Source: Gammaproteobacteria bacterium
Lineage (GTDB): Bacteria; Pseudomonadota; Gammaproteobacteria; Eutrophobiales; Eutrophobiaceae
Assembly: GCA_030835405.1 (NCBI GenBank)
Contig: JAURPG010000059.1
Coordinates: 1-64,000, forward strand
Reading direction: 5' to 3'
Length of the DNA stretch: 64,000 nt
Each line of letters begins with the position of its first letter. Position 1 is the first letter of the stretch. The translations under genes and the position numbers were made by a program. Positions 1-64,000 of this stretch are shown piece after piece. The notes under the pieces are model-generated. The model was not told the origin of the DNA, made no database searches, and saw only the letters and a list, made by a program, of their open reading frames with translations.

Positions 1-1387
1 CATCATCGGCAAAGGGAAACATCCCCAGGGATTTATACTCGGTACCCTGCTCTTCAACGATAACTGCATCGGGTTCCAGTTGTTGACGCAGTTCATATAC
101 CAGGCTCGGCCAGGGGACAGGTGATCCTTTACTGAGCCTGCCAGCTTCGAGTCTGGATTTCTGCCAGGCTGTGGTCAGGCCGCCGGCAATGCGCATGCGC
201 TCTTCCGCCATCTGTTTGAGCTGGTTGCTGTTGGCCATACTCTTGATAGCCTCAACCAGATCATTGGCAATCTGGTTGATGTTTCCAACCAGGTTGGCCA
301 CGGTGGGTGAATTTCGGCCCACGGTATCCATGTCCAGGCTAGCATGGATTTCCTTAATGGGATTACTTCTACTGAAACCGCCTGGTTCCTGCCTGGCACC
401 GAAGTTAAGATAGAGATCGAAGGGCTGTTGATATTCTCTCAGGTAGGCACCTAGATTCTGGTTTTCACCTAACCATAACGGATGGGTGTTAGGAAAATCG
501 GCATAGATACTACGGTGTTGAATCACCGGTATTCCTACCAGTTCACAAAGTTGTACCACGGCGGCCTGGGCATCACAGGAACCTACTTCGGGACCTACCT
601 TCATTAACGGGGATTTGGCGCTTAATATAACCTTTGCTGCGCGTTCCACTTCTGTGGTGTCCGGCCTGAGATCCATGGGAACGTTCAATGCCTCGCCTGA
701 AAAAATAGCACCCTTGGTCTTTTGATACATGATGTCTCTGGGCACCCTTAATGCGGTGGGACCACCAGGCAATACACTGGCAACCTTGTAGGCACGTCTT
801 ACCCATTCAGCCAAGCGATCCGACCGATGGGCCTCCCAGCGCCACTTGGTGTACTGACTGATTGCTTCAATCCAGTTATCGATGTCTTCATGGCTGTCGG
901 TACCTTCCCTATCGGAGTTGGAATGGTCACTCATGATCACCAGGGGTGTGCGGTCCTTCATAGAGTTATACATGTTGGATGTAGAATGTGGCAGGCCTAC
1001 CCTGCTGTAGAAACAATACGAAGGCTTCTTGGTGACCTTGGCATAGCCGTCTGCGATTGCTACCACCTGGCCTTCATGGGTGGCCTGGATTAGCTGAACT
1101 TCCGGACGTTCAACCAGCGAATCCACAATGGGTCCCATTCCTGATCCATTGGAACAAAACAGATATTTGGCGCCTGACTCAACCATCTGCTCAAGCATCA
1201 GGTCCGCCCCGGTACCCTCGACAGTACGAACATAATCTGTGGGCAGGTCGCCACCCGGTATAAAAGGCTCAACTGCGGCCAAAGCAGATTTGGCAGCCGT
1301 GACACTGTAACTGGCTGCCGCCATACCCGCCAGAAAACCCCGGCGGGATAATTTTGCATTTACTAAATCGTTAACTAATTTTTGCAT
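1..1387 (-). CDS. Tat-exported thiamine-diphosphate-dependent enzyme (3' end outside window)
   Basis: About 462 codons are present and the frame is open to the left edge, so the C-terminal cofactor-binding domain is mostly missing. The protein resembles the acetolactate synthase/benzoylformate decarboxylase superfamily. The N-terminal domain carries the T-H-E-G-Q-V-V-A-I-A-D-G-Y-A motif, whose Glu is the usual activator of the thiazolium ring, followed by a central domain of the family's length. The N-terminus has a twin-arginine signature (L-S-R-R-G-F-L-A-G, residues 14-22) and an alanine-rich h-region, so export of a folded holoenzyme by Tat is predicted. The ATG at 1387 follows a purine-rich stretch and gives the intact signal. 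It is the last visible gene of the minus-strand operon that starts at 9173, after a cytochrome c. Substrate is unknown. Family assignment is firm; the reaction is not. Confidence 0.8.
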   Translation of the reverse strand, partial: MQKLVNDLVNAKLSRRGFLAGMAAASYSVTAAKSALAAVEPFIPGGDLPTDYVRTVEGTGADLMLEQMVESGAKYLFCSNGSGMGPIVDSLVERPEVQLIQATHEGQVVAIADGYAKVTKKPSYCFYSRVGLPHSTSNMYNSMKDRTPLVIMSDHSNSDREGTDSHEDIDNWIEAISQYTKWRWEAHRSDRLAEWVRRAYKVASVLPGGPTALRVPRDIMYQKTKGAIFSGEALNVPMDLRPDTTEVERAAKVILSAKSPLMKVGPEVGSCDAQAAVVQLCELVGIPVIQHRSIYADFPNTHPLWLGENQNLGAYLREYQQPFDLYLNFGARQEPGGFSRSNPIKEIHASLDMDTVGRNSPTVANLVGNINQIANDLVEAIKSMANSNQLKQMAEERMRIAGGLTTAWQKSRLEAGRLSKGSPVPWPSLVYELRQQLEPDAVIVEEQGTEYKSLGMFPFADD

Positions 1388-1424
1388 GTCTATTCCCCTG
1401 AAAATTCTTGTTTAATCGGCCAGA

Positions 1425-1718
1425 TCACTTTGTTGAAAAATTATCTGCCAGATAATCGATGATGTCCTGCATGTCCTCGGGCTTCACCGGTGCGCCCCTG
1501 GCGACCATTTCATATACGTAAAACTCCCAGTCATCAGCAGACATTTCGTTAGATGGACTGAAGACGTTATCAAGACCATGGCAGGCAGTGCAGGCATAGA
1601 TGACCTTGTCGCGGTGTTCACCATCCGGCATGCCCTGAGCCTGGGATTGGCCATAAAAACCGAAAAGTGTGATTAATAGTAATAAGTATTTGAGAATTCC
1701 TGGATTAGAAATTTTCAT
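1425..1718 (-). CDS. Small periplasmic c-type cytochrome
   Basis: A 97-residue protein with an N-terminal signal peptide (about residues 1-27, ending in Q-S-Q-A-Q) and one heme-binding C-T-A-C-H motif (C43, C46, H47). The C-terminal half is predicted helical and has Met residues (M72, M83) that could serve as distal heme ligand. Size and motif fit a class I monoheme cytochrome c that carries electrons in the periplasm. The ATG at 1718 has a perfect AGGAGG just upstream. It lies 37 nt before the Tat-exported TPP enzyme and downstream of the SurA-like gene, so an electron-carrier role for a periplasmic oxidation in this operon is plausible but inferred. Confidence 0.85.
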   Translation of the reverse strand: MKISNPGILKYLLLLITLFGFYGQSQAQGMPDGEHRDKVIYACTACHGLDNVFSPSNEMSADDWEFYVYEMVARGAPVKPEDMQDIIDYLADNFSTK

Positions 1719-1833
1719 CTATCCTCCTGTAGTATCCATAATTTATCGTTCTTATTAACATAAAATAATACGCGAGTAATGGCCCGTATACCAGTACCCG
1801 AATATTCCAAAATTGATGCACAAAATACGATTA

Positions 1834-2457
1834 TTAGTAGCGCCGCGATAATGGGCTTCGTAGCCGTGCGGCAAAGGTTTCGATCCCGCTTTTCTGGTAT
1901 TGTTCAAGAATAAAATCCTTGAAACTCATTGAATTTTCATCGAGTTTCAGCTCTTTTTTCAGTTGAGCTATCAGGGAAGTAATCCTGATTTTGTCAGCTA
2001 TAAAATTATGCAGGAGTTGCTCATCTTCAATTCCCAGTCTTGCGAGATTTCGCCTGTTATATTCAGTAAAACCAAGGTCTTTCATAAGCCCGTTTAATCC
2101 TGTTATCAACTGTTCATTGGTATAGCTAATTCCCCTTTGTTCTGCCATATCCAGCAATACGATTTCATGCGCCCTTTTCTCAAGAAATTGATACTGAATG
2201 GTCATGATTTGTTGCTGGTCTTTTATGGGTACCCCATTTTGTACCGCATCAATAACCATCTGCAGTTCAAACTCCAGTTCAAACTGACGGCGGGTAAGTT
2301 CCGTATCACCATGGCGGATTACGACAGGGTTTTCGGGGGGGGAGGATTGAGGATAGGCAGGGTTGGTTGAAAAGGATAGTACCAATGAAGATAAAACTAC
2401 CAAGTAGTTACACTTTTTAATAATTAATTTAGATATCGAAAATAATTTATTAGTCAT
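1834..2457 (-). CDS. SurA N-domain-like periplasmic protein without PPIase domain
   Basis: A 207-residue protein with a signal peptide (hydrophobic stretch about residues 18-36) followed by a helical region with the arrangement of SurA/PrsA-type N-terminal chaperone domains: a short V-V-I-R-H-G-D-T-E-L-T-R-R-Q-F-E start, then helices that include Q-R-G-I-S-Y-T-N-E-Q. It ends without any parvulin (rotamase) domain; SurA itself is about twice as long. The likely role is folding or assembly of exported proteins. It sits in the same direction as the split amidohydrolase genes, 198 nt below the last one, so dedicated help in assembling those periplasmic halves is an attractive inference. The ribosome binding site is weak. 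Confidence 0.6.
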   Translation of the reverse strand: MTNKLFSISKLIIKKCNYLVVLSSLVLSFSTNPAYPQSSPPENPVVIRHGDTELTRRQFELEFELQMVIDAVQNGVPIKDQQQIMTIQYQFLEKRAHEIVLLDMAEQRGISYTNEQLITGLNGLMKDLGFTEYNRRNLARLGIEDEQLLHNFIADKIRITSLIAQLKKELKLDENSMSFKDFILEQYQKSGIETFAARLRSPLSRRY

Positions 2458-2460
2458 GCT

Positions 2461-2650
2461 CTAAACCCGTCATGCCGGGTACTGGCTTACTATCCGCCAG
2501 CATATGCTTGACCCGGCATCCAATAATTTAATGAGCGCCTTCGTTGCACTATTATGACCCCATCCTACCTTCCCTAAGGGAGGGGGATACCGGATATTTT
2601 CGCAGCTTGTCCTCGCGTAGGCGGGGACAAAATCCGAAATGACGATGAGG
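2461..2650. repeat. Mosaic intergenic palindromic repeat, copy 1
   Basis: This stretch between the SurA-like gene and the last C-half amidohydrolase gene holds short modules that recur at 41850-42010 and 53979-54381. They include a 'cccggcatccaat' unit with a partner 'catgccggg', an 'aatgagcgcc' unit, a 'gaccccatcct' unit followed by a 'ccttccct...aggga' inverted pair, and a terminal 'ccgaaatgacg'. The order differs between copies, so this is a mosaic of small palindromic elements rather than one fixed repeat. No coding capacity is seen. Confidence 0.7.
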
Positions 2651-2655
2651 AGTTT

Positions 2656-4005
2656 CTATCTTCTAACAGGATTATAGTCCGGGTCTTTGAAGACCACCTC
2701 ATCGGCCTGGACCGTGAGGGCAATTTTATTATCGTGGATCTCCCTGTCAGCCCCTGACAGAAACGGTTTGTCAGTCACAATAAAATCTGCGAACTTGCCT
2801 ACTTCGAGACTGCCGACTTTGGATTCAGCATAGAGAAATTCTGCTGACCGGTAGGTAAAAAGCTTAAGTGCTACCACTCTATCCACGCTTTCTTCCGGGG
2901 TGAACATTTCTCCCTGATGCTCTCCACGTAATAGTGTCCTGTTGACAAATATATCCATGTCCATGAAATAGGTGGGCTCGTGGCTTTCCCCCACCACATT
3001 GACACCGTTATCGATCAGTGTCCGAATGGGGCCGAGGAAATTAAAACATGCCTCTACATAATTTTGCCGACAGTTGTCCGGTTCTATCTCCAGAGATCTA
3101 CCCAGGGCAATGGGAATGAAGAGGTTGTATTTCAGCGCCGCTTCCATCACATCATCAACGGCACCCACCATGGTGCCATGGGCAAACCCATGCCGTGAGT
3201 TCCGCACAAAGTCCAGATTCATAAACTCTGGCTTCATGGCCATGGCCTCTTCCAGTTTCTGGACAAAGATCCTGACCGCATGGCTACCTACAGCATGGAC
3301 ACCGGCAAACCGCCAGCCGGAGCGGATACCACGTACCAGTGCCTGTACGGTAGGGGCATTAAAGTCGGGACAGATTTCAAGTATCTCTTTCACCTGTGAC
3401 TCTTCAACTCCCGGCTTGACAGCCAGGTCGTCTCCCATGCAACCCCGGTTTGGTGCGTCCCAATCCCCTTCGGCGCTCATGCCATGCAACCAGAACCAGG
3501 GGTTGACCTCTATGGTCTCCCACATGGCACCACGGTGTTCATAAAAGCCGGCTGCAGCCGATGAAGGAATAGGCTGTCGTGCCAGGTCCCAGCTGAATGC
3601 AAACCGAAGTGGCAGACGACCTTCTGTACGAAGCATGTAATTGTAAGCAGTTATCTGTTGATTGGTATTTAACCGGGAACCGAAGGTGGTCATGCCCTTG
3701 GGGTGATATTCTTTTTCCACCAGCATTTTGAATCCATCCCCATACTGCATGGGATTGGGTTGTTCCCTGAGCAACTGGCCAAGATGGGCCCGTAACGGGC
3801 TTTGGGTAATCAGTCCCCGTTCTCCAGAGTTTTCCATACCCCTGGCCTGATTGTTCACAGACTCCACCAGGTCCGGCCACATCTCCAGCACCTTGTCCAT
3901 GGCAAACTGATTAAATAGTATGGCCCGATGAGCGGCCTGTGAAGCGGGAATACTGACAGTGAACAGAAGTATTAGAACGAAGATATTTAGAACAGTTGTT
4001 TTCAT
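2656..4005 (-). CDS. Split amidohydrolase, secreted C-terminal half 4
   Basis: 449 residues: signal peptide (1-24, ending A-S-Q-A), then a segment matching only the C-terminal two thirds of YtcJ-type amidohydrolases. The mature start (A-H-R-A-I-L-F-N) aligns with S-H-R-N-I-L-L-N near residue 300 of the fused enzyme at 47212-49404. Present are the later metal/active-site histidines (H237 in G-V-H-A-V-G; H276 in G-F-A-H-G) and the C-terminal S-L-E-V-G-K-x-A-D-F strand of the beta-sandwich. The N-terminal HxH strand is absent. The beta-barrel G-S-D motif appears as G-E. The start at 4005 is preferred because GGGGAAG lies just upstream; a longer frame to 4044 has no ribosome site. It is the last of four tandem paralogs. 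Activity probably needs the N-half encoded at 8418-9173 (inference). Confidence 0.85.
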   Translation of the reverse strand: MKTTVLNIFVLILLFTVSIPASQAAHRAILFNQFAMDKVLEMWPDLVESVNNQARGMENSGERGLITQSPLRAHLGQLLREQPNPMQYGDGFKMLVEKEYHPKGMTTFGSRLNTNQQITAYNYMLRTEGRLPLRFAFSWDLARQPIPSSAAAGFYEHRGAMWETIEVNPWFWLHGMSAEGDWDAPNRGCMGDDLAVKPGVEESQVKEILEICPDFNAPTVQALVRGIRSGWRFAGVHAVGSHAVRIFVQKLEEAMAMKPEFMNLDFVRNSRHGFAHGTMVGAVDDVMEAALKYNLFIPIALGRSLEIEPDNCRQNYVEACFNFLGPIRTLIDNGVNVVGESHEPTYFMDMDIFVNRTLLRGEHQGEMFTPEESVDRVVALKLFTYRSAEFLYAESKVGSLEVGKFADFIVTDKPFLSGADREIHDNKIALTVQADEVVFKDPDYNPVRR

Positions 4006-4059
4006 TTCACTTCCCCGGTATTCCTTAATATAAATGTTCCACACTAACAGCCTGATTGA

Positions 4060-5469
4060 TTACCTTGTGCTGACCACTGGCTGATAATCAGGGTCCTGGT
4101 AACGGATATCATCTGCGGTAATAGTCAACACCACCTTGTTGTCTCGGATTTCTGTATCAGGTCCGGATAGATATGGTTTGTCAGTGACAATAAAATCAGC
4201 ATACTTGCCAACTTCCAGTGTCCCTACTTTCGATTCAGCATATAAAAATTCAGCAGAGCGTCTGGTGAAAAGTTTAAGGGCAACCACCCGGTCTACGCCT
4301 TCTTCCGGCAAGTAGACAATACCATCACCATATTTTTCCATGGGCATTCGATTTTCATCTGTCCCCTCTGATATCTCGCGATTCACATGAACGTCCCAGA
4401 TATCAAAGTAGGTCTCAGGCGTGGCAGTACCAATCAGGCCTTCACCCACCACATTCACGCCGGTATCAATCAATGTTTTTATAGGTGCAAGAAATTTCCA
4501 GCCAGGTTCACCATAGTTCTGCATGATGTTCTGGGGTTCAATGGCCAGGGATCGACGTACATTGATGGGCAGATAAAGATTATATTTCACCATACTTTCC
4601 ACCACATCCGGTACCGCCCCGGTGAGGGTCCCATGGGCAAATCCATGGCGGGAATTGCGGACATAATCCAGTGTCAACATCTTCGGATTGGCGGCCATGA
4701 ACTCTTCCAGCTTTTGAACAAAAATACGGATCGCATGGCTACCTACAGCATGGACGCCGGCAAACCGCCAGCCGGAACGTACTCCGCGCATCAAGGACTG
4801 AACTGCCGCCTCGTCAAAGGATGGACAGATTTCAATGATCTCCTTGACCTCTGTAACATCAACCCCGGGTTTTGCGGGCAGGTCATCGCCCATACAACCC
4901 CGGTTTGGCGCGTCCCACTCCCCTTCACTACTCATGCCGTGTAACCATAACCATGGATTTTTCTCAATGGTATTCCAAAGCACACCGCTGTATTCATACA
5001 GTCCGGCAGATGCGGCAGAAGAAATAGCCTGTCTGGCAAGGTCATTACTATAGGCAAGGCGTAGCGGTAGCCGACCATCGCGTCTTAACAGGTAGTAATA
5101 GGCAGTGATTTGTTCGGCGGTATTTAAACGGGTAGCAAAGGTGGAGATCCCCGATGGGGCATAGTGTTCTTCCACCAGTTTGATAAAGCCATCTCCGTAT
5201 TGCTCAGGTGTAGGTTGTTCGCGTAATAACTGGCCAAGATGTTCCCGCAATGGGCTGGTCATAATTAGCCCCCTGCTGCCCGGGTCATCAGCGCCCCTGG
5301 CCTGGTTGTTTGTGGTCTCCACGAAATCCGGCCACATTTCCAGTACCCGATCATAGGCATTCTGGTTAAACAACATGGCACGATGTGCGGCATTGACGCC
5401 CCCACTGACCAACAAGATTGCAAACATGAGTATACAAATAATAATCTGCGTCGGTCTCACTCCAGCCAT
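4060..5469 (-). CDS. Split amidohydrolase, secreted C-terminal half 3
   Basis: 469 residues, closely similar over its whole length to the neighbouring C-halves. A signal peptide (about residues 1-27, ending G-V-N-A) is followed by A-H-R-A-M-L-F-N-Q-N, the E-M-W-P-D segment, the D-A-P-N-R-G-C motif, G-V-H-A-V-G-S-H-A, R-H-G-F-A-H-G and the C-terminal E-V-G-K-Y-A-D-F-I-V strand. Compared with copy 4 it has an insertion of about 20 residues after the V-V-G-E motif, shared with copies 1 and 2. There is no HxH. The ATG at 5469 has GAGGT upstream. It lies 54 nt above copy 4 and 67 nt below copy 2 with no terminator visible between them, so the genes are probably cotranscribed. Confidence 0.85.
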   Translation of the reverse strand: MAGVRPTQIIICILMFAILLVSGGVNAAHRAMLFNQNAYDRVLEMWPDFVETTNNQARGADDPGSRGLIMTSPLREHLGQLLREQPTPEQYGDGFIKLVEEHYAPSGISTFATRLNTAEQITAYYYLLRRDGRLPLRLAYSNDLARQAISSAASAGLYEYSGVLWNTIEKNPWLWLHGMSSEGEWDAPNRGCMGDDLPAKPGVDVTEVKEIIEICPSFDEAAVQSLMRGVRSGWRFAGVHAVGSHAIRIFVQKLEEFMAANPKMLTLDYVRNSRHGFAHGTLTGAVPDVVESMVKYNLYLPINVRRSLAIEPQNIMQNYGEPGWKFLAPIKTLIDTGVNVVGEGLIGTATPETYFDIWDVHVNREISEGTDENRMPMEKYGDGIVYLPEEGVDRVVALKLFTRRSAEFLYAESKVGTLEVGKYADFIVTDKPYLSGPDTEIRDNKVVLTITADDIRYQDPDYQPVVSTR

Positions 5470-5536
5470 TCGTTTTACCTCACTTTAAGAATTATTCTAC
5501 CCTCACAGTTACCCAGGGTTATTTTCAACTGTTTGC

Positions 5537-6940
5537 TTACTTTCTTGTCGGTGCATACTCAGGATCCAGGTATACGGTTTCATCAGCCTGCACCGTCATG
5601 ACTATCTTGTTATCCCTGATCTCGATATCCGGACCTGACAGATACGGCCTGTCAGACACGATAAAATCTGCATATTTACCCACTTCAAGGCTGCCGATCT
5701 TCTCTTCTGCATAAAGAAACTCTGAAGACCTGTGGGTAAACAACTTAAGGGCAACGACCCTGTCAACACCTTCATCGACGTTATAAACAGTACCTTCTTC
5801 ACCATGTTCTGGCGGTCCATAATCATGTCCTGCGGCATCAGCAATCTCACGGTTAACATAGACATCCAGCCTGTTGAAGTAGGTCTCAGGATTGGTCCTC
5901 ACCACTTCCGCTTCACCAACAATCTTGACTCCAAGGTCGAGCATGGTCTTAACCGGGGCAAGAAAGTCAAAGCAGGCCTCCACATAATTCTGGCGGCAAT
6001 TATCAGGCTCAATGGACAATGAACGCGCTGCATCAATAGGAATATACAGATTATATTTTTTCATGGATTCAACTATGTCAGGCACCGGACCGATCATAGT
6101 GCCATGGGCAAAACCATAACGGGCTTCACGTACGAAATCCATGGTCAGAAACTTGGGTCTGGCCGCCATATGCTCCTCTAACTTCTGCACGAAGAGACGG
6201 ATGGCATGGGTGCCCACACCGTGTACTCCAACCCAACGCCAGCCCGAACGTACACCGCGCATTAGTGCCTGAACCGATGGGGCACTGAAGTCCGGGCAGA
6301 TCTCCAGCACTTCTTTGACCTGTCTGACTTCAACTCCAGGTTTAACAGCCAGGTCACCCTGCATGCAACCACGGTTGGGGGCGTCCCAGTCACCTTCCGA
6401 TGTCATGCCACTTAACCATAACCAGGGGTTGTACTCTATCGTCTCCCATAAGGCCCCGCGGTGTTCATAGAACCCGGCGGCGGCAGCTTCCGGTATGGCC
6501 TGCCTAGCCAGGTCCAGTGCCATGGCATGGCGGATGGGTAATTTTTTTTCTTTACGTAGCAGGTAATGATAGGCACTTACCTGGGCATTGGTATTGACCC
6601 GGGAACCAAACGTGGTACGTCCGGCAGGGTGAAAATTTTCTGCAATGAGTTTTTTAAATCCATCACCGTATTGTTCCGGCGTTGGCTGTTCCCGCAGTAA
6701 CTGGTTAAGGTGTGCCCGTAGTGGGGCCTGGTTAATGGCAGCTCGTTCTCCGGCATTTTCCATGCCCCTAGCCTGATTGTTTACGGATTCCACGTAATCG
6801 GGCCACATCTCCAGGATCTTGTCCATGGCAAAATTATTAAAAAGCAATACACGATGGGCGGCCTGTACCGGTACACATAAAACCATCATGGCAACAATTA
6901 CCATTATGGTTCTAGAGGTAAAATGTTTTAATGTTTGCAT
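5537..6940 (-). CDS. Split amidohydrolase, secreted C-terminal half 2
   Basis: 467 residues with a signal peptide (hydrophobic core about residues 11-24, ending V-Q-A) and then A-H-R-V-L-L-F-N-N-F. It shares the D-A-P-N-R-G-C, G-V-H-G-V-G-T-H-A and G-F-A-H-G motifs. The first His of the R-H-G-F-A-H-G group is Tyr here, which suggests that only the second His is essential. The N-terminal metal-binding strand is missing, as in the other copies. ATG at 6940 is chosen because AGG is spaced 8 nt upstream; GTG at 6949 is an alternative. It lies between copies 1 and 3 in the same orientation. Function as the barrel-completing subunit for the N-half is inferred. Confidence 0.85.
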   Translation of the reverse strand: MQTLKHFTSRTIMVIVAMMVLCVPVQAAHRVLLFNNFAMDKILEMWPDYVESVNNQARGMENAGERAAINQAPLRAHLNQLLREQPTPEQYGDGFKKLIAENFHPAGRTTFGSRVNTNAQVSAYHYLLRKEKKLPIRHAMALDLARQAIPEAAAAGFYEHRGALWETIEYNPWLWLSGMTSEGDWDAPNRGCMQGDLAVKPGVEVRQVKEVLEICPDFSAPSVQALMRGVRSGWRWVGVHGVGTHAIRLFVQKLEEHMAARPKFLTMDFVREARYGFAHGTMIGPVPDIVESMKKYNLYIPIDAARSLSIEPDNCRQNYVEACFDFLAPVKTMLDLGVKIVGEAEVVRTNPETYFNRLDVYVNREIADAAGHDYGPPEHGEEGTVYNVDEGVDRVVALKLFTHRSSEFLYAEEKIGSLEVGKYADFIVSDRPYLSGPDIEIRDNKIVMTVQADETVYLDPEYAPTRK

Positions 6941-7002
6941 TCTTTGCACCTGCTAATTATTTAGTTAATTTCTCACCATTCACGACTGGCATGTTCTACT
7001 TA

Positions 7003-8406
7003 TTATTGTGTCGTTGGATTATATTCAGGATCTTTGTAGCGAACTTCATTTGCCAGCACGGTCATGATGGTCTTGTTGTCCCTAATCTCACGGTCAGGCC
7101 CGGACAAATAAGGTTTATCGACAACAACAAAGTCCGCATATTTACCCACTTCAAGACTGCCGATTTTTGACTCGGCATAGAGAAACTCTGCAGAACGATA
7201 GGTAAAAAGTTTCAGTGCTACAACACGATCAACCCCTTCTTCAGGATTGAAGACCTCACCCTCACCATAGCGCTCTGGTGCCGTGGCTCCCGTACCCGCA
7301 CCGATTTCCATTTCCCTGTTCACATAGACATCAAAAATATCAAAATAGGTCTCAGGGTCTGGTCTGCCAATTTCAAACTCACCAACCACTTTTACCCCCT
7401 GGTCCAGCAAGGTCTTCACAGGGCCAATAAATTTAAAACAGGCTTCCACATAATTCTGCCGGCAATTGTCCGGTTCAATGGCAAGTGCCCTGCGCAGGTT
7501 GATGGGTAGATACAGGTTATATTTAAGGATGCCTTCCACCACGTCCGGTACCGCGCCAGTCATGGTACCGTGGGCAAACCCATGGCGGGACTCCCTGACA
7601 AAATCCAGGGTAAGCACCGAGGGGTTGGCCTGCATATGACCTTCAAGTTTCTCAATAAACAACCTCAGCCCGTGACTGCCAACACCATGGACACCGGCAT
7701 AACGCCAGCCGGCACGGATACCACGCATCAGCGCCTGGACGGTCGGCGCACTGAAATCGGGACAGATTTCTATCACATCTTTGACCTGGGTTTCATCTAC
7801 ACCCGGTTTGACGGGGAGATCATCCTGCAGACATCCTCGATTGGGGGCATCCCAGTCACCTTCACTGGCCATCCCATGCAACCATAACCAGGGATTGGCA
7901 TCAACTGTTGACCACATGGCGCCACTGTATTCATTGAGTCCTGAGGCGGCGGCCGATGGTATTGCCTGCCTGGCCAGGTCATAGGCATAGGCATGCCTGA
8001 CAGGTAATTTCCTGTCTTTGCGGTATATATAGTGATAGGCCGTGATCTGTTCGTTGGTATTGACCCTGGATGCAAACGTGGTCATTCCAGCCTGGCTATA
8101 GTACTCATCTACCAGTTTCTTGAACCCATCACCATATTGTGAAGGTGCGGGTTGCTCCCTGAGTAACTGTCCCAGGTGGGAACGTAACGGGCTCTGGGTA
8201 ATGAGTCCACGTGCCCCGGCATCTTCCATGCCCCGGGCCTGGTTATTGACCGACTCCTCAAAGTCCGGCCACATCTCCAAAACCTTGTCCATGGCAAACT
8301 GGTTAAACAGTATGGCCCTGTGACTGGCATGGGCAGTTCCAGACAACACAAACAAACCAAGGAGAATTAAATACAAAATTGTATTTCTCAAATTCAGTAT
8401 ATTCAT
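7003..8406 (-). CDS. Split amidohydrolase, secreted C-terminal half 1
   Basis: 467 residues: signal peptide (1-26, ending G-T-A-H-A), then S-H-R-A-I-L-F-N-Q-F, the tandem W-P-D-F-E-E-S-V-N-N-Q region, D-A-P-N-R-G-C, G-V-H-G-V-G-S-H-G, R-H-G-F-A-H-G and the C-terminal S-L-E-V-G-K-Y-A-D-F strand. The start at 8406 has AGGAGAT upstream. Only 11 nt separate it from the stop of the N-half gene, the tightest spacing in the array, which makes it the most likely ancestral partner. The gene junction corresponds to an interior point of the fused enzyme at 47212-49404; about 80 residues of the fused protein, after its N-domain, are present in neither half. Confidence 0.87.
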   Translation of the reverse strand: MNILNLRNTILYLILLGLFVLSGTAHASHRAILFNQFAMDKVLEMWPDFEESVNNQARGMEDAGARGLITQSPLRSHLGQLLREQPAPSQYGDGFKKLVDEYYSQAGMTTFASRVNTNEQITAYHYIYRKDRKLPVRHAYAYDLARQAIPSAAASGLNEYSGAMWSTVDANPWLWLHGMASEGDWDAPNRGCLQDDLPVKPGVDETQVKDVIEICPDFSAPTVQALMRGIRAGWRYAGVHGVGSHGLRLFIEKLEGHMQANPSVLTLDFVRESRHGFAHGTMTGAVPDVVEGILKYNLYLPINLRRALAIEPDNCRQNYVEACFKFIGPVKTLLDQGVKVVGEFEIGRPDPETYFDIFDVYVNREMEIGAGTGATAPERYGEGEVFNPEEGVDRVVALKLFTYRSAEFLYAESKIGSLEVGKYADFVVVDKPYLSGPDREIRDNKTIMTVLANEVRYKDPEYNPTTQ

Positions 8407-8417
8407 CAGTTGATCTC

Positions 8418-9173
8418 CTATGGAAGCTCTATGACCTTCTCATGCACGGGCTGACCATCAGCTCCCACGGTAATGTGGTACCAGACATTCTTTTCCGGGG
8501 CATCCAGGATGGATGTCGCACTGGAGAGTACAAATGGATAATTGGGGACGATTTCTGAGAGGTCTTCCTTGGAGATCTGCACATCCGTCAAACGAGGCGC
8601 ACTCATCAGTGTTGATACATCAGCAGGCGTAGCAAACCCCAATTCCGGGTTATGGACAATAGAGATATTGATCCACTCATCCGGGGCAGGTTCTGCAGTG
8701 TTCAATAATACTTCCATTGCTTCAGCCACCTTGGCCATGGTCTCATCAGATGAGGCACCTACATCAAGATTCAGGGCATAACCTTCAGGTGTATTTCTTA
8801 AACTGTGTATCTCCCTGGCATAAGCCTCTGAAGCACCCATTGGATGAACATGACTCTCAACGATACCAGGTAGTACCGTTTTACCCAGCAGGTCTACAAC
8901 CTCTGTATCTGGCCCGGCTAAACGTAACATATCTTCATTTGAACCAATGCCGATGATGATTTCATCTCGAACCGCCATGGCCTCGGCAATGGTGCCCGGA
9001 TTGGAGTTCATCTCATGATCGTCCAGGGTGACTATGGTTGCATTGGTGTATACCGTATCTGCAAACTGCAGGACTGCGGAAGGATAATCCTGGGCCTGAA
9101 CTGAGGCATATAGTCCAGATATCAGGAACAGGAATATCCCGGTGATTTTATGATTGCGTGTGAAATTGTTCAT
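8418..9173 (-). CDS. Split amidohydrolase, secreted N-terminal half with HxH metal motif
   Basis: 251 residues. After a signal peptide (1-27, ending S-V-Q-A) it matches the first 220 or so residues of the fused amidohydrolase at 47212-49404: the D-T-V-Y-T-N-A-T-I-V-T-L strand, A-M-A-V-R-D, G-P-D-T-E-V-V-D, then T-V-L-P-G-I-V-E-S-H-V-H-P with the metal-binding H108 and H110. It stops before the barrel is complete, so it cannot be a full amidohydrolase on its own. The ATG at 9173 has GGAGA upstream. It is the first gene of the operon, and four C-half paralogs follow at once. Known for the family: the first HxH strand and the later His and Asp ligands must meet in one barrel. Inferred: the halves assemble in the periplasm. 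Confidence 0.88.
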   Translation of the reverse strand: MNNFTRNHKITGIFLFLISGLYASVQAQDYPSAVLQFADTVYTNATIVTLDDHEMNSNPGTIAEAMAVRDEIIIGIGSNEDMLRLAGPDTEVVDLLGKTVLPGIVESHVHPMGASEAYAREIHSLRNTPEGYALNLDVGASSDETMAKVAEAMEVLLNTAEPAPDEWINISIVHNPELGFATPADVSTLMSAPRLTDVQISKEDLSEIVPNYPFVLSSATSILDAPEKNVWYHITVGADGQPVHEKVIELP

Positions 9174-9443
9174 ATATGTTTCTCCAGTACCATAATGAAT
9201 TTAAAAAATTCTAACTATTGGGGGTCTGTATATAAGAATGCTTATCCTGATACAGCGTGAGTGCAAATGATCTCCCTGGCAATTTGTCCCCCGTTTTTAG
9301 TAACACATAGTCTGTGTCCAATACCCAGATATGTCAATAAATACCGGGAATTTTCACAAATAATGCCAAATTACAAAAACGCGGGATATCTCTAATAAAT
9401 TAGATGCATTTCAGGTCAATTTTTTCCAAAATATTATTACTTA
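9174..9443. promoter_or_regulatory. Promoter region of the split-amidohydrolase operon
   Basis: 270 nt between the N-half gene and the end of the TonB receptor gene, both minus strand. It is AT-rich near 9340-9440. No convincing gene or strong hairpin is seen, and a promoter for the operon starting at 9173 is expected here by position only. Confidence 0.35.
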
Positions 9444-11564
9444 TTAAAAATTCCCGCTGACTGTCAGGGTAATCCTGCGGCCATTAAATCTGGTCCGAAA
9501 TTCCTGTGACTCAACTGCGGATAAGCCCCTGAGCCCGGTATAAAAAGTACGATAACGATTTTGTTTAAACCTCAATAAATTATCGCCAACGATTGAGACC
9601 TTAAATCCTTGCCATCGGGTTGTCTCGATAAAGGCGTCTATTGCAAACCCCTCATTATGAACGTCAAACTCATTCACCTTGAACAGCTGGCGATGGTCCC
9701 TTTCCGCCACGGACCAGCCCCAGGCGACCTTTGCTGCTTCCAGATCCTGTCGAAATTTTAATCTGACAAGATACCGGATATTGTTATTCCCCCCCAACAG
9801 GGAGCGATAGGCATTTACCCCGCCCTGTCCTGATAACACACGACTCTGCCCGGTAACTGGGTCAATAACAGTTGAGTCCTGCCACAACAAGCTCAGATCA
9901 AATTTTGCGCCGGACAGCCCCAACCATTCTAGTGGAATGGTGCCTTCCAGTTCCACGCCCCAACGCCTGCCACTACCTATATTTCCTGGTGCTTCATCCG
10001 TATCGGATAACGGCAAAAGGTCAAGTACATTGGATATCCAGTGATGAAAGGCGATGACCTTAATCACGCTCTCCTGGCCAAAACGCCTTTCATGACTGAG
10101 TTCAGCCACCCAGGTGGCATCAGGCCTTAAATTTGGATTTCCCAATGACAACTCATTGTCTTCAAATACCGTAGTACTGATAAAATCGTCAAAATCCAGC
10201 TGGGCAATCTCTCGTGCCACCCTCGCCTTGGTCTGACCACCATCACCTGAAGAATAGGTCAAGATGGTATGAGGCTTGATAAAGAAAAAATTCCGCTCCT
10301 GTTCAAAATCTCCCGTCTGGGAAATATTTGAAACTTCAGCCCCCAGTCCATAGTCAAGTTCCAGTTGACCGGTGCCCCAGGTGTCTTTGATCAAAAAGTC
10401 TGCCCGAAGCTCTTCCACCAGGGAATTTGAACCGGGGATGTCCACCAACACCGCTCCCATACCCCTGTCTATGGTCTGTTCCAGCGTACCATCTACGGAA
10501 TTATAGGCGCCCTCGATATTGAACTGAATGTTGTGATCTTCAATTCCTGTCCAATCCAGCTCAATTCGGGCAATGGTCTCAGTAGCAACATCGGTAATAT
10601 CGGCTACCCTGGCTAACGTTTGCACACCATCTTCATCGGTGAGAATTCTGGATGTAATTCGCGGTGTGCTATCAAGAAAGAACTGAAAGATTGCTTTCCC
10701 TACCAGAGATGTTGAAAGATTCCTTAATGCATCAGCGCCGATCTCAAATTGCTTGATGGTCATATCATTACCAACGAACTCATGTCGTGGGACTCCACCC
10801 GTCAAAAAAGGTGAAAATTCTGAATCTTCTCTTCTATCCCGGGTTTCATAATGAGTACGAGTATTAAACTGGGTAAGTGTTTGGCCAATAAGGGATGATG
10901 CATTGATTGTAGCAGTCAAATCAATCCCGGTTGCTATCTGCTCAACAGAGCTCTCTTCAAATGGGGTACCATTTCCACCAATAAAGCTATCAGTTCCAGT
11001 TTCCCCGTTGGCTTCGCGTTCTATCCTAACCCCGACGTTATAATCGATCTCATTCCAACGATGAGACAATGAGGTATCGACTCCGGGCTTCAACGGTCCA
11101 TCAGAGTGTTGCCGAACATAGGCGTCCCAGCGTACCACGGGAGGAAGGTCTGCCCTGAGAATAACATTGGCCACCTGTGACTGACCCTGTAAATCTATCC
11201 CCCTGACCTGGCCGCGAATCAGTTCTATCCTGGCCACCTGGTTGGCGGCAATTCTCGCCAGTAGTGCGGAGGGGGTATCTTGTTTTACACTGGGATAAAC
11301 ATCATTAATTAAAATATTACCAACTGCTGCAATAAAACCCCGGTCCGAAGTTCCGTCATCAATTTGAAATCCCGGTAATTGTCTGAGCATGTCCAGCGCA
11401 GTTGCCGGCTGATAACGACGAAAAAATGACGCAGGATATTCAACTAGTAATTCATCCGTTAGGTCAGTATTTGTAAGGCCAGGTCCTGCTGCCCCCTGGG
11501 CCACACATACCACTGACGCTATCAGGCAATAAAACCAGATAACCGGAATTATAAATCGTTGCAT
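9444..11564 (-). CDS. TonB-dependent outer-membrane receptor-like protein
   Basis: 706 residues from the ATG at 11564. A signal peptide (to about residue 24, ending V-A-Q-G-A-A) is followed by a plug-like domain (A-L-D-M-L-R-Q-L-P-G-F-Q-I-D, then V-A-R-I-E-L-I-R-G-Q-V-R-G-I-D) and a long stretch of alternating beta strands ending in V-S-G-N-F, with the terminal aromatic typical of outer-membrane barrels. A classical TonB box is not obvious near the N-terminus. The frame extends upstream to 11657 and overlaps sodC, but that extension spoils the signal peptide. Substrate is unknown; its position above the secreted amidohydrolase array suggests it admits the polymer or conjugate those proteins act on (inference). 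Confidence 0.8.
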   Translation of the reverse strand: MQRFIIPVIWFYCLIASVVCVAQGAAGPGLTNTDLTDELLVEYPASFFRRYQPATALDMLRQLPGFQIDDGTSDRGFIAAVGNILINDVYPSVKQDTPSALLARIAANQVARIELIRGQVRGIDLQGQSQVANVILRADLPPVVRWDAYVRQHSDGPLKPGVDTSLSHRWNEIDYNVGVRIEREANGETGTDSFIGGNGTPFEESSVEQIATGIDLTATINASSLIGQTLTQFNTRTHYETRDRREDSEFSPFLTGGVPRHEFVGNDMTIKQFEIGADALRNLSTSLVGKAIFQFFLDSTPRITSRILTDEDGVQTLARVADITDVATETIARIELDWTGIEDHNIQFNIEGAYNSVDGTLEQTIDRGMGAVLVDIPGSNSLVEELRADFLIKDTWGTGQLELDYGLGAEVSNISQTGDFEQERNFFFIKPHTILTYSSGDGGQTKARVAREIAQLDFDDFISTTVFEDNELSLGNPNLRPDATWVAELSHERRFGQESVIKVIAFHHWISNVLDLLPLSDTDEAPGNIGSGRRWGVELEGTIPLEWLGLSGAKFDLSLLWQDSTVIDPVTGQSRVLSGQGGVNAYRSLLGGNNNIRYLVRLKFRQDLEAAKVAWGWSVAERDHRQLFKVNEFDVHNEGFAIDAFIETTRWQGFKVSIVGDNLLRFKQNRYRTFYTGLRGLSAVESQEFRTRFNGRRITLTVSGNF

Positions 11565-11638
11565 AAATTTGTTCTTTGGATAAGCAAAGGACTGATTGAT
11601 GAAACACCAATCAGCCCTGGGCTTGAATAATGATTCAA

Positions 11639-12148
11639 TTACCTGATGACACCACAATAAGCCCTGCCACCTCCGGGGCTGGAGCCGTAATTATCTTTGC
11701 CCGCATGGACCATTAATGAACGTCCGTCGAGATCAGATAGAGACAGGTGGGGGGCCAGTGAGGGTATGGTTGCGGTACCATCCTGTTCGACAATCAGTAC
11801 CGGGAGGTCGCCCAGATGTCCATCACCATAAGGACCTTTATGAACCCCTTTACCTTCAGGATCATAGTGGGAACCTGCACCCATTCCTGGCGCGCCGTCT
11901 GGGCCTGCGGCACAACTTGGATTTTCATGGACATGCAAACCAATTGGACCCGGCTCCAGGCCGCTTAGATCCGGCTGAATCAACAAGCCATGATTACTGT
12001 CACTAAAACTGACCATACCAATAGATTCTGCCGTCCCCTGGGAGGTCAACCGGTGTACCGTGGCAGACTTACTGGTTTCCTGTGCCACTAATCCGCTGCA
12101 ACCTGTTGCAAGACCCAGACTTATGATAATGAAGTAAATATTTCGCAT
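11639..12148 (-). CDS. sodC: Cu/Zn superoxide dismutase, lipoprotein
   Basis: 169 residues matching bacterial SodC. An N-terminal lipobox (L-A-T-G-C, Cys17) predicts a membrane-anchored periplasmic enzyme. Copper and zinc ligands are in place: G-L-H-V-H-E, the G-S-H-Y-D-P and K-G-V-H-K-G-P-Y-G-D-G-H-L-G-D-L-P block, and L-M-V-H-A-G near the end. The disulfide Cys pair (P-S-C and Y-C-G-V-I) is also present. The C-terminal glycine loop is a little shorter than in E. coli SodC. The enzyme removes superoxide in the periplasm. The ATG at 12148 has AGGAGAT upstream. The stop is 75 nt above the TonB receptor start, so the two may be cotranscribed. Confidence 0.93.
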   Translation of the reverse strand: MRNIYFIIISLGLATGCSGLVAQETSKSATVHRLTSQGTAESIGMVSFSDSNHGLLIQPDLSGLEPGPIGLHVHENPSCAAGPDGAPGMGAGSHYDPEGKGVHKGPYGDGHLGDLPVLIVEQDGTATIPSLAPHLSLSDLDGRSLMVHAGKDNYGSSPGGGRAYCGVIR

Positions 12149-12308
12149 TAATTATCTCCTGTTATAAATCATGATTGCCGCCAGGGACTGAAAACGTATA
12201 GAAACTGAGCTTATACATGCTAGTTCCAACCCGGCACCCTTACGACAGGGTATCATAACGAAATATTGAGGAAAAAAAATGAAACGGCTATGGGACCGAA
12301 CCAGGTTG

Positions 12309-13331
12309 TTATTTACCCCTAGCTTTTAGCGCCGCATCCAGACGCGGATAAACCCGCCTGGTATTTCCTTCAAAAACCTTTCTCTTGTCAGCGTCAGAAA
12401 TATCCAAGGCATCAATATAACGCTTGGTATCATCAAAATAATGTCCAGTTTCAGGATCGATTCCCTTTACTGCGCCAAACATTTCTGATGCGAACAATAT
12501 ATTGTCAATATCAATAACCTCAAATAAGCAATCAATGCCAGGTTGATGATAGACACAGGTATCAAAATACACATTCTTCATGACATGTTCTTTCAGCAGC
12601 GGTTTTTTTAACATATCCGCCAGTCCTCGATACCGCCCCCAATGATAGGGGACCGCGCCACCACCATGGGGTATGACTAACCTGAGTTCTGGAAAATCCT
12701 TAAACAGATCTCCCTGGATAAGCTGCATAAATACTGTTGTATCACCATTCATATAATGCGCACCCGTTGGATGAAAATTGGGATTGCAGGATCCTGATAC
12801 ATGGATCATGGCAGGCACATCCAACTCAATCATTTTTTCATAAAACGGATACCATGACTTGTCAGTCATTGGCATCCCGGTCCACATGCCACCGGAGGCG
12901 TCGGGATTCAGATTACAGCCTACGAAACCCAGTTCGTTGATGCAGCGCTCCAATTCTTCAATAGAATTACTGATGGAAGCACCTGGTGACTGGGGCAACT
13001 GACAAACGCCGATAAAATTATCTGGGTACATGGTAGTAACCCGGTGGATCAAGTCATTACATATCCGGGTCCACGTTTTGGACATCTTCTCATCACCAAT
13101 ATGATGCCCCATTGCCACGGCACGGGGTGAAAAAATGGTCATGTCTGCCCCGCGTTCATGTAATACTTTCAGCTGGTTACCTTCAATACTTTCCCGTATC
13201 TCATCATCGGAAATTTCCGCGAATATCGCTTCGGGTTTTGAAGGGTCTTCAAAATTTGCGATTTGTGCATTCCTGTAATCCATTAGCTGGGCAGGTGCAG
13301 TTGTATAGTGTCCATGACAATCGATAATCAT
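12309..13331 (-). CDS. ligJ: 4-oxalomesaconate hydratase (amidohydrolase_2 family)
   Basis: 340 residues with strong likeness to LigJ of Sphingobium SYK-6. The N-terminal D-C-H-G-H supplies H6 and H8, H177 lies in M-I-H-V-S-G and E283 in A-S-E-M-F-G, which correspond to the zinc ligands described for LigJ. Other family stretches are S-P-R-A-V-A-M-G-H-H-I-G and I-P-H-G-G-G-A-V-P-Y-H-W-G-R. The enzyme hydrates 4-oxalomesaconate to 4-carboxy-4-hydroxy-2-oxoadipate in the cytoplasm, in the 4,5-cleavage route from protocatechuate or gallate. There is no signal peptide. The ATG at 13331 has AGGAAG upstream. The LigK gene ends 24 nt before it on the same strand, so the two steps are encoded in order. 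Ring-cleavage and LigC/LigI genes are not in the window. Confidence 0.9.
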   Translation of the reverse strand: MIIDCHGHYTTAPAQLMDYRNAQIANFEDPSKPEAIFAEISDDEIRESIEGNQLKVLHERGADMTIFSPRAVAMGHHIGDEKMSKTWTRICNDLIHRVTTMYPDNFIGVCQLPQSPGASISNSIEELERCINELGFVGCNLNPDASGGMWTGMPMTDKSWYPFYEKMIELDVPAMIHVSGSCNPNFHPTGAHYMNGDTTVFMQLIQGDLFKDFPELRLVIPHGGGAVPYHWGRYRGLADMLKKPLLKEHVMKNVYFDTCVYHQPGIDCLFEVIDIDNILFASEMFGAVKGIDPETGHYFDDTKRYIDALDISDADKRKVFEGNTRRVYPRLDAALKARGK

Positions 13332-13355
13332 TTTTTTCTTCCTGTATGTTTCTGG

Positions 13356-14036
13356 TTAGTCTCTATCTGGATACTTCAGGCCTTTTTCGGCCAAGGCAGG
13401 GCGCATGTTATTCATGTCCAGACCCAGTTCACCGGCGGCATAGCGTTTCCTGATTCCGGCTTCCTTTTCTTCTCTGGCTTTGGATTTCTTCAATACATCT
13501 TCCGCTTCATCCACCGTGACCACAACAACACCATCGTCATCGGCAATAATAGCATCGCCAGGGTGGATGGTCTGCCCTGCACAAACTACCGGGATATTGA
13601 CACTTCCCAGCGTCTCTTTAACCGTGCCCTGTGCCGAGATACATTTTGACCAAACCGGAAATCCCATCTCTTTTAAATCTGCAATGTCCCTGACCCCGGC
13701 ATCGATTACCAGGGCCTTGACTCCTTTCGACATCAGCAAGGTCGCCAGCAGATCACCAAAATAACCTGCATCGGAGAGAGAGGTAGGGGCAACAACCAGT
13801 ATGTCTCCCGGTTGGCAAACCTCGGCCGCCACATGGATCATCCAGTTGTCGCATGGCGGGACGGATACAGTAACTGCGGTTCCTGATATCCGGGTTCCCG
13901 GGTAAATGGGCCGCATGTAGGGGGCCATCAGACCCTTCCTGCCCTGGGCCTCGTGGATAGTGGCAACACCATAGTTACCCAGATCTTCGATAATATTTTT
14001 TTCTACGCGCGAATATTTTTCAATCACAACAGCCAT
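13356..14036 (-). CDS. ligK: 4-carboxy-4-hydroxy-2-oxoadipate aldolase
   Basis: 226 residues of the RraA-like class II aldolase family, close to LigK/GalC/ProA. Seen are V-A-T-I-H-E-A-Q, P-P-C-D-N-W-M-I-H-V-A, V-V-A-P-T-S, G-Y-F-G-D-L-L-A, the metal/substrate motif G-V-R-D (R116, D117), G-F-P-V-W-S and G-T-V-K-E-T-L-G-S-V-N-I-P-V. Known LigK enzymes split 4-carboxy-4-hydroxy-2-oxoadipate into pyruvate and oxaloacetate and also decarboxylate oxaloacetate. The start at 14036 is preferred over an upstream ATG at 14063 because AGGGAGAT precedes it. The gene lies just before ligJ, 24 nt apart. A 10-bp inverted repeat lies immediately upstream. Confidence 0.9.
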   Translation of the reverse strand: MAVVIEKYSRVEKNIIEDLGNYGVATIHEAQGRKGLMAPYMRPIYPGTRISGTAVTVSVPPCDNWMIHVAAEVCQPGDILVVAPTSLSDAGYFGDLLATLLMSKGVKALVIDAGVRDIADLKEMGFPVWSKCISAQGTVKETLGSVNIPVVCAGQTIHPGDAIIADDDGVVVVTVDEAEDVLKKSKAREEKEAGIRKRYAAGELGLDMNNMRPALAEKGLKYPDRD

Positions 14037-14062
14037 TAATATCTCCCTGATAGATATAAACA

Positions 14063-14100
14063 CAGGGTCAGATAACTATCTAAAGTTTGTTCTGACCCTG
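14063..14100. promoter_or_regulatory. 10-bp perfect inverted repeat upstream of ligK
   Basis: Arms CAGGGTCAGA and TCTGACCCTG flank an 18-nt loop, between the alcohol dehydrogenase stop and the ligK ribosome site. The position fits an attenuator, an RNA-processing hairpin or an operator. There is no T-run on either side, so simple intrinsic termination is unlikely. Confidence 0.5.
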
Positions 14101-14134
14101 CGATTAACGAATTTGAATTACCGGCTTGGGGTTA

Positions 14135-15244
14135 TTATTCCCACGGCATCAATGAAACGTGGATAACACCTTCCATTTCGGTTCCGCCTACGGCCTTGAT
14201 GGCAAGATCAGTATCTTTCAATCCGAACCTGTGGGTGGTAATCATGTCCAGTGGAAACCTGTCTGTGGCCAACTGTTTCATGGCCAGTTCACAGGACAGG
14301 AAGTTATGTCCACGGGCACTCTTGATGGTAATGTATTTATTCGCCACTTTACCGATAGGAAAATCAGGAAAGGTCCCAATCTCACCCTGAATCAACATCG
14401 TGCCACCTTTACGCTTAAGGGCCTCGATGCCTGTCAGGTCAGGCGCGGTACCGGCACCGGCGGTACAATCAAGGGCCACATCGACACCTTCACCACCAGT
14501 GATGTCCTTGATTCTCTCCAGGACATCTTCTTCCTGGACGTTGATAACAAAATCAGCACCCAGTTTTTTTGCCACATCAAGGCGAGCTTTGTCCTTATTG
14601 GTGCCAGTTACAATAATTAAAGATGCACCAGCCTGCTTACAGGCGACCGTCTGTGACAGTCCCTGCTGTCCCGGCCCCTGGATCAATACCCTGGAATCGT
14701 ATTCAACACCGCAATCAAACAATGCCCACTGGATACCATTAGACATGGGAGTAACGATACCCGCCAGTTCTGCAGATACCCCATCCGGGACCTTATGCAG
14801 GACCGTATTCCATGGAAGATACATATACTGAGCAAAACCACCCCAAAGATGCGGGTCACGCTCGGCAGTACTGTAACCAAAGCGCAGTCCTTCCGGGTTT
14901 CGGCGCCAGTCAGTGGCCTTACACAAGCGGTATTCACCCTTGTGACACCATTCACACTGAAAACAAGGGATATAGTGTTCAACAAATACCAGATCACCTT
15001 CCTTGACCCCTTTACGTTGCTGAAATGTCTTCCCGGCCTTGGCAATGTAGCCAATATTTTCATGCCCCATGATTACCGGCCCTTCAATAGGTGGTTTGGC
15101 ATAAAATTTCACGTCGGTACCGCAAATACCCGCCACTTCCATTTTTAGTATTGCGCCTTCATCTGAGATCTCCGGCATGGGGTATTCACGAAATTCTGTT
15201 TGATGAGGTCCAGTACGGACCGCTGCGACCACTTGTTCAGTCAA
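14135..15244 (-). CDS. Zinc-dependent medium-chain alcohol dehydrogenase
   Basis: 369 residues of the MDR superfamily. Catalytic zinc residues are visible (C41 in A-G-I-C-G-T-D, H61-E62 in G-H-E-N), as is the structural-zinc set C94, C97, C100 and C108. The nucleotide-binding fold follows (I-Q-G-P-G-Q-Q-G-L, a G-x-G-x-x-G variant), so NAD(P)-dependent oxidation of an alcohol or polyol is expected in the cytoplasm. The start is TTG at 15244 with AGGAGAT 7 nt upstream. It is the first gene of a minus-strand unit with ligK and ligJ behind an inverted repeat. The substrate cannot be told from sequence. Confidence 0.85.
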   Translation of the reverse strand: MTEQVVAAVRTGPHQTEFREYPMPEISDEGAILKMEVAGICGTDVKFYAKPPIEGPVIMGHENIGYIAKAGKTFQQRKGVKEGDLVFVEHYIPCFQCEWCHKGEYRLCKATDWRRNPEGLRFGYSTAERDPHLWGGFAQYMYLPWNTVLHKVPDGVSAELAGIVTPMSNGIQWALFDCGVEYDSRVLIQGPGQQGLSQTVACKQAGASLIIVTGTNKDKARLDVAKKLGADFVINVQEEDVLERIKDITGGEGVDVALDCTAGAGTAPDLTGIEALKRKGGTMLIQGEIGTFPDFPIGKVANKYITIKSARGHNFLSCELAMKQLATDRFPLDMITTHRFGLKDTDLAIKAVGGTEMEGVIHVSLMPWE

Positions 15245-15476
15245 AGAAGATCTCCTTATATGAAATAATTATTTTAGGTATGTTAAGCAGTAATATTTTA
15301 CTTAAAAATCAATGAAATTTCCAGGTTTAATCTCTAAACGCAGTTTACTCATAAAGAATAAAATGTTAGAATTTTCAGTTATTTCGGTAGACCTAGTGCC
15401 CTGACAGGTCATGTCCTGAAGACAAGATTTCACGAAACGTCCCCGGAGAATTTTCTCAGAATGTTCTGTAATCACT

Positions 15477-16259
15477 TTGACAGTGCACAAGCAAGAAATC
15501 ACCTATTGGCACAATACGAGCAGTGGATCGAAACTTAGGCGGGAGATTGATTTGGAATATTACAGTTTACTAATTCTCGGGGGTTTTGTAGGAATGCAAC
15601 ATGCCCTTGAGGCAGACCACCTGGCGGCAGTCGCAGCCATGAGCGCAGGACGTAGTTCACGCAGGGCCTTGATCCTGAGAGGCAGCCTGTGGGGCCTGGG
15701 GCATACCATCACCCTGGTCACCATTTGTGGTGTGTTACTCATCTGGGGTGGGACTATTTCTCCCTATGTACAATCCTTTCTGGAGATTCTGGTTGCGCTC
15801 ATGATCATCGGTCTGGGGACAAATGTCCTGTATAGACTCTATCAGCAACGCCCACACTTTCACTTTCATCAGCACGATACAGGTGAACACCACCTTCATG
15901 CCCATACCCACCAGAGTGACAGAAAAGAACATCTAAAGGTCAAACACCAGCATGAACATACCGACCTCGGGTTGGGCCGGGCAGTCCTGATAGGCATGAT
16001 GCATGGAACAGCCGGATCGGCTGGTTTGCTGGTGCTGGCTGCAACTGCCAGCTCTCTCATCAGCTCTATTGGTTATGTTATTGCCTTCGGCCTAGGTTCA
16101 ATTATCGGCATGGCAACATTGTCATTTGTTGCATCATACCCAATGCGCTCATTAGAAAGATGTGCAAGTTGGTTAAATAATCTCGCCTTTGCCATTGTAG
16201 GATGTGGTGCAATCGTCATTGGAGTACGGTTATTTACCGAAAACCTTGCAGCACTGTAA
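15477..16259 (+). CDS. NicO/UreH-type nickel-cobalt permease
   Basis: 260 residues with about six membrane segments. The family signature H-A-L-E-A-D-H-L-A-A-V (H42, D47, H48) lies in the first segment, and G-L-G-H-T in the next. A long His-rich cytoplasmic loop (about residues 122-160, many H-x-H repeats) separates it from a second signature, G-M-M-H-G-T-A-G-S-A-G. Known relatives export or import Ni2+/Co2+ or support metalloenzyme maturation. The true start may be the TTG at 15552, which has GGGAGA upstream and begins right at the first membrane helix. It precedes a class II aldolase by 4 nt, so the two are translationally close and the metal may serve a catabolic metalloenzyme (inference). 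Confidence 0.82.
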   Translation: MTVHKQEITYWHNTSSGSKLRREIDLEYYSLLILGGFVGMQHALEADHLAAVAAMSAGRSSRRALILRGSLWGLGHTITLVTICGVLLIWGGTISPYVQSFLEILVALMIIGLGTNVLYRLYQQRPHFHFHQHDTGEHHLHAHTHQSDRKEHLKVKHQHEHTDLGLGRAVLIGMMHGTAGSAGLLVLAATASSLISSIGYVIAFGLGSIIGMATLSFVASYPMRSLERCASWLNNLAFAIVGCGAIVIGVRLFTENLAAL

Positions 16260-16263
16260 TAAG

Positions 16264-16953
16264 ATGATCAGCAATGATCCCAACGTAGAGTCATACCGTA
16301 CGGAACTCATTCAGGCCATCTCTTTACTGGAAAAGCTAGGGATCATCGATTTTAACGGTCATTTCAGCACCCGGTTAAGTGACGGAAACATCCTGATTAA
16401 CACTGGTGCATCTGTCAGGTGTAACCTGACAGACTCGGATTTTGTTATTGTTGATAAACAAGGGAAAATCTCTGAGGGCGACCCGAAACCGCCAGCAGAA
16501 TTACCCTTACATCTGGCGATATATGATTCACGCCCTGATGTGACCTCAGTTGTCCATTGTCATCCAAAGTGGTCAACGCTACTGTCATCTACAGGTCATC
16601 AATACCAAGTCACCATGCCCCAGGGAGCTTTGCTGGGTGACGTACCCATTTTTGATTCGCCCATGTCTGTCAATAACACCAATATTGCCGCCGCCGTGGC
16701 AAAGAAACTTGGCCACGGAAAAGCAGCCCTGCTCAAGGCACATGGCTCGGTCGTCACAGGTAACGACATTCTTGAAGCGACCGTCCTAGCCATTTACCTG
16801 GAACTCAATGCAGAACGCCAGACACAGGGACAACTACTGGGGGCACCATATATTTTCAATCATGAAGAAGCCGAGTACTTAAGAAAAGGTCTGTACAAAA
16901 GAGGCTTGTTTGAGAAATGCTGGAATTTTTATATCGCGAAATTCAACCTTTAA
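16264..16953 (+). CDS. Class II aldolase/adducin family protein
   Basis: 229 residues from ATG 16264. The fold's metal site is visible: E79 in P-P-A-E-L-P, H98 and H100 in V-V-H-C-H-P, and H160 in K-A-H-G-S-V. The family includes fuculose-phosphate and ribulose-phosphate aldolases/epimerases and also hydroxyphthalate decarboxylases; N-terminal G-H-F-S-T-R-L is of the generic type. Because of the Lig and Rieske context a decarboxylase or aldolase of an aromatic intermediate is possible, but no phosphate-binding signature decides it. A longer frame from 16204 overlaps the permease gene and is not preferred. It follows the permease by 4 nt. Confidence 0.8.
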   Translation: MISNDPNVESYRTELIQAISLLEKLGIIDFNGHFSTRLSDGNILINTGASVRCNLTDSDFVIVDKQGKISEGDPKPPAELPLHLAIYDSRPDVTSVVHCHPKWSTLLSSTGHQYQVTMPQGALLGDVPIFDSPMSVNNTNIAAAVAKKLGHGKAALLKAHGSVVTGNDILEATVLAIYLELNAERQTQGQLLGAPYIFNHEEAEYLRKGLYKRGLFEKCWNFYIAKFNL

Positions 16954-17055
16954 TTTATATGTTTAATACTTTCCTCAAACACGAGATGTTGTCTTTGAGC
17001 GATAACGAAACATAAAGACAATAGATCAATTTTGTAAATACGAAGGAGAAATACT

Positions 17056-17421
17056 ATGTGCGGAGACGACGACGATCACAGCCACCTTGATGATGACCTT
17101 TTTCATCACTTTTTAAATTCTGCAGAAAATTTTGGTGTGATACCGGACCAAAATCCACAACACACACCGTCTGATCTCACCGATAATGATGCCAGGGCCC
17201 TCTATATGGAAGGGTTGTTCAAGGCCGGATTAACCCGCGCCGTAAACGATGCCAGCAATATACACCATGGCCATAAAATGGATGTGGTAGCAGGACAGGC
17301 CATTGCCTTTGCCAGGCTTTCAGGAATGTTGGCAGCGCAGCTCCCTCCCGAGTCTAACCTGTTTCATACTGTTATCAGTGCCTTGATGGAAGCACATAAA
17401 CAAGCATCACATCACCATTAA
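17056..17421 (+). CDS. Small acidic and His-rich protein, possible metal-binding
   Basis: 121 residues with no recognised domain. The N-terminus is C-G-D-D-D-D-H-S-H-L-D-D-D-L-F-H-H, the middle has I-H-H-G-H-K and the C-terminus is H-K-Q-A-S-H-H-H. No signal peptide or membrane segment is seen, so it is likely cytoplasmic. A good ribosome site (GAAGGAGAAA) precedes ATG 17056. The composition suggests metal storage or delivery, which fits the NicO-type permease upstream and the paired permease halves that start 36 nt downstream. The function is inferred from composition and place only. Confidence 0.6.
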   Translation: MCGDDDDHSHLDDDLFHHFLNSAENFGVIPDQNPQHTPSDLTDNDARALYMEGLFKAGLTRAVNDASNIHHGHKMDVVAGQAIAFARLSGMLAAQLPPESNLFHTVISALMEAHKQASHHH

Positions 17422-17457
17422 TATACAGATATACACGGATTAATAAGAACATAAACC

Positions 17458-18066
17458 TTGTCTAGCAATAGCCAATTGGAACACCCGCCTCTTACTTTGC
17501 AAAGGCGTTTACATATCCTGATGCAGGCGGCCTTTGGCAAGACCTTCTGGGTGTTTGCCATCTTCGCGTTGGTGATGGGTATTCTGACTTACAATATTCT
17601 GGGCCCGGAAAAGTTTAACGAGGCCCTGAGTAACGATATCAAACACCTGCTGAGTATCATGCCCCGGGTGGTGGCTGCCCTGACCCTGGCAGGTTTCATC
17701 TGGATATTAATGCCGCGTGATAAATTTTCAAATCTGGTGGGCCGTTATCGTGGAATAAAGGGCATTATGCTGGCGTCATTTGCCGGTTTCATCACTCCCG
17801 GCGGACCATCTGCTGCGTTTCCCTTTCTTGCCATAATCGCCAGGGCGGGTGCTGACAGGGGTGTGATGGTTGCCTATATCACCAGTTGGGCAATCCTGGG
17901 TATACAACGGATCCTGGTTTGGGACCTGCCGTTTATGGGGGCAGAAATTACCATAACACGCTTTCTTGTAAGCATCCCGCTTCCCATCATTGCCGGTTTA
18001 ATTGCCCAGCAAATTCCCATCCCATTGGTGATAGGTGACGAACAGGAGCACAAGACATCATCATGA
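17458..18066 (+). CDS. Membrane permease half, first of a paralogous pair
   Basis: 202 residues with about five hydrophobic segments. A P-G-G-P motif (F-I-T-P-G-G-P-S-A-A-F-P-F) in mid-protein and I-T-S-W-A-I-L-G-I-Q-R-I-L-V-W-D-L-P align with the next protein, so the two are internal duplicates encoded separately. The layout resembles YraQ/ArsP-type permeases (DUF318), which normally carry two such halves in one chain; this assignment is moderate. The start is TTG at 17458; ATG 17521 is an alternative. The last 4 nt overlap the start of the next gene, so paired translation and a heterodimer are likely. Confidence 0.65.
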   Translation: MSSNSQLEHPPLTLQRRLHILMQAAFGKTFWVFAIFALVMGILTYNILGPEKFNEALSNDIKHLLSIMPRVVAALTLAGFIWILMPRDKFSNLVGRYRGIKGIMLASFAGFITPGGPSAAFPFLAIIARAGADRGVMVAYITSWAILGIQRILVWDLPFMGAEITITRFLVSIPLPIIAGLIAQQIPIPLVIGDEQEHKTSS

Positions 18067-18572
18067 ATACGGTGATGATTATCATCTACACGCTTCCAGT
18101 GGTACTGGGGATCTATGCCTGGTCACGTGGTGATGACAGTTTTAGAAAAGGCCTGAGCCGTGGGTTTGAACAATTTATTATCATTATCCCGAGGATGATC
18201 TGTGCGTTAATTGCCGCAGAATTCATGGCCATGTTGATCCCGGCGGAAGTGATCAGCCAGTTCCTGGGGGATGAGGCAGGACTCATTGCTGTATTGATTG
18301 GTTCATTGATGGGGATGATCGTACCATCGGGCCCGGTGATATCCTTTTCTATCGCTGCCACCATGTACAATGCCGGTGCCTCCGTTCCTGCCGTTATCGC
18401 CTTTCTTACTGCATGGAGTATCTTTTCCGCACACCGGATCCTGATTTACGAAATTCCACTGGTGGGCATGTCCTTCTTTCGAATTCGGGTACTTTCGGTA
18501 CTGGCGTTACCCATACTTGCAGGGACATTTACCCTACTATCAATAAAAATAGCCAGCCTGTTTCCAGGCTAG
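18063..18572 (+). CDS. Membrane permease half, second of a paralogous pair
   Basis: 169 residues with four or five membrane segments. I-V-P-S-G-P-V-I-S-F and L-T-A-W-S-I-F-S-A-H-R-I-L-I-Y-E-I-P correspond to the P-G-G-P and S-W-A-I-L-G motifs of the preceding protein. The ATG overlaps the previous stop (ATGA), a sign of coupled translation. Substrate is unknown; the His-rich protein and NicO-type permease upstream make a metal or metalloid plausible. It ends 24 nt from the convergent Rieske oxygenase gene, with a weak hairpin at its stop codon. Confidence 0.65.
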   Translation: MNTVMIIIYTLPVVLGIYAWSRGDDSFRKGLSRGFEQFIIIIPRMICALIAAEFMAMLIPAEVISQFLGDEAGLIAVLIGSLMGMIVPSGPVISFSIAATMYNAGASVPAVIAFLTAWSIFSAHRILIYEIPLVGMSFFRIRVLSVLALPILAGTFTLLSIKIASLFPG

Positions 18573-18596
18573 CCATTTTATGATCATAAGAAAATT

Positions 18597-19916
18597 TTAG
18601 ACAGAGGTATGGGGCTCGTCTTGCTTGACCCTTACCGCCTCCTTCGCACCGTCAAGAAACTTTTGGTCTTTCGGAAGCAGAACCGAGACCGACCTCACCT
18701 TATGGTGTTCAGGATCTACCCCTTCAGGTAACTCACCATAATTCTCAAGCGCCTCAATAGCATTAAATATCTTGCGGCGCGCCATCATTATTCCCTTATC
18801 AGTAGGGGCCAGCATTTCATAGGTCCGGTCACAGATTCCACCCCAGGCAACACGCTCACCAGTCTCAGGATCAATGCTCGCCATACTTTCCTGTAGGGAT
18901 GAATCCTGAATGGCAATCCCTTCAATACCACTATAGGTTAAACCCTGCTTTTGTGCCTCGCGATCCATTAAGTAGTCGTTTGCCCTGTTTGCCTTAGGAG
19001 TATATGTCCCGGGAATATAGGCGCAATGTATACCAGCACCTTGCTCCATGGCTTCCCGTTCTTGATCTGTCAACGGCCGGTTAGGCTTATAGTCAAAACT
19101 CCATGCCCAGCAATTTTTATCATCAATGGGGACCCAGAAGTGTCCGTGCACAGGATAGTCACCCCTGGGTGGAACCATGGTGAAAAACGGCATCAACCAG
19201 GGCGTTATCCGCCAGTAGTGCTGTTCGTCTTCAGCATTTCTTCGGGCAGCTATCATTAATCCGCCTTCATAATCTTCAACTTCAAATTTTGGTTTCAGGT
19301 CAGCCATGTTGTACTTGTTACCCTTTGCACCTTTAAACAAAGGATCACTTTCCAGATTATGACCGTGAAGGAAAGACACATGGCTGGAGTCTATCCCTCC
19401 CTCCAGGGCCTGTAACCAGTTACTTTCCTGATGACGCTTGGAGATAAACCGTTGATCAGCAGGCATGTTACAGACTTCATATTCCGGTAACGGCGGCTGG
19501 TTTTCAGGGTCACCCATGTAGGTCCATAATATCCCACCCTTCTCTACCAGAGGATATGATTTCAGCTTGATGTTGGTACAAAATTCAGGGGATTCTGAAG
19601 GCACATCAATACACTTCCCGTTAACATCAAACTTCCAACCATGATAGGGACAGCGAAGCCCACTATCCTCGTTTCTTCCAAACCATAATGAGACACAACG
19701 ATGAGCACAGAATTCATCTATTAACCCCAGGCGACCTTCCGTGTCCCTGAATGCCACCATATATTCGGACAGGAGCTGGACCCTGACCGGGGGGCAATCC
19801 GCCTCAGGGAGTTCCTCTGCAAGAAGCGCAGGTATCCAGTAGCATCTAAAAAGTTTACCCATTGGAGTATTGGGGCCTGTTTTACATAACTGGTCATTCT
19901 TCTCTTTTGAAAGCAT
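18597..19916 (-). CDS. Rieske-type aromatic-ring oxygenase, phthalate 4,5-dioxygenase-like
   Basis: 439 residues. The Rieske [2Fe-2S] ligands are C70-x-H72 and C89-x2-H92, in F-C-A-H-R-C-V-S-L and R-C-P-Y-H-G-W-K-F-D. The mononuclear iron site follows the D-x2-H-x4-H pattern (D176, H179, H184 in D-S-S-H-V-S-F-L-H). Length and the single-component layout fit the phthalate dioxygenase/vanillate demethylase group, which needs a separate reductase; none is in the window. The cytoplasmic reaction would be hydroxylation or O-demethylation of an aromatic acid. The ATG at 19916 has GAGGAG upstream. A near-paralog with a nonsense codon lies at 57511-58836. Confidence 0.9.
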   Translation of the reverse strand: MLSKEKNDQLCKTGPNTPMGKLFRCYWIPALLAEELPEADCPPVRVQLLSEYMVAFRDTEGRLGLIDEFCAHRCVSLWFGRNEDSGLRCPYHGWKFDVNGKCIDVPSESPEFCTNIKLKSYPLVEKGGILWTYMGDPENQPPLPEYEVCNMPADQRFISKRHQESNWLQALEGGIDSSHVSFLHGHNLESDPLFKGAKGNKYNMADLKPKFEVEDYEGGLMIAARRNAEDEQHYWRITPWLMPFFTMVPPRGDYPVHGHFWVPIDDKNCWAWSFDYKPNRPLTDQEREAMEQGAGIHCAYIPGTYTPKANRANDYLMDREAQKQGLTYSGIEGIAIQDSSLQESMASIDPETGERVAWGGICDRTYEMLAPTDKGIMMARRKIFNAIEALENYGELPEGVDPEHHKVRSVSVLLPKDQKFLDGAKEAVRVKQDEPHTSV

Positions 19917-20247
19917 TGATAAAACTCCTCGCCTTGTAATTATTATTTCTAGCTTTTTATATCCGGCATATGCCTATTGGCTACCAGCTAATGGTATAAG
20001 ATGCCATAACTGGTAACTATTTGGATTTGATATTGTTCACCAGTTCTCGGGTGAATGCCGGATAAAACGGTATTAAGACTCCGAATATTACCATTTATCC
20101 ATATTCCTAACAATCTGATACGTAATTGTAATTATTTCCTGATCGAGAGGCTATGTTGCATGGATTCTCGATGCAATTCCGCTTAAACTTCATGTTATTT
20201 TTAATAATAATATTATTTTTTTGAAACCAACGCTTTGGGGATATTCA
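19917..20247. promoter_or_regulatory. Divergent promoter region, Rieske oxygenase / PanB-like gene
   Basis: 331 nt without a gene between divergent starts. It holds a 10-bp palindrome GGCATATGCC at 19965-19974 near the Rieske start, a looser dyad around 19984-20012, and a very AT-rich run at 20190-20222 ahead of the PanB-like gene. Promoters in both directions are expected by position; the palindrome could be an operator. No binding protein can be named. Confidence 0.4.
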
Positions 20248-21075
20248 ATGGCAGATAAAGTAACGATTCCAAAACTTCAACAGATGAAGGAAAACGGAGA
20301 AAAGATAGTCGGCGTGGTCGCCTGGGATTACCACATGGCCTGTATTGCCGATCGTGCCGGCGTTGATATCATCTCAGTGGGTGATACAGTCGGGATTAAT
20401 TTATGGGGACAGGACAATCCGCTGGAAGTCACTATGGACCAGATGATCACTGTGACCCAGGCAGTGCGGCGTGGAACCAAACGCGCACTCGTGAGTGCCG
20501 ATTTTCCCTATGGTCCTTTGCAAGAAGGTGCCGAGGCCGCCGTACGGGCGGGGATACGCATGGTCAAAGAGGCCGGCATTGATGTGATCAAACTCGATGG
20601 GGCAGCCGATTTTCCCGAGGCTGTTACAGCGCTAACACGTGCGGGAATTCCTGTGTGGGCCCAATTTGGGATCACTCCACAGACCGCACTGAAATACGGC
20701 ATGGATTATTCTGCGGTCTCCAAACCGGGAGTCGAGGTCCCCTCTGCCATGAGCGAACATCTGATCAATGAAGCGAAAATGCTTGAGGAGGCCGGGGCAG
20801 TCATGCTGAATTTCACCAATTCCGGACCGGTTGTCGGCCCGGCGGTGACCGCTGCAGTTTCCATCCCTGTCATTGGTGGCCTCGGTGGAGGTCCGTGGCT
20901 AGACGGCCGAGTCAGACTTGCGAATACAGCCATAGGGTATGGCGTCAAATTCCTCGACGAGGAACGTGACACCTATGCGAATGTCTCACGCTCCATGCTG
21001 GAGGCATTCACGACAATGGTTTGTGAGGTACGTGACGGCCAGCAGATCAAGAGTGGTTCCCCATTAAAGAAATAA
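20248..21075 (+). CDS. PanB-family (ketopantoate hydroxymethyltransferase-like) protein with altered active site
   Basis: 275 residues. The PanB plan is clear: A-W-D-Y-H-M-A, A-G-V-D-I-I-S-V-G-D-T (D46, metal ligand), S-A-D-F-P-Y-G (D85, metal ligand), then V-I-K-L-D-G-A and G-I-T-P-Q. In E. coli PanB the third region has Glu114 and a later Glu181 acts as base. Here the first is Asp117 and the second region reads M-L-N-F-T-N-S-G-P with no Glu. So ketopantoate synthesis is unlikely, and an aldol-type or retro-aldol reaction on another 2-oxo acid is an inference. The ATG at 20248 has TTGGGGA upstream; an upstream in-frame TTG at 20221 lacks one. It is followed 12 nt later by a hydrolase gene. 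Confidence 0.75.
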   Translation: MADKVTIPKLQQMKENGEKIVGVVAWDYHMACIADRAGVDIISVGDTVGINLWGQDNPLEVTMDQMITVTQAVRRGTKRALVSADFPYGPLQEGAEAAVRAGIRMVKEAGIDVIKLDGAADFPEAVTALTRAGIPVWAQFGITPQTALKYGMDYSAVSKPGVEVPSAMSEHLINEAKMLEEAGAVMLNFTNSGPVVGPAVTAAVSIPVIGGLGGGPWLDGRVRLANTAIGYGVKFLDEERDTYANVSRSMLEAFTTMVCEVRDGQQIKSGSPLKK

Positions 21076-21087
21076 AAGAGGTCAATC

Positions 21088-21942
21088 ATGCCAATAGCCG
21101 AAATAAATGGAATCAAAACCAACTATGAAGTGAAGGGTGACGGCCCATCACTACTTATGTATTCTCCAGGCGGCTTTGACGCCTCCATGGATAAGTGGAG
21201 CAACCTGGGGGTTTATAAAAAGATAAAGTTATTAGACCATCTACCTGAAAAATATACCTGTATCACATTTGACCGCAGGGAGACCGGCCTGTCAGGTGGA
21301 AAGGTGGAACGGATCACCTGGGACCATTATGTGGCACAAGGCAAGGGCCTGCTGGATCACCTGGGCTATGACAAGGCCCACCTGTTGGGTGGGTGCATGG
21401 GGGTGTGTCCTGTTACTGTGTTTTCGGTCAAACATCCAGAGATGGTCCTCAGCCAGATCCTCTACTGGCCCGTGGGTGGCGCCAAGTTCAGGATTCGGGG
21501 CCATGACCGGTTCAATACCCACCTGGCATTAATAGAAGATAAAGGCCTTGATGGGGTAGTAGAGCTGGCATTGAATACCAAGGAAGGCTTTGGCAAGGAT
21601 CCCCGGGTTGGTCCGTGGGCACCGGTTATCAGGAGTGACAGCGAGTTTGCTAAAAATTATGCACAGCTGGATGTAGAGCAATATAAATTGATTATCAAGG
21701 GAATGGGTCGAACCTTGTTGGATAGAGACACCGCGCCGGGTGCGGAGCCAGAGGACTTATTAAGGTTAAATATTCCGACTTACATTGTCCCGGGCAAGGA
21801 CATTGCCCATTCAACCGCCGCTGCCCGCTTCCTGGAAGAATGTATCCCCGGTGCAGAATACTGGGACATTCCACCTGATGAACAGACGGAGGAAAATGTC
21901 CCTGCGCGGTTACTGGAATTTTTAGACGGGGCCGCTACATAG
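21088..21942 (+). CDS. Alpha/beta hydrolase with Cys nucleophile
   Basis: 284 residues. The fold is recognisable from the H-G-like oxyanion stretch Y-S-P-G-G-F-D, the F-D-R-R-E-T-G-L-S-G turn and the nucleophile elbow L-L-G-G-C-M-G-V, in which Cys103 replaces the common Ser. Dienelactone hydrolases also use Cys, but with a different surrounding motif. A candidate acid (D in V-P-G-K-D-I-A-H-S) is present, yet no His occurs after that segment, so the triad may be rearranged or lost. No signal peptide. It lies 12 nt after the PanB-like gene with a ribosome site AGAGG, so the two probably act on consecutive intermediates. Confidence 0.75.
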   Translation: MPIAEINGIKTNYEVKGDGPSLLMYSPGGFDASMDKWSNLGVYKKIKLLDHLPEKYTCITFDRRETGLSGGKVERITWDHYVAQGKGLLDHLGYDKAHLLGGCMGVCPVTVFSVKHPEMVLSQILYWPVGGAKFRIRGHDRFNTHLALIEDKGLDGVVELALNTKEGFGKDPRVGPWAPVIRSDSEFAKNYAQLDVEQYKLIIKGMGRTLLDRDTAPGAEPEDLLRLNIPTYIVPGKDIAHSTAAARFLEECIPGAEYWDIPPDEQTEENVPARLLEFLDGAAT

Positions 21943-21968
21943 GCTCCGTTTAAAACCTTTCAAAAAGA

Positions 21969-22913
21969 TTACGCGATCAAATCGAGAGTCGATGGGACAA
22001 ACACTTTATCTAGCTCCACCGGTTCCCTCAAGATATGTTGTGACGCCGCTGTTTTGAACAGGTAGTCCAGCATCCCCATGTTAGGCTCTATACCATAAGG
22101 CAGTGGGTCTGCACCCATTTCGTGCAGCCTCAGGTAAAGCCTGTCTATGGCGGTGGGTTCTTCAAGCTTTCCACCGAGCAACTGCTCCATATAAATCCGT
22201 TTCGATTCAGCAAATGCATTGAATATTGAAACCGCTACGTCCGGGTATTTCTCCAGTATCTCATCCCGTATCACTACCAGATGATTAATCGGATAATGTC
22301 CGTTACGTTGAAAAGCACTAATCCCCGCCTCCTGGGGATCGGCAATGACAGACTGTATATCGGGATGATCAGTCTTGATATTAACAGCAGCGGCCAGTTT
22401 CCCATCCAGTAACATTTGCTGGATATCCTTGTCTGCATCGATGGGTTTAACATTTGAAGGTGGTTTATAGGCCTCGACATGCTCATCACCGGAGAGCAAC
22501 CAGTTCACCTTGTCCAGGTCTACTCCGTATTCTTCCTGCAAAACCGATCTTGCCCATACACCGGTTGTAACAGTATAGCCACGGTTTACGCCCACCTGCT
22601 TGCCTTCCAGTTCCCTGGGGTCAGAGACTGGGTGATTGACGTTATGCAATATTGCACCATGGTGAAAATCCCTCACCAGAAACATCGGTATGCCGGTAAA
22701 TTTCACGCCATGCTCCTTGGCACATAAATATGTGGTCAATGCCATTTCACAGACATCAAATTCCAGGTCACGGACCATTCGCCGAAAGGCATGGACCAGT
22801 ACCGGTACTTCTTCAAATTCAAGTTCAAACCCCTCTGGTTTAACCAAGCCTTCCTTCAAGGCCTTGTTATTTCCCTGGGTACGGGTAACTGTTTTCAATA
22901 CCGGTAATGCCAT
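21969..22913 (-). CDS. 4,5-dihydroxyphthalate decarboxylase-like protein
   Basis: 314 residues with the two-lobe binding-protein fold but no signal peptide. The opening K-A-L-K-E-G-L-V-K-P-E-G, the R-R-M-V-R-D-L-E-F-D-V-C-E-M-A-L-T-T-Y segment and G-K-Q-V-G-V-N-R-G-Y follow the pattern of Pht5-type 4,5-dihydroxyphthalate decarboxylases. Known members produce protocatechuate from 4,5-dihydroxyphthalate. With a phthalate-dioxygenase-like Rieske gene nearby and LigJ/LigK in the same block, a phthalate-to-protocatechuate 4,5-cleavage route would make sense, but the dihydrodiol dehydrogenase and ring-cleavage genes are absent here. An NMT1/THI5-type role is the alternative. The ATG at 22913 has GGAGG upstream. 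Confidence 0.65.
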   Translation of the reverse strand: MALPVLKTVTRTQGNNKALKEGLVKPEGFELEFEEVPVLVHAFRRMVRDLEFDVCEMALTTYLCAKEHGVKFTGIPMFLVRDFHHGAILHNVNHPVSDPRELEGKQVGVNRGYTVTTGVWARSVLQEEYGVDLDKVNWLLSGDEHVEAYKPPSNVKPIDADKDIQQMLLDGKLAAAVNIKTDHPDIQSVIADPQEAGISAFQRNGHYPINHLVVIRDEILEKYPDVAVSIFNAFAESKRIYMEQLLGGKLEEPTAIDRLYLRLHEMGADPLPYGIEPNMGMLDYLFKTAASQHILREPVELDKVFVPSTLDLIA

Positions 22914-23140
22914 TTGCGTCCTCCAAAAAGTCGAATAGCTGTTGTTATTCTTGATAAAGGCTTAATTATACAACCAAATAACGCCAAGATTCTCCCAATG
23001 TTACTGTATGAAAGAATTTAGGAATAATTACAAAAGGGTTTATTCAGTTTGTATAATAATCATATCCTGTTGTTATAAAAACCGGAAATACTAGGGTAGC
23101 ATACCCAAATATTGGGGCACTTCCAGGAGAGAGATTGAAA

Positions 23141-23818
23141 ATGACATACAGACAGACTCAACGGCAAAATATCCTTGCCGCATTATTCCTGTTAGCGATC
23201 AGCCTGAATAGTCACGCGCATGAATATTCAAATCTCAATGAGGTAATGATTGATCGGGCCAATGACTCAATTGCAAACAGTGTCTTGCAGGTACAGTCGT
23301 TTCTCACGGAAATTTTTCGCAAGACCTATGTTCCTGATGATTGGCCTGACAGGAAACTGACGATCTTGCGCAATGACCTCATGCATCAGAAAGAAGAGGC
23401 CAATATGAGCCTGGATTATTTTGCTGCCAATGGTGTCAATATTCAGACCCAGGAAGTACTGTGGGATAACCCCCTGGCGGGAAGATCAATGGCCGCAAAC
23501 CAGGCAGTAGAAACAGCATTCGGTTTCCTGAAGTATATAATTACCCTGGAAAATCAGGATATCTTTATCAAGGAGATCTATTCCGGTGGCCAGTCAGCTC
23601 ATATGTATAACCTCCTGACGGCTTACAGGGAAAAGATGGCACTGTATAAGGCAATCTTTGATAAGGTCCCGGGCCCGAACCAGGTAGGAGAATCTGTTAC
23701 TGACGAGACAGCAGTCGCCGAAGTCAGGGAAACAACAACTGTCCCTTACCTGGTGGGACTATTACTATTTTGTATTGTGGTGGTTGGATTGATATTAAAA
23801 AAACAATCGCTTATTTAA
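23141..23818 (+). CDS. Secreted membrane-anchored protein of unknown function
   Basis: 225 residues with no recognised domain. There is an N-terminal signal peptide (about residues 1-27, ending N-S-H-A), a mostly helical periplasmic region (residues 28-195) and a single C-terminal membrane helix (Y-L-V-G-L-L-L-F-C-I) ending with K-K-Q-S-L-I. It should sit in the inner membrane with its body in the periplasm. ATG 23141 follows AGGAGAG; a TTG six bases upstream is less likely. It converges with the mxaL-like gene 50 nt away, but no functional tie is visible. Confidence 0.65.
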   Translation: MTYRQTQRQNILAALFLLAISLNSHAHEYSNLNEVMIDRANDSIANSVLQVQSFLTEIFRKTYVPDDWPDRKLTILRNDLMHQKEEANMSLDYFAANGVNIQTQEVLWDNPLAGRSMAANQAVETAFGFLKYIITLENQDIFIKEIYSGGQSAHMYNLLTAYREKMALYKAIFDKVPGPNQVGESVTDETAVAEVRETTTVPYLVGLLLFCIVVVGLILKKQSLI

Positions 23819-23868
23819 TTTCAGACAGATGATAATGAAGCAAAAAACAGAAGATCACATGATTCTGC

Positions 23869-24822
23869 TTAAACAAACCAGAGTAGTATTGCGAAACTAA
23901 GTACCCACAGAATTGAGACCACCGTGGTATACATGGGTCCTGACGTAGACAATGCAGACATCCTTATCCCCAGAAACTGACTGATGTCCTCAACGGCATT
24001 GATGCTCTCTGCCCTCACATAGATACCATCATCCAGGTTTTCACCTGCAATCAATTGCATGATCTCGGTATTTGGGATGGTATAAACCTGGCCACCAATA
24101 TCTTCAAATCCCAGGAACGTCCCGGCATCATCGTATACCGGTATCCCCTCTGGAATGTCCAATGACCCTACTTGCAAGGATATAATCTTTATATTGTTGG
24201 TACGAAGGTCTTCCAGTGCCGTTTCGATCTCTCCCCTCTCCAGGGTCCTTTCACCATCGGATATCACGATCAGATATTTTCGGGTCTCCTGCTCCTGATA
24301 CTCCTCCGGCAGATTTTCAAATAAGGGCACAACACCCTGGAGTGCGGCGCCAATATCTGACCCCGGTTGGGTCAGGATTCCAGGGGCCAGTGAATATTCT
24401 ATGACCTCCCGAATCTGCGGCAAGTTACCGTCCCATCCCATTATCATTTCTGATTTTGCTGTAAATCCGGTAATACCCACCATGACATTTGCACCCGAAG
24501 AGTCCAGGGCATTCATAATGGGCAATAAAATTCTCTGGGCTCGTTGCAGTCGGGTGCCAACGTCACCATGCTCGCGGGGATCCGGTGCCGCCCCCATGCT
24601 GAGAGAAAGGTCAGTGGTCATGGCCACCATGACAGGCGTGTCCTCCAGCATATAAGACCTGTCCATTTGTTCGATATAGACCATGACAGCCAGGGCAACA
24701 GTAATAAGTAGAAACATTACAATTGAAACCTGGCGACTGGATTTACCCGTACTGATCATCCAGTACCGTGCCCAGTACACAATGATCAATAAAACAACGG
24801 TAAATACACCAGCCAGTATCAT
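23869..24822 (-). CDS. VWA-domain membrane protein, MxaL-like
   Basis: 317 residues: two N-terminal membrane helices (about 2-16 and 33-50), a von Willebrand A domain with the MIDAS motif D71-L-S-L-S, a later G-S-D-I-G and V-I-S-D-G-E, and a C-terminal membrane helix. This is the last gene of a six-gene set in the order MoxR, DUF58, membrane protein, VWA, anchored helical protein, VWA, which matches mxaRSACKL. In methylotrophs that set is required for calcium insertion into methanol dehydrogenase. It could equally be a Bat-type stress cluster. It lies 20 nt after the preceding gene, so is surely cotranscribed. Confidence 0.75.
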   Translation of the reverse strand: MILAGVFTVVLLIIVYWARYWMISTGKSSRQVSIVMFLLITVALAVMVYIEQMDRSYMLEDTPVMVAMTTDLSLSMGAAPDPREHGDVGTRLQRAQRILLPIMNALDSSGANVMVGITGFTAKSEMIMGWDGNLPQIREVIEYSLAPGILTQPGSDIGAALQGVVPLFENLPEEYQEQETRKYLIVISDGERTLERGEIETALEDLRTNNIKIISLQVGSLDIPEGIPVYDDAGTFLGFEDIGGQVYTIPNTEIMQLIAGENLDDGIYVRAESINAVEDISQFLGIRMSALSTSGPMYTTVVSILWVLSFAILLWFV

Positions 24823-24842
24823 TTTTTTAAACCCAATCTATT

Positions 24843-25850
24843 CTAAAAAAGTGGATCCGGTGTGGAAACGGCACCTGCTTCACCTTCTGTCAGTGTAGTT
24901 GGGTCACCTTTTCCTGCGCCAGGTGTGGATTCGGCTTCAGTCAGCGATAACATGTAATCAAATAATCGTTTGGACAATTCTGCGTCGGGGTCGGCCTGCA
25001 GGCTTTGGCGCAGATAATTGACGGCCTGAAAATAATTCTCCGGTTCAAGTCGAGTGAGAAACAGTTCCCATTGCAACCTGCCCAGGCTGTAATAAACCAG
25101 CCCCAGCATTTCATTGTCATTGGAATTTGAGTACATACCGCTTAGTAATACCCGTGAGGTTCCCATCTCACCAATTTGAGAAAGATATATTGCCCGGTTA
25201 AATGTCACGGAGTTTAGATATCCTGAATCTTCACGAAGATAATTTGCTGTCGGCAAAAGGTATATTGGTGGGTTTTGGATATCTGAATGTAACTCATCAA
25301 ATGCAATAGCATAAATATCCTGTAGCTGTGCCATATCCGTAGAGAGTGAAGATATGGCATCAGACGCTTCCTGGAGGACGTCCACAGGGGCGTCTTCCTC
25401 TTGCTGCTTTTCTTTTATCAAACCCTGAATGGTTTGAAATTCCGACTGGACCTGTTCCATGGTCCCAACCGGGCCTTCGCGAAAATGCTCAGCCATCACC
25501 TCATAGGTTGCCTCGAATCGTGACGATATTTCAGCCTGGCCATTTAGGGAGGTAATTATAGATTGAAATTGATCCTGCAATCCGCTTAATTCTTCACCCC
25601 GGGTTTTTTCCAACATTAAACTGAAAAGTTCCTGATTGCTCTGTTCTATCTTTGGTGTATATCGGCTATAAAACAGGTGTGCCTGTACACCAGTAATAAT
25701 CAACGCTAGTGATATAGCAATAATCAGGTAAGAGATTTGAGTTTTTCTTTTTTGAATCCAGGAAACAAGACCGGATGAAATGTTACTCTGGTTTATTTCG
25801 CCACCGGATTCAGGTGATGTTTCATCACTGATTTCTACTTCATTATTCAT
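24843..25850 (-). CDS. Membrane-anchored coiled/TPR-like protein, MxaK-like position
   Basis: 335 residues. A cytoplasmic N-terminal stretch is followed by one membrane helix (about residues 40-62) and a long helical periplasmic part, with a TPR-like repeat near the end (Y-Y-S-L-G-R-L-Q-W-E and Y-L-R-Q-S-L-Q-A-D-P). Sequence likeness to MxaK is not evident by eye; the call rests on gene order between two VWA genes. It is likely a scaffold in the complex. Spacing is 7 nt to the VWA gene upstream and 20 nt to the one downstream. It is longer than known MxaK proteins. Confidence 0.6.
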   Translation of the reverse strand: MNNEVEISDETSPESGGEINQSNISSGLVSWIQKRKTQISYLIIAISLALIITGVQAHLFYSRYTPKIEQSNQELFSLMLEKTRGEELSGLQDQFQSIITSLNGQAEISSRFEATYEVMAEHFREGPVGTMEQVQSEFQTIQGLIKEKQQEEDAPVDVLQEASDAISSLSTDMAQLQDIYAIAFDELHSDIQNPPIYLLPTANYLREDSGYLNSVTFNRAIYLSQIGEMGTSRVLLSGMYSNSNDNEMLGLVYYSLGRLQWELFLTRLEPENYFQAVNYLRQSLQADPDAELSKRLFDYMLSLTEAESTPGAGKGDPTTLTEGEAGAVSTPDPLF

Positions 25851-25857
25851 GACAGTA

Positions 25858-26907
25858 TCAACTCCTTCCGCTAAACGCCGCCGTCAACAAAACTGGATGG
25901 TAGATTGTCGCGACGAGTAATATCCATACCAACATTAACCAACGGGCCAGGGTGAAAACAGATTCAGACAGATCCACCTGCTCATGCCTGGTTTCTTCGT
26001 AGGCATAACTTTCCAGTTTGCCAATTTCACTCATAGCCTGATCAAGATTACCTTGATCAAGATCTTCAATCGTATATGCCGTTCCGATACTACGGGTACT
26101 CCGTAAGAAGTCCAAAGCCTGTTGCGAAACTTCACCGGTTGAATCCGATGTGATCCATAACAGGTAAAATGACAGGTCCAGTTGTCCCAACCGGTACATT
26201 TGTTCCTGCAAATCATCGGTATTCTTTGCTTCTGCATCAGTTAACAAAATGACCGCCTGCTTGTTACGACTGGGATATCTCTCAACCATGTTCAATGCCT
26301 GCTCTAAAGCCCAGCGGATATTGGTACCATAGGTGACATAGGGATCCATGGCTTCAAGTTGTTGCCTGAGAAATGTGAAATTGGTGGTAAATCCAGACAT
26401 CAGGTACACCTGAGAATTAAAATAAGTAAGCTGGATGCGATCTTCATTGGGATTTAACGATGACATAAAACGTAATAGGCTCTCCCTCGCGAGTTCATAA
26501 CGCGCCAACTCAGGGATAGTGGAGGGATCATCTACCTGGCCTGAATACAGCCCAGCTTTCCTTGGAAAAGTCGTGGGGAAATTTTCCCGCAGTAATGGTG
26601 TATTCTCACGCATGGATCGCGAAGTATCCACAACCACCAGAAAATCCCTGGCGGTCTTCTCAACAACACTGGAACGGCTGGTGGTGATATCCATCATGGA
26701 AATCATCAACAGAAAGACAATTATTATGCCTAAAATCAATGGTAACCTGTCCAGGATTCCACTGACAGGTGCAGTATCAGATAATAAATTAATATCGGGA
26801 AATAACTCACCTTTCTTTTTGTACCAGATCAAAGAAAGCACAACGATGGCGAGGAAACCAAATAATAACGGCCACCAGTTACCTACCTGTATGTTGGAAA
26901 ATTCCAT
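25858..26907 (-). CDS. VWA-domain membrane protein, MxaC/BatA-like
   Basis: 349 residues with membrane helices at about 10-28 and 56-72, a VWA domain with MIDAS motif D94-T-S-R-S and V-I-L-L-T-D-A-E-A, and a C-terminal membrane helix. Metal binding by the MIDAS is expected. Proteins of this kind pair with MoxR ATPases and DUF58 proteins to act as metal-insertion or folding factors at the membrane. Its place, after the MxaA-like gene and before the MxaK-like one, fits MxaC. ATG 26907 lies 34 nt after the previous stop. Confidence 0.75.
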   Translation of the reverse strand: MEFSNIQVGNWWPLLFGFLAIVVLSLIWYKKKGELFPDINLLSDTAPVSGILDRLPLILGIIIVFLLMISMMDITTSRSSVVEKTARDFLVVVDTSRSMRENTPLLRENFPTTFPRKAGLYSGQVDDPSTIPELARYELARESLLRFMSSLNPNEDRIQLTYFNSQVYLMSGFTTNFTFLRQQLEAMDPYVTYGTNIRWALEQALNMVERYPSRNKQAVILLTDAEAKNTDDLQEQMYRLGQLDLSFYLLWITSDSTGEVSQQALDFLRSTRSIGTAYTIEDLDQGNLDQAMSEIGKLESYAYEETRHEQVDLSESVFTLARWLMLVWILLVATIYHPVLLTAAFSGRS

Positions 26908-26941
26908 TCTCGTCTGCCTGCGATACCTGATTAAATCTTCA

Positions 26942-27937
26942 TTACTTTGCGATCAATGTTGTAAAACGATTTAATAATTCATCATTTTTACCTTCGGGGC
27001 TATGTAAAATATCAATAAACAATTCCCGATATCCTGCCAGGTCACCAGTACCTTTTTGATCATCATGTACGACTTCCGTTTCATGTTTTAACCAGTAGAA
27101 TGGATCTGTCTTAAGTTCATCCACAATGTACCAGACCAGGCACTTTCGCAATGAATCGAGGAACTCTTTATCATTTTGAAGTTCGCCTGACTTGAGCGTG
27201 GATAGTATATCTTCCCAACGATTTTTCGACTTATCTGCAACAGATTTACGTTTAAAGAAACTGAAAGGTGACATTAATATTCCTCCTAATAAAAAAATCA
27301 GACCCCCTGCAATCATATTTTTATATGATTGCCTGAGATCCTGTCCGATCAAAGGGTTTGGATAGGCGCCGGTAGGAAAGTAAGTTGCGAAACTGTTTAG
27401 CTCGCCTTCTTTCCCCAGTGGTATAGCCGATGCAATCATTAAATTTGCCGGCCAGGGACGAAACTGCACTGATTCAGTGGAAACATCATTACCAGCATTA
27501 TCAAGCGTGGTGTACTCTAGTTGAAATTCAGGTAAATCATAAAACCGTGATCCCTTACACAGGACCTTTCCTTCTGGGCAGGCCATAACTTGAAACCTGA
27601 AAATATTAGAGCTGGTAGACAAACCGTTTGCTGAGGCAGAAAGAATACTGGAAGAACTATCGAGTAAAAATGCACCCTGCTCTTCCGGCCATGCCTGGCT
27701 AAAAAATTCCTGATCCATCTCCTGCAAGCGTATCGCACTGGCATCATATTCAACTTCAATAACCATGGGCAGGACATCACCAAACTTGATAATACGATTT
27801 TCCATATTCATGACCCCGGCCCTTACAGACAGGTTATCGTCATTATAAACATTGGCAATTAATGGGAAGTTCTGTGCATATATCAGCTGGGACAGGCCCA
27901 TCAAAAATAATATCATTACGATAGAATTGATCTTCAT
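26942..27937 (-). CDS. Membrane-anchored periplasmic protein, MxaA/BatD-like position
   Basis: 331 residues: signal peptide (1-21, ending I-Y-A-Q), a beta-rich periplasmic part (22-205) with a Cys pair in M-A-C-P-E-G-K-V-L-C, one membrane helix (about 209-226) and a cytoplasmic tail of about 105 residues with helical content. This topology is that of MxaA and of BatD-type proteins. The start overlaps the DUF58 stop by one base (TGATG), so translation is coupled. The role is inferred from order and topology; the sequence itself is weakly conserved. Confidence 0.65.
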   Translation of the reverse strand: MKINSIVMILFLMGLSQLIYAQNFPLIANVYNDDNLSVRAGVMNMENRIIKFGDVLPMVIEVEYDASAIRLQEMDQEFFSQAWPEEQGAFLLDSSSSILSASANGLSTSSNIFRFQVMACPEGKVLCKGSRFYDLPEFQLEYTTLDNAGNDVSTESVQFRPWPANLMIASAIPLGKEGELNSFATYFPTGAYPNPLIGQDLRQSYKNMIAGGLIFLLGGILMSPFSFFKRKSVADKSKNRWEDILSTLKSGELQNDKEFLDSLRKCLVWYIVDELKTDPFYWLKHETEVVHDDQKGTGDLAGYRELFIDILHSPEGKNDELLNRFTTLIAK

Positions 27938-28863
27938 CAGGACTTTCTCCTCCTGCGTAACCCTTTTAGTTTGGCCAGTTGTGGGTATACATCTCGTTCA
28001 TTTCTGATAATAAGGTAATCCAGGCCCAGTGATCTGAAAAAGCTTTCCACCTTCAGGACACGCTGCATTTCCCGTTCATTTATTTTTTCTATTCGTGATG
28101 GTGTCAGGTATGTCAGTCTCTGTTTTTGTCTCTCCGGATCCCAAAGCTTGACCGAACCCACAATGTCGGTGGACAAATTAAAACTAATAATGACCGGGAC
28201 AAAATCACCCGAGATTCGCCTTAGTACCGAACGCCATAACTGTGGACCATGGTGTCCCATGGAATCTGATATCCTCACAAAATCTGAAACCAAAAATATC
28301 AAATCATCGCTATTACCACGGGACCTAAGACTATATTTTCTCAGTGCATCAAGCGGCCCAAGGCCTTCTCCCCAACTATGTTCTCCCAGGCGTTTGCTAA
28401 GTTTCTCCATCTGGGTTTTCAGGTTTCGTTCTGAATAAAATTCACCCTCATCCTGGGTATACAGAACCGTACGTATACTGTCACTGGCCCGCCACAATGA
28501 ATAGGTTAGTTGCAACAAGGACAGGTTTCTCACATTATCTTTTGGTGTAAATGCCATTGATCCTGACATATCACACAGCAGAACAATTTGTGCCCTTACC
28601 TCGGCCTCGAATTCGTTGACCCATAGCTGGTCTGGGGGACTGAACTTATCTATATTTCTGGGGTTATCCTCCCCCGGTTCATAGGGGCGGGATCTCAGGA
28701 AGCGCATTCCCTCACCGGCCCTGCCCAATGGATGACGCCCCGGGAGGAACGTCAAAGACATCAGCTTAATAGGGAGTAAAACCCCTAAAGCCTGCAAGCG
28801 CCGTTTATCAAGGATTGTATCGGCGGAAGACTTGTCTTCCTTAATACGCATACCCTCGCTCAC
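27937..28863 (-). CDS. DUF58 protein, MxaS-like
   Basis: 308 residues. The DUF58 signature is clear: R-S-R-P-Y-E-P-G-E-D-N-P-R-N-I-D (58-72), followed by a VWA-like fold with D98-M-S-G-S (MIDAS) and L-V-S-D-F. No membrane helix is obvious, so it is probably cytoplasmic and works with the MoxR ATPase. The start is GTG at 28863, which overlaps the moxR end by 23 nt; ATG 28851 is an alternative. Coupled translation with both neighbours supports a single complex. Confidence 0.85.
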   Translation of the reverse strand: MSEGMRIKEDKSSADTILDKRRLQALGVLLPIKLMSLTFLPGRHPLGRAGEGMRFLRSRPYEPGEDNPRNIDKFSPPDQLWVNEFEAEVRAQIVLLCDMSGSMAFTPKDNVRNLSLLQLTYSLWRASDSIRTVLYTQDEGEFYSERNLKTQMEKLSKRLGEHSWGEGLGPLDALRKYSLRSRGNSDDLIFLVSDFVRISDSMGHHGPQLWRSVLRRISGDFVPVIISFNLSTDIVGSVKLWDPERQKQRLTYLTPSRIEKINEREMQRVLKVESFFRSLGLDYLIIRNERDVYPQLAKLKGLRRRRKS

Positions 28864-29833
28864 TCAGGATGAGGTGAATCAGGTGCTCAACATTAACCGG
28901 AAAGTTTGTTTCAATACGATGATTCAACATTGAATATGCAGTTGAGAATACATCATAAGGTAAAACGCGATCACGGCCATGAAACATGGCATGTGCCTTC
29001 AATAGTGGCGGCCAGAAACTGGTGGCACGCGAACTTACCCCGCCGCTACTACTGATCACTTCTCGGCCGAATTCATCATCCTCATCAAGCGCTTCTGCAG
29101 GATAGGAAACGTCTGTGGGACGAGTAGCCACGGTAATAGCATTCATCAAATGCACAATGTCTTCAGTCAGTTCAACATGTGATTGCGCCATCTCCTGAAT
29201 ATCAACCAACTCTTCCCGGCTGAGAACAGGCTTAAGCATGGCAAGGTTTTCCTTCAAATGTGCTTTTGCCTCTGTGGCGATCTGATATTCAATATGGCGT
29301 GGTGGCGAATGCCAGTGAAGTTTAACCAGGAAACGTTGTTTTGCCGCGGCATCCAGCTCCCAGGTACCTTCCTGTGAGAGCGGGTTCTGCGTAGCAATGA
29401 CATGGAAAGGTTCAGGTAAAGGATGACTACTGTCTCCGATTGTTACCTGCATTTCCTGCATTGCTTCCAGCAGCGCTGACTGTGCCCTTGGGTCAGTACG
29501 GTTTAATTCATCAAACAGCACAATGTTGTGAAAAATCGGACCCTTGATCAGTTCGAATTTTCCGTCCTTGCCCATGATCTCCGCACCCAGCATATCTGAT
29601 GGTTTAAGGGTGGGTTGGCCAGAGACACGTCCAACGGTGATACCCTCTATGGATGTGGCCAGGGCCGTGGCAAGAAGTGTTTTTCCTTCACCAGGTACGG
29701 ATTCAAGCAGCATATGCCCCCTTGCCAGGACAGTGATGACAGTCATATCCAGAGCAGCTTCATGCCCTTTAACAACTTTACCGAGATTGCTTCTAAGTGC
29801 CTGCGCTTTTGCAACAGCTTGATTAAAGTCCAA
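28841..29833 (-). CDS. moxR: MoxR-family AAA+ ATPase
   Basis: 330 residues. Walker A is S-V-P-G-E-G-K-T (45-52) and Walker B is N-I-V-L-F-D-E-L-N-R (103-112), followed by A-L-L-E-A-M-Q-E and sensor 1 in A-T-Q-N-P, all typical of MoxR. These ATPases remodel or load metal into partner enzymes and act with DUF58 and VWA proteins, which follow in the same operon. The start is TTG at 29833 with a G-rich ribosome site. It is first in the six-gene set and is divergent from an EamA transporter. Confidence 0.92.
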   Translation of the reverse strand: MDFNQAVAKAQALRSNLGKVVKGHEAALDMTVITVLARGHMLLESVPGEGKTLLATALATSIEGITVGRVSGQPTLKPSDMLGAEIMGKDGKFELIKGPIFHNIVLFDELNRTDPRAQSALLEAMQEMQVTIGDSSHPLPEPFHVIATQNPLSQEGTWELDAAAKQRFLVKLHWHSPPRHIEYQIATEAKAHLKENLAMLKPVLSREELVDIQEMAQSHVELTEDIVHLMNAITVATRPTDVSYPAEALDEDDEFGREVISSSGGVSSRATSFWPPLLKAHAMFHGRDRVLPYDVFSTAYSMLNHRIETNFPVNVEHLIHLILSERGYAY

Positions 29834-30163
29834 AGGAATCCCCCCATTGATTTTTAATTTTTGGAAAAACAGAAATAACCTGTAATCACAGGCCCGTGAC
29901 CTGGGAATGTTAAAAACCCTGAACCTGCTGTCTAAATGATAACTTTAAAATATATAATGTAAAGCTAAAACAATCGTGATTAACTGTGCAAATAATATGC
30001 AACGCTGACCTCACCATATGTTATCTTCTGCTTATTTTTAAAATCACTATCGAGTTGAATTTCAGGAATTAACTATAAGATTTAATCAATATCTGTATTG
30101 CCAAATTCTGTAGCATTGTTGCTGCAATTTCATCTTAAGGGACCAAATAATCGGACGTTTACA
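29834..30163. promoter_or_regulatory. Divergent promoter region, moxR cluster / EamA transporter
   Basis: 330 nt between divergent starts, AT-rich from 29935 to 30080. It must hold promoters for the MoxR cluster and for the EamA gene. No strong dyad, small gene or repeat is apparent. Confidence 0.35.
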
Positions 30164-31078
30164 ATGCCTGATCCTCAAACAGGACAACTTTATGCACTGC
30201 TCTCAGCACTCAGTTTTGCCTTCGGTAGTGTTTTTATCTCCAAGGGTGCCAAGTCAAGAAAGGACAAGGGCGTGTTGTTTTCTGTATTTGTTACCATGCT
30301 GTTTTCGTTTATCGTCTGGTACATTATGGAATCGGACCAGACCCGGTTTGATAATTCAGAACAATGGTTAAGCGGGATATTCTGGTTTGTCATGGCAGGG
30401 CTGTTCGCTATGGTGTTTGGCCGTACACTGCTTTATACCTCGATTCGATACCTGGGGGTGACGCGTGCCGGGTCGGTAAAACGTCTTAACCCTTTCTTCG
30501 CGGTGATTTGTGCCGCAATTTTTTTATCTGAACCGATCTCAGGGATGGATTTGCTTGGCATGAGTGCTATCGGCCTGGCATTTGCCTTGTTAATCTATGA
30601 ATCCAGAGGATGCTCCCAAATTGTCCATGAAGGCGAGACCTTATCGCCAAGCCATTATCTTTGGGGTGTGGGTTCAGCTCTGGCCTACGCGCTGGCAAAT
30701 GTATGCCGAAAATATGGCTTAATAGATTTCAATGCCCCGGCATTTGGCACCTTTATTAGTGCAGCCAGTGGATTTGCATTCTTCCTGATAGCTGCCGTGT
30801 TTTCCACTGTTTACAGGGAAAACCTTAAAACCCTGTTCAGCAACATCAACCGTTGGCTGTTTTTATCAGGTATATTTGTCTCAATTGGTCAGATCATGGC
30901 ATTTGCTGCGCTTTATCACGAAAAAATCTCCACCGTAGTCATGATCAATTCGCTGGAAATATTTCTTGCATCATTTTTATCAGTTGTGGTTTTTCGTGCA
31001 GAAATCCGTCCACAAATTACCACCTATATCGCCGCGGTATTTGCCACCATCGGTGTCATTGTGGTTGCCAAATACTAG
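30164..31078 (+). CDS. EamA/DMT-family transporter
   Basis: 304 residues from ATG 30164, with ten hydrophobic segments in two EamA repeats, the usual drug/metabolite transporter layout. The first repeat starts L-Y-A-L-L-S-A-L-S-F-A and has G-V-T-R-A-G-S-V in the membrane; the second starts L-W-G-V-G-S-A-L-A-Y-A. Exporters of amino acids, nucleosides or small metabolites belong here, and the substrate cannot be read from sequence. An upstream in-frame start at 30098 adds a non-hydrophobic extension and is less likely. It is not clearly cotranscribed with its neighbours. Confidence 0.85.
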   Translation: MPDPQTGQLYALLSALSFAFGSVFISKGAKSRKDKGVLFSVFVTMLFSFIVWYIMESDQTRFDNSEQWLSGIFWFVMAGLFAMVFGRTLLYTSIRYLGVTRAGSVKRLNPFFAVICAAIFLSEPISGMDLLGMSAIGLAFALLIYESRGCSQIVHEGETLSPSHYLWGVGSALAYALANVCRKYGLIDFNAPAFGTFISAASGFAFFLIAAVFSTVYRENLKTLFSNINRWLFLSGIFVSIGQIMAFAALYHEKISTVVMINSLEIFLASFLSVVVFRAEIRPQITTYIAAVFATIGVIVVAKY

Positions 31079-31207
31079 TCCAATATTGTAACTATTGTGA
31101 TTCTAATATATGGGATGTATCTGGGTGCTGTTGATTATGGTAAATTGATAAGACACGGTACAAAATAAATATATTATTCTCCTTGTTCCATGGGAGGACT
31201 TGATAAT

Positions 31208-31633
31208 ATGAATAACATGACACGCTTTACCAGGATCTGCATTACATTTTTCATCGCAATCAATGTCTATGCCTATGATGGTGATGTGGACTTCAGTGCA
31301 CCCTATATCACCATTGACCCTGAAACCGGGACATTGGTAACTGTGGATCCCAAAACCCAGACAAAGACTCCCCATTCAAGTTCAGGAAACACCAATTCAA
31401 ATGGGAATAGCATTACCGTAACCAGCGCAACACCTCCCGTAGCTGAAACAACCGTCACTACACAAGCAATGCCAGAGACCTCACAGCTGACTTCAGCTGA
31501 ACCAAAAACCACATGGGTCAGTCTCCCTGTCATAATCGGATTGATGGTCGCGGGATTTGCCGCAGCGTTTATTTTTCGGAGTAAAGATAAAGGTCAGGCC
31601 AATACAGCGATCGATGACCAGAACAACAGCTAA
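31208..31633 (+). CDS. Small secreted type I membrane protein with D-P-x-T-G motif (partner 1)
   Basis: 141 residues. A signal peptide (to about residue 20, N-V-Y-A) is followed by P-Y-I-T-I-D-P-E-T-G-T-L-V-T-V-D-P, a Ser/Thr/Pro/Asn-rich linker of about 65 residues, one membrane helix (V-I-I-G-L-M-V-A-G-F-A-A-A) and a short K-rich tail. ATG 31208 has GGGAGGA upstream. It matches the smaller protein at 40159-40455 in layout and in the D-P-x-T-G motif. Both lie next to a D-G-D amidohydrolase gene, here 43 nt upstream of one. An anchor or adaptor in the inner membrane is the likely role; no known family is recognised. Confidence 0.65.
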   Translation: MNNMTRFTRICITFFIAINVYAYDGDVDFSAPYITIDPETGTLVTVDPKTQTKTPHSSSGNTNSNGNSITVTSATPPVAETTVTTQAMPETSQLTSAEPKTTWVSLPVIIGLMVAGFAAAFIFRSKDKGQANTAIDDQNNS

Positions 31634-31676
31634 AAATTTACCGCACATAGCAAACAGATACTCAGAGGACCCATCA

Positions 31677-33608
31677 ATGCAATCAGTACTTTTGAACAAG
31701 GTTGGTCAAAGAACCAGGCATGGGAATTATTATTTCAAGATAATTTTATTTGGTATTTTATTCTCGATATCACAAACAGGGTTTAGCCAGGGGCAGATCC
31801 CGTCTGAACTAATTCATTATCCAGACTTCGTCTTTTTTAACGGCCAGGTACTCACCGCTGATGCTGACCGTGACTTTACCATCGCCGAGGCTGTGGCCGT
31901 CAGAGACAACCGTATTCTGGCCGTAGGGTCCAATGCACAGATTCAACCAATGATTGGACCCTCCACCCGGGCTGTTGACCTGAAAGGTCGCTCCCTCACC
32001 CCGGGCTTCATTTATAATGATGGTGATAATTCGGTCCCTGCCGGTGATATTCTCAAAGACAGTCAATGGCATGGCGTGACCCATCCTCACTTGGGGGGAG
32101 AGACCCTGGACCAGGCCCTGGCCACACTGTCTTATATCGTTGAAGAAGAAAATGAACCTGGTGAACCGTTGTTTTTCAACCTGCAGGACGCCTGGGCCAG
32201 TACCGCAAAGGAAGCCTGGGGTATCTCCACCTTAGATGAAGTTGCACCGGATAACCCGGTGGCCATCTACCTTGACAGCAGCTACGGCATGATGAATACC
32301 GCCATGTTAAACCTTGCAATAGAAAGCGGTTTTCCCGCTGATCATTTTCATCTGGACCGGGATGAAACTGGTAAACCCACCGGACTGGCAGGAGCCCAAC
32401 TGGTTGGATTCGTCGGCCGTGAGGTCAGACCCTGGCCCGTTCCACAATGGTTTGATGATTTCGCTATCCCTGGTGCGGTAGAGACCCTGGCAAAATATGC
32501 CCGGCATGGGGTTACCCTGGCAACCGGGCATATGAGTGCGCTGACCATGACAGTACTCAATCGGGTATTTCACGAACAATCTGAAAAGCTTGCCGTGAGG
32601 GTCTATCCAGGTCTGGATTTTCTCAGACAAAATCCCAATGGTGAAATGTACCTGAAACGCATGGGCAACCTGGTGGACTTTTCCCTGGTGGATGACCGGG
32701 GTCCCATGGTCACCATCGTCGGTGCCTCCGTAGGCCCCCATGCTGGATCAGAAGATGCCGCTGCCAGTCTGTTGTCTATCCATCCCAAGAAAAATGTCAT
32801 CCCTGGCATCAGTCCCAATGCCTATGGCTATAATCGCTGGACAGCGCAATGGTTTACTAACCTGGGTCAAAATGAATTAAATGAACTGCAAAAGACCCAG
32901 ACAGATTACTACAACGTCCTATTGGCAAGACAACATGGCTGGAATGTGACCGGTGTCCATAACCGCGGTAGCGAAGGTATCCGGCTGGCGATGCAAAATG
33001 TTCTGGAGGCTGAAAATCAGGAAAAAATGTATGTTAAAAAACTCTGGCGCCCCCAGGGATTTGACCACAACGTTCAATGGGTTCCTGAGGTATTTGAATA
33101 TTACAACCAGCATCCCGAACTCAGGGAAATCATACGCTTCGGCGTCAGCCTGGGTAGTACCATTAGACAACGAGACAATGAAGCCATCGGGGTGGAAAAT
33201 GTCGTTGAGGCCCAATATGGTATGGAAGGTCTGGAGCAGATGGCTCCATTAAAAACTTTATTGGATAATGGTATCCCGTTTCACATCGAAGGTACCGAAC
33301 CGGAAGACGATGAAGACTTTCCGACCTGGTATATACAGAAGGCCGTGACACGAATCGATAACCAGGGCAGGGTTATCTCTGCTGAGGAAGGCCTGGACAG
33401 AGAATCAGCCTTTCTGGCGTTGACCCGTTGGGCATCAAGGTTCATCGGCGCAGATGATGAAATGGGTTCCATCCAACCTGGAATGCTGGCCGATCTGGTG
33501 GTATTTAACGGGAATTTACTGGAAGAACCCATCGAGACCATAACCGATCTGAAACCAGTAATGACCCTGGTAGGTGGAAAAATTGCCTATGAGTCGCCGG
33601 ATTTATAG
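31677..33608 (+). CDS. Secreted amidohydrolase-like protein, D-G-D variant A
   Basis: 643 residues from ATG 31677 (AGAGGA 8 nt upstream). After a signal peptide (to about residue 38) it has the amidohydrolase_3 plan: D-F-V-F-F-N-G-Q-V-L-T-A-D, A-V-A-V-R-D, then S-L-T-P-G-F-I-Y-N-D-G-D-N where family members have G-x-x-D-x-H-x-H; N114-D-G-D-N118 replaces the HxH. Later His positions remain (G-V-H-N-R-G-S and F-D-H-N-V-Q-W), and the C-terminal I-Q-P-G-M-L-A-D-L-V-V-F strand closes the beta-sandwich. The G-S-D equivalent is G-T-E. It lies in the periplasm. Substrate is unknown; either the aspartates bind metal or the site has changed chemistry. Confidence 0.85.
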   Translation: MQSVLLNKVGQRTRHGNYYFKIILFGILFSISQTGFSQGQIPSELIHYPDFVFFNGQVLTADADRDFTIAEAVAVRDNRILAVGSNAQIQPMIGPSTRAVDLKGRSLTPGFIYNDGDNSVPAGDILKDSQWHGVTHPHLGGETLDQALATLSYIVEEENEPGEPLFFNLQDAWASTAKEAWGISTLDEVAPDNPVAIYLDSSYGMMNTAMLNLAIESGFPADHFHLDRDETGKPTGLAGAQLVGFVGREVRPWPVPQWFDDFAIPGAVETLAKYARHGVTLATGHMSALTMTVLNRVFHEQSEKLAVRVYPGLDFLRQNPNGEMYLKRMGNLVDFSLVDDRGPMVTIVGASVGPHAGSEDAAASLLSIHPKKNVIPGISPNAYGYNRWTAQWFTNLGQNELNELQKTQTDYYNVLLARQHGWNVTGVHNRGSEGIRLAMQNVLEAENQEKMYVKKLWRPQGFDHNVQWVPEVFEYYNQHPELREIIRFGVSLGSTIRQRDNEAIGVENVVEAQYGMEGLEQMAPLKTLLDNGIPFHIEGTEPEDDEDFPTWYIQKAVTRIDNQGRVISAEEGLDRESAFLALTRWASRFIGADDEMGSIQPGMLADLVVFNGNLLEEPIETITDLKPVMTLVGGKIAYESPDL

Positions 33609-33857
33609 GAAAACTCTACTAAAATCGATATAATTCAAATAAATATAGGCAGTCTGTCAGGGAGTGCGTACCGTCTATAGCTTGGTGATAGATAATTCTG
33701 ATAATTCAAATCGGCAGAAATAACTCTCTGATCTAAATCCATTAGCAGCGGATCTCACGAAGGAATTATTTTCTTGGTATCGAGGAACACTTAATTATAA
33801 TAAATAAATTTCAGATAGTTATTGAAATACGATCAGGTTAAACAGGAGTATAACAAA

Positions 33858-34430
33858 ATGAATAGTACGGTCGCTGATGAAGCAAAAGGCACAGAACAGA
33901 AAGAGGAAGTGGTATGGGAAAGGTGGTCAAAAAAACGCACCTTTGTCCGCGCCCTTGAGGGTACCTATGGAGAACTGATGGAAGAACTGTTCACCCAACC
34001 TCGCATCTATCAAACCCAGGAAATGAAGTGGAAGGGTGGCCCCCAGAATTATGGTAAGAAGGTCATTAACCCACAGGCAGTGAAAGTAGCCCAATCCATT
34101 GAGACCCATGTTGATGTCTATGCCCCTGGCGGCCATGGCCAAAAACATGGACATATGAACAGCGCTGTATTCTTCGTATTAAAAGGCAAAGGCCATGACG
34201 TCCATGATGGCCGCCGTATTGACTGGGAAGCAGGCGATGCCATGATTGTGGAGAATGGTTGTGTCCATCAGCATTTCTCAGATGACCCTGATAATGAATG
34301 TATCGTGTTAATCATGAAAGCCAAACCACTGTTTTTGTTCATGCACCTCATTTTCCAGAAGATGGTGGAATACCCGCCTACAGAGCCGGTACCTGGTCAA
34401 GAAGACTACACTCCACCCCCTTCACTATAA
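33858..34430 (+). CDS. Single-domain cupin protein, resembles C-terminal cupin of the bicupin at 49596
   Basis: 190 residues from ATG 33858 (CAGGAG upstream). The first cupin motif is G-G-H-G-Q-K-H-G-H-M-N-S-A-V-F-F-V-L-K-G-K-G, with the usual Glu absent; the second is G-D-A-M-I-V-E-N-G-C-V-H-Q-H-F-S. No signal peptide. The L-K-G-K-G stretch is shared with the second cupin of the 405-residue protein at 49596-50813. The next gene encodes a cupin like the first domain of that protein, so the two together equal the bicupin in reversed order. A dioxygenase, isomerase or decarboxylase role is possible. It is 28 nt ahead of the next cupin gene. Confidence 0.75.
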   Translation: MNSTVADEAKGTEQKEEVVWERWSKKRTFVRALEGTYGELMEELFTQPRIYQTQEMKWKGGPQNYGKKVINPQAVKVAQSIETHVDVYAPGGHGQKHGHMNSAVFFVLKGKGHDVHDGRRIDWEAGDAMIVENGCVHQHFSDDPDNECIVLIMKAKPLFLFMHLIFQKMVEYPPTEPVPGQEDYTPPPSL

Positions 34431-34458
34431 GCACAAAGACATTGAGGAATTATTTATA

Positions 34459-35049
34459 ATGAGTACAGATACACCTTTTGTAGACGATATTGAAAGAGAA
34501 CGTGCCCGCACAGATCTGAGCGCTGATTTCTATGCCAAGGCCCTGGAGGCCTCCAAGCAATTCCGTAGGGAATACATCAACCGTAAAAATGTAGTCAAGC
34601 ATGATGAAATGCCCATGGAGCGGACCGCTGACGGCTTAATCAAGCATATTATTAATGAAGGCCTGAATACCACCGAGTGTTGCCTGGACATATACATGCA
34701 GTTTATCCCGGCTAACGGTGCCACCGGAACCAGTCGCCACCTGACGGAAGAGATCGCCTTTGTCATTGAGGGTACCGGTTATGACCATCACTATGACGTT
34801 AACTTCCGCTGTGAAGATGAATTTATCTGGGAATGGGCAACCACCCCGAAAAAATTTGAATGGGGACCAGGTGACTTCATCTATATCCCACCTTACTGCG
34901 CACACAAACGGTTCAATTCAGACCCGAACAATGAGGCCAGGGTTGTGGTTATCAATAGCCGGATGATGCGGGCTATGGGTTTTGACTGGTTTGACCAGCT
35001 CGAGCCTGCAGAGGGCTTTGAAGACCTTTGGGTGCCACCAGAAGAATAA
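34459..35049 (+). CDS. Single-domain cupin protein, resembles N-terminal cupin of the bicupin at 49596
   Basis: 196 residues. Cupin motif 1 is S-R-H-L-T-E-E-I-A-F-V-I-E-G-T-G, with His and Glu kept; motif 2 is G-P-G-D-F-I-Y-I-P-P-Y-C-A-H-K-R-F-N. The V-I-E-G-x-G and F-E-W-G-P-G stretches match the first cupin of the bicupin at 49596-50813. An N-terminal helical extension of about 75 residues precedes the cupin. Cytoplasmic by lack of a signal peptide. It forms an operon with the preceding cupin and probably the TctC gene behind a strong hairpin. Metal-dependent oxidation of an imported acid is an inference. Confidence 0.75.
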   Translation: MSTDTPFVDDIERERARTDLSADFYAKALEASKQFRREYINRKNVVKHDEMPMERTADGLIKHIINEGLNTTECCLDIYMQFIPANGATGTSRHLTEEIAFVIEGTGYDHHYDVNFRCEDEFIWEWATTPKKFEWGPGDFIYIPPYCAHKRFNSDPNNEARVVVINSRMMRAMGFDWFDQLEPAEGFEDLWVPPEE

Positions 35050-35060
35050 ACACGAAACCA

Positions 35061-35097
35061 TACCTGATCCCCTGAAATCATTTATGGGGATCAGGTA
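35061..35097 (+). promoter_or_regulatory. Strong 12-bp hairpin between cupin and tctC genes
   Basis: Arms TACCTGATCCCC (35061-35072) and GGGGATCAGGTA (35086-35097) form a perfect stem with a 13-nt loop. It lacks a following T-run, so it looks more like an mRNA-stabilising or attenuating element than a plain terminator. It could let the tctCAB part of the transcript be expressed at a different level. Confidence 0.6.
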
Positions 35098-35142
35098 ACT
35101 TCATGTATCATTTGCTAATCCAATAAGTTGGGATGGAAGACC

Positions 35143-36168
35143 ATGCTAAAAAAGATCTCGATATTTCTAATGTTCACAATTCTGGTTGGATGCACCCAAT
35201 CATCCAATGATGGTAACTCCAACCAGGAGACGGCTACGGGTGGCAGCAGCGGCAATATCTTTGCCGGTAATAACCTGAATTATATCGTTACCACTAATGC
35301 CGGAGGCGGCTACGATGCCTATGCCCGTTTGATAGGTCGTTACCTGGTGGAAAAACTTGGCGGTGATAATGTTGTCATTAATAATGTTCCAGGGGGTGGC
35401 CACATTGTTGGTACCAATACATTATGGAAATCTAAACCCGATGGACTGACTATCGGGACCTTCAATGCCGGGTTGATTTACAACCAGCTTATTGGCGTGA
35501 AGACACTGCAATTTGATATTGGTAAATTTTCCTGGATAGGCAAGGCGGCCGGTGAAGCCCGCTCTCTGGTTATTTCTGAAGATTGCCCGGTACAATCCAT
35601 GGAGGAACTCATAGCCAGCAATGAAACCATCAAATTGGCCGCTGCAGGCGTGGGCTCAGCTTCCTATATCGACACGAAATTGATTGCCGAAGCCTTCGAT
35701 CTCAATGTAGAGATCATTCCGGGGTTTGAGGGCAATGAAGGTGAGATGTCTATGATGCGTGGAGAGGTATGTGGCCAGTTTGGGACCACCAGTTCCGTAC
35801 AGCCATTCGTAGATTCAGGCTATGGCCATTTTATTATTACCATTGGTGGTGATGTGGAAGGTGTACCCAATGCCCTGGAATTTACCACTACGGACAAAGC
35901 TCGGCGAATAGTCAACCTAATCGGTGCCCTGTCTGAACTGGGCCGGGTCTCTGCCGCGCCACCCGGGACGAACCCTGAAGTAGTGGAGAGACTCCGAGAG
36001 GCATATTACAACACCATGAATGACCCTGATTTCCTGGCTGAAGCTGAAAAGATGAATCTGCCCATCGATGCTGCCTATGGAGATGAAGTTACCCAGTTGG
36101 TTCTGGATGCACTGGACCAACCAGCGGAAACCATACAGATTATCGCTGATTCGATTAGTGCTGAATAA
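35143..36168 (+). CDS. TTT-family solute-binding lipoprotein (TctC-like), system 1
   Basis: 341 residues from ATG 35143. The lipobox is L-V-G-C (Cys17), so it is a periplasm-facing lipoprotein rather than a free binding protein, as most TctC/Bug proteins are. The Bug-type binding loop appears as V-T-T-N-A-G-G-G-Y-D-A-Y-A-R, and N-N-V-P-G-G-G-H-I-V-G-T-N follows. It should capture a carboxylate and hand it to TctA/TctB, encoded immediately downstream. Gap to TctA is 38 nt. The ligand is unknown; neighbouring secreted amidohydrolases and cupins suggest a product of their reactions. Confidence 0.85.
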   Translation: MLKKISIFLMFTILVGCTQSSNDGNSNQETATGGSSGNIFAGNNLNYIVTTNAGGGYDAYARLIGRYLVEKLGGDNVVINNVPGGGHIVGTNTLWKSKPDGLTIGTFNAGLIYNQLIGVKTLQFDIGKFSWIGKAAGEARSLVISEDCPVQSMEELIASNETIKLAAAGVGSASYIDTKLIAEAFDLNVEIIPGFEGNEGEMSMMRGEVCGQFGTTSSVQPFVDSGYGHFIITIGGDVEGVPNALEFTTTDKARRIVNLIGALSELGRVSAAPPGTNPEVVERLREAYYNTMNDPDFLAEAEKMNLPIDAAYGDEVTQLVLDALDQPAETIQIIADSISAE

Positions 36169-36206
36169 TGTCGAATACTTTTAACTAATTAACTACTCAT
36201 TACATT

Positions 36207-37718
36207 ATGGACTTTGAACCAATCATCCAGGCATTACTAAATGTTATAGCTTCACCCTACAACATGGGTATGCTGTTATTGGCAGTGCCTATCGGCATGT
36301 TTTTTGGTGCCATACCGGGTTTAGGTGGAAAGCTTGGCATTGTCATGATGATCCCCTTTGTATTTGGCATGGACCCCATCGCAGGCGCCATTTTTCTTAT
36401 CGCCATGCATGCCGTGGTCCATACCGGCGGTTCAGTGCCCAGTATTTTGTTTGGTGTTCCCGGTACCGGAGCTGATGCAGCAACTGTTGTTGATGGGCTG
36501 CCCATGACCCGAAAAGGTGAGGCAGGACGAGCCATGGGTGCATCTTTGGGAGCATCGGGAATCGGTGGTGTTATTGGGGGTCTATTTCTGATTGCCATCC
36601 TGCCAGTATTACGCCCTGTCATCCTGGCATTCAGTCCTGCGGAATTCTTCATGCTTGCAATTTTCGGAATCACCTTTATCGCCATGTTGTCCGGTAATTC
36701 ACTGGTCAAAGGCTTACTGGTGGGTTTTTTCGGTTTGATGTTGTCATTTGTTAGTCTGGATCCCAATACCGGTGCGGAACGTTATACCTTTGGTCTGCTG
36801 TTCCTCTGGGACGGAATGGACATTATTACTGTCATCCTGGCGATGTTCGCCATCCCTGAGATGATCGCCCTGGGTGTAGAAGGCGGTTCCATGTCCCTGG
36901 CCGGCAAACAAAAAGGTACCGCTGGTTACAAAGGGGTCTTTACCGGATTGTTTGATGTCTTTCGTCACTGGGGATTGACTATCAGGACATCTATCATGGG
37001 CGCCTTTATTGGTATGATCCCTGGACTGGGTGGTGATGCGGCCACCTGGATCTGTTATGGCCATGCGATCCAGTCTTCAAAAAACCCGGAAAAATTTGGT
37101 AAAGGGGCAGTGGAAGGTGTGATCGCCCCAGAGACGGCAAATAACTCAAAGGAAGGCGGCTCATTACTACCCACCCTGTTTTTTGCAGTCCCTGGTTCAT
37201 CGGGTATGGCCATCCTGCTGGGTGCCTTTGTCATGCTGGGGATTCAACCGGGCCCGGCCATGGCTCTGACCGGAATGGATATCGTCTGGACCTTGATCTG
37301 GGCATTGATGATCGCCAATGTCGTTGCCGTGATTTTCTTTATTGCCTTTGTACCCATGCTGGGCTATCTAAGTTATGTCAGGGGCAGCCTGCTCATACCC
37401 TTTGTGCTGGCATTGACCTTTCTTGGGGCCTTTCTAGGCCACCGCTCCTGGGAAAATCTGATCGTATTATTTGTCCTGGGTATGTTTGCATATTTTCTGA
37501 AGAAATATGGCTGGCCCAGACCGCCATTTGTGATTGGTATAATACTGGGTCCAATCGCGGAGGATTCCTATCACAAGGCCTACCAGTTGTGGGGCTATGA
37601 ATTCCTGCTCAGGCCCGGGGCGTTGATCATGATTGCACTGATTATAGGCAGTATAGGATTTTATATCTGGAAGTCTACCCGTCCAAAAATAGAAGGGGTC
37701 GAAGAGCATGTCGGCTAA
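36207..37718 (+). CDS. TTT-family large membrane subunit (TctA-like), system 1
   Basis: 503 residues with about eleven or twelve membrane helices. Family motifs are G-A-I-P-G-L-G-G, F-G-V-P-G-T-G-A-D-A-A-T and the repeat-related I-P-G-L-G-G-D-A-A-T-W and F-A-V-P-G-S-S-G-M. It is the main translocation subunit for Na+- or H+-driven uptake of carboxylates in the inner membrane. It overlaps tctB by 11 nt, a sign of coupled translation. Length matches the family. Confidence 0.92.
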   Translation: MDFEPIIQALLNVIASPYNMGMLLLAVPIGMFFGAIPGLGGKLGIVMMIPFVFGMDPIAGAIFLIAMHAVVHTGGSVPSILFGVPGTGADAATVVDGLPMTRKGEAGRAMGASLGASGIGGVIGGLFLIAILPVLRPVILAFSPAEFFMLAIFGITFIAMLSGNSLVKGLLVGFFGLMLSFVSLDPNTGAERYTFGLLFLWDGMDIITVILAMFAIPEMIALGVEGGSMSLAGKQKGTAGYKGVFTGLFDVFRHWGLTIRTSIMGAFIGMIPGLGGDAATWICYGHAIQSSKNPEKFGKGAVEGVIAPETANNSKEGGSLLPTLFFAVPGSSGMAILLGAFVMLGIQPGPAMALTGMDIVWTLIWALMIANVVAVIFFIAFVPMLGYLSYVRGSLLIPFVLALTFLGAFLGHRSWENLIVLFVLGMFAYFLKKYGWPRPPFVIGIILGPIAEDSYHKAYQLWGYEFLLRPGALIMIALIIGSIGFYIWKSTRPKIEGVEEHVG

Positions 37719-38187
37719 ACTATTACTTAACGGCCGGGTAATCACAGCATTCATCATGCTTTTGGTATTTTCTGTGATGACTATCATGGCGTTTGATTTC
37801 CCGGCAAAGGCCAGGCTTATGCCGCTTATGTTTGGTATTCCAGGAACTATTTTCGGATTATTTCAACTGCTAATGGAAATCAAGCATGCAATGACAGATG
37901 TCCCCGAGGAAACTCCCGAAGCACTGGAAAAGGCCCGCTTAGAGAAAAAAGACGAAATCCAGATGTTTCTCTGGGTATTTCTTTTCTTTATCTTTATCAC
38001 TGCTTTTGGGTTTGTTTACGCCAGTCCATTCCTGGTATTTGGTTTCCTTTACATCGCCAAGAGTGAATCCCTGAAAATCGCCATCATCGGCGGTGTGTGT
38101 ACATTAATTGTAATATACGGCGTATTCCAGGCCTGGTTTGAGATCCCCCTGTTCCAGGGCCTGGTGGTTGAATGGCTGACGGGTTAA
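37708..38187 (+). CDS. TTT-family small membrane subunit (TctB-like), system 1
   Basis: 159 residues with four membrane segments and a charged cytoplasmic loop between the second and third (P-E-A-L-E-K-A-R-L-E-K-K-D). This is the TctB layout; the sequence is poorly conserved in this family, so the call relies on topology and on the overlap with tctA. It supports TctA in carboxylate uptake. A clear terminator follows at 38223. Confidence 0.82.
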   Translation: MSAKLLLNGRVITAFIMLLVFSVMTIMAFDFPAKARLMPLMFGIPGTIFGLFQLLMEIKHAMTDVPEETPEALEKARLEKKDEIQMFLWVFLFFIFITAFGFVYASPFLVFGFLYIAKSESLKIAIIGGVCTLIVIYGVFQAWFEIPLFQGLVVEWLTG

Positions 38188-38222
38188 GCATCCCGACCCC
38201 TGATATTATTATTTTCTTATTT

Positions 38223-38246
38223 ACCGGACCTTGTTCCGGTTTTTTC
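38223..38246 (+). terminator. Rho-independent terminator after tctCAB system 1
   Basis: Stem ACCGGA/TCCGGT with a 6-nt loop is followed at once by six Ts. It lies 35 nt after the tctB stop and before the ribosome site of the next gene. Confidence 0.8.
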
Positions 38247-38308
38247 ATCTACTGATTGGCGGTATGATTCCTGATTATTAATGTCAATACCCAGGGGGGT
38301 GAACGATC

Positions 38309-40153
38309 ATGAAGAAAATATATTCACATCCTGTTCTGCTAGGTTTTCTTTTTATCTTATTTCACACACACCCAGCCAACGCCCAATCACCGTTGCTGTT
38401 AAACTACGCCGACCTGGTGCTCTACAATGGCCAGGTACTCAGCGTTGATGCAAACTTTTCTGTCCATGAGGCCATTGCGGTGAGGGACGGTAAGGTCCTG
38501 GCCTTAGGCTCCAGTAGCGACATGCTTGCCCTCGCCGGGCCGGAAACAGAACGTGTGGACCTCAATGGCCGGTCAGTGACGCCAGGCTATATATATAATG
38601 ACGGTGATAACTCCGTCCCCGGTGGTGATATTTATAAGGACACCATGGTCAAAGGTTGGCTCTCTGGCAGGATTCCCGGGGCATCCCTTGAAGAGCTCCT
38701 GGCCTCATTAAATAAACTCACAGAAGAGTCAGACCCTGGTGCACCCATATTCGTGAACATGCCCAAGGCCTCTCCCCGGGTGGCAGAGGAATGGACTGCT
38801 GATGACCTGGACGAGATCGCGCCGGCCAACCCCATGGCGCTTTTCTATAATGATTCTGTGGTAGTAGTCAATCATGCCATGCTCAACGACGCCTTTGCCG
38901 CCGGCCTGCCCCAAAACCATTTTGGCGTAGTCCTCAACGAAGACGGTATCCCCACCGGACAGTTGTTCCAGCAGGCAGCAGGGTTTATCGGCTGGCAGGT
39001 CAGGCCCTGGCCCAGTCCCGAGTATATTGACAATGCCCTGCAAGAGACCATTGCCAGCCTACTGGGTTATGCCAGTATTGGTGCCACCACCGCCACGGGA
39101 CACATGAGTGGTCTTACAGTCAGTATGCTTAACGAACTCTATCACGATGGAAAGTTGTTGATCCGCGTCTACCCGGGGCATGACTTCACCCGGCAAAACC
39201 CCTTTGCCGAACAATACCTGAAACGAATCGGCAACCTGGTGAACTTTTCCCTCACCGATCCTGAAATCGGCCCCATGGTAAAGATCGTCGGCGCTGCCAC
39301 CGGCCCGGTGGATGACGGCTCCAATAGCCAATTCGGCATGCTCACCATCGATGACAAGGCAAATATCGATTTTGAGATTGGAGGTACAGAAAAAGGACTG
39401 AATAAGTGGACCGGTGAGGTATGGACGGGACTCACCTGGGATGACATGTCCGAAGCACAAAAGGCACAGACCGACTACAACACCATTGATCTGCTGCATC
39501 AATATGGTTGGAATATGAGCGGTAACCACAATATGGGGAGTGCAGCACTACGTACCAACCTGCTGGCCATCGATAACTTCGCCAGGTCCGGTGTCACGCC
39601 GTATTTTGAAACACAAAAGATAGACGCCTTCGACCACAACCTGGTCTGGCATGAATCCAACTACCCGCTGTTGGATGAGTACAAAGACAAAGTCGCCATG
39701 GCGCTGAGCCCTGAGATATTTGACCAGCGCGTTTCCGTTACCGGCAGGGAACTACTGGAGTCCCAGTACGGTGAACGTATGCATACAATGCAACCGGTCA
39801 AGACCCTGCTGGATCGAGGTTACAACCTGCACTTTGAAGGCACCGGCCCCAGCAATCACCCCATGTGGCTGGTGGAACGTTTCGTCACCCGGACTGATGA
39901 CCATGGCAAAGTCTGGGGTGCGGATCAGGCCATCGATCGGAAACAGGCATTGAAGATGCTGACTATCAACGGCGCTGTTTTTATTAGTGAAGAAGACGAA
40001 CTGGGCACACTGGAACCCGGCAAGTGGGCAGACCTGGTGGTCCTGAACGGTGATTTCATGGCAGTCCCCAATGACCAGATAGACGAGTTGGACATCGACC
40101 TTACCTATATTGGTGGAAAACTGATCTATGACAAGCGCCTGTGGGAAGAATAA
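38309..40153 (+). CDS. Secreted amidohydrolase-like protein, D-G-D variant B
   Basis: 614 residues: signal peptide (1-25, ending N-A-Q), D-L-V-L-Y-N-G-Q-V-L-S-V-D strand, A-I-A-V-R-D-G-K, then T-P-G-Y-I-Y-N97-D-G-D-N101 where HxH should be. The barrel motifs T-A-T-G-H-M-S-G-L, S-G-N-H-N-M-G-S and F-D-H-N-L-V-W-H-E are present. The G-S-D equivalent is G-T-G, so the usual base/ligand Asp is absent in this copy. The C-terminal L-E-P-G-K-W-A-D-L-V-V-L strand is typical. Closest in the window to variant D at 55623. ATG 38309 has GGGGGG close upstream. It is followed 5 nt later by a small D-P-x-T-G membrane protein. Confidence 0.85.
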   Translation: MKKIYSHPVLLGFLFILFHTHPANAQSPLLLNYADLVLYNGQVLSVDANFSVHEAIAVRDGKVLALGSSSDMLALAGPETERVDLNGRSVTPGYIYNDGDNSVPGGDIYKDTMVKGWLSGRIPGASLEELLASLNKLTEESDPGAPIFVNMPKASPRVAEEWTADDLDEIAPANPMALFYNDSVVVVNHAMLNDAFAAGLPQNHFGVVLNEDGIPTGQLFQQAAGFIGWQVRPWPSPEYIDNALQETIASLLGYASIGATTATGHMSGLTVSMLNELYHDGKLLIRVYPGHDFTRQNPFAEQYLKRIGNLVNFSLTDPEIGPMVKIVGAATGPVDDGSNSQFGMLTIDDKANIDFEIGGTEKGLNKWTGEVWTGLTWDDMSEAQKAQTDYNTIDLLHQYGWNMSGNHNMGSAALRTNLLAIDNFARSGVTPYFETQKIDAFDHNLVWHESNYPLLDEYKDKVAMALSPEIFDQRVSVTGRELLESQYGERMHTMQPVKTLLDRGYNLHFEGTGPSNHPMWLVERFVTRTDDHGKVWGADQAIDRKQALKMLTINGAVFISEEDELGTLEPGKWADLVVLNGDFMAVPNDQIDELDIDLTYIGGKLIYDKRLWEE

Positions 40154-40158
40154 TTAAA

Positions 40159-40455
40159 TTGAGAAAACTGGTTTTCATGTCAGTGATTCTGGCATTGACT
40201 GCCTTACCATTAACGCTGGCGGCAAGTGATACCGACTCGCCACCCTTCCTGATTTACGTGGACCCGGTCACAGGCAAGTACACCCAAAAAAAACCAGAAC
40301 ATGAATCAACGCCACAACAATCCAGTAGCGACACAAAAACATCCAGACAACTACCCCCCGTAACTCAAATTTTCCCGGCCTTTCTGATTGCCGGGGGACT
40401 GTTACTGGGCAGCCACCTGCTCTCAAGGATATTAGTCAGCGTCAAAAAAGCATAA
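40159..40455 (+). CDS. Small secreted type I membrane protein with D-P-x-T-G motif (partner 2)
   Basis: 98 residues from TTG 40159, with GGGAAG upstream inside the preceding gene's end. A signal peptide (ending L-A-A-S) is followed by P-P-F-L-I-Y-V-D-P-V-T-G-K-Y-T, a polar linker rich in Ser, Thr and Gln, one membrane helix (F-L-I-A-G-G-L-L-L-G) and a short basic tail. It shares layout and D-P-x-T-G motif with the protein at 31208-31633. It begins 5 nt after amidohydrolase variant B, so the two are made together. Probable membrane anchor or adaptor; the family is not recognised. Confidence 0.65.
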   Translation: MRKLVFMSVILALTALPLTLAASDTDSPPFLIYVDPVTGKYTQKKPEHESTPQQSSSDTKTSRQLPPVTQIFPAFLIAGGLLLGSHLLSRILVSVKKA

Positions 40456-40518
40456 TGACAGTTAACTGTTGCCACTAATGTAATAATATTTAATTCCATA
40501 CTAGAAGGGAGAGAATTC

Positions 40519-40956
40519 TTGAAGAAAAATAAACTAAACATTGCGATCTATTTATCTGCAATATTACTTATGGTGGGTGTATTCTTGCCCCTGGCAAACC
40601 TGCCTATTTATGGAGATATCACCTACAACAGGATAGCTGAAATCGAATCTTATCTGGTGATATTTTTTACTCTATCTGCGCCGGTATTATTGTTTCTGGG
40701 TAAGCCAAAATTAGTGTTACTTTCTCCCATTAGTGTTTGGGCTGTATTATTGTTTCCTGCTTTAAAAAAAATTTTTAAAGCAGAAGAAGAAAGAGGTTTT
40801 TTTGCGGAACTGGGAGATAAGGCGACTTCAGTTATGCAGGATTTCGCGGCGGACCTGTTCTTGAATATCACGGACTTTAGTTGGGGTGGATATGTGTTTT
40901 TACTAGGATTGGTAGTATTTACTTTTTCTTGTTGTGTCCGCAGTTTTATGAAATAA
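40519..40956 (+). CDS. Small four-helix membrane protein of unknown function
   Basis: 145 residues with about four hydrophobic segments and a charged amphipathic loop (K-K-I-F-K-A-E-E-E-R-G). The start is TTG 40519 preceded by AAGGGAGAG. No domain is recognised. Base composition is a little more AT-rich than the flanking genes. It might belong to the preceding transcript, but a 63-nt gap leaves that open. Confidence 0.55.
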   Translation: MKKNKLNIAIYLSAILLMVGVFLPLANLPIYGDITYNRIAEIESYLVIFFTLSAPVLLFLGKPKLVLLSPISVWAVLLFPALKKIFKAEEERGFFAELGDKATSVMQDFAADLFLNITDFSWGGYVFLLGLVVFTFSCCVRSFMK

Positions 40957-41029
40957 ATATTTTTAGTATATAAATAAAATATTACGCACATTAGCTAATT
41001 AACTATTTAAAAAAACCAACTGAGTATTA

Positions 41030-41791
41030 ATGTTAGATTTCACTAATAAAGCAGTCCTTGTGACTGGTGGTTCACGAGGGATAGGCCTGGCCATCAGCCA
41101 GGCCTTTGCATCACGTGGTGCAAAGGTTGCTATTAACTTCCTGGCCAATGAAAAAGCGGCACACGAGGCCCTTGATTCCCTGGAAGGCGAAAGCCATATC
41201 CAGGTCCAGGCAGACGTCACTGATCCTGAACAATGCAAACGTATGGTGGGCGAGGTTATTGATAAACTTGGAAGGCTGGACATTCTGGTGAATAACGCCG
41301 GTGGTGGTGCCGACCATCCGATTGCTGAAGTTAGTTTTGATGGGTGGCAACAAGCCTGGCAGACAACACTCAATGCCAACCTCATTGGTCCAGCGAATGT
41401 AAGTTTCTGTGCTACCAGCCACATGATTAAAAACGGTGGTGGCAGGATAGTAAACATCTCCTCCCGCGGTGCCTTTAGAGGCGAATCCACCAAGCCAGCC
41501 TATGGTGCCAGCAAGGCCGGGCTGAATTCACTCAGCCAGTCGCTGGCAGTGGCACTGGCACCTCATAATATTTTTGTTGGAGCAGTCGCCCCCGGGTTTG
41601 TGGATACTGAATTGGCGGCCGAAAAGCTGAATGGCCCCGACGGAGACGCCATCCGTAACCAGAGTCCACTGGGTAGAGTGGCAAGGCCCGAAGACGTGGC
41701 CAATGCGGTTTTGTTTCTCGCCTCCGACGGAGCGGAGTTTTCTACCGGGACGATCATTGATGTCAACGGGGCGTCGTATTTAAGAAGTTAA
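41030..41791 (+). CDS. Short-chain dehydrogenase/reductase (FabG-like)
   Basis: 253 residues with the NAD(P)-binding T-G-G-S-R-G-I-G (11-18), N-N-A-G-G-G (N-A-G motif), the catalytic Ser in I-S-S-R-G and Y-x3-K in Y-G-A-S-K-A-G, then V-A-P-G-F-V-D-T. This is a classical SDR. It oxidises or reduces a hydroxyl/keto group in the cytoplasm; substrate unknown. ATG 41030 is used, with only a weak ribosome site. It stands alone on the plus strand and converges with amidohydrolase variant C; the mosaic repeat lies between them. Confidence 0.88.
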   Translation: MLDFTNKAVLVTGGSRGIGLAISQAFASRGAKVAINFLANEKAAHEALDSLEGESHIQVQADVTDPEQCKRMVGEVIDKLGRLDILVNNAGGGADHPIAEVSFDGWQQAWQTTLNANLIGPANVSFCATSHMIKNGGGRIVNISSRGAFRGESTKPAYGASKAGLNSLSQSLAVALAPHNIFVGAVAPGFVDTELAAEKLNGPDGDAIRNQSPLGRVARPEDVANAVLFLASDGAEFSTGTIIDVNGASYLRS

Positions 41792-41849
41792 TTATTAATC
41801 TACAGGATTCTGACGTTCGCAGAATTGAGGGTTTAAATATATATCTCAC

Positions 41850-42010
41850 CACGTCATTCTGGCTGAAGCCAGAATGACGACATTCGTCAATCATCTATTC
41901 ACTTCGTCATGCTGGTGTAAACCAGCATCCAGTTAATAAAAGGAGCACCTTCGGCGCAGGTTATTTGTACTGGATTCCGGATATTTGCTACGCAAATTCC
42001 GGAATGACGA
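41850..42010. repeat. Mosaic intergenic palindromic repeat, copy 2
   Basis: It lies between two convergent genes. It holds the inverted pair GTCATTCTGGCT/AGCCAGAATGAC, a second pair 'atgctggt...accagcat', 'aggagcaccttcggcgc' and a third pair 'ggattccgga...tccggaatgacg'. The last, and the 'gcgcc' module, recur in the copies at 2461 and 53979. Convergent position fits a bidirectional termination role. No coding capacity. Confidence 0.72.
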
Positions 42011-42021
42011 TGCGTAATATT

Positions 42022-43884
42022 TTACTGGGCCTCATAGGCGACTCGTCCCCCCACCAGGGTCAGCACCGTGGGTATCTGATCAATGGTTTCAATGGGGTCT
42101 TCAAGGATATCACCATCAAACACCACAAGGTCCGCCCATTTGCCAGCCTCGATGGTGCCCAGTTCATCTTCTGCACTCATAAACCTTGCCGCCCAGCGGG
42201 TGATGGCGAGGATGGCCTGTTCCCGGGTCAGGGCTTCATGGGCGGCCACTACCCTGCCCTTACGGTCAATACGGGTCACAGCGTCCTTGACGATCTTCAT
42301 GGGTTTATTCCTGGGGTCGGTACCCTCAATATGAAACGGGATCCCATTGTCCACCAGGCTCTTGAGCGGTGCCATCCTTTCCAGTCCTTCCCAACCATAC
42401 TGGAGTTCAATCACGTCTTCATAACCGAGTATGTCAGCGTCCCGCTGGCGCATGGCGGTGCCCAGGCTGACACCAAAGCGGATCTTGTCTTTTAATTCCG
42501 CTTCGTGTTCCTTATAAAAATCATAATTTTCCTGTACCCAGTCGATATTGTGGTCCAGTGCCTGTGCCCGGGAGAGTTCCGGGACATATTTAACTGGTAT
42601 ATTTTCTGCATCGATGATGGCCTGCATGGACAACGCAATCCCACCGCTGCCCATATTATGTACACCGTTGACGTTATATCCGAACTGCCTTGCCAGCATA
42701 AGATTGTAATATTCCGTGTCCTGGAGTTCTTCCAGGGTAAGGTCTTCCGTACCCTTGCCGGTAAACAGCTCTGCACTCCAGCGGTCATAGCCATGGGGGT
42801 TATGGCCCAGTTCAGGGATGACGTTTGACTTGGGTTCAATGGTCATGAGGCTAATGGCGGCATCGGGAGCACCGGTGTGGGGACCCACTGCAGTGCCGAC
42901 AATCTGTACCATGGGTCCTCGCTCATCCACCAGGGCAAAATCCATTATGTTGCCCACCCTGGCCAGGGTCCTGACCGGAAAAGGATTCTGGCGCATAAGA
43001 TCCAGACCTGGATGTACCCTGATTCGCAGATCACCATCTTTAAACAATCGATTTAAAATTAATACCGTCAGTCCAGACATATGCCCGGTTGCTGTGGTAA
43101 TCCCTGCTGCCGCATAGTTGGCCATCTCTTCCTTGGCGGCATCCAGGCCGTGTTCCTGTATCCATTCCGGCGGTGGAAAGGGCCTTAGCTCACGACCCAC
43201 AAACCCTACTGCATTGGCACCAAGCTGACCTGTAGCCTCACCCAGTTCATTTTTTATGAGGTGAAAATGGTCCGGCGGAAATCCTTCCTGTGTCATAAGT
43301 TCCAGCAGCTTGCTGTTAGCAATGGCATGACAACAATCGGGTAATAACATAGTGGGATTATTGGGTGACAATTCATCCAGCCGGCTCTTGTCCCAGGTCT
43401 CCAGCATGGGGCCTGCCCACTGATCGGAAACTTTCAGAAAGATAATCTCATTTTCATCGGCCTCGTTCTCAGCAATATAGGTAATGGTCTGTTCCACCTG
43501 CTCTATGGTCTCGCCACCGATCCTTCCCTGGATCGTGCCGCCCCACTGTGACTCCTTTACCAGGTCACCTCCGGGGATGGCATTATCACCGTCGGAATAG
43601 ATAAATCCGGGAGTGACAGATTTACCACGCAGATCAATACGCCGCGTTTCTAGTCCGGCTGTGGCCAATATTTCTTCATTATTTCCAACAGCAAGAAACT
43701 TACCATCGCGGATAGCAATGGCCTCGGCAATGGAAAAATCATCATCCGCAGTAATCACCTTACCGTTGATCAGGACGGTATCGGCATATTTCATAATCAG
43801 TGATGACTGGGCATGCACACCGAGGGACCAGACCATCAGACAAATAAAAAGTAATTTAGCATTGGATACACAAAACGATCTCAT
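42022..43884 (-). CDS. Secreted amidohydrolase-like protein, D-G-D variant C
   Basis: 620 residues: signal peptide (to about residue 25, V-H-A-Q), D-T-V-L-I-N-G-K-V-I-T-A-D, A-I-A-I-R-D-G-K, then T-P-G-F-I-Y-S97-D-G-D-N101 in place of the HxH. T-A-T-G-H-M-S-G-L, G-V-H-N-M-G-S and L-D-H-N-I-D-W are kept. The G-S-D position reads G-T-D, so the last Asp is conserved in this copy. The terminal I-E-A-G-K-W-A-D-L-V-V-F strand is intact. It is divergent from the second TTT system and may share regulation with it. Closest in the window to variant A. Confidence 0.85.
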   Translation of the reverse strand: MRSFCVSNAKLLFICLMVWSLGVHAQSSLIMKYADTVLINGKVITADDDFSIAEAIAIRDGKFLAVGNNEEILATAGLETRRIDLRGKSVTPGFIYSDGDNAIPGGDLVKESQWGGTIQGRIGGETIEQVEQTITYIAENEADENEIIFLKVSDQWAGPMLETWDKSRLDELSPNNPTMLLPDCCHAIANSKLLELMTQEGFPPDHFHLIKNELGEATGQLGANAVGFVGRELRPFPPPEWIQEHGLDAAKEEMANYAAAGITTATGHMSGLTVLILNRLFKDGDLRIRVHPGLDLMRQNPFPVRTLARVGNIMDFALVDERGPMVQIVGTAVGPHTGAPDAAISLMTIEPKSNVIPELGHNPHGYDRWSAELFTGKGTEDLTLEELQDTEYYNLMLARQFGYNVNGVHNMGSGGIALSMQAIIDAENIPVKYVPELSRAQALDHNIDWVQENYDFYKEHEAELKDKIRFGVSLGTAMRQRDADILGYEDVIELQYGWEGLERMAPLKSLVDNGIPFHIEGTDPRNKPMKIVKDAVTRIDRKGRVVAAHEALTREQAILAITRWAARFMSAEDELGTIEAGKWADLVVFDGDILEDPIETIDQIPTVLTLVGGRVAYEAQ

Positions 43885-44154
43885 TGAACTATCCCCTTGT
43901 ATAAAAAAGATTTAATATTTCAGAAGTTACTGATGTTATGCCGTTAAGTATACGCATTTTGACAGGACTGGTAATGACCGCAGGAGAATTCCATGATTCG
44001 TACATAATGATGTCAAAATTAAGGGTTTTTTACGCTAATCATCCGGTTTAAATTGCACCCGTTCGTGTAATTTGACACTATATATAAATGTAATAAACAG
44101 GGAATATTCTTCCCATCGATAATAATAAAATTTGGAATAATAAAGTTTAAATCT
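43885..44154. promoter_or_regulatory. Divergent promoter region, amidohydrolase C / TTT system 2
   Basis: 270 nt between divergent starts, AT-rich at 44020-44150. Promoters for both directions are expected. No strong dyad stands out. Confidence 0.4.
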
Positions 44155-45102
44155 ATGAAGAATCTCTTACTTGCGACTGTATTAATTTTCATCCTGGTGG
44201 GTTGCTCGGAACCATCAAATGATGTCTTTCCAAACCAGGATATTGAAGTCATTATTCCCTACAATGCTGGCGGTGGATTTGATGCCTATGCCCGATCCCT
44301 GGCCCAGTATATGCAGAAACACCTTCCCAGTGATGTAAATGTCTTGCCTATGAACATGCCCGGTGCCGGCGGCCGGCGTGGGGCCGCTCATGTCTACCGG
44401 GCTGACCCCGACGGCTATACTATTGGAATTTTTAACATGCCGGGGATCCTATTACCACAAATTCAGGGTATCAAAATTGCCTATGATGTTAACGAGCTCA
44501 CCTGGCTGTCCACCTTGAGCGCCGATGGCTATGGCATTACTGTTGACGATGAATCTCCAATTAATTCCATAGATGATCTTAAGAACCTGGGTCGCAATGT
44601 GGTCTATGGTGCCACTGGTCCATCTTCTACCTCATATATTGCTACAACTATCGTCAGCGAATTACTGGAAATCCCGAATGAGGTCATTACCGGTTACAAA
44701 GGCAGTGGTGAATACATATTAGGTGTCATACGCGGCGATGTGGACGCGGCCTTTGCCAACTATTCCACCATTCAGCCTTACCTGGAATCGGGAGACGTGA
44801 AAGTCGTGGCTATGATTGGTGTTAACAGTGATGATCCCAATATTAAGGATGCCGATGATCTGGGAGTCCCCGAGCTTGCAAATCTAAATGTTGTGAGAAT
44901 GATGGCCGGCCCTCCAGGCATGCCAGAAGAGGTAAAACAAATACTCGAAAAAGCCATGATGGATGCCCTCAATGATCCGCAGTTTGAGGCCTGGCTGGAA
45001 TCTACCGGAAATGATGCCACCCCCATGAACAGTATAGAGACCACCAATTCCGTCAAGGATATGATGGTCTTTTATGATAAGTTCAAACAATTTCTGGAAT
45101 AA
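44155..45102 (+). CDS. TTT-family solute-binding lipoprotein (TctC-like), system 2
   Basis: 315 residues with lipobox L-V-G-C (Cys17). The binding loop is I-P-Y-N-A-G-G-G-F-D-A-Y-A-R, followed by M-N-M-P-G-A-G-G-R-R-G. It is clearly paralogous to the system-1 protein at 35143 (the same lipid anchor, S-S-N-D/P-S-N-D after the Cys, N-A-G-G-G). It delivers a carboxylate to TctA/TctB, encoded 63 nt downstream. The ribosome site is weak. Different residues around the loop suggest a related but not identical ligand. Confidence 0.85.
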   Translation: MKNLLLATVLIFILVGCSEPSNDVFPNQDIEVIIPYNAGGGFDAYARSLAQYMQKHLPSDVNVLPMNMPGAGGRRGAAHVYRADPDGYTIGIFNMPGILLPQIQGIKIAYDVNELTWLSTLSADGYGITVDDESPINSIDDLKNLGRNVVYGATGPSSTSYIATTIVSELLEIPNEVITGYKGSGEYILGVIRGDVDAAFANYSTIQPYLESGDVKVVAMIGVNSDDPNIKDADDLGVPELANLNVVRMMAGPPGMPEEVKQILEKAMMDALNDPQFEAWLESTGNDATPMNSIETTNSVKDMMVFYDKFKQFLE

Positions 45103-45165
45103 TCAAACTATAATATCTTAGCCTGTCTATTGGGATAATCGACTTCACTAAAGATTCTTTAATCC

Positions 45166-46671
45166 ATGCTTGATTTATTACTTAACGCAATTTCCGATAT
45201 TTCGTCCGTCAAGACCATCCTGTTTCTGGTGATGGGGGTGATGTTTGGCCTGGTCTTTGGTGTAATACCGGGACTGGGTGGCACCACGGCCCTGGCCATC
45301 CTGATGCCACTGACATTTGGCATGAATTCCATTGAGGCCTTTGCCATGTCAGGTGGGATCATGGGCGCTGTTGCCATGGGCGGTGCCATTTCGGCCATCC
45401 TGCTGAACACACCAGGTACGGCCCCCAATGCCGCAACCACGCTGGACGGATATCCCCTGGCCAAACAAGGGCGTGCCGCCGAGGCAATCGGTGCAGCAGC
45501 AACCGCCTCACCATTGGGTGGTATGTTCGGTGTCATTACCCTTCTTATGGTATTGCCTGTTGCCAAAGAATTAATCCTGTTATTTGGCCCCCCGGAATTT
45601 TTTCTACTGGCCGTATTTGGCCTGGTGACTATCGCATTATCAGACTCATCAAACCTGTTACGTGGACTGATATCTGCAGGTGTGGGGTTGATGCTTGCCT
45701 TCGTGGGTTATGACACGGTAACCGGTGGAGAACGTTTTACCTATGGATCAGATTATCTGTTTGACGGTATCCCCCTGGTTCCTGCCCTGGTGGGTTTGTT
45801 TGGTGTGACAGAGATGATCCACCTGTCCATCACTGGCGGGAAGGTGGCCGGAGATGCCGGGACAGTCAAACTGCATGGGGTGATGAAAGGTATCAAGGCC
45901 ACGTTAAGTAACTGGAAGATAGTTATAAGAGGCTCGCTTATCGGGACTATCATTGGTTCTATCCCTGGTGTGGGAGGAACGGTCGCGACCTTTATTGCCT
46001 ATTCCACCACCAAGCGGGCGGACAAATATCCTGAATCATTTGGGACTGGCAGGATAGAAGGGGTCATTGCACCTGAATCTGCTAATAATGCCAAGGACAG
46101 TGGTGCCTTGTTACCGACCATTGCCTTTGGTATCCCGGGTAGTGCGGAAATGGCGGTATTCCTGGGAATACTGGTCCTTCATGGGATGCAGCCGGGGCCA
46201 ACCATGCTTTTAAATAATGAACGGGAAATCTACGCCCTGATCATTGCGCTCACCTTAAGCGCGGTGTTTTCTGCCATCATCGGCATAGCCCTGGTGAAAT
46301 GGCTGGCCATGATCACCCTTGTTAAAGGACAAATCCTTGCCCCACTGGTCATCGCCGTGAGCCTGGTGGGAACCTATGCTATTGATTCCAGACCCGGTGA
46401 CGTGGTGGTGGCAGCCATTCTCGGTATGGTCGGCTACCTGATGTTACGGTTCAATTACCCGCGTTTACCCCTGGTCATTGCTCTGGTGCTGGGTGAAACC
46501 GCAGAACGGGGTTTTCTCCAGTCCATGATGATCAGCCAGGGCAACTGGGGAGTATTCGTGGAATCAGTCACATCGATTGTGATGGTGTTGTTGATCCTGT
46601 TTACCCTGGGATGGTCATTTATCCCCAACCTAATCAGGGCTAAAAAAGAAGCAAGGGTAAAATCTGAATAA
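45166..46671 (+). CDS. TTT-family large membrane subunit (TctA-like), system 2
   Basis: 501 residues with about eleven or twelve membrane segments. G-V-I-P-G-L-G-G-T-T-A, L-L-N-T-P-G-T-A-P-N-A-A-T-T and I-P-G-V-G-G-T-V-A-T are the family's substrate-site motifs. Paralog of the protein at 36207. It drives carboxylate uptake together with TctB. Its stop overlaps the tctB start by one base (TAATG). Confidence 0.92.
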   Translation: MLDLLLNAISDISSVKTILFLVMGVMFGLVFGVIPGLGGTTALAILMPLTFGMNSIEAFAMSGGIMGAVAMGGAISAILLNTPGTAPNAATTLDGYPLAKQGRAAEAIGAAATASPLGGMFGVITLLMVLPVAKELILLFGPPEFFLLAVFGLVTIALSDSSNLLRGLISAGVGLMLAFVGYDTVTGGERFTYGSDYLFDGIPLVPALVGLFGVTEMIHLSITGGKVAGDAGTVKLHGVMKGIKATLSNWKIVIRGSLIGTIIGSIPGVGGTVATFIAYSTTKRADKYPESFGTGRIEGVIAPESANNAKDSGALLPTIAFGIPGSAEMAVFLGILVLHGMQPGPTMLLNNEREIYALIIALTLSAVFSAIIGIALVKWLAMITLVKGQILAPLVIAVSLVGTYAIDSRPGDVVVAAILGMVGYLMLRFNYPRLPLVIALVLGETAERGFLQSMMISQGNWGVFVESVTSIVMVLLILFTLGWSFIPNLIRAKKEARVKSE

Positions 46672-47135
46672 TGGCCAAGACTGCTAAAAACACCACCAGC
46701 TTTGCGCCGGTAATCTTTATCTTCTGTTTTACCGTGGGCTATATTGCAACCGGATATATCTACCTGGACGAAGAATCCAGGCATGTCCCCATACTCACCG
46801 GCTATGTCACCATCTTCCTGCTTGCACTGGAGGCCCTGAAACGCTTTATTCCCTCCATGGCAGAAGAACCCAAGGATACTTCGGGGGTGGAAGCCGTTAC
46901 CGTATCGGTAAGCCGTGAAATTATCGGCCTGGCCTATGTGGTGGCACTGGCAAGCTTGATTTATATCTTTGGATTTTATGTTGCGATCCCGATTTATCTT
47001 TTTATAGCCATTGCCTACCTTGGCAACCAACCCATAAAAACAGCGGGCATATCGGCGGTGGTTGCCTCGGCGGTAATCTATGTTGTCTTTGAATTAATTC
47101 TCGAGACACGTCTTTATCAAGGCCTGTTTTTTTGA
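46671..47135 (+). CDS. TTT-family small membrane subunit (TctB-like), system 2
   Basis: 154 residues with four membrane segments, the second and third separated by a polar cytoplasmic loop (P-S-M-A-E-E-P-K-D). Placement, topology and the 1-nt overlap with tctA identify it; sequence conservation in TctB is low. It ends 24 nt before a hairpin terminator shared with the convergent gene. Confidence 0.82.
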   Translation: MAKTAKNTTSFAPVIFIFCFTVGYIATGYIYLDEESRHVPILTGYVTIFLLALEALKRFIPSMAEEPKDTSGVEAVTVSVSREIIGLAYVVALASLIYIFGFYVAIPIYLFIAIAYLGNQPIKTAGISAVVASAVIYVVFELILETRLYQGLFF

Positions 47136-47159
47136 TCTTCATTGGTTAAATTTCAAGCA

Positions 47160-47199
47160 TAAAAAAAACCTGCCCACCACAAACATGATGGGCAGGTTT
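47160..47199 (-). terminator. Hairpin terminator of the fused amidohydrolase gene, possibly bidirectional
   Basis: An 11-bp perfect stem, AAACCTGCCCA at 47166-47176 with TGGGCAGGTTT at 47189-47199, is followed on the minus strand by a run of eight or more Ts. It lies just past the stop of the gene at 47212 and could also stop the TTT transcript from the other side, where its T-run is shorter. Confidence 0.85.
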
Positions 47200-47211
47200 A
47201 ATTGATCAAGT

Positions 47212-49404
47212 TTAGTCTTTTATTTCAGGCTGATACTCTGGATCGATATACATGACCATATCACCAACCACCGTCATGATGGCCTTGTTCAAAGGGATCT
47301 CCATGGTAGGCACTGAAAAGTAGTCCTTATCAAGCACCGTAAAATCGGCCCATTTCCCGGGTTCAAGGCTACCTGCCAGGTCCTCCGCATATAGCCATTC
47401 AGCCGCCTTACTGGTAAACAAGCGCAGTGCCGTGGCCCGGCTGACGGCCTCTTCGGGCATGACGATCTCACCGGCTTCCAGGGGTTCACTTTCATGACGA
47501 ACCCTGCGGTTTACAAACATATCAAAGGCATTGAAATAGATATCAGGGCGTGGGCGGCTATATTCCGTCTCACCTACAATATTCACACCTGATTCAATCA
47601 GGGTCTTGGTGGGAGACAGAAATTCCAGACCTTCCGGTCCGTAGCGTCTAACCTGTTTTAATGATGCTGCAACATCATTAGGTTGTAATGGGACATAGAA
47701 ATTGTAGTCCTTCATGATCTCCATAACATCAGGAATCTTCCCTACCGCCCCACCATGGGCAAAACCAATACGCATCTCACGGATATCATCCATGGACATC
47801 CTACCTTCCACCCTGGCCTGTTCTATCCAGGCCATGTGTTTACGGAAGGCCTCGCTGCCGAAGGAATGCAGACTGAATGGACGCCAACCCGCCGCCATGG
47901 CCGGGATCAGCACATTGGTAATACGATAGGCTTGATCGTCCCAGCAGAGTTCCCGGTCTTTCAGCATCTCAGGACCGGGCAGGTCTGCACCAAAGCAGGC
48001 TACCTGGCGGGAGTCGCCAACACCACCATCGGTAATACCCGTGGGCCAGAACCAGGGATCAACATGTGGGGAACCCCATTGTGCGCCCAGCTCTGCCACA
48101 ATCAATTTATTGTTGGGGTACATGACCGGGCTTCTGAACATCTCGTAACCGAATCCCCAGCGGATCGGCAGGCGATGGTCTTCCCGGAGAATATCAAAAA
48201 CAGCGGTCATGGCAGTACCGTATTCCACACTGGATGAAATCATTGTGAGTCCGGCGGTGTTGTATAACTTAAGGGCCTCTTTCATCAGGGTCTTGGTGAA
48301 GTCTCGGGGCATTCGAGGTGGATTGATCACCCGCTCCCAGGCACCACTCTCCTGAAACACACCGCCAACAATACCTCGGTCACCTTCACGTCCGAGCTTG
48401 CTTAATCCTGTCATATCGTTAGCGGCCTGGATAAAACCCGGCCAAAGGTCTGTTGTTGCCTCAAGCCCTTTACGGTTTAACAGGATATTACGATGGCTGC
48501 AGTGCTGCATATGGTGGGGAAACATCTCCGCATAACCGCAACCCTGGTCAATATGGGCATGAAATGAATCTTCCCTGTCCCGCTTTGCATTTTCTGAAAA
48601 GAGTTGTTTAAAGGGGTTGTCGTTACCAGCAATGTTTGAGGCCTCTTCAACATGGTACAAGGCCTGGGGAACGCTCAGGGGCTCCATGGATGCCTTACCA
48701 TCTGCGGCAAGGTCAACCCTCACCACCAGGCCTGGCTGAACGATGGCACTGGGTCCTGAGCCACTGCTTAATGTGGCCGGGTTGTCCGGGATCACATTAC
48801 TAAGATCATCCATGGTAAATACGCCATTATAAATGGCATTGGTCAAAGAACCGATGTCTGGATAAATGGTGTTTTCATTTTCTACCAGGCGGATGTGAAC
48901 CCATTCGCCCTGTTTAGGCGGATACTGGTTAAGAAACTCAGCTACGGCATCATAGGTATCTTCCGGGTTATCACTGGGCAAGAGGATGGCAGTATGCAGA
49001 CCTGGTGGTAAGGAGTAGGCATCACGTTCACCTTCATAGAGCCTGACTGCATTCATGGTGCTTTCCGGGTGAACATGTGTTTCGATGATCCCTGGGATAA
49101 CAGTCTTACCCTTTACATCGATTATCCTGGTGTCTGGACCTGCGAATTTGAGCATGTCCTGATTGGAACCCAGGGCAAGAATCTTTTCTTCGCGAATCGC
49201 GATGGCCTGGACAATACTGCCGGGATCTGAAGATAGCAGGTCCTTATTGTCCATGGTATAAATCGTACCGTTAATGACGATGGTGTCAGGATAGACCACC
49301 AGTTCACTTGGGACCGACAGGATATCCTGTGCATTAACGATTAAATGAGATAGAAACAAGGTAATAAACAATAACCCCGTCACTGTTTTTTTCAGGTTCA
49401 ACAT
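47212..49404 (-). CDS. Secreted full-length amidohydrolase_3 (YtcJ-like), fused form
   Basis: 730 residues from ATG 49404 (GAGGGAG upstream). Signal peptide to about residue 25 (V-N-A-Q). The N-part holds T-V-I-P-G-I-I-E-T-H110-V-H112-P, the first metal-binding strand. The later part carries S-H-R-N-I-L-L-N, S-L-H-S-F-G-S and R-I-G-F-A-H-G, then S-L-E-P-G-K-W-A-D-F. It corresponds to the N-half at 8418 joined to any of the C-halves at 2656-8406, plus about 80 linking residues missing from both. The G-S-D motif is G-E-T here too. Known relatives hydrolyse amide or ester-like bonds with one or two metals. It is alone on its strand, divergent from the bicupin operon. Confidence 0.88.
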   Translation of the reverse strand: MLNLKKTVTGLLFITLFLSHLIVNAQDILSVPSELVVYPDTIVINGTIYTMDNKDLLSSDPGSIVQAIAIREEKILALGSNQDMLKFAGPDTRIIDVKGKTVIPGIIETHVHPESTMNAVRLYEGERDAYSLPPGLHTAILLPSDNPEDTYDAVAEFLNQYPPKQGEWVHIRLVENENTIYPDIGSLTNAIYNGVFTMDDLSNVIPDNPATLSSGSGPSAIVQPGLVVRVDLAADGKASMEPLSVPQALYHVEEASNIAGNDNPFKQLFSENAKRDREDSFHAHIDQGCGYAEMFPHHMQHCSHRNILLNRKGLEATTDLWPGFIQAANDMTGLSKLGREGDRGIVGGVFQESGAWERVINPPRMPRDFTKTLMKEALKLYNTAGLTMISSSVEYGTAMTAVFDILREDHRLPIRWGFGYEMFRSPVMYPNNKLIVAELGAQWGSPHVDPWFWPTGITDGGVGDSRQVACFGADLPGPEMLKDRELCWDDQAYRITNVLIPAMAAGWRPFSLHSFGSEAFRKHMAWIEQARVEGRMSMDDIREMRIGFAHGGAVGKIPDVMEIMKDYNFYVPLQPNDVAASLKQVRRYGPEGLEFLSPTKTLIESGVNIVGETEYSRPRPDIYFNAFDMFVNRRVRHESEPLEAGEIVMPEEAVSRATALRLFTSKAAEWLYAEDLAGSLEPGKWADFTVLDKDYFSVPTMEIPLNKAIMTVVGDMVMYIDPEYQPEIKD

Positions 49405-49595
49405 TTGCAGATACTCCCTCTGTTTAGAAATTACATTCATTCAAGCTAGACTCGTTGAATTCCGTTCTTTTACCGTACTGGATATATTATTATTACCTTT
49501 TTATTAGTCAAAAATGAGTAAAAATCTGGTAATATACTTATCTTCCAAAATTATCATACAACAACATTATTAGAATAATAAGCAGGAGTATCAAT

Positions 49596-50813
49596 ATGTC
49601 ACGCGATAAATGGATCGAGCCAAAAGACGGTAAAAGGACAGGGTTTGGAAAGTTTACAAAATTACCCCTTCCCTACGATAATTTCATGGAATCTGAAGGG
49701 ATTCCGATATTTCGTGACATTGGTGTGCGCGATATCCGTGACCTGCCGTTAAAACCCTGGAAACGCGTCGGAGGCAAGGGTACCTATATCCAGCTCTATG
49801 GCACTGAGGGTAAATGGGGCTGTTATGCCGTTGAGGTCCCGGCAGCCGGTGAATTAAACCCGGAAAAACACATGTTCGAAAAGATTTACCTGGTCATTGA
49901 AGGCCGGGGCTCCACCGAGGTCTGGCTGGAAGGGGACGAAAACCGTAAACACGTGTTTGAATGGGGACCTGGCTCAATATTTTCCATTCCCTTGAATGCC
50001 TGGCACCGCATCGTCAATGCCTCCAACGACCCGGCATTGCTGCAGGCGGGGACCACCGGACCTGTGGTGGTTAACGCCATACAAAATATTGATGCTGTTT
50101 TTAATAATCCTTACCTGTTTAAAGAACGTTTCAGCACCGCCGAAGATTTTTATAAGGAAAATAACGAAGTAGAACCTGACCCGGTCCGCGGGCTGGCCAT
50201 GCGCCGGACCAACTTTGTAGCAGATGCGGTAAACTGTCATCTGCCACTGGACAACCGCCGTTCCCCGGGTTGGCGTCGAATTGAACCCCATATGACCAAC
50301 AACTCGTTCTACTACTGGATTGGGCAGCATAAAGGTGGGCATTATTCTACCGCCCACGCCCACACCTCGGCGGCCATCCTGTTTTGCCTGAAAGGCAAAG
50401 GCTATACCTACACCTGGCCGGAACATCTCGGTGTTAACCCCTGGAAAGACGGCAAGGAAGAATTTGTCCGACGTATGGACTATGTCCCTGGCGGAATGAT
50501 CACCGCAGCCCCTGGCGGGGCACGCTGGTTTCACCAGCATTTCAGCGCATCATCTGAACCCTTACGCCTGACCGCCTGGTTCGGGCCTCATAACCCCGGC
50601 CGTGACCCGGGCTATCCTGGTCAACCTCATACGGACTATACGGCGATGAGCATACCCGAAGGCGGCACCTCTATCCCTTACTGGATGGAAGACCCACATA
50701 TCCGTCAGGAGTACGAGGCAGCACTTGAGGCCGAAGGGGTGAAATCAGAAATGGATCCGGCCCTGTATGAAACACCGGAAGAACACAAGGATTTTGAGTA
50801 CCGGGGTATTTAA
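49596..50813 (+). CDS. Bicupin protein, dioxygenase-like
   Basis: 405 residues with two cupin domains. The first has K-H-M-F-E-K-I-Y-L-V-I-E-G-R-G with His and Glu (about residues 85-105), then F-E-W-G-P-G-S-I-F-S-I-P. The second has Y-S-T-A-H-A-H-T-S-A-A-I-L-F-C-L-K-G-K-G and W-F-H-Q-H-F-S. The arrangement resembles the gentisate 1,2-dioxygenase family, but the metal-site residues of each domain are not complete by eye. Each domain has a close single-cupin counterpart at 33858 and 34459. Cytoplasmic. The ribosome site is AGGAG before ATG 49596. It begins an operon with the EutA-like and secreted hydrolase genes. Confidence 0.8.
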   Translation: MSRDKWIEPKDGKRTGFGKFTKLPLPYDNFMESEGIPIFRDIGVRDIRDLPLKPWKRVGGKGTYIQLYGTEGKWGCYAVEVPAAGELNPEKHMFEKIYLVIEGRGSTEVWLEGDENRKHVFEWGPGSIFSIPLNAWHRIVNASNDPALLQAGTTGPVVVNAIQNIDAVFNNPYLFKERFSTAEDFYKENNEVEPDPVRGLAMRRTNFVADAVNCHLPLDNRRSPGWRRIEPHMTNNSFYYWIGQHKGGHYSTAHAHTSAAILFCLKGKGYTYTWPEHLGVNPWKDGKEEFVRRMDYVPGGMITAAPGGARWFHQHFSASSEPLRLTAWFGPHNPGRDPGYPGQPHTDYTAMSIPEGGTSIPYWMEDPHIRQEYEAALEAEGVKSEMDPALYETPEEHKDFEYRGI

Positions 50814-50839
50814 CAACATTAGAACCGCCTGAAACATAG

Positions 50840-52405
50840 TTGGCTGATGACCATGAGGTGATCAGCCAACAGCGGTACTCCAGCGACAATTCCAATAAAC
50901 CAATGGCAGACGAATTCTCATACGATACTTCGGTATTTTCCAACGTAGGACGCACGTTGAATGATGAGGCAGAGATTGAACTCCTCAGCGTAGGTGTCGA
51001 TATTGGCTCATCAACATCTCATATCGTCTTTTCAAAGATTGTCATGCAACAATTTGGCAACCGGTATTTTGTTTCCAAACGCGAGGTACTGTTTGAATCC
51101 GGTATTTTATTGACGCCCTATGCCGAGGGGATCACCATCGATGCCGATATTCTTGGAAACTTCCTGGAAGAACAATACCGGCTTGCTGAAATCACCCCCG
51201 CAGACATTGATACAGGGGCATTGATCTTAACGGGTGTTGCGGTACGCAGACGTAACGCCAGGGCCATTGCTGAACTCTTTGCCGAGCATGCAGGGAAGTT
51301 TGTGGTGGTCAGTGCCGGTGATGCACTGGAGACTACCCTGGTGGCCTACGGCTCCGGGGCTGTGGCCCGATCCGCTGAAGAAGACAAGCTCATTATGAAT
51401 GTCGACATTGGCGGTGGTACCACCAAGGTGGCCATCTGTGAAAAGGGTGAACTTGTAGATATGGCTGTTATTGATGTAGGGGCCAGGGTTCTTTGTCTTG
51501 ACCAAAACGGCAATGTGGAACGAATTGAACCATCAGCGGAACGTTATGCCGAGGAACTGGAACTGGACCTGGAACTGGGTAAACCCCTGAGTGAGAAAAC
51601 CATGCAGACCTTTGCCGATTGTATGGTGATGAAGCTGTTTCAGGTCATGGGGGGAGCAGAATATGATGACTACACCTCTCTTTATCTTAGACTGCCTCCC
51701 TTAAAGCGCAGCAAAAAACCTGACATCATCAGTTTTTCCGGTGGGGTATCCGAGTATTTCTATGGCCATGAACAAAGAAACTTTGGCGACCTTGGACCAT
51801 TCCTTGCCGCCGGGATAAAACAACAGGTGGAACAATGGGGGCCACAAATCATTCCCCCCGTGGAAGGGATTCGCGCTACTGTGGTGGGGGCCTCCCAATA
51901 TACTGTCCAGGTCAGTGGCAATACCATCTATGTCTCCCCGAAGGACACCTTGCCACAACGCAATATCCCGGTGATCGCCCCATCCATCCCCCTTGATAAA
52001 GATGAACTGGAGAGTGACGAGATCGCGGCCAGTATCCAGGAATCCCTGGCGCGAATGGAACTGATGGAAAGTGAGATTGCCGTTGCGGTCTGCTTCAAAT
52101 GGCAGCGTTCAGCCACCTACCGACGACTCGATACCTTTTGTAAAGGGGTCATTGATGGGATGCAACCCATACTGGACAAGGGGCTGCCCCTGGTGCTGGT
52201 CAACAATGCCGATGTTGGAGGTCTTATTGGCCTGCATCTCCATGAAGAAATCAAGCTTTCCAACCCGGTGGTTTCCATAGACGGTATTGTCCTCAACGAA
52301 TTTGATTTTATCGATATCGGCGCCTTGTTCGAGGCATCCGGTACCGTCCCAGTGGTCATAAAATCACTGGTATTTCCGGAAAATACCACTGGCGACCAGA
52401 CCTAG
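50840..52405 (+). CDS. EutA-like ATPase (ethanolamine ammonia-lyase reactivase family)
   Basis: 521 residues. The N-terminal ATPase fold has V-G-V-D-I-G-S-S-T-S (52-60), then L-T-P-Y-A-E, L-I-L-T-G-V-A, V-V-S-A-G-D-A-L-E-T and the phosphate loop N-V-D-I-G-G-G-T-T-K (187-196). The C-terminal region with L-V-N-N-A-D-V-G and D-F-I-D-I-G, then V-P-V-V-I-K-S-L-V-F, follows EutA. EutA reactivates B12-dependent ethanolamine ammonia-lyase, but no eutBC or other B12 enzyme is in the window. It may serve a distant partner or a different enzyme. TTG 50840 or ATG 50903 are possible starts; neither has a strong ribosome site. It lies 26 nt after the bicupin gene. Confidence 0.78.
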   Translation: MADDHEVISQQRYSSDNSNKPMADEFSYDTSVFSNVGRTLNDEAEIELLSVGVDIGSSTSHIVFSKIVMQQFGNRYFVSKREVLFESGILLTPYAEGITIDADILGNFLEEQYRLAEITPADIDTGALILTGVAVRRRNARAIAELFAEHAGKFVVVSAGDALETTLVAYGSGAVARSAEEDKLIMNVDIGGGTTKVAICEKGELVDMAVIDVGARVLCLDQNGNVERIEPSAERYAEELELDLELGKPLSEKTMQTFADCMVMKLFQVMGGAEYDDYTSLYLRLPPLKRSKKPDIISFSGGVSEYFYGHEQRNFGDLGPFLAAGIKQQVEQWGPQIIPPVEGIRATVVGASQYTVQVSGNTIYVSPKDTLPQRNIPVIAPSIPLDKDELESDEIAASIQESLARMELMESEIAVAVCFKWQRSATYRRLDTFCKGVIDGMQPILDKGLPLVLVNNADVGGLIGLHLHEEIKLSNPVVSIDGIVLNEFDFIDIGALFEASGTVPVVIKSLVFPENTTGDQT

Positions 52406-52493
52406 TTTCCAGTTTTAACGGAATCAACTATTATTATCCTGCTGTCAGGTAATGTTTTAAGCCTGTGTCAATTTATTACTATAGAGTGAGGCC

Positions 52494-53978
52494 GTGATGA
52501 TTCATTTAACTATTTCCAGTTTCAGGACCACATTACTCCTTTGCATTTGTTTAATGTTAGTCCCCTTTTCGACAACGGTGGCGCAATCCTATTTCCCACC
52601 CACTGATATTACCAAAGAGGACACCCGGGCCATGATCCGCAATTTCATGGCAAAACCGGACCTTGAAACCAAGGGTGAACGTGGCTACGTAGAGGACATT
52701 CTCAGGATCAATGCAGTTGATATGGAGTGGGACATCGGCATGTCGGTCCATGAACCGGTGGATTCCGCAAAAATTCCCAGGGGAGCCGATGGCAAAAAGA
52801 TCGGCATCTTTCTGCTGCACGGCGGCAGTGGTGATTTCAAATCCATGCATCGACAGGCAAACCTGCTGGCAAAAAAACTGGGATACAAGGTCATCAGCAT
52901 GAGTTATCCGGGACGGCATGCCTTCCATACCCCCAGCCGGGACTGGCCGGGACGAAACGTCACCGCTTACGACCACCATAAATACTACCTGGAGGTGCGC
53001 ACCCCCATCTGGTTAAGGGGCGAGTACATCACCCGCGACCAGTACGACATCATCAAGGACTACAGCCAGCGTCCACGCTATGGCATACGCACCCTGGCCA
53101 AGGCCAAGCCGGGTACGACGTTTTATCACCGCATGGCCGGCTGGCCCATGGCGTTTGAAAAAGGCGGGGTCGAGGCCATGAAGAAACACTTCCCCGAGGA
53201 CGAATTTTCCATTTATGTCCATGGCCATTCCACTGGTGGGCCGTTCACCATGATGTTATCTCAACGGGTCCCCAATGTCCGCGGCATCCTGGCAGTGGAA
53301 AATTCATCATTTGGCTATATTAACCGTGCCAAACACGCCTGGGGTGGCGAACTGGGTAAGATAGACGGCTTTGAAAGAGTGGATGAATCCATACAGCTGG
53401 AGTCAAGAAGTGACCCCTTCGATGAATTATACATTCGCAGCTGGCGGGACAGCGCGAGGTATAAAGGACCTGAACTGCTGGGCCAGGAAGGCCCTGAAGC
53501 ACTGATGCGCCTGCCTATGATTATGGAAGATATTCTTGATAACTGGGGAGATGTACAAAAACGGGCATCCTTCAAGGCGGAATATATTGTCACCCATGAT
53601 ATTGAACCGTCATTGATCGCCGCCGCCAAGGCCACTGCCGAACGCATGGGAATGGGGGATGAAGAAACCCAGGAGATGATCGATCACTACGTTGGTTTGA
53701 AGCGGGAACTCAAGGGTAGAGGCGTCAAGCCGGTGCCGCCCATCATGTTCCAGATCACAGCATTTAGCCGTGACCATAGCCGGGACGTTTATGAGGAAGT
53801 CATTATCCCGCTGTTCAAGGAGATGGAGCCTGCACCAAAGGTATCCCTGACACAGTACCCCTTCGGCACCCATGGTTATATGAACGGTGAGGTGATTGAA
53901 GGTGTGAGACTGGGTGTTGGACCCGCGGTGTTTCAACAATGGGACGATGCCATTAAGGGTGGGTATTTCCTGGAATAA
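52494..53978 (+). CDS. Secreted alpha/beta hydrolase 1
   Basis: 494 residues. Signal peptide to about residue 31 (T-V-A-Q). The hydrolase fold has an H-G-G-S-G-D oxyanion loop (109-114), M-S-Y-P-G-R and the nucleophile motif G-H-S246-T-G-G. A late T-H-G-Y segment offers the catalytic His. The large insertions between 140 and 235 may form a lid. An esterase or depolymerase in the periplasm is likely, substrate unknown. It has the same G-H-S-T-G-G elbow as the secreted hydrolase at 59965, though the remainder differs. ATG 52494 has GAGG upstream. It is 88 nt after the EutA-like gene. Confidence 0.8.
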   Translation: MMIHLTISSFRTTLLLCICLMLVPFSTTVAQSYFPPTDITKEDTRAMIRNFMAKPDLETKGERGYVEDILRINAVDMEWDIGMSVHEPVDSAKIPRGADGKKIGIFLLHGGSGDFKSMHRQANLLAKKLGYKVISMSYPGRHAFHTPSRDWPGRNVTAYDHHKYYLEVRTPIWLRGEYITRDQYDIIKDYSQRPRYGIRTLAKAKPGTTFYHRMAGWPMAFEKGGVEAMKKHFPEDEFSIYVHGHSTGGPFTMMLSQRVPNVRGILAVENSSFGYINRAKHAWGGELGKIDGFERVDESIQLESRSDPFDELYIRSWRDSARYKGPELLGQEGPEALMRLPMIMEDILDNWGDVQKRASFKAEYIVTHDIEPSLIAAAKATAERMGMGDEETQEMIDHYVGLKRELKGRGVKPVPPIMFQITAFSRDHSRDVYEEVIIPLFKEMEPAPKVSLTQYPFGTHGYMNGEVIEGVRLGVGPAVFQQWDDAIKGGYFLE

Positions 53979-54381
53979 AGTGAGCGCCGTTGGCGCGCTT
54001 GATTTGACTGGATTCCCGCCTACGCGGGAATGACGTTGTCGGGATATTCCTCAAACTATGAGGCCGCCATGCCGGCCCGACCTGGCATCCAATCAATCTA
54101 ATAAGCACTGTTGGCACTCATTTAATGACCCCATCCTCGGCAACTGCTCCAGGCGTTACTCTACCTCCTGCATCCATGCAGTCGTACCTTCCCTATGGGA
54201 AGGGGATACTGGCACTTGTGAGAATAACGGATTATACATCGCCGTCATTCCGGGGGCGCGTAGCGCAACCCGGAATCCAGTTTATTTAATAAGCGCCGTT
54301 GGCGTTCTTGATTTGACCGGATTCCCGCTTTCGCGGGAATATCATTGTTAGAATATTTCCACTAAGTAGACTCTTTATTTT
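53979..54381. repeat. Mosaic intergenic palindromic repeats, copy 3 (largest)
   Basis: 403 nt without a gene, between convergent genes. It contains 'gagcgccgttggcgcgcttgatt' and, 300 nt later, nearly the same unit again. Each is followed by a palindrome of pattern ATTCCC-N8-GGGAAT (at about 54015 and 54323), the pattern of the dRS3 element of Neisseria. In the middle are a 'ggcatccaat' unit, a 'gaccccatcct' unit with a 'ccttccct...gggaagg' pair, and 'cgtcattccggg...cccggaat'. The 97-codon plus-strand frame here is repeat sequence, not a gene. Confidence 0.78.
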
Positions 54382-55401
54382 TTACTCATAAAGCTCATCA
54401 ATAAATCCGCTCTCATCGATCTCACGCATCAGGCTGTCATCATAAAATTCCTCTGCCTGGTGATCTGATTCCGGAACATCATATGTTTCCAGGAGAAGCT
54501 TAATCCCTTCAACAGCCGGGTAGGGTTTCCTGGGCAAGTCATCGACATAGGCATACATCTGTTTTTGTATTTCAGGATCCGTTACGCCATACCACTTGTC
54601 CAGGGCACGATATACTGATTCAGGATTTCGTTTCATCAAGGCAATGGCCTCAATAGTGGCCATCAAAAAACGTTTTGCCATTTCCCGGTTGTTGCCTATT
54701 TCCATCCATGAGGTACTTGCACTGATCCCTGAACACACAAACGGCAGGTCCCATTCTCTCAAACTTACCAGTGGTTTTAGTCCCAGGTTTTGTGCATAGA
54801 CATGCGGGAGTTCTGCCACTATAACGGCATCGTAAAATCCCTCCGTCATTTTATCTACACGATGTTCATGATTTGGGACCAGGGTAATGTCCTTATCAAT
54901 CTCCCAACCCATACGCTTTGCAATCAAATGAAAAATAGAACCTGTGCAACTGCTATCACCTGTTGCTGAGATTAATTTTCCCTTTAGATCTTCAATGCTG
55001 TCGATACCCTCGCGGCCATAAATCCACCAGGATAACCAGTTTCCCGTGGTTCCAAGTATCACCCTGTCACCACCGTCACGTATCCTGCGGGTCACCTGTC
55101 CTACACCACCACCGGTACTGAGTAAGCGCTCGGTATCGGGATCATCGATGTATTCCGGGTTAGGAACCATACCATCACCCGCGCCTTTCTCAGCCGCACC
55201 CGGGGTCATGTATAACTGTATATTTAACCCGTACTTGTCAAAGATCCCCTCTTCTTCGGCCACAATATAAGGGAGTTTATTGGTGGAGACATCGGTCAAT
55301 GGCACCAGTAACGGCGAATCCTGGGCCGATACCAGATTAACTGTAAAGATAGAAACGATTAGTAGATAAAGATACAGAGTGGACTTGATTGCAGTATTCA
55401 T
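54382..55401 (-). CDS. Orphan ABC-transporter substrate-binding protein (NMT1/SsuA-like)
   Basis: 339 residues. Signal peptide to about residue 26 (V-S-A-Q). The NMT1-type binding fold is suggested by P-Y-I-V-A-E-E-E-G-I-F-D-K-Y-G-L-N, L-K-G-K-L-I-S-A-T and V-A-E-L-P-H. Such proteins bind sulfonates, nitrate, thiamine precursors or aromatic acids in the periplasm. No permease or ATPase gene is next to it. Divergent from amidohydrolase variant D. A short 7-bp hairpin lies just upstream of its start. Confidence 0.8.
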   Translation of the reverse strand: MNTAIKSTLYLYLLIVSIFTVNLVSAQDSPLLVPLTDVSTNKLPYIVAEEEGIFDKYGLNIQLYMTPGAAEKGAGDGMVPNPEYIDDPDTERLLSTGGGVGQVTRRIRDGGDRVILGTTGNWLSWWIYGREGIDSIEDLKGKLISATGDSSCTGSIFHLIAKRMGWEIDKDITLVPNHEHRVDKMTEGFYDAVIVAELPHVYAQNLGLKPLVSLREWDLPFVCSGISASTSWMEIGNNREMAKRFLMATIEAIALMKRNPESVYRALDKWYGVTDPEIQKQMYAYVDDLPRKPYPAVEGIKLLLETYDVPESDHQAEEFYDDSLMREIDESGFIDELYE

Positions 55402-55420
55402 AAATTTTCTCCCCCTAAAC

Positions 55421-55439
55421 TCCGGGACCTGTTCCCGGA
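55421..55439. promoter_or_regulatory. 7-bp inverted repeat upstream of the substrate-binding protein gene
   Basis: Arms TCCGGGA and TCCCGGA surround a 5-nt loop, 20-38 nt before the start codon at 55401 on the minus strand. It could be a small operator or a leader hairpin. No known regulator site is recognised. Confidence 0.4.
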
Positions 55440-55622
55440 TATATGGTTATGAGTATAACCATGGCCCAGAATCCCGGCAATGTGTCTTTAAAACACTATT
55501 AATTACAACTTGTTATAACATAAAAAATATCACTCTATATCCTTTGCACAATCTATGCATTTTGCTTCACAACAAAATTACACTACTATTTTCCTGAGTG
55601 ACTTAATATATAAGGTGAAAAA

Positions 55623-57452
55623 ATGAAGATAATAAAACAGTTTCTTATGGTCTGTTCCATGCTTATCTCTATTTCAGTATGGGCACAATCATCACTGCTA
55701 ATGAATTATGCGGACCTGGTGCTGTATAACGGCCAGGTCATCATCGTCGACCAGGAATTTAATATTGCCGAGGCCATTGCCATCCGTGACGGCAAGGTGC
55801 TGGCCACGGGTAACACCAGTGACATGATGGCCCTGGCCGGACCGGATACGGAAAGGCTGGACCTGCAGGGACGTACCGTCACTCCGGGGTATATCTATAA
55901 TGATGGTGACAATGCCGTACCTGGTGGCGATATTTATAAAGATACCCTGGTGGATGGCTATCTGTCCGGACGGATCAAGGGTGAACACCTGGAAGAATTA
56001 CTGCAATCAATTGATGAGGTACTGGGTCGATCCCACAGCGGCGACCCCGTTTTCATCAACATGCCCAAGGACTATCCCCTTGAGGCCTCGAACTGGACCG
56101 CGGACGATATTGACGAGATCGCACCGGATAATCCGCTGGCACTGTTTTACACCAGCAGTGACGTCAAGGTAAACCATGCCATGCTGGAACGCGCCTTCGC
56201 GTTGGGCTTACCAAGAGATCACTTCGGGGTAAAAAAAGACGCTGACGGAGTGGCAACGGGAGAACTCTTCCATGAGGCCACAGGGTTCATCGGCTGGTCG
56301 GTAAGGCCCTATCCTTCACGGGACTATATTGAAACCGCGCTTGAGGAGGCCAAGGCCTCATTCCTGGGATATCTCAGTTCCGGTATTACCACTACTACCG
56401 GACATATGAGTGGCCTGACTATCAGTATGCTCAATGAGCTGTTTCAGAAAGGTGAGCTAACCATGCGGGTCTACCCCGGCCATGACTTTACCCGCCAGAA
56501 CCCTTTCCCAGAGCAGTATTTAAAACGTATTGGAAACCTGGTGGACTTTTCCCTGTATGACCCGGCAAGCGGTCCCATGGTGAAGATTGTAGGTGCGGCA
56601 CTTGCGTCGCTGGGCGATGGCCCTAACAGCCCATCCGGTATGCTGACCATACAGGCCAAGGACAAGATCCTCCCTGACCTGGGAGGCACAACGCATGGCT
56701 GGAACAAGTGGACCGGTGAGGCAGTCACGGGACTGTCATGGGAAGACCTCAGCGATGAACAACGTTACATGACTGACTGGAATACCATGCGGCTGTTAAA
56801 CAAGTATGGCTGGAATACCAGTGGTAACCACAATATGGGCAGCGGGGCCATGAGGGTGGTACTGGACGCTGTGGAGAATGCCTACGCCGGTGAGATCCTG
56901 TTCGAGCAGGTCAAACCTAATGCCTATGACCACAATGTTATCTGGCATGAAGACAATTATCCCAAGATCCTTCAATACAATGACAAGCTGCGTTTTGCAT
57001 TAAACATTGGCGAGATCTTTGAACCAAGGGAGGTCAATGGGGTACCTGTATTACACTATGAATACGAATCCCAACTAGATGACATCCAGCCGGTAAAAGA
57101 CTTGCTGGAGCTGGGTATCAACGTCCACTTTGAAGGGACTGATGGCCATAACCATCCCATGAAGCTCATCAAATATGCCGTGACCCGCACAGATGACAAC
57201 GGTAAAGTCATTGGTCCTGACCAGGCCATAGACCGCGCCACAGCACTACGGATGATTACCTCTTATGGCGCAAGGTTTATTGGAGAAGAATTAAGCCTGG
57301 GTTCTCTGGAGCCAGGTAAATGGGCTGACTTCGCAGTGTTAGATGGTGATTTCATGCAGGTTGAAGATCACGAACTGGACGAACTGGATATTGACCTGAC
57401 GTATGTAGCAGGCAAACTAATGTACGACGCCAGCCTCTGGGAAACTGAATAA
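55623..57452 (+). CDS. Secreted amidohydrolase-like protein, D-G-D variant D
   Basis: 609 residues. Signal peptide to about residue 22 (V-W-A-Q). D-L-V-L-Y-N-G-Q-V-I, A-I-A-I-R-D-G-K, then T-P-G-Y-I-Y-N93-D-G-D-N97 replaces HxH. T-T-T-G-H-M-S-G-L, S-G-N-H-N-M-G-S and Y-D-H-N-V-I-W-H-E are present. The G-S-D site reads G-T-D. The C-terminal L-E-P-G-K-W-A-D-F-A-V-L strand closes the protein. It is the closest relative of variant B at 38309, with the same H-E after the D-H-N motif. A terminator follows at once. Divergent from the orphan binding-protein gene, so the two may serve one substrate. Confidence 0.85.
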   Translation: MKIIKQFLMVCSMLISISVWAQSSLLMNYADLVLYNGQVIIVDQEFNIAEAIAIRDGKVLATGNTSDMMALAGPDTERLDLQGRTVTPGYIYNDGDNAVPGGDIYKDTLVDGYLSGRIKGEHLEELLQSIDEVLGRSHSGDPVFINMPKDYPLEASNWTADDIDEIAPDNPLALFYTSSDVKVNHAMLERAFALGLPRDHFGVKKDADGVATGELFHEATGFIGWSVRPYPSRDYIETALEEAKASFLGYLSSGITTTTGHMSGLTISMLNELFQKGELTMRVYPGHDFTRQNPFPEQYLKRIGNLVDFSLYDPASGPMVKIVGAALASLGDGPNSPSGMLTIQAKDKILPDLGGTTHGWNKWTGEAVTGLSWEDLSDEQRYMTDWNTMRLLNKYGWNTSGNHNMGSGAMRVVLDAVENAYAGEILFEQVKPNAYDHNVIWHEDNYPKILQYNDKLRFALNIGEIFEPREVNGVPVLHYEYESQLDDIQPVKDLLELGINVHFEGTDGHNHPMKLIKYAVTRTDDNGKVIGPDQAIDRATALRMITSYGARFIGEELSLGSLEPGKWADFAVLDGDFMQVEDHELDELDIDLTYVAGKLMYDASLWETE

Positions 57453-57457
57453 AAAAA

Positions 57458-57478
57458 GGGGGCAACAGCCCCCTTTTT
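57458..57478 (+). terminator. Rho-independent terminator after amidohydrolase D
   Basis: Stem GGGGGC/GCCCCC with a 4-nt loop, followed by five Ts and preceded by an A-run, so it could act in both directions. It begins six bases after the stop codon. Confidence 0.9.
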
Positions 57479-57510
57479 CCGTCTTACGTCTCACATTTAA
57501 CTTCTAACTT

Positions 57511-58836
57511 TTATACAGACGCATGCCCCGTCCCAGGTATTGCCTTCAGGGCCTCAAGGGTACCATCATCTTCTTCAAAGGCTACATCGCGCTTGAGCAG
57601 GACTGAAGCCGACCTCACCTTGTGGGATTCAGGATTTACTCCCGGCGGTGTCTGGTCTTTCTCCTGATGTTTATCAATGGCATCAAACATCATACGCCGT
57701 GCCTTCATGATCCCCTGGTCGGTAGGCGCCAGCACCTCCTGGGTGCGGTCACAGGTACCTCCCCAGGCGACCCGTCGTCCACTGACCGGATCAATGCCCA
57801 CCATACTCTCCTGTAGCGAACCGTCATGAATGGCGATGCCTTCCACACCACTGTAGGAGATTCCCATTTTCTGGTGGTCACGGTTCATCAGGTAATCATT
57901 ATCCTTATTTGCCTTGGGGATATAGGTCCCCGGGACATATTCACAATGCACACCCTTACCCTGTTCCATGTGCCAGATTTCCTGATCGGTGAGATCTCGC
58001 TCGGGCTTATAGTCATAGCTTCAGGCATAACAGGTATCATCGTTAATCGGTATCCAGAAATGTCCGTGGACCGGGTAATCACCCCGCGGTGGCACCATGG
58101 TAAAACTGGGCAGAAGAAACTGGGTAATACGCCAGTAGTACTGGTCATCTTCCGCATTACGATGCGCACCCACCAATAACCCGTCATCATGGTCAACTAC
58201 CTTGAAGATGGGTTGCAGATCATTAATGTTGTACTTGTTACCCCCGGCACCCTTGAACAGGGGATCGGAATCCACATTGTCGCCATGCAGGAACGTCACA
58301 TGACTGGAATCAATACCACCTTCCAGTGCCTGTAACCAGTTGCTGGCCTGGAATCGTTTGGAGACAAACCGCCTCGCTGATGGCACGGTGCAAAATTCAT
58401 ATTCCGGCTCTGCCGGCTTCTTGTCGGGTGGTCCCATGTAGGCCCATAACACCCCACCTTTTTCAACCATCGGGTAGGATTTTAATTTGATGTTTTTACA
58501 GAATTCAGGGGATTCGGACGGGACATCCACACACTTCCCGTTGACATCAAATTTCCAACCGTGGTAGGGACAACGTAAACCACTTTCTTCATTACGCCCA
58601 AACCATAAAGACACACATCGATGCGCGCAGAATTCATCAATCAACCCCAGTTTTCCCTCACTATCGCGGAAGGCGACGAGTAATTCAGACAATAATTCCA
58701 CTCTGACTGGCGCGCAATCAGGTTCTGGAAGTTCCTCTGCCAAAAGGCAGGGCATCCAGTAACGCCTGAATACTTCCCCCATTGGAGTACCGGGACCGGT
58801 TTGAGTAATTAGATCATTTTTTTCTTTTGTTAACAT
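57511..58836 (-). pseudogene. Rieske aromatic-ring oxygenase with in-frame TGA (paralog of 18597-19916)
   Basis: A 442-codon frame interrupted once by TGA at 58021-58023. Before it the first 271 residues hold C-A-H-R-C-V-S-L and R-C-P-Y-H-G-W-K-F-D (Rieske cluster) and D-S-S-H-V-T-F-L-H (iron site). After it the remaining 169 codons stay in frame and match the intact paralog at 18597. The paralog has Trp in W-A-W-S-F-D-Y-K-P at the stop position, so a single TGG-to-TGA change explains it. No other disruption is seen, so the event is recent, or the stop is read through, or the base is a sequencing error. A translated fragment would lack most of the catalytic domain. Confidence 0.85.
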
Positions 58837-59017
58837 GGATAGACTCCTTTCTCTAACTGGCTTTACCAGTAGAACGATTTAGATTCAGACACCTAAAACC
58901 GTTTTCCTCATTGGTTTTAATAAAACTTCAGGTGTTGATGAAGGCTACCATTTGGACCGTGACGACATTATGATCCAGATCAAGATTTGAATTTAAGCGT
59001 TTTGTAATGCGAAAAAA

Positions 59018-59773
59018 TCAGGAAGAGGCGGTCTTGTTTAAAGCAGGGGTGCAATCCTGTTCAGAATAGATTTCTTTTAAGGCGTCCATGTCCTCAATGG
59101 TGATGTATTTATGATTGATACTGATCATTCCCTGTTTTTGTAGCTTACTCATGGTGCGGCTAACTGTTTCAAACGTCAGCCCAAGGTAATTGCCTATTTC
59201 AGATCGTGACATAGCAAGCCTGAATTCCTTTTCCGAGTAACCCAGTTGCTTATATCGTCTGGATAAAGACAAAAGAAAGATCGCTATACGCCCTTCTGCA
59301 TGTTTCTTGGTAACGGTAAGTAACAGCTGGTTTTCGTGCGAAATTTCCCGGCCCATCACCTTGAACATCTCTTTATTTAGGGAGGGCAACTGCCCGCAGA
59401 TGTTTGAAAGATTATCAAATGGAATAGCACACAGGAAACTGGTATCCAGTGCCTCCGCGGTACAGCAATGAACCCCCTTTTCAATACCGTCTAGCCCTAC
59501 AATCTCACCCGGCAGGTAAAACCCGATAATCTATTCCTCACCCTGGGCCGAGCTCGCAGTTAATTTAACACAACCGGTACGCACAGCATAGATACTTCAA
59601 AAATTGTCACCGCAACGAAACAGGACATCCCCCCGATGCAACGGCTGGGTGCGAGTGACGATACTCTCAAGCTTGTCCAATTCATCCTTTTCCAGGCCTC
59701 TGGGTAAACATAGCTCATGCAAACTGCAGTTTTCGTAGCTCACCTTGATCTTTGTAAAGTCAAATACATACAT
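59018..59773 (-). pseudogene. ANR/FNR-type regulator with two in-frame stops
   Basis: About 252 codons in one frame. N-C-S-L-H-E-L-C-L-P begins a Crp/FNR protein with G-D-V-L-F-R-C-G-D and a C-terminal helix-turn-helix (E-I-G-N-Y-L-G-L-T-F-E-T-V-S-R). TGA at 59597-59599 interrupts D-N-F/S-I-Y-A-V-R, and TAG at 59531-59533 interrupts G-E-E/I-I-G-F, where ANR and FNR have Gln. Both lie in the sensory domain. The first of the four cluster cysteines appears to be Tyr, so the iron-sulfur site was already altered. The DNA-binding end from about 59389 could be translated alone. FNR-type proteins control oxygen-responsive genes. Confidence 0.82.
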
Positions 59774-59964
59774 AACAGATTTAAGCCTTTATATTGATGA
59801 TCTTGTCTAAGCAGTTATTTTATAAACATCATTATCTGCTATTTTAAACGGATCATCTACTGTATAGAGGCAGAATAATCACTATCAATGCCAATATTCA
59901 TTTTGTTAACTTGAAATGAATAGTAGTATGATTTTAATAATGAAATTTTCACCTGGAGAGCAAC

Positions 59965-61338
59965 ATGGCCAACGAGTATACGCTTTTCACCAGATGGGTA
60001 ATGCTAGCCTTTCTGGTTTTTAATTATCCCCTCGTAGCACAGACCACCATCGAAGAGGACATATTGCAAATGCTGGAAGACCCGCGACCCTACCATGCCA
60101 TTCCTGAATCGGAATTTCTACAGCTGGGCTGGGACCTGCCCGATGACGGCATGACGGTCAAGGCCCTGGCAGATGCGGCACCGGGTATCGCCTTTGACCC
60201 CCGGGATCTGGAGAGACTCCCCAGTGACAAACTGGGATACAAGGTCATCTGGCATGAACACCGTTACCAGGTCTATGGGCTGGACTGGGACATCCCTGGG
60301 CTACACCTGATCCCCAATGACCCCCTGCCGGGTATGCCCACACTGGTGATCATCAACGGCGGCGCATCCAACTGGTATGAATTCTATGTGGACTCGCTAA
60401 ACCGACCCGGCATTGGCCAGTACCTGGCACAGAGGATCCCGGTGATGCTGGTGACCATCCCCGGTAATTATCGCCATGGCGGCTGGACAGAAAACCAGTT
60501 AGATAAACGGATACCAGGGTATGTCCTGGATCGTGATGTATCAGAGCAGGAAGTGAAAGTCAGAAACGCCAGCTATACCTTTAAAGTGGTCACCGAGGGT
60601 GTTCGACAACTGCTGGAGGCCACCACCACCGGACTGGTAAGCATCATCGGTCATTCTACCGGAGGGGAGATCCAGTACATCCTCAAGGACTCGTCGCTGA
60701 AAGACCGTCTAGGAGACCTGATGATCGGCTGGGGCACCGGCGGTCCTGCCGGCCTGGATGCCATGCGTCAGTTCCGCCGCGTCATCAAACCCGGCGAATA
60801 CCCCCATGCCTCCCAGATCAAGGCCAGGCCGTCTGAAGATTATTCCAGGGGCTATCTCGGGCCGTTAAACCCGTTCTGGGACGAGACCAAGACCCGGTTT
60901 GAAATGGCCGATCACTGGCAGGGACTGGAGCGCCGACGTAAACCTGATTTCAAACAACCCTTACAGGATTATGAGCATTCCAGTGCCAACTACCTGACAG
61001 ATTATATCGCCGGACAAATTCGGGAGACCCTGGATAACAATGAATTCGGGGTGGATAGCGAAGAGGTCGTAGGAGATCTGTTTACCACCATGGACGCCCC
61101 CGATACCGGATACCGACGCATGATCTGGACCACCGCCAGACAGGATACAGGACACTGGAATACCAATATCAGCGAGGCCAGGGAATTACTGATTGCCAAT
61201 GAATTCCGTGAGAAAAATCCCGACGCCGCAATTCGGGTCATGATGTTTGACCTGCCCATGACCCACTACGGCCATATAGAAAAGCCCAGGCAACTGGCGG
61301 GAGGTATCCTTGCCGCACTGAAGTGGTTGTATCAATAG
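59965..61338 (+). CDS. Secreted alpha/beta hydrolase 2
   Basis: 457 residues with a signal peptide (to about residue 26, V-A-Q-T). The oxyanion loop is N-G-G-A-S-N (131-136) and the nucleophile elbow is I-I-G-H-S231-T-G-G. A late M-T-H-Y-G-H supplies the likely catalytic His. It shares the G-H-S-T-G-G motif and secreted nature with the hydrolase at 52494. A periplasmic esterase/lactonase role is probable. ATG 59965 has GGAG upstream. It is intact although genes on both sides carry nonsense codons, which suggests it is still selected. Confidence 0.82.
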   Translation: MANEYTLFTRWVMLAFLVFNYPLVAQTTIEEDILQMLEDPRPYHAIPESEFLQLGWDLPDDGMTVKALADAAPGIAFDPRDLERLPSDKLGYKVIWHEHRYQVYGLDWDIPGLHLIPNDPLPGMPTLVIINGGASNWYEFYVDSLNRPGIGQYLAQRIPVMLVTIPGNYRHGGWTENQLDKRIPGYVLDRDVSEQEVKVRNASYTFKVVTEGVRQLLEATTTGLVSIIGHSTGGEIQYILKDSSLKDRLGDLMIGWGTGGPAGLDAMRQFRRVIKPGEYPHASQIKARPSEDYSRGYLGPLNPFWDETKTRFEMADHWQGLERRRKPDFKQPLQDYEHSSANYLTDYIAGQIRETLDNNEFGVDSEEVVGDLFTTMDAPDTGYRRMIWTTARQDTGHWNTNISEARELLIANEFREKNPDAAIRVMMFDLPMTHYGHIEKPRQLAGGILAALKWLYQ

Positions 61339-61359
61339 TTAGCAAAAGCCCGTTGACTA

Positions 61360-61393
61360 AGTGCGTTATCGGCTTATATGTCGATAACGCACT
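61360..61393. other. 12-bp perfect inverted repeat after the secreted hydrolase gene
   Basis: Arms AGTGCGTTATCG (61360-61371) and CGATAACGCACT (61382-61393) with a 10-nt loop. It lies 22 nt beyond the stop. No T-run follows, so it may stabilise mRNA ends or terminate weakly. The 272 nt to the next start at 61611 hold nothing else recognised except AT-rich sequence. Confidence 0.65.
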
Positions 61394-61610
61394 ATATTTA
61401 AATAGACCTGTACTAGATAAAACCTGACGCCCTGAGTACTAAATACTTTATTAATTTATATTGATAATTAATTTCCCCAAAAAAAATCAACAATCTGTTG
61501 TTTTTTTGCACTCTTGCAGATTTTTTCACTTCCTTCTTCTAGTCTTAACTTAGTTATCGAAGTAATTGTGGTTAAAAATAATAAATCATTACTTAGGGGG
61601 ATGTTTATTT

Positions 61611-64000
61611 ATGAAACTCTTTAGTCGTTTTATCATTGTTTTAATTTCACCCGTCTTTTTGTTTCCCATCAGTCTTAATGCCCAACAACTGGAAGAGATT
61701 GTCGTTACTGCCCAGCGGCGTGAACAATCACTCCAGGAAGTGCCTATTTCTCTTGAAGCCTATACCTGCGAAATGCTAAACAAGGAAGGGTTTAGGGCGA
61801 TAGAGGACATGTCCAACTTTTCACCCTCCGTTGAGATTGATGTGCGTACCTAGGACCAGGACGTCTCTATCCGCGGTATGGGCACCACGGGTAACAACCT
61901 GGGACTAGAGGCAGCGACACCTATCTTCAACGATGGTATCCACTTCGCCCGAACTTCCATGGTCCAGGGCACATTTCTGGATCTTGAACGGGTGGAGGTA
62001 TTAAGAGGACCCCAACCTATTGCATTTGGGCAAAACGCTACTGCCGGGGCATTTAATCTGGTGACCAAAAAACCCACCCCCGAGTGGGAAGGCAACACTA
62101 CCGCCGAGGTAGGCAACTGGGGCCGTAAGAGTATCGAAGGCGGTATCGGCGGACCAATCAACAATACCTGGGGTATTCGACTTGCCGGTCAACATGACCG
62201 TTTAGATAATGGTTACGTCACCGACATAGTCACTGGATCAAAATTTCCCCAGGGTGAAGAATCCGCAGCACGCCTGACTCTGCAGTGGAATCCAACAGAT
62301 AATTTTCAGGCCACTTTGAAGGCAGAGTGGGCCCAGCGCCGTAAAGGCGGTGATGGCCATGTGATTTGTCTCACGGATACTGGCGAATTTCGAATGACAG
62401 AACGCGCTATCCTGATTCCCGGGGCAACCATATTTGATGATGTCGCCAATATTCAGCCCATTTCAAGGGCTTGTGAAGACGGCTTTGACCGCAGCTCCGG
62501 AATACGTGAGGGGGCACAACCATTTTTCAAACCCATCCATGGGATTGACCAGGAAGACACCCGGGGGGGTATTATAGATATAACCACAGTCGGTCAATCC
62601 ATCATGGAAAATAACGAGGCCCACGACGATGCCGATGATTATAACTATCGTCTAGGACTGGATTATGAGTTTGACAACGGCATTTCCCTGAGTTCAAACA
62701 CTGGGTATATCGACCATCAACGCACCACTCATTTTGATAATTCCAGTACGGCTATTGTTACCAACCTCCAGCACCGCGGACAGGTCTTTAACATGTTTAG
62801 CCAGGAACTCAGGCTACTGGGTCCCAGGGGCGGACAGATTGAATGGGAAGCAGGTGTTTTCTATCAGACCGAAGACCTGGATCTGGGTAACCTGGGCGAC
62901 CCCCGCTACCAGACCATCACCATGAGGGCAAATATCCGTCGCCCGGCCCGTGCCCAGCATGCCTGGCAGGACACCGAGTGGATGAGTGCCTTTGCGGCCG
63001 CTACCTTTAACTTCATGGATGACAAAGCATCACTGGACGTGGGGGCACGTTACACAGACATTAGCAAACAATCTTATACACAGGGTTTTGGTGCCACCTG
63101 GATATTCGATGTAGACCCAGATGGAATCGATACTGATGGTGCAGGTCCAGATGCTGCAGGTGATGGCGTACTTTATACAACCGACCATGACAACGGTTGT
63201 GGTCAGGGTATCAACGGATTTCTTGATTTTTCAGACAGAACCCGTACTGAAGATGCCGTAGATGTAGTTATCGACTGCGGCAATGCTGCCGACCCTCGTA
63301 CCAAGCAATGTGGTAGTTATGGGGCAGGTTTTTATACTCATGTCTGGCAAACACGAACTATTCCTGATGCCTGGGATAAATTATCACCGGTAGACCTGGG
63401 GCCAATGCTCTGGGGAATAAGAAGGGCCAATAGTAATGACATCTATTACAGGGATTACAATGAAGATTTCTTTGACCCGCAGATTACCCTGCGCTATCGA
63501 CCCACTGACAACATGTCCCTGTATGCCAAGTGGGCCAAGGCGACCAAGGGTGGTGGTGCCGATGTATCTACTGCCGGATTACCTGACAATCAAGATGCCT
63601 TTCTGATCGAAGCTGAAAAGGCGACAAACTGGGAAATCGGTGCTAAAGGTAGCCTCGCCGATGGTGCCGCACAGTACAATATTTCTGCGTTCAATATCAC
63701 CATCAATGACCTACAGATTGCTACAACCACCCCGGGAGACCTGGGTGGCGGCAGTGTATCTACCAATGCCGGTAAGCAAAGGACAAGAGGTATTGAGTGG
63801 GATACCCGCTGGGCCGCGACTGACCGTCTGACTCTGGGTTTTGCGGGGGCCATCATGGACGGCAAGATGCTGTCCTTCGAGGGTGCCGGTTGTAATGATC
63901 TTGAGTTTGAACAGGCTGACACAGGGCCTTGCATCAGTGAAGATGAATCCGATGCCCTTGTAGGTGATGACTCCCTGGAAGGGACTATCGATCGATCAGG
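61611..64000 (+). pseudogene. TonB-dependent receptor with in-frame TAG (3' end outside window)
   Basis: ATG 61611 (AGGGGG upstream) opens a signal peptide (to L-N-A-Q-Q) followed by L-E-E-I-V-V-T-A-Q-R-R-E, the TonB-box region, and V-P-I-S-L-E-A-Y. TAG at 61851-61853 stops it after D-V-R-T. The same frame then continues D-Q-D-V-S-I-R-G-M-G-T-T-G to the window's right edge with no further stop: plug (V-E-V-L-R-G-P-Q) and barrel strands. A CAG-to-TAG change (Gln) explains it. The rest is typical of large TonB receptors of the iron/vitamin/oligomer type. It may be a pseudogene, a suppressed amber, or an error. Confidence 0.82.

Follow-up and report, generated by a model that had tools for sequence, protein, structure and literature searches.

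Among enzymes of the amidohydrolase superfamily, several are assembled from more than one chain, including those with the urease alpha subunit or formylmethanofuran dehydrogenase subunit A, and in these the catalytic barrel lies within one chain. The active site is divided in the split M16 metallopeptidases, for which fused relatives exist, with the metal site on one chain and further parts of the active site on another. The YtcJ-like hydrolases of the Amidohydro_3 family (PF07969), e.g., PDB 3icj, are single-chain proteins. Dependence on a partner has been described for the amidohydrolase-type dihydroorotase of Aquifex aeolicus, which is inactive alone and becomes active once aspartate transcarbamoylase is bound (PMC3880350); in that case, the partner is an enzyme of a different kind, and the dihydroorotase barrel is formed by a single chain. 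Furthermore, (beta/alpha)4 half-barrels made separately in the laboratory regain activity upon co-expression or co-refolding (PMC4591997, citing previous studies). No report of a naturally split amidohydrolase was found in a literature search, most subscription journals being outside its reach.

The locus described here compares with these systems as follows. It resembles Amidohydro_3 proteins such as 3icj in homology, in an HxH motif past the N-terminal sandwich, in two later histidines, in an acidic residue late in the barrel, and in a C-terminal sandwich segment, but it consists of a pair of apparently separately exported chains, the first of which has an extra segment of about 140 residues past HxH. 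The barrel is unbroken in the urease alpha subunit and in formylmethanofuran dehydrogenase subunit A, whereas the break in the pair passes through the barrel-encoding region. The M16 enzymes have an unrelated fold, and each of their chains is a whole clamshell half. As proposed here, the pair would work like the laboratory half-barrels (PMC4591997), in which two pieces restore one active barrel, and its need for a second chain would resemble that of the Aquifex dihydroorotase, although the latter has a whole barrel. The laboratory pieces are equal, whereas the present split is natural, unequal, and early in the barrel, with signal peptides predicted on both pieces.

Organization of the split locus

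The window analyzed in this work is the whole stretch of 64,000 nucleotides at positions 1 to 64,000 of a gammaproteobacterial contig (JAURPG010000059.1). Four genes of 462 to 470 codons for C-terminal halves (C1 to C4) come directly after a 251-codon gene for the N-terminal half (N-half), all five on the minus strand, and the window also encodes a fused single-chain paralogue that served as the comparison protein (Table 1). C1 begins 11 nucleotides (nt) past the stop codon of the N-half, and it is 67%, 66%, and 66% identical to C2, C3, and C4, respectively. A Shine-Dalgarno-like sequence is present at both of the internal ATG codons that are the probable starts of C2 and C4.

Table 1. Positions of the split locus, its flanking genes, and the fused paralogue in the window
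Feature	Position	Strand	Characteristics
SurA-N-like gene	1834..2457	-	directly downstream of the C-half array; SurA_N_3 19.4 bits, below the 27.2 cut-off
C-half 4 (C4)	2656..4044	-	signal peptide end SQA/AHR (predicted); probable start ATG 4005; loop after Glu343 shortened
C-half 3 (C3)	4060..5469	-	signal peptide end VNA/AHR (predicted)
C-half 2 (C2)	5537..6949	-	signal peptide end VQA/AHR (predicted); probable start ATG 6940
C-half 1 (C1)	7003..8406	-	predicted signal peptide (AHA/SHR), barrel remainder with His240, His279, and Glu343, C-terminal sandwich
N-half	8418..9173	-	predicted signal peptide, N-terminal amidohydrolase sandwich part, HxH (His108, His110), about 140 residues more
TonB-dependent receptor-like gene	9444..11657	-	upstream, same strand; Pfam TonB_dep_Rec_b-barrel E 1e-7
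Fused single-chain paralogue, 742 aa	47212..49440	-	Pfam Amidohydro_3 E 9e-34, plus alignment with both halves

The two halves match complementary parts of one enzyme

The N-half aligned with residues 20 to 249 of the fused paralogue (33% identity, E 7e-35), and C1, from residue 26 directly past its signal peptide, aligned with residues 313 to 741 (35%, E 1e-76), so that about 63 residues of the fused protein are in neither half. The first-pass annotation had read this locus as one N-half and four tandem C-halves with export signals of their own, together forming complementary parts of one barrel enzyme. All five open reading frames (ORFs) do lie where it placed them, on the minus strand; they have signal-peptide-like starts, as judged by composition; the matches to the fused paralogue do not overlap, and the presumed ligands are divided between N and C. 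Its claim that the halves cover the fused enzyme also held, with the uncovered stretch being those 63 or so residues by alignment rather than the 80 it had estimated. Two further details needed correction. The N-half gene, which had been taken to end directly past the HxH strand, continues for about 140 residues that are homologous to the fused protein up to residue 249 or so, and the fused enzyme had been given as 47212 to 49404, where 49404 is an internal ATG of the longer ORF listed in Table 1.

Profile searches yielded a consistent division. Against Pfam Amidohydro_3, whose gathering score is 29.7 bits, the N-half matched profile positions 1 to 32 with 22.5 bits, below the cut-off, and scores above it were obtained for the C-halves (52 to 72 bits) and the fused paralogue (118 bits). 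The E-values were 5e-15 for C1, 8e-14 for C2, 7e-20 for C3 (positions 137 to 468), and 1.5e-15 for C4, and the C-halves covered the profile from position 137 or 256 to 472. The solved hydrolase 3icj was matched by the two halves in different parts (N profile 55 to 104, C profile 453 to 502), and the N profile gave a weak match to the HxH region of the urease alpha subunit and formylmethanofuran dehydrogenase subunit A. Where Amidohydro_3 proteins are single polypeptides, two ORFs were found here, each with a signal-peptide-like start; judged by sequence and presumed ligands, the split pair is a member of Amidohydro_3 minus this single-chain feature. AlphaFold models were of low confidence (mean pLDDT, 42 for the fused paralogue and 43 for C1) because the alignments, of 10 to 13 sequences, lacked depth.

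Conserved residues and the presumed metal site

The residues that are the same in at least 80% of the rows of every split and fused clade include three of the N-half (His108, His110, and Pro111) and three of the C-half (His240, His279, and Glu343), and all six are invariant in the split-only alignments. The HxH motif reads ESHVHP in split clades A and B (ESHTHP in two members of B) and NNHHHP in clade C. His108, His110, His240, His279, and Glu343 are presumed to be the metal ligands, with their roles and the fold taken from the family. Two further cysteines are invariant in the C-halves (192 and 215 in full-length C1), and they possibly form a disulphide.

Putative signals for separate export

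A hydrophobic signal-like start is present in every C-half whose 5' end is intact. Except in G008, where the contig end cuts the gene, this segment can be seen to stop at the point where homology to the fused enzyme begins. At the corresponding place, the aligned fused enzymes carry a linker of different character. Upstream of most split C-half starts is a purine-rich, ribosome-binding-like sequence. The gap between the N-half stop and the C-half start ranges from 10 to 65 nt across loci, with 10 to 11 nt in several. In G010, G007c, and G009 (clade C), the starts chosen automatically fall on a late ATG, which lengthens the measured gaps of these loci by the codons passed over; counted to the earlier ATG, the L027 gap measures 10 nt. 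These data, in which signal peptides were judged by composition only, support separate export of the N and C chains.

The split is conserved within the genus

The split was present in all five genomes of the window's genus, a group of uncultured gammaproteobacteria, in 14 loci that fall into three clades, A, B, and C, where clade A comprises the window locus and its relatives and the count includes loci cut by contig ends. In 14 of 14 loci, an N-half is followed by a C-half on the same strand, or the edge of the partner is visible at the contig end. In G008, the bases at the contig edge, read by eye, show the opening codons of a C-half with a signal-peptide-like start, and the end of contig C4 of G010, read in the same way, closes with a short N-half-like tail. 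A clade B C-half of G000 runs off contig C126, with a matching C-terminal piece ending contig C79. The order of one N-half and four C-halves recurs in G007 (L026), on a contig of 2.18 Mb, with BLASTP identities of 86% for N and 90% for C1; G010 (L027) has one N-half and one C-half. G000 contains two further N-halves, 57% and 45% identical, and the N-half of G007c contains an in-frame stop close to its signal peptide. Conserved adjacency in other genomes had been named beforehand as a test of the first-pass annotation, and the five genomes bear it out; a single ORF covering both halves, which would have marked the split as an error, was looked for at the locus in homologous genomes and none was found; the split is independent of the assembly.

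Beyond the genus, no split form was found in the sampled relatives. At E <= 1e-20, N-half matches came from all five members of the genus and from 0 of the 48 other genomes searched from the order. C1 had no match at E <= 1e-25 in 369 sampled genomes of the class except the window's own, nor did the fused protein at the same threshold in 398 sampled genomes of the phylum except its own. A looser profile search of the class, in which a subset of candidates per genome was scored, returned partial matches only, covering at most the C-terminal 40% or so of the C-half and lying mostly in longer open frames (the shortest matching frames were 126, 217, and 344 aa). A search of plasmids gave nothing beyond short weak matches.

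Both halves are under purifying selection

Comparison of G000 with G007 for the N-half and all four C-halves gave dN values of 0.06 to 0.09 and dS values of about 2.5 or saturated (Nei-Gojobori). Where computable, dN/dS was 0.03 for N, 0.02 for C1, 0.03 for C2, and 0.025 for C3, values that are rough because dS is saturated; for C4, dN was 0.08 with dS saturated. These data indicated that N and each C are under strong purifying selection, and they speak clearly against relaxed selection. C1 to C4 are 1:1 orthologues between G000 and G007, and the fourfold set is therefore older than the separation of these genomes. Split clades A and B form one group in both the N and the C trees. When the N and C regions are joined in one tree, all split rows fall together, with a support of 80/93 that is not decisive, and since the place of clade C is not settled by the N, C, or joined trees, there may have been one split event or two.

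The four C-halves differ most in one loop

We defined a position as paralogue specific if it shows at least three letters or gaps among the four paralogues, each being the same in its orthologue. Such positions are concentrated in residues 344 to 382, directly past Glu343, which hold 17 of the 40 (hypergeometric p, 8e-10) and still 7 of 30 when gap positions are left out (p, 5e-4). By homology, this stretch would be the loop that follows the final strand of the barrel, on its active-site face. Because the loop contains indels, the usual tolerance of loops to change may account for some of the effect; nevertheless, orthologue identity there is high (0.95 and 0.89 per 20-column block, with shared gaps counted as matches), which argues against simple drift. 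The pattern fits different substrate ranges of C1 to C4, and it lends indirect support, short of proof, to the widened substrate range proposed in the first-pass annotation.

Neighboring genes

The SurA-N-like gene has no PPIase domain in its window copy. SurA-like relatives occupy the same position in L051, L052, L054, and L088, and those in L054 and L088 have SurA_N above the cut-off together with a PPIase domain (PPIC). A SurA-N-like gene lies beside the C-halves in five of the six clade A loci whose downstream side is available, and by this association it is possibly a dedicated periplasmic chaperone, an idea that stays suggestive since the SurA-like family also occurs near fused amidohydrolases. 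In clade C, all four C-halves are followed by another conserved protein, which is secreted and about 240 residues long, likewise an association.

On the upstream side, an 81% relative of the TonB receptor-like gene also precedes the N-half in G007. Other neighbors include LigK (above the curated cut-off), an Amidohydro_2 protein, a Rieske oxygenase-like gene, and tripartite tricarboxylate transporters. Together with the TonB receptor, these genes suggest that organic compounds, aromatic or related ones, are taken up and broken down.

Discussion

We reasoned, at a probability of roughly 0.78, that the locus encodes a naturally split periplasmic metallohydrolase of the YtcJ/Amidohydro_3 type, whose two chains would be exported separately and fold into one barrel. 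Once its signal is cleaved, the N chain (about 225 residues) would supply the HxH metal ligands and the strands of the N-terminal sandwich. The C chain (about 440 residues) would complete the (beta/alpha)8 barrel and add two histidines, the acidic residue, and the C-terminal sandwich strands; folding together in the periplasm, they would yield one active barrel. As a further step, one N chain in the window species and in G007 would serve four C chains that differ mainly in the loop after Glu343, and the four loops may confer several substrate ranges.

The size of the C-half, which is twice that of the N-half and holds most of the catalytic residues, and its multiplication to four, not shared by N, would also be expected if C-halves acted on their own, whether as binding proteins or as homomeric or truncated hydrolases, with N being vestigial or having a separate role. 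We consider this unlikely, since N retains HxH along with many other residues in every split clade, its rate of evolution is as low as that of C, and it is adjacent or at the contig edge in every C-half locus; moreover, by homology, C alone would be without the first barrel strand and the HxH ligands. Still less probable is a real split in which C2 to C4 pair mainly with the N-halves of clades B and C and not with the adjacent one. Such partners would be at hand in the two additional N-halves of G000, but these adjoin C-halves of their own, matching clade, and C2 to C4 belong to clade A, as does the N-half beside them.

The short distance of 10 to 11 nt between N stop and C start in several loci could point to frameshifting or readthrough that joins two ORFs into one chain, in which the C signal sequence would be an internal transmembrane helix. 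This is very improbable, given that gaps vary up to 65 nt and place C in different frames relative to N (10 versus 11 nt), that most C-half starts have a ribosome-binding-like sequence and the signal segments end in cleavage-like motifs, and that further stop codons precede C2 to C4. As for an error in sequencing or assembly, or the decay of an ordinary single-chain enzyme into gene fragments, the draft state of the assembly (136 contigs) and the in-frame stop in one N-half of G007 are outweighed by the same arrangement in independent assemblies, the 2.18-Mb contig included, by the 14 loci in three clades, by the signal-peptide-like segment in place of the missing linker, and by a dN/dS of about 0.03, leaving this explanation a negligible chance; an assembly error or frameshift in particular is ruled out by independent genomes, signal peptides, and selection.

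The extension of a natural split into two chains to a modular barrel, in which one exported metal-donating chain would complete several interchangeable barrel chains with specificity loops of their own, perhaps with a dedicated SurA-like chaperone, has about even chances in our view. Half-barrels that restore an active enzyme have been made in the laboratory to study barrel evolution; here, a barrel hydrolase has apparently been split in nature. The split is kept under selection in three gene clades, and fused relatives in the same genomes allow comparison. If the pairing holds, it would provide a ready scaffold for enzyme engineering, and a shared metal-donating chain with several specificity chains would be an economical way of widening the periplasmic substrate range.

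Genes flanking the split loci

Among the three groups of split loci in the genus, all clade C pairs (4/4) are followed by a conserved secreted protein of about 240 amino acids, a homologue of which adjoins the clade B pair of G009, another genome of the genus. No Pfam match was found for the three of these proteins tested. In the five clade A loci listed for it in the table, a SurA-N-like gene immediately follows the C-half. Of these genes, the longest two (L054 and L088) contain a PPIC domain, which is absent from the remaining ones (window, L051, and L052). Relatives also occur near fused amidohydrolases in L094 and L095.

The G007c N-half, from genome G007, carries a single in-frame TAA close to the signal-peptide region in an otherwise conserved gene, which may reflect either an error or real inactivation.

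Features of the split loci and their surroundings (L handles, stretches of DNA with related loci)
Feature	Stretch	Positions	Strand	Remark
Conserved secreted protein	L060	8279-8992
	L059	7285-8025
	L058	5934-6770
	L061	5413-6144
Homologue	window	23060-23815	+
SurA-N-like gene	window	1834-2457	-
	L051	6382-6966
	L052	10372-11052
	L054	6247-7224
	L088	3489-4499
G007c N-half	L054	8642-9286
Asparaginase-like motif ORF	L092	9336-10394		by eye
	L094	6849-7970		by eye
	L057	7248-7547		by eye
Cytochrome c-like protein, small	window	1425-1718	-	weak SorB match
Amidohydro_2 protein	window	12309-13331
LigK	window	13356-14063		above curated cut-off
Rieske with LigXa_C	window	18597-19916
Further Amidohydro_3 protein	window	31557-33608
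	window	38309-40153
	window	42022-43884
	window	55623-57452

Genomic surroundings

An asparaginase-like motif (IIATGGTIAN) was noticed in ORFs close to split or fused amidohydrolases, and the SorB match of the cytochrome c-like protein reached 34.9 bits versus a cut-off of 93. The domain content of 12309-19916 (LigK, Amidohydro_2, and Rieske with LigXa_C) suggests an aromatic-degradation neighbourhood.

In printed alignment rows, the four further Amidohydro_3 proteins have NDGDN or SDGDN in place of HxH. The N-half matched at 31 places (E <= 0.001) in the whole 2.8-Mb genome (G000) to which the window belongs; judged by these matches, this genome harbors a large amidohydrolase expansion.
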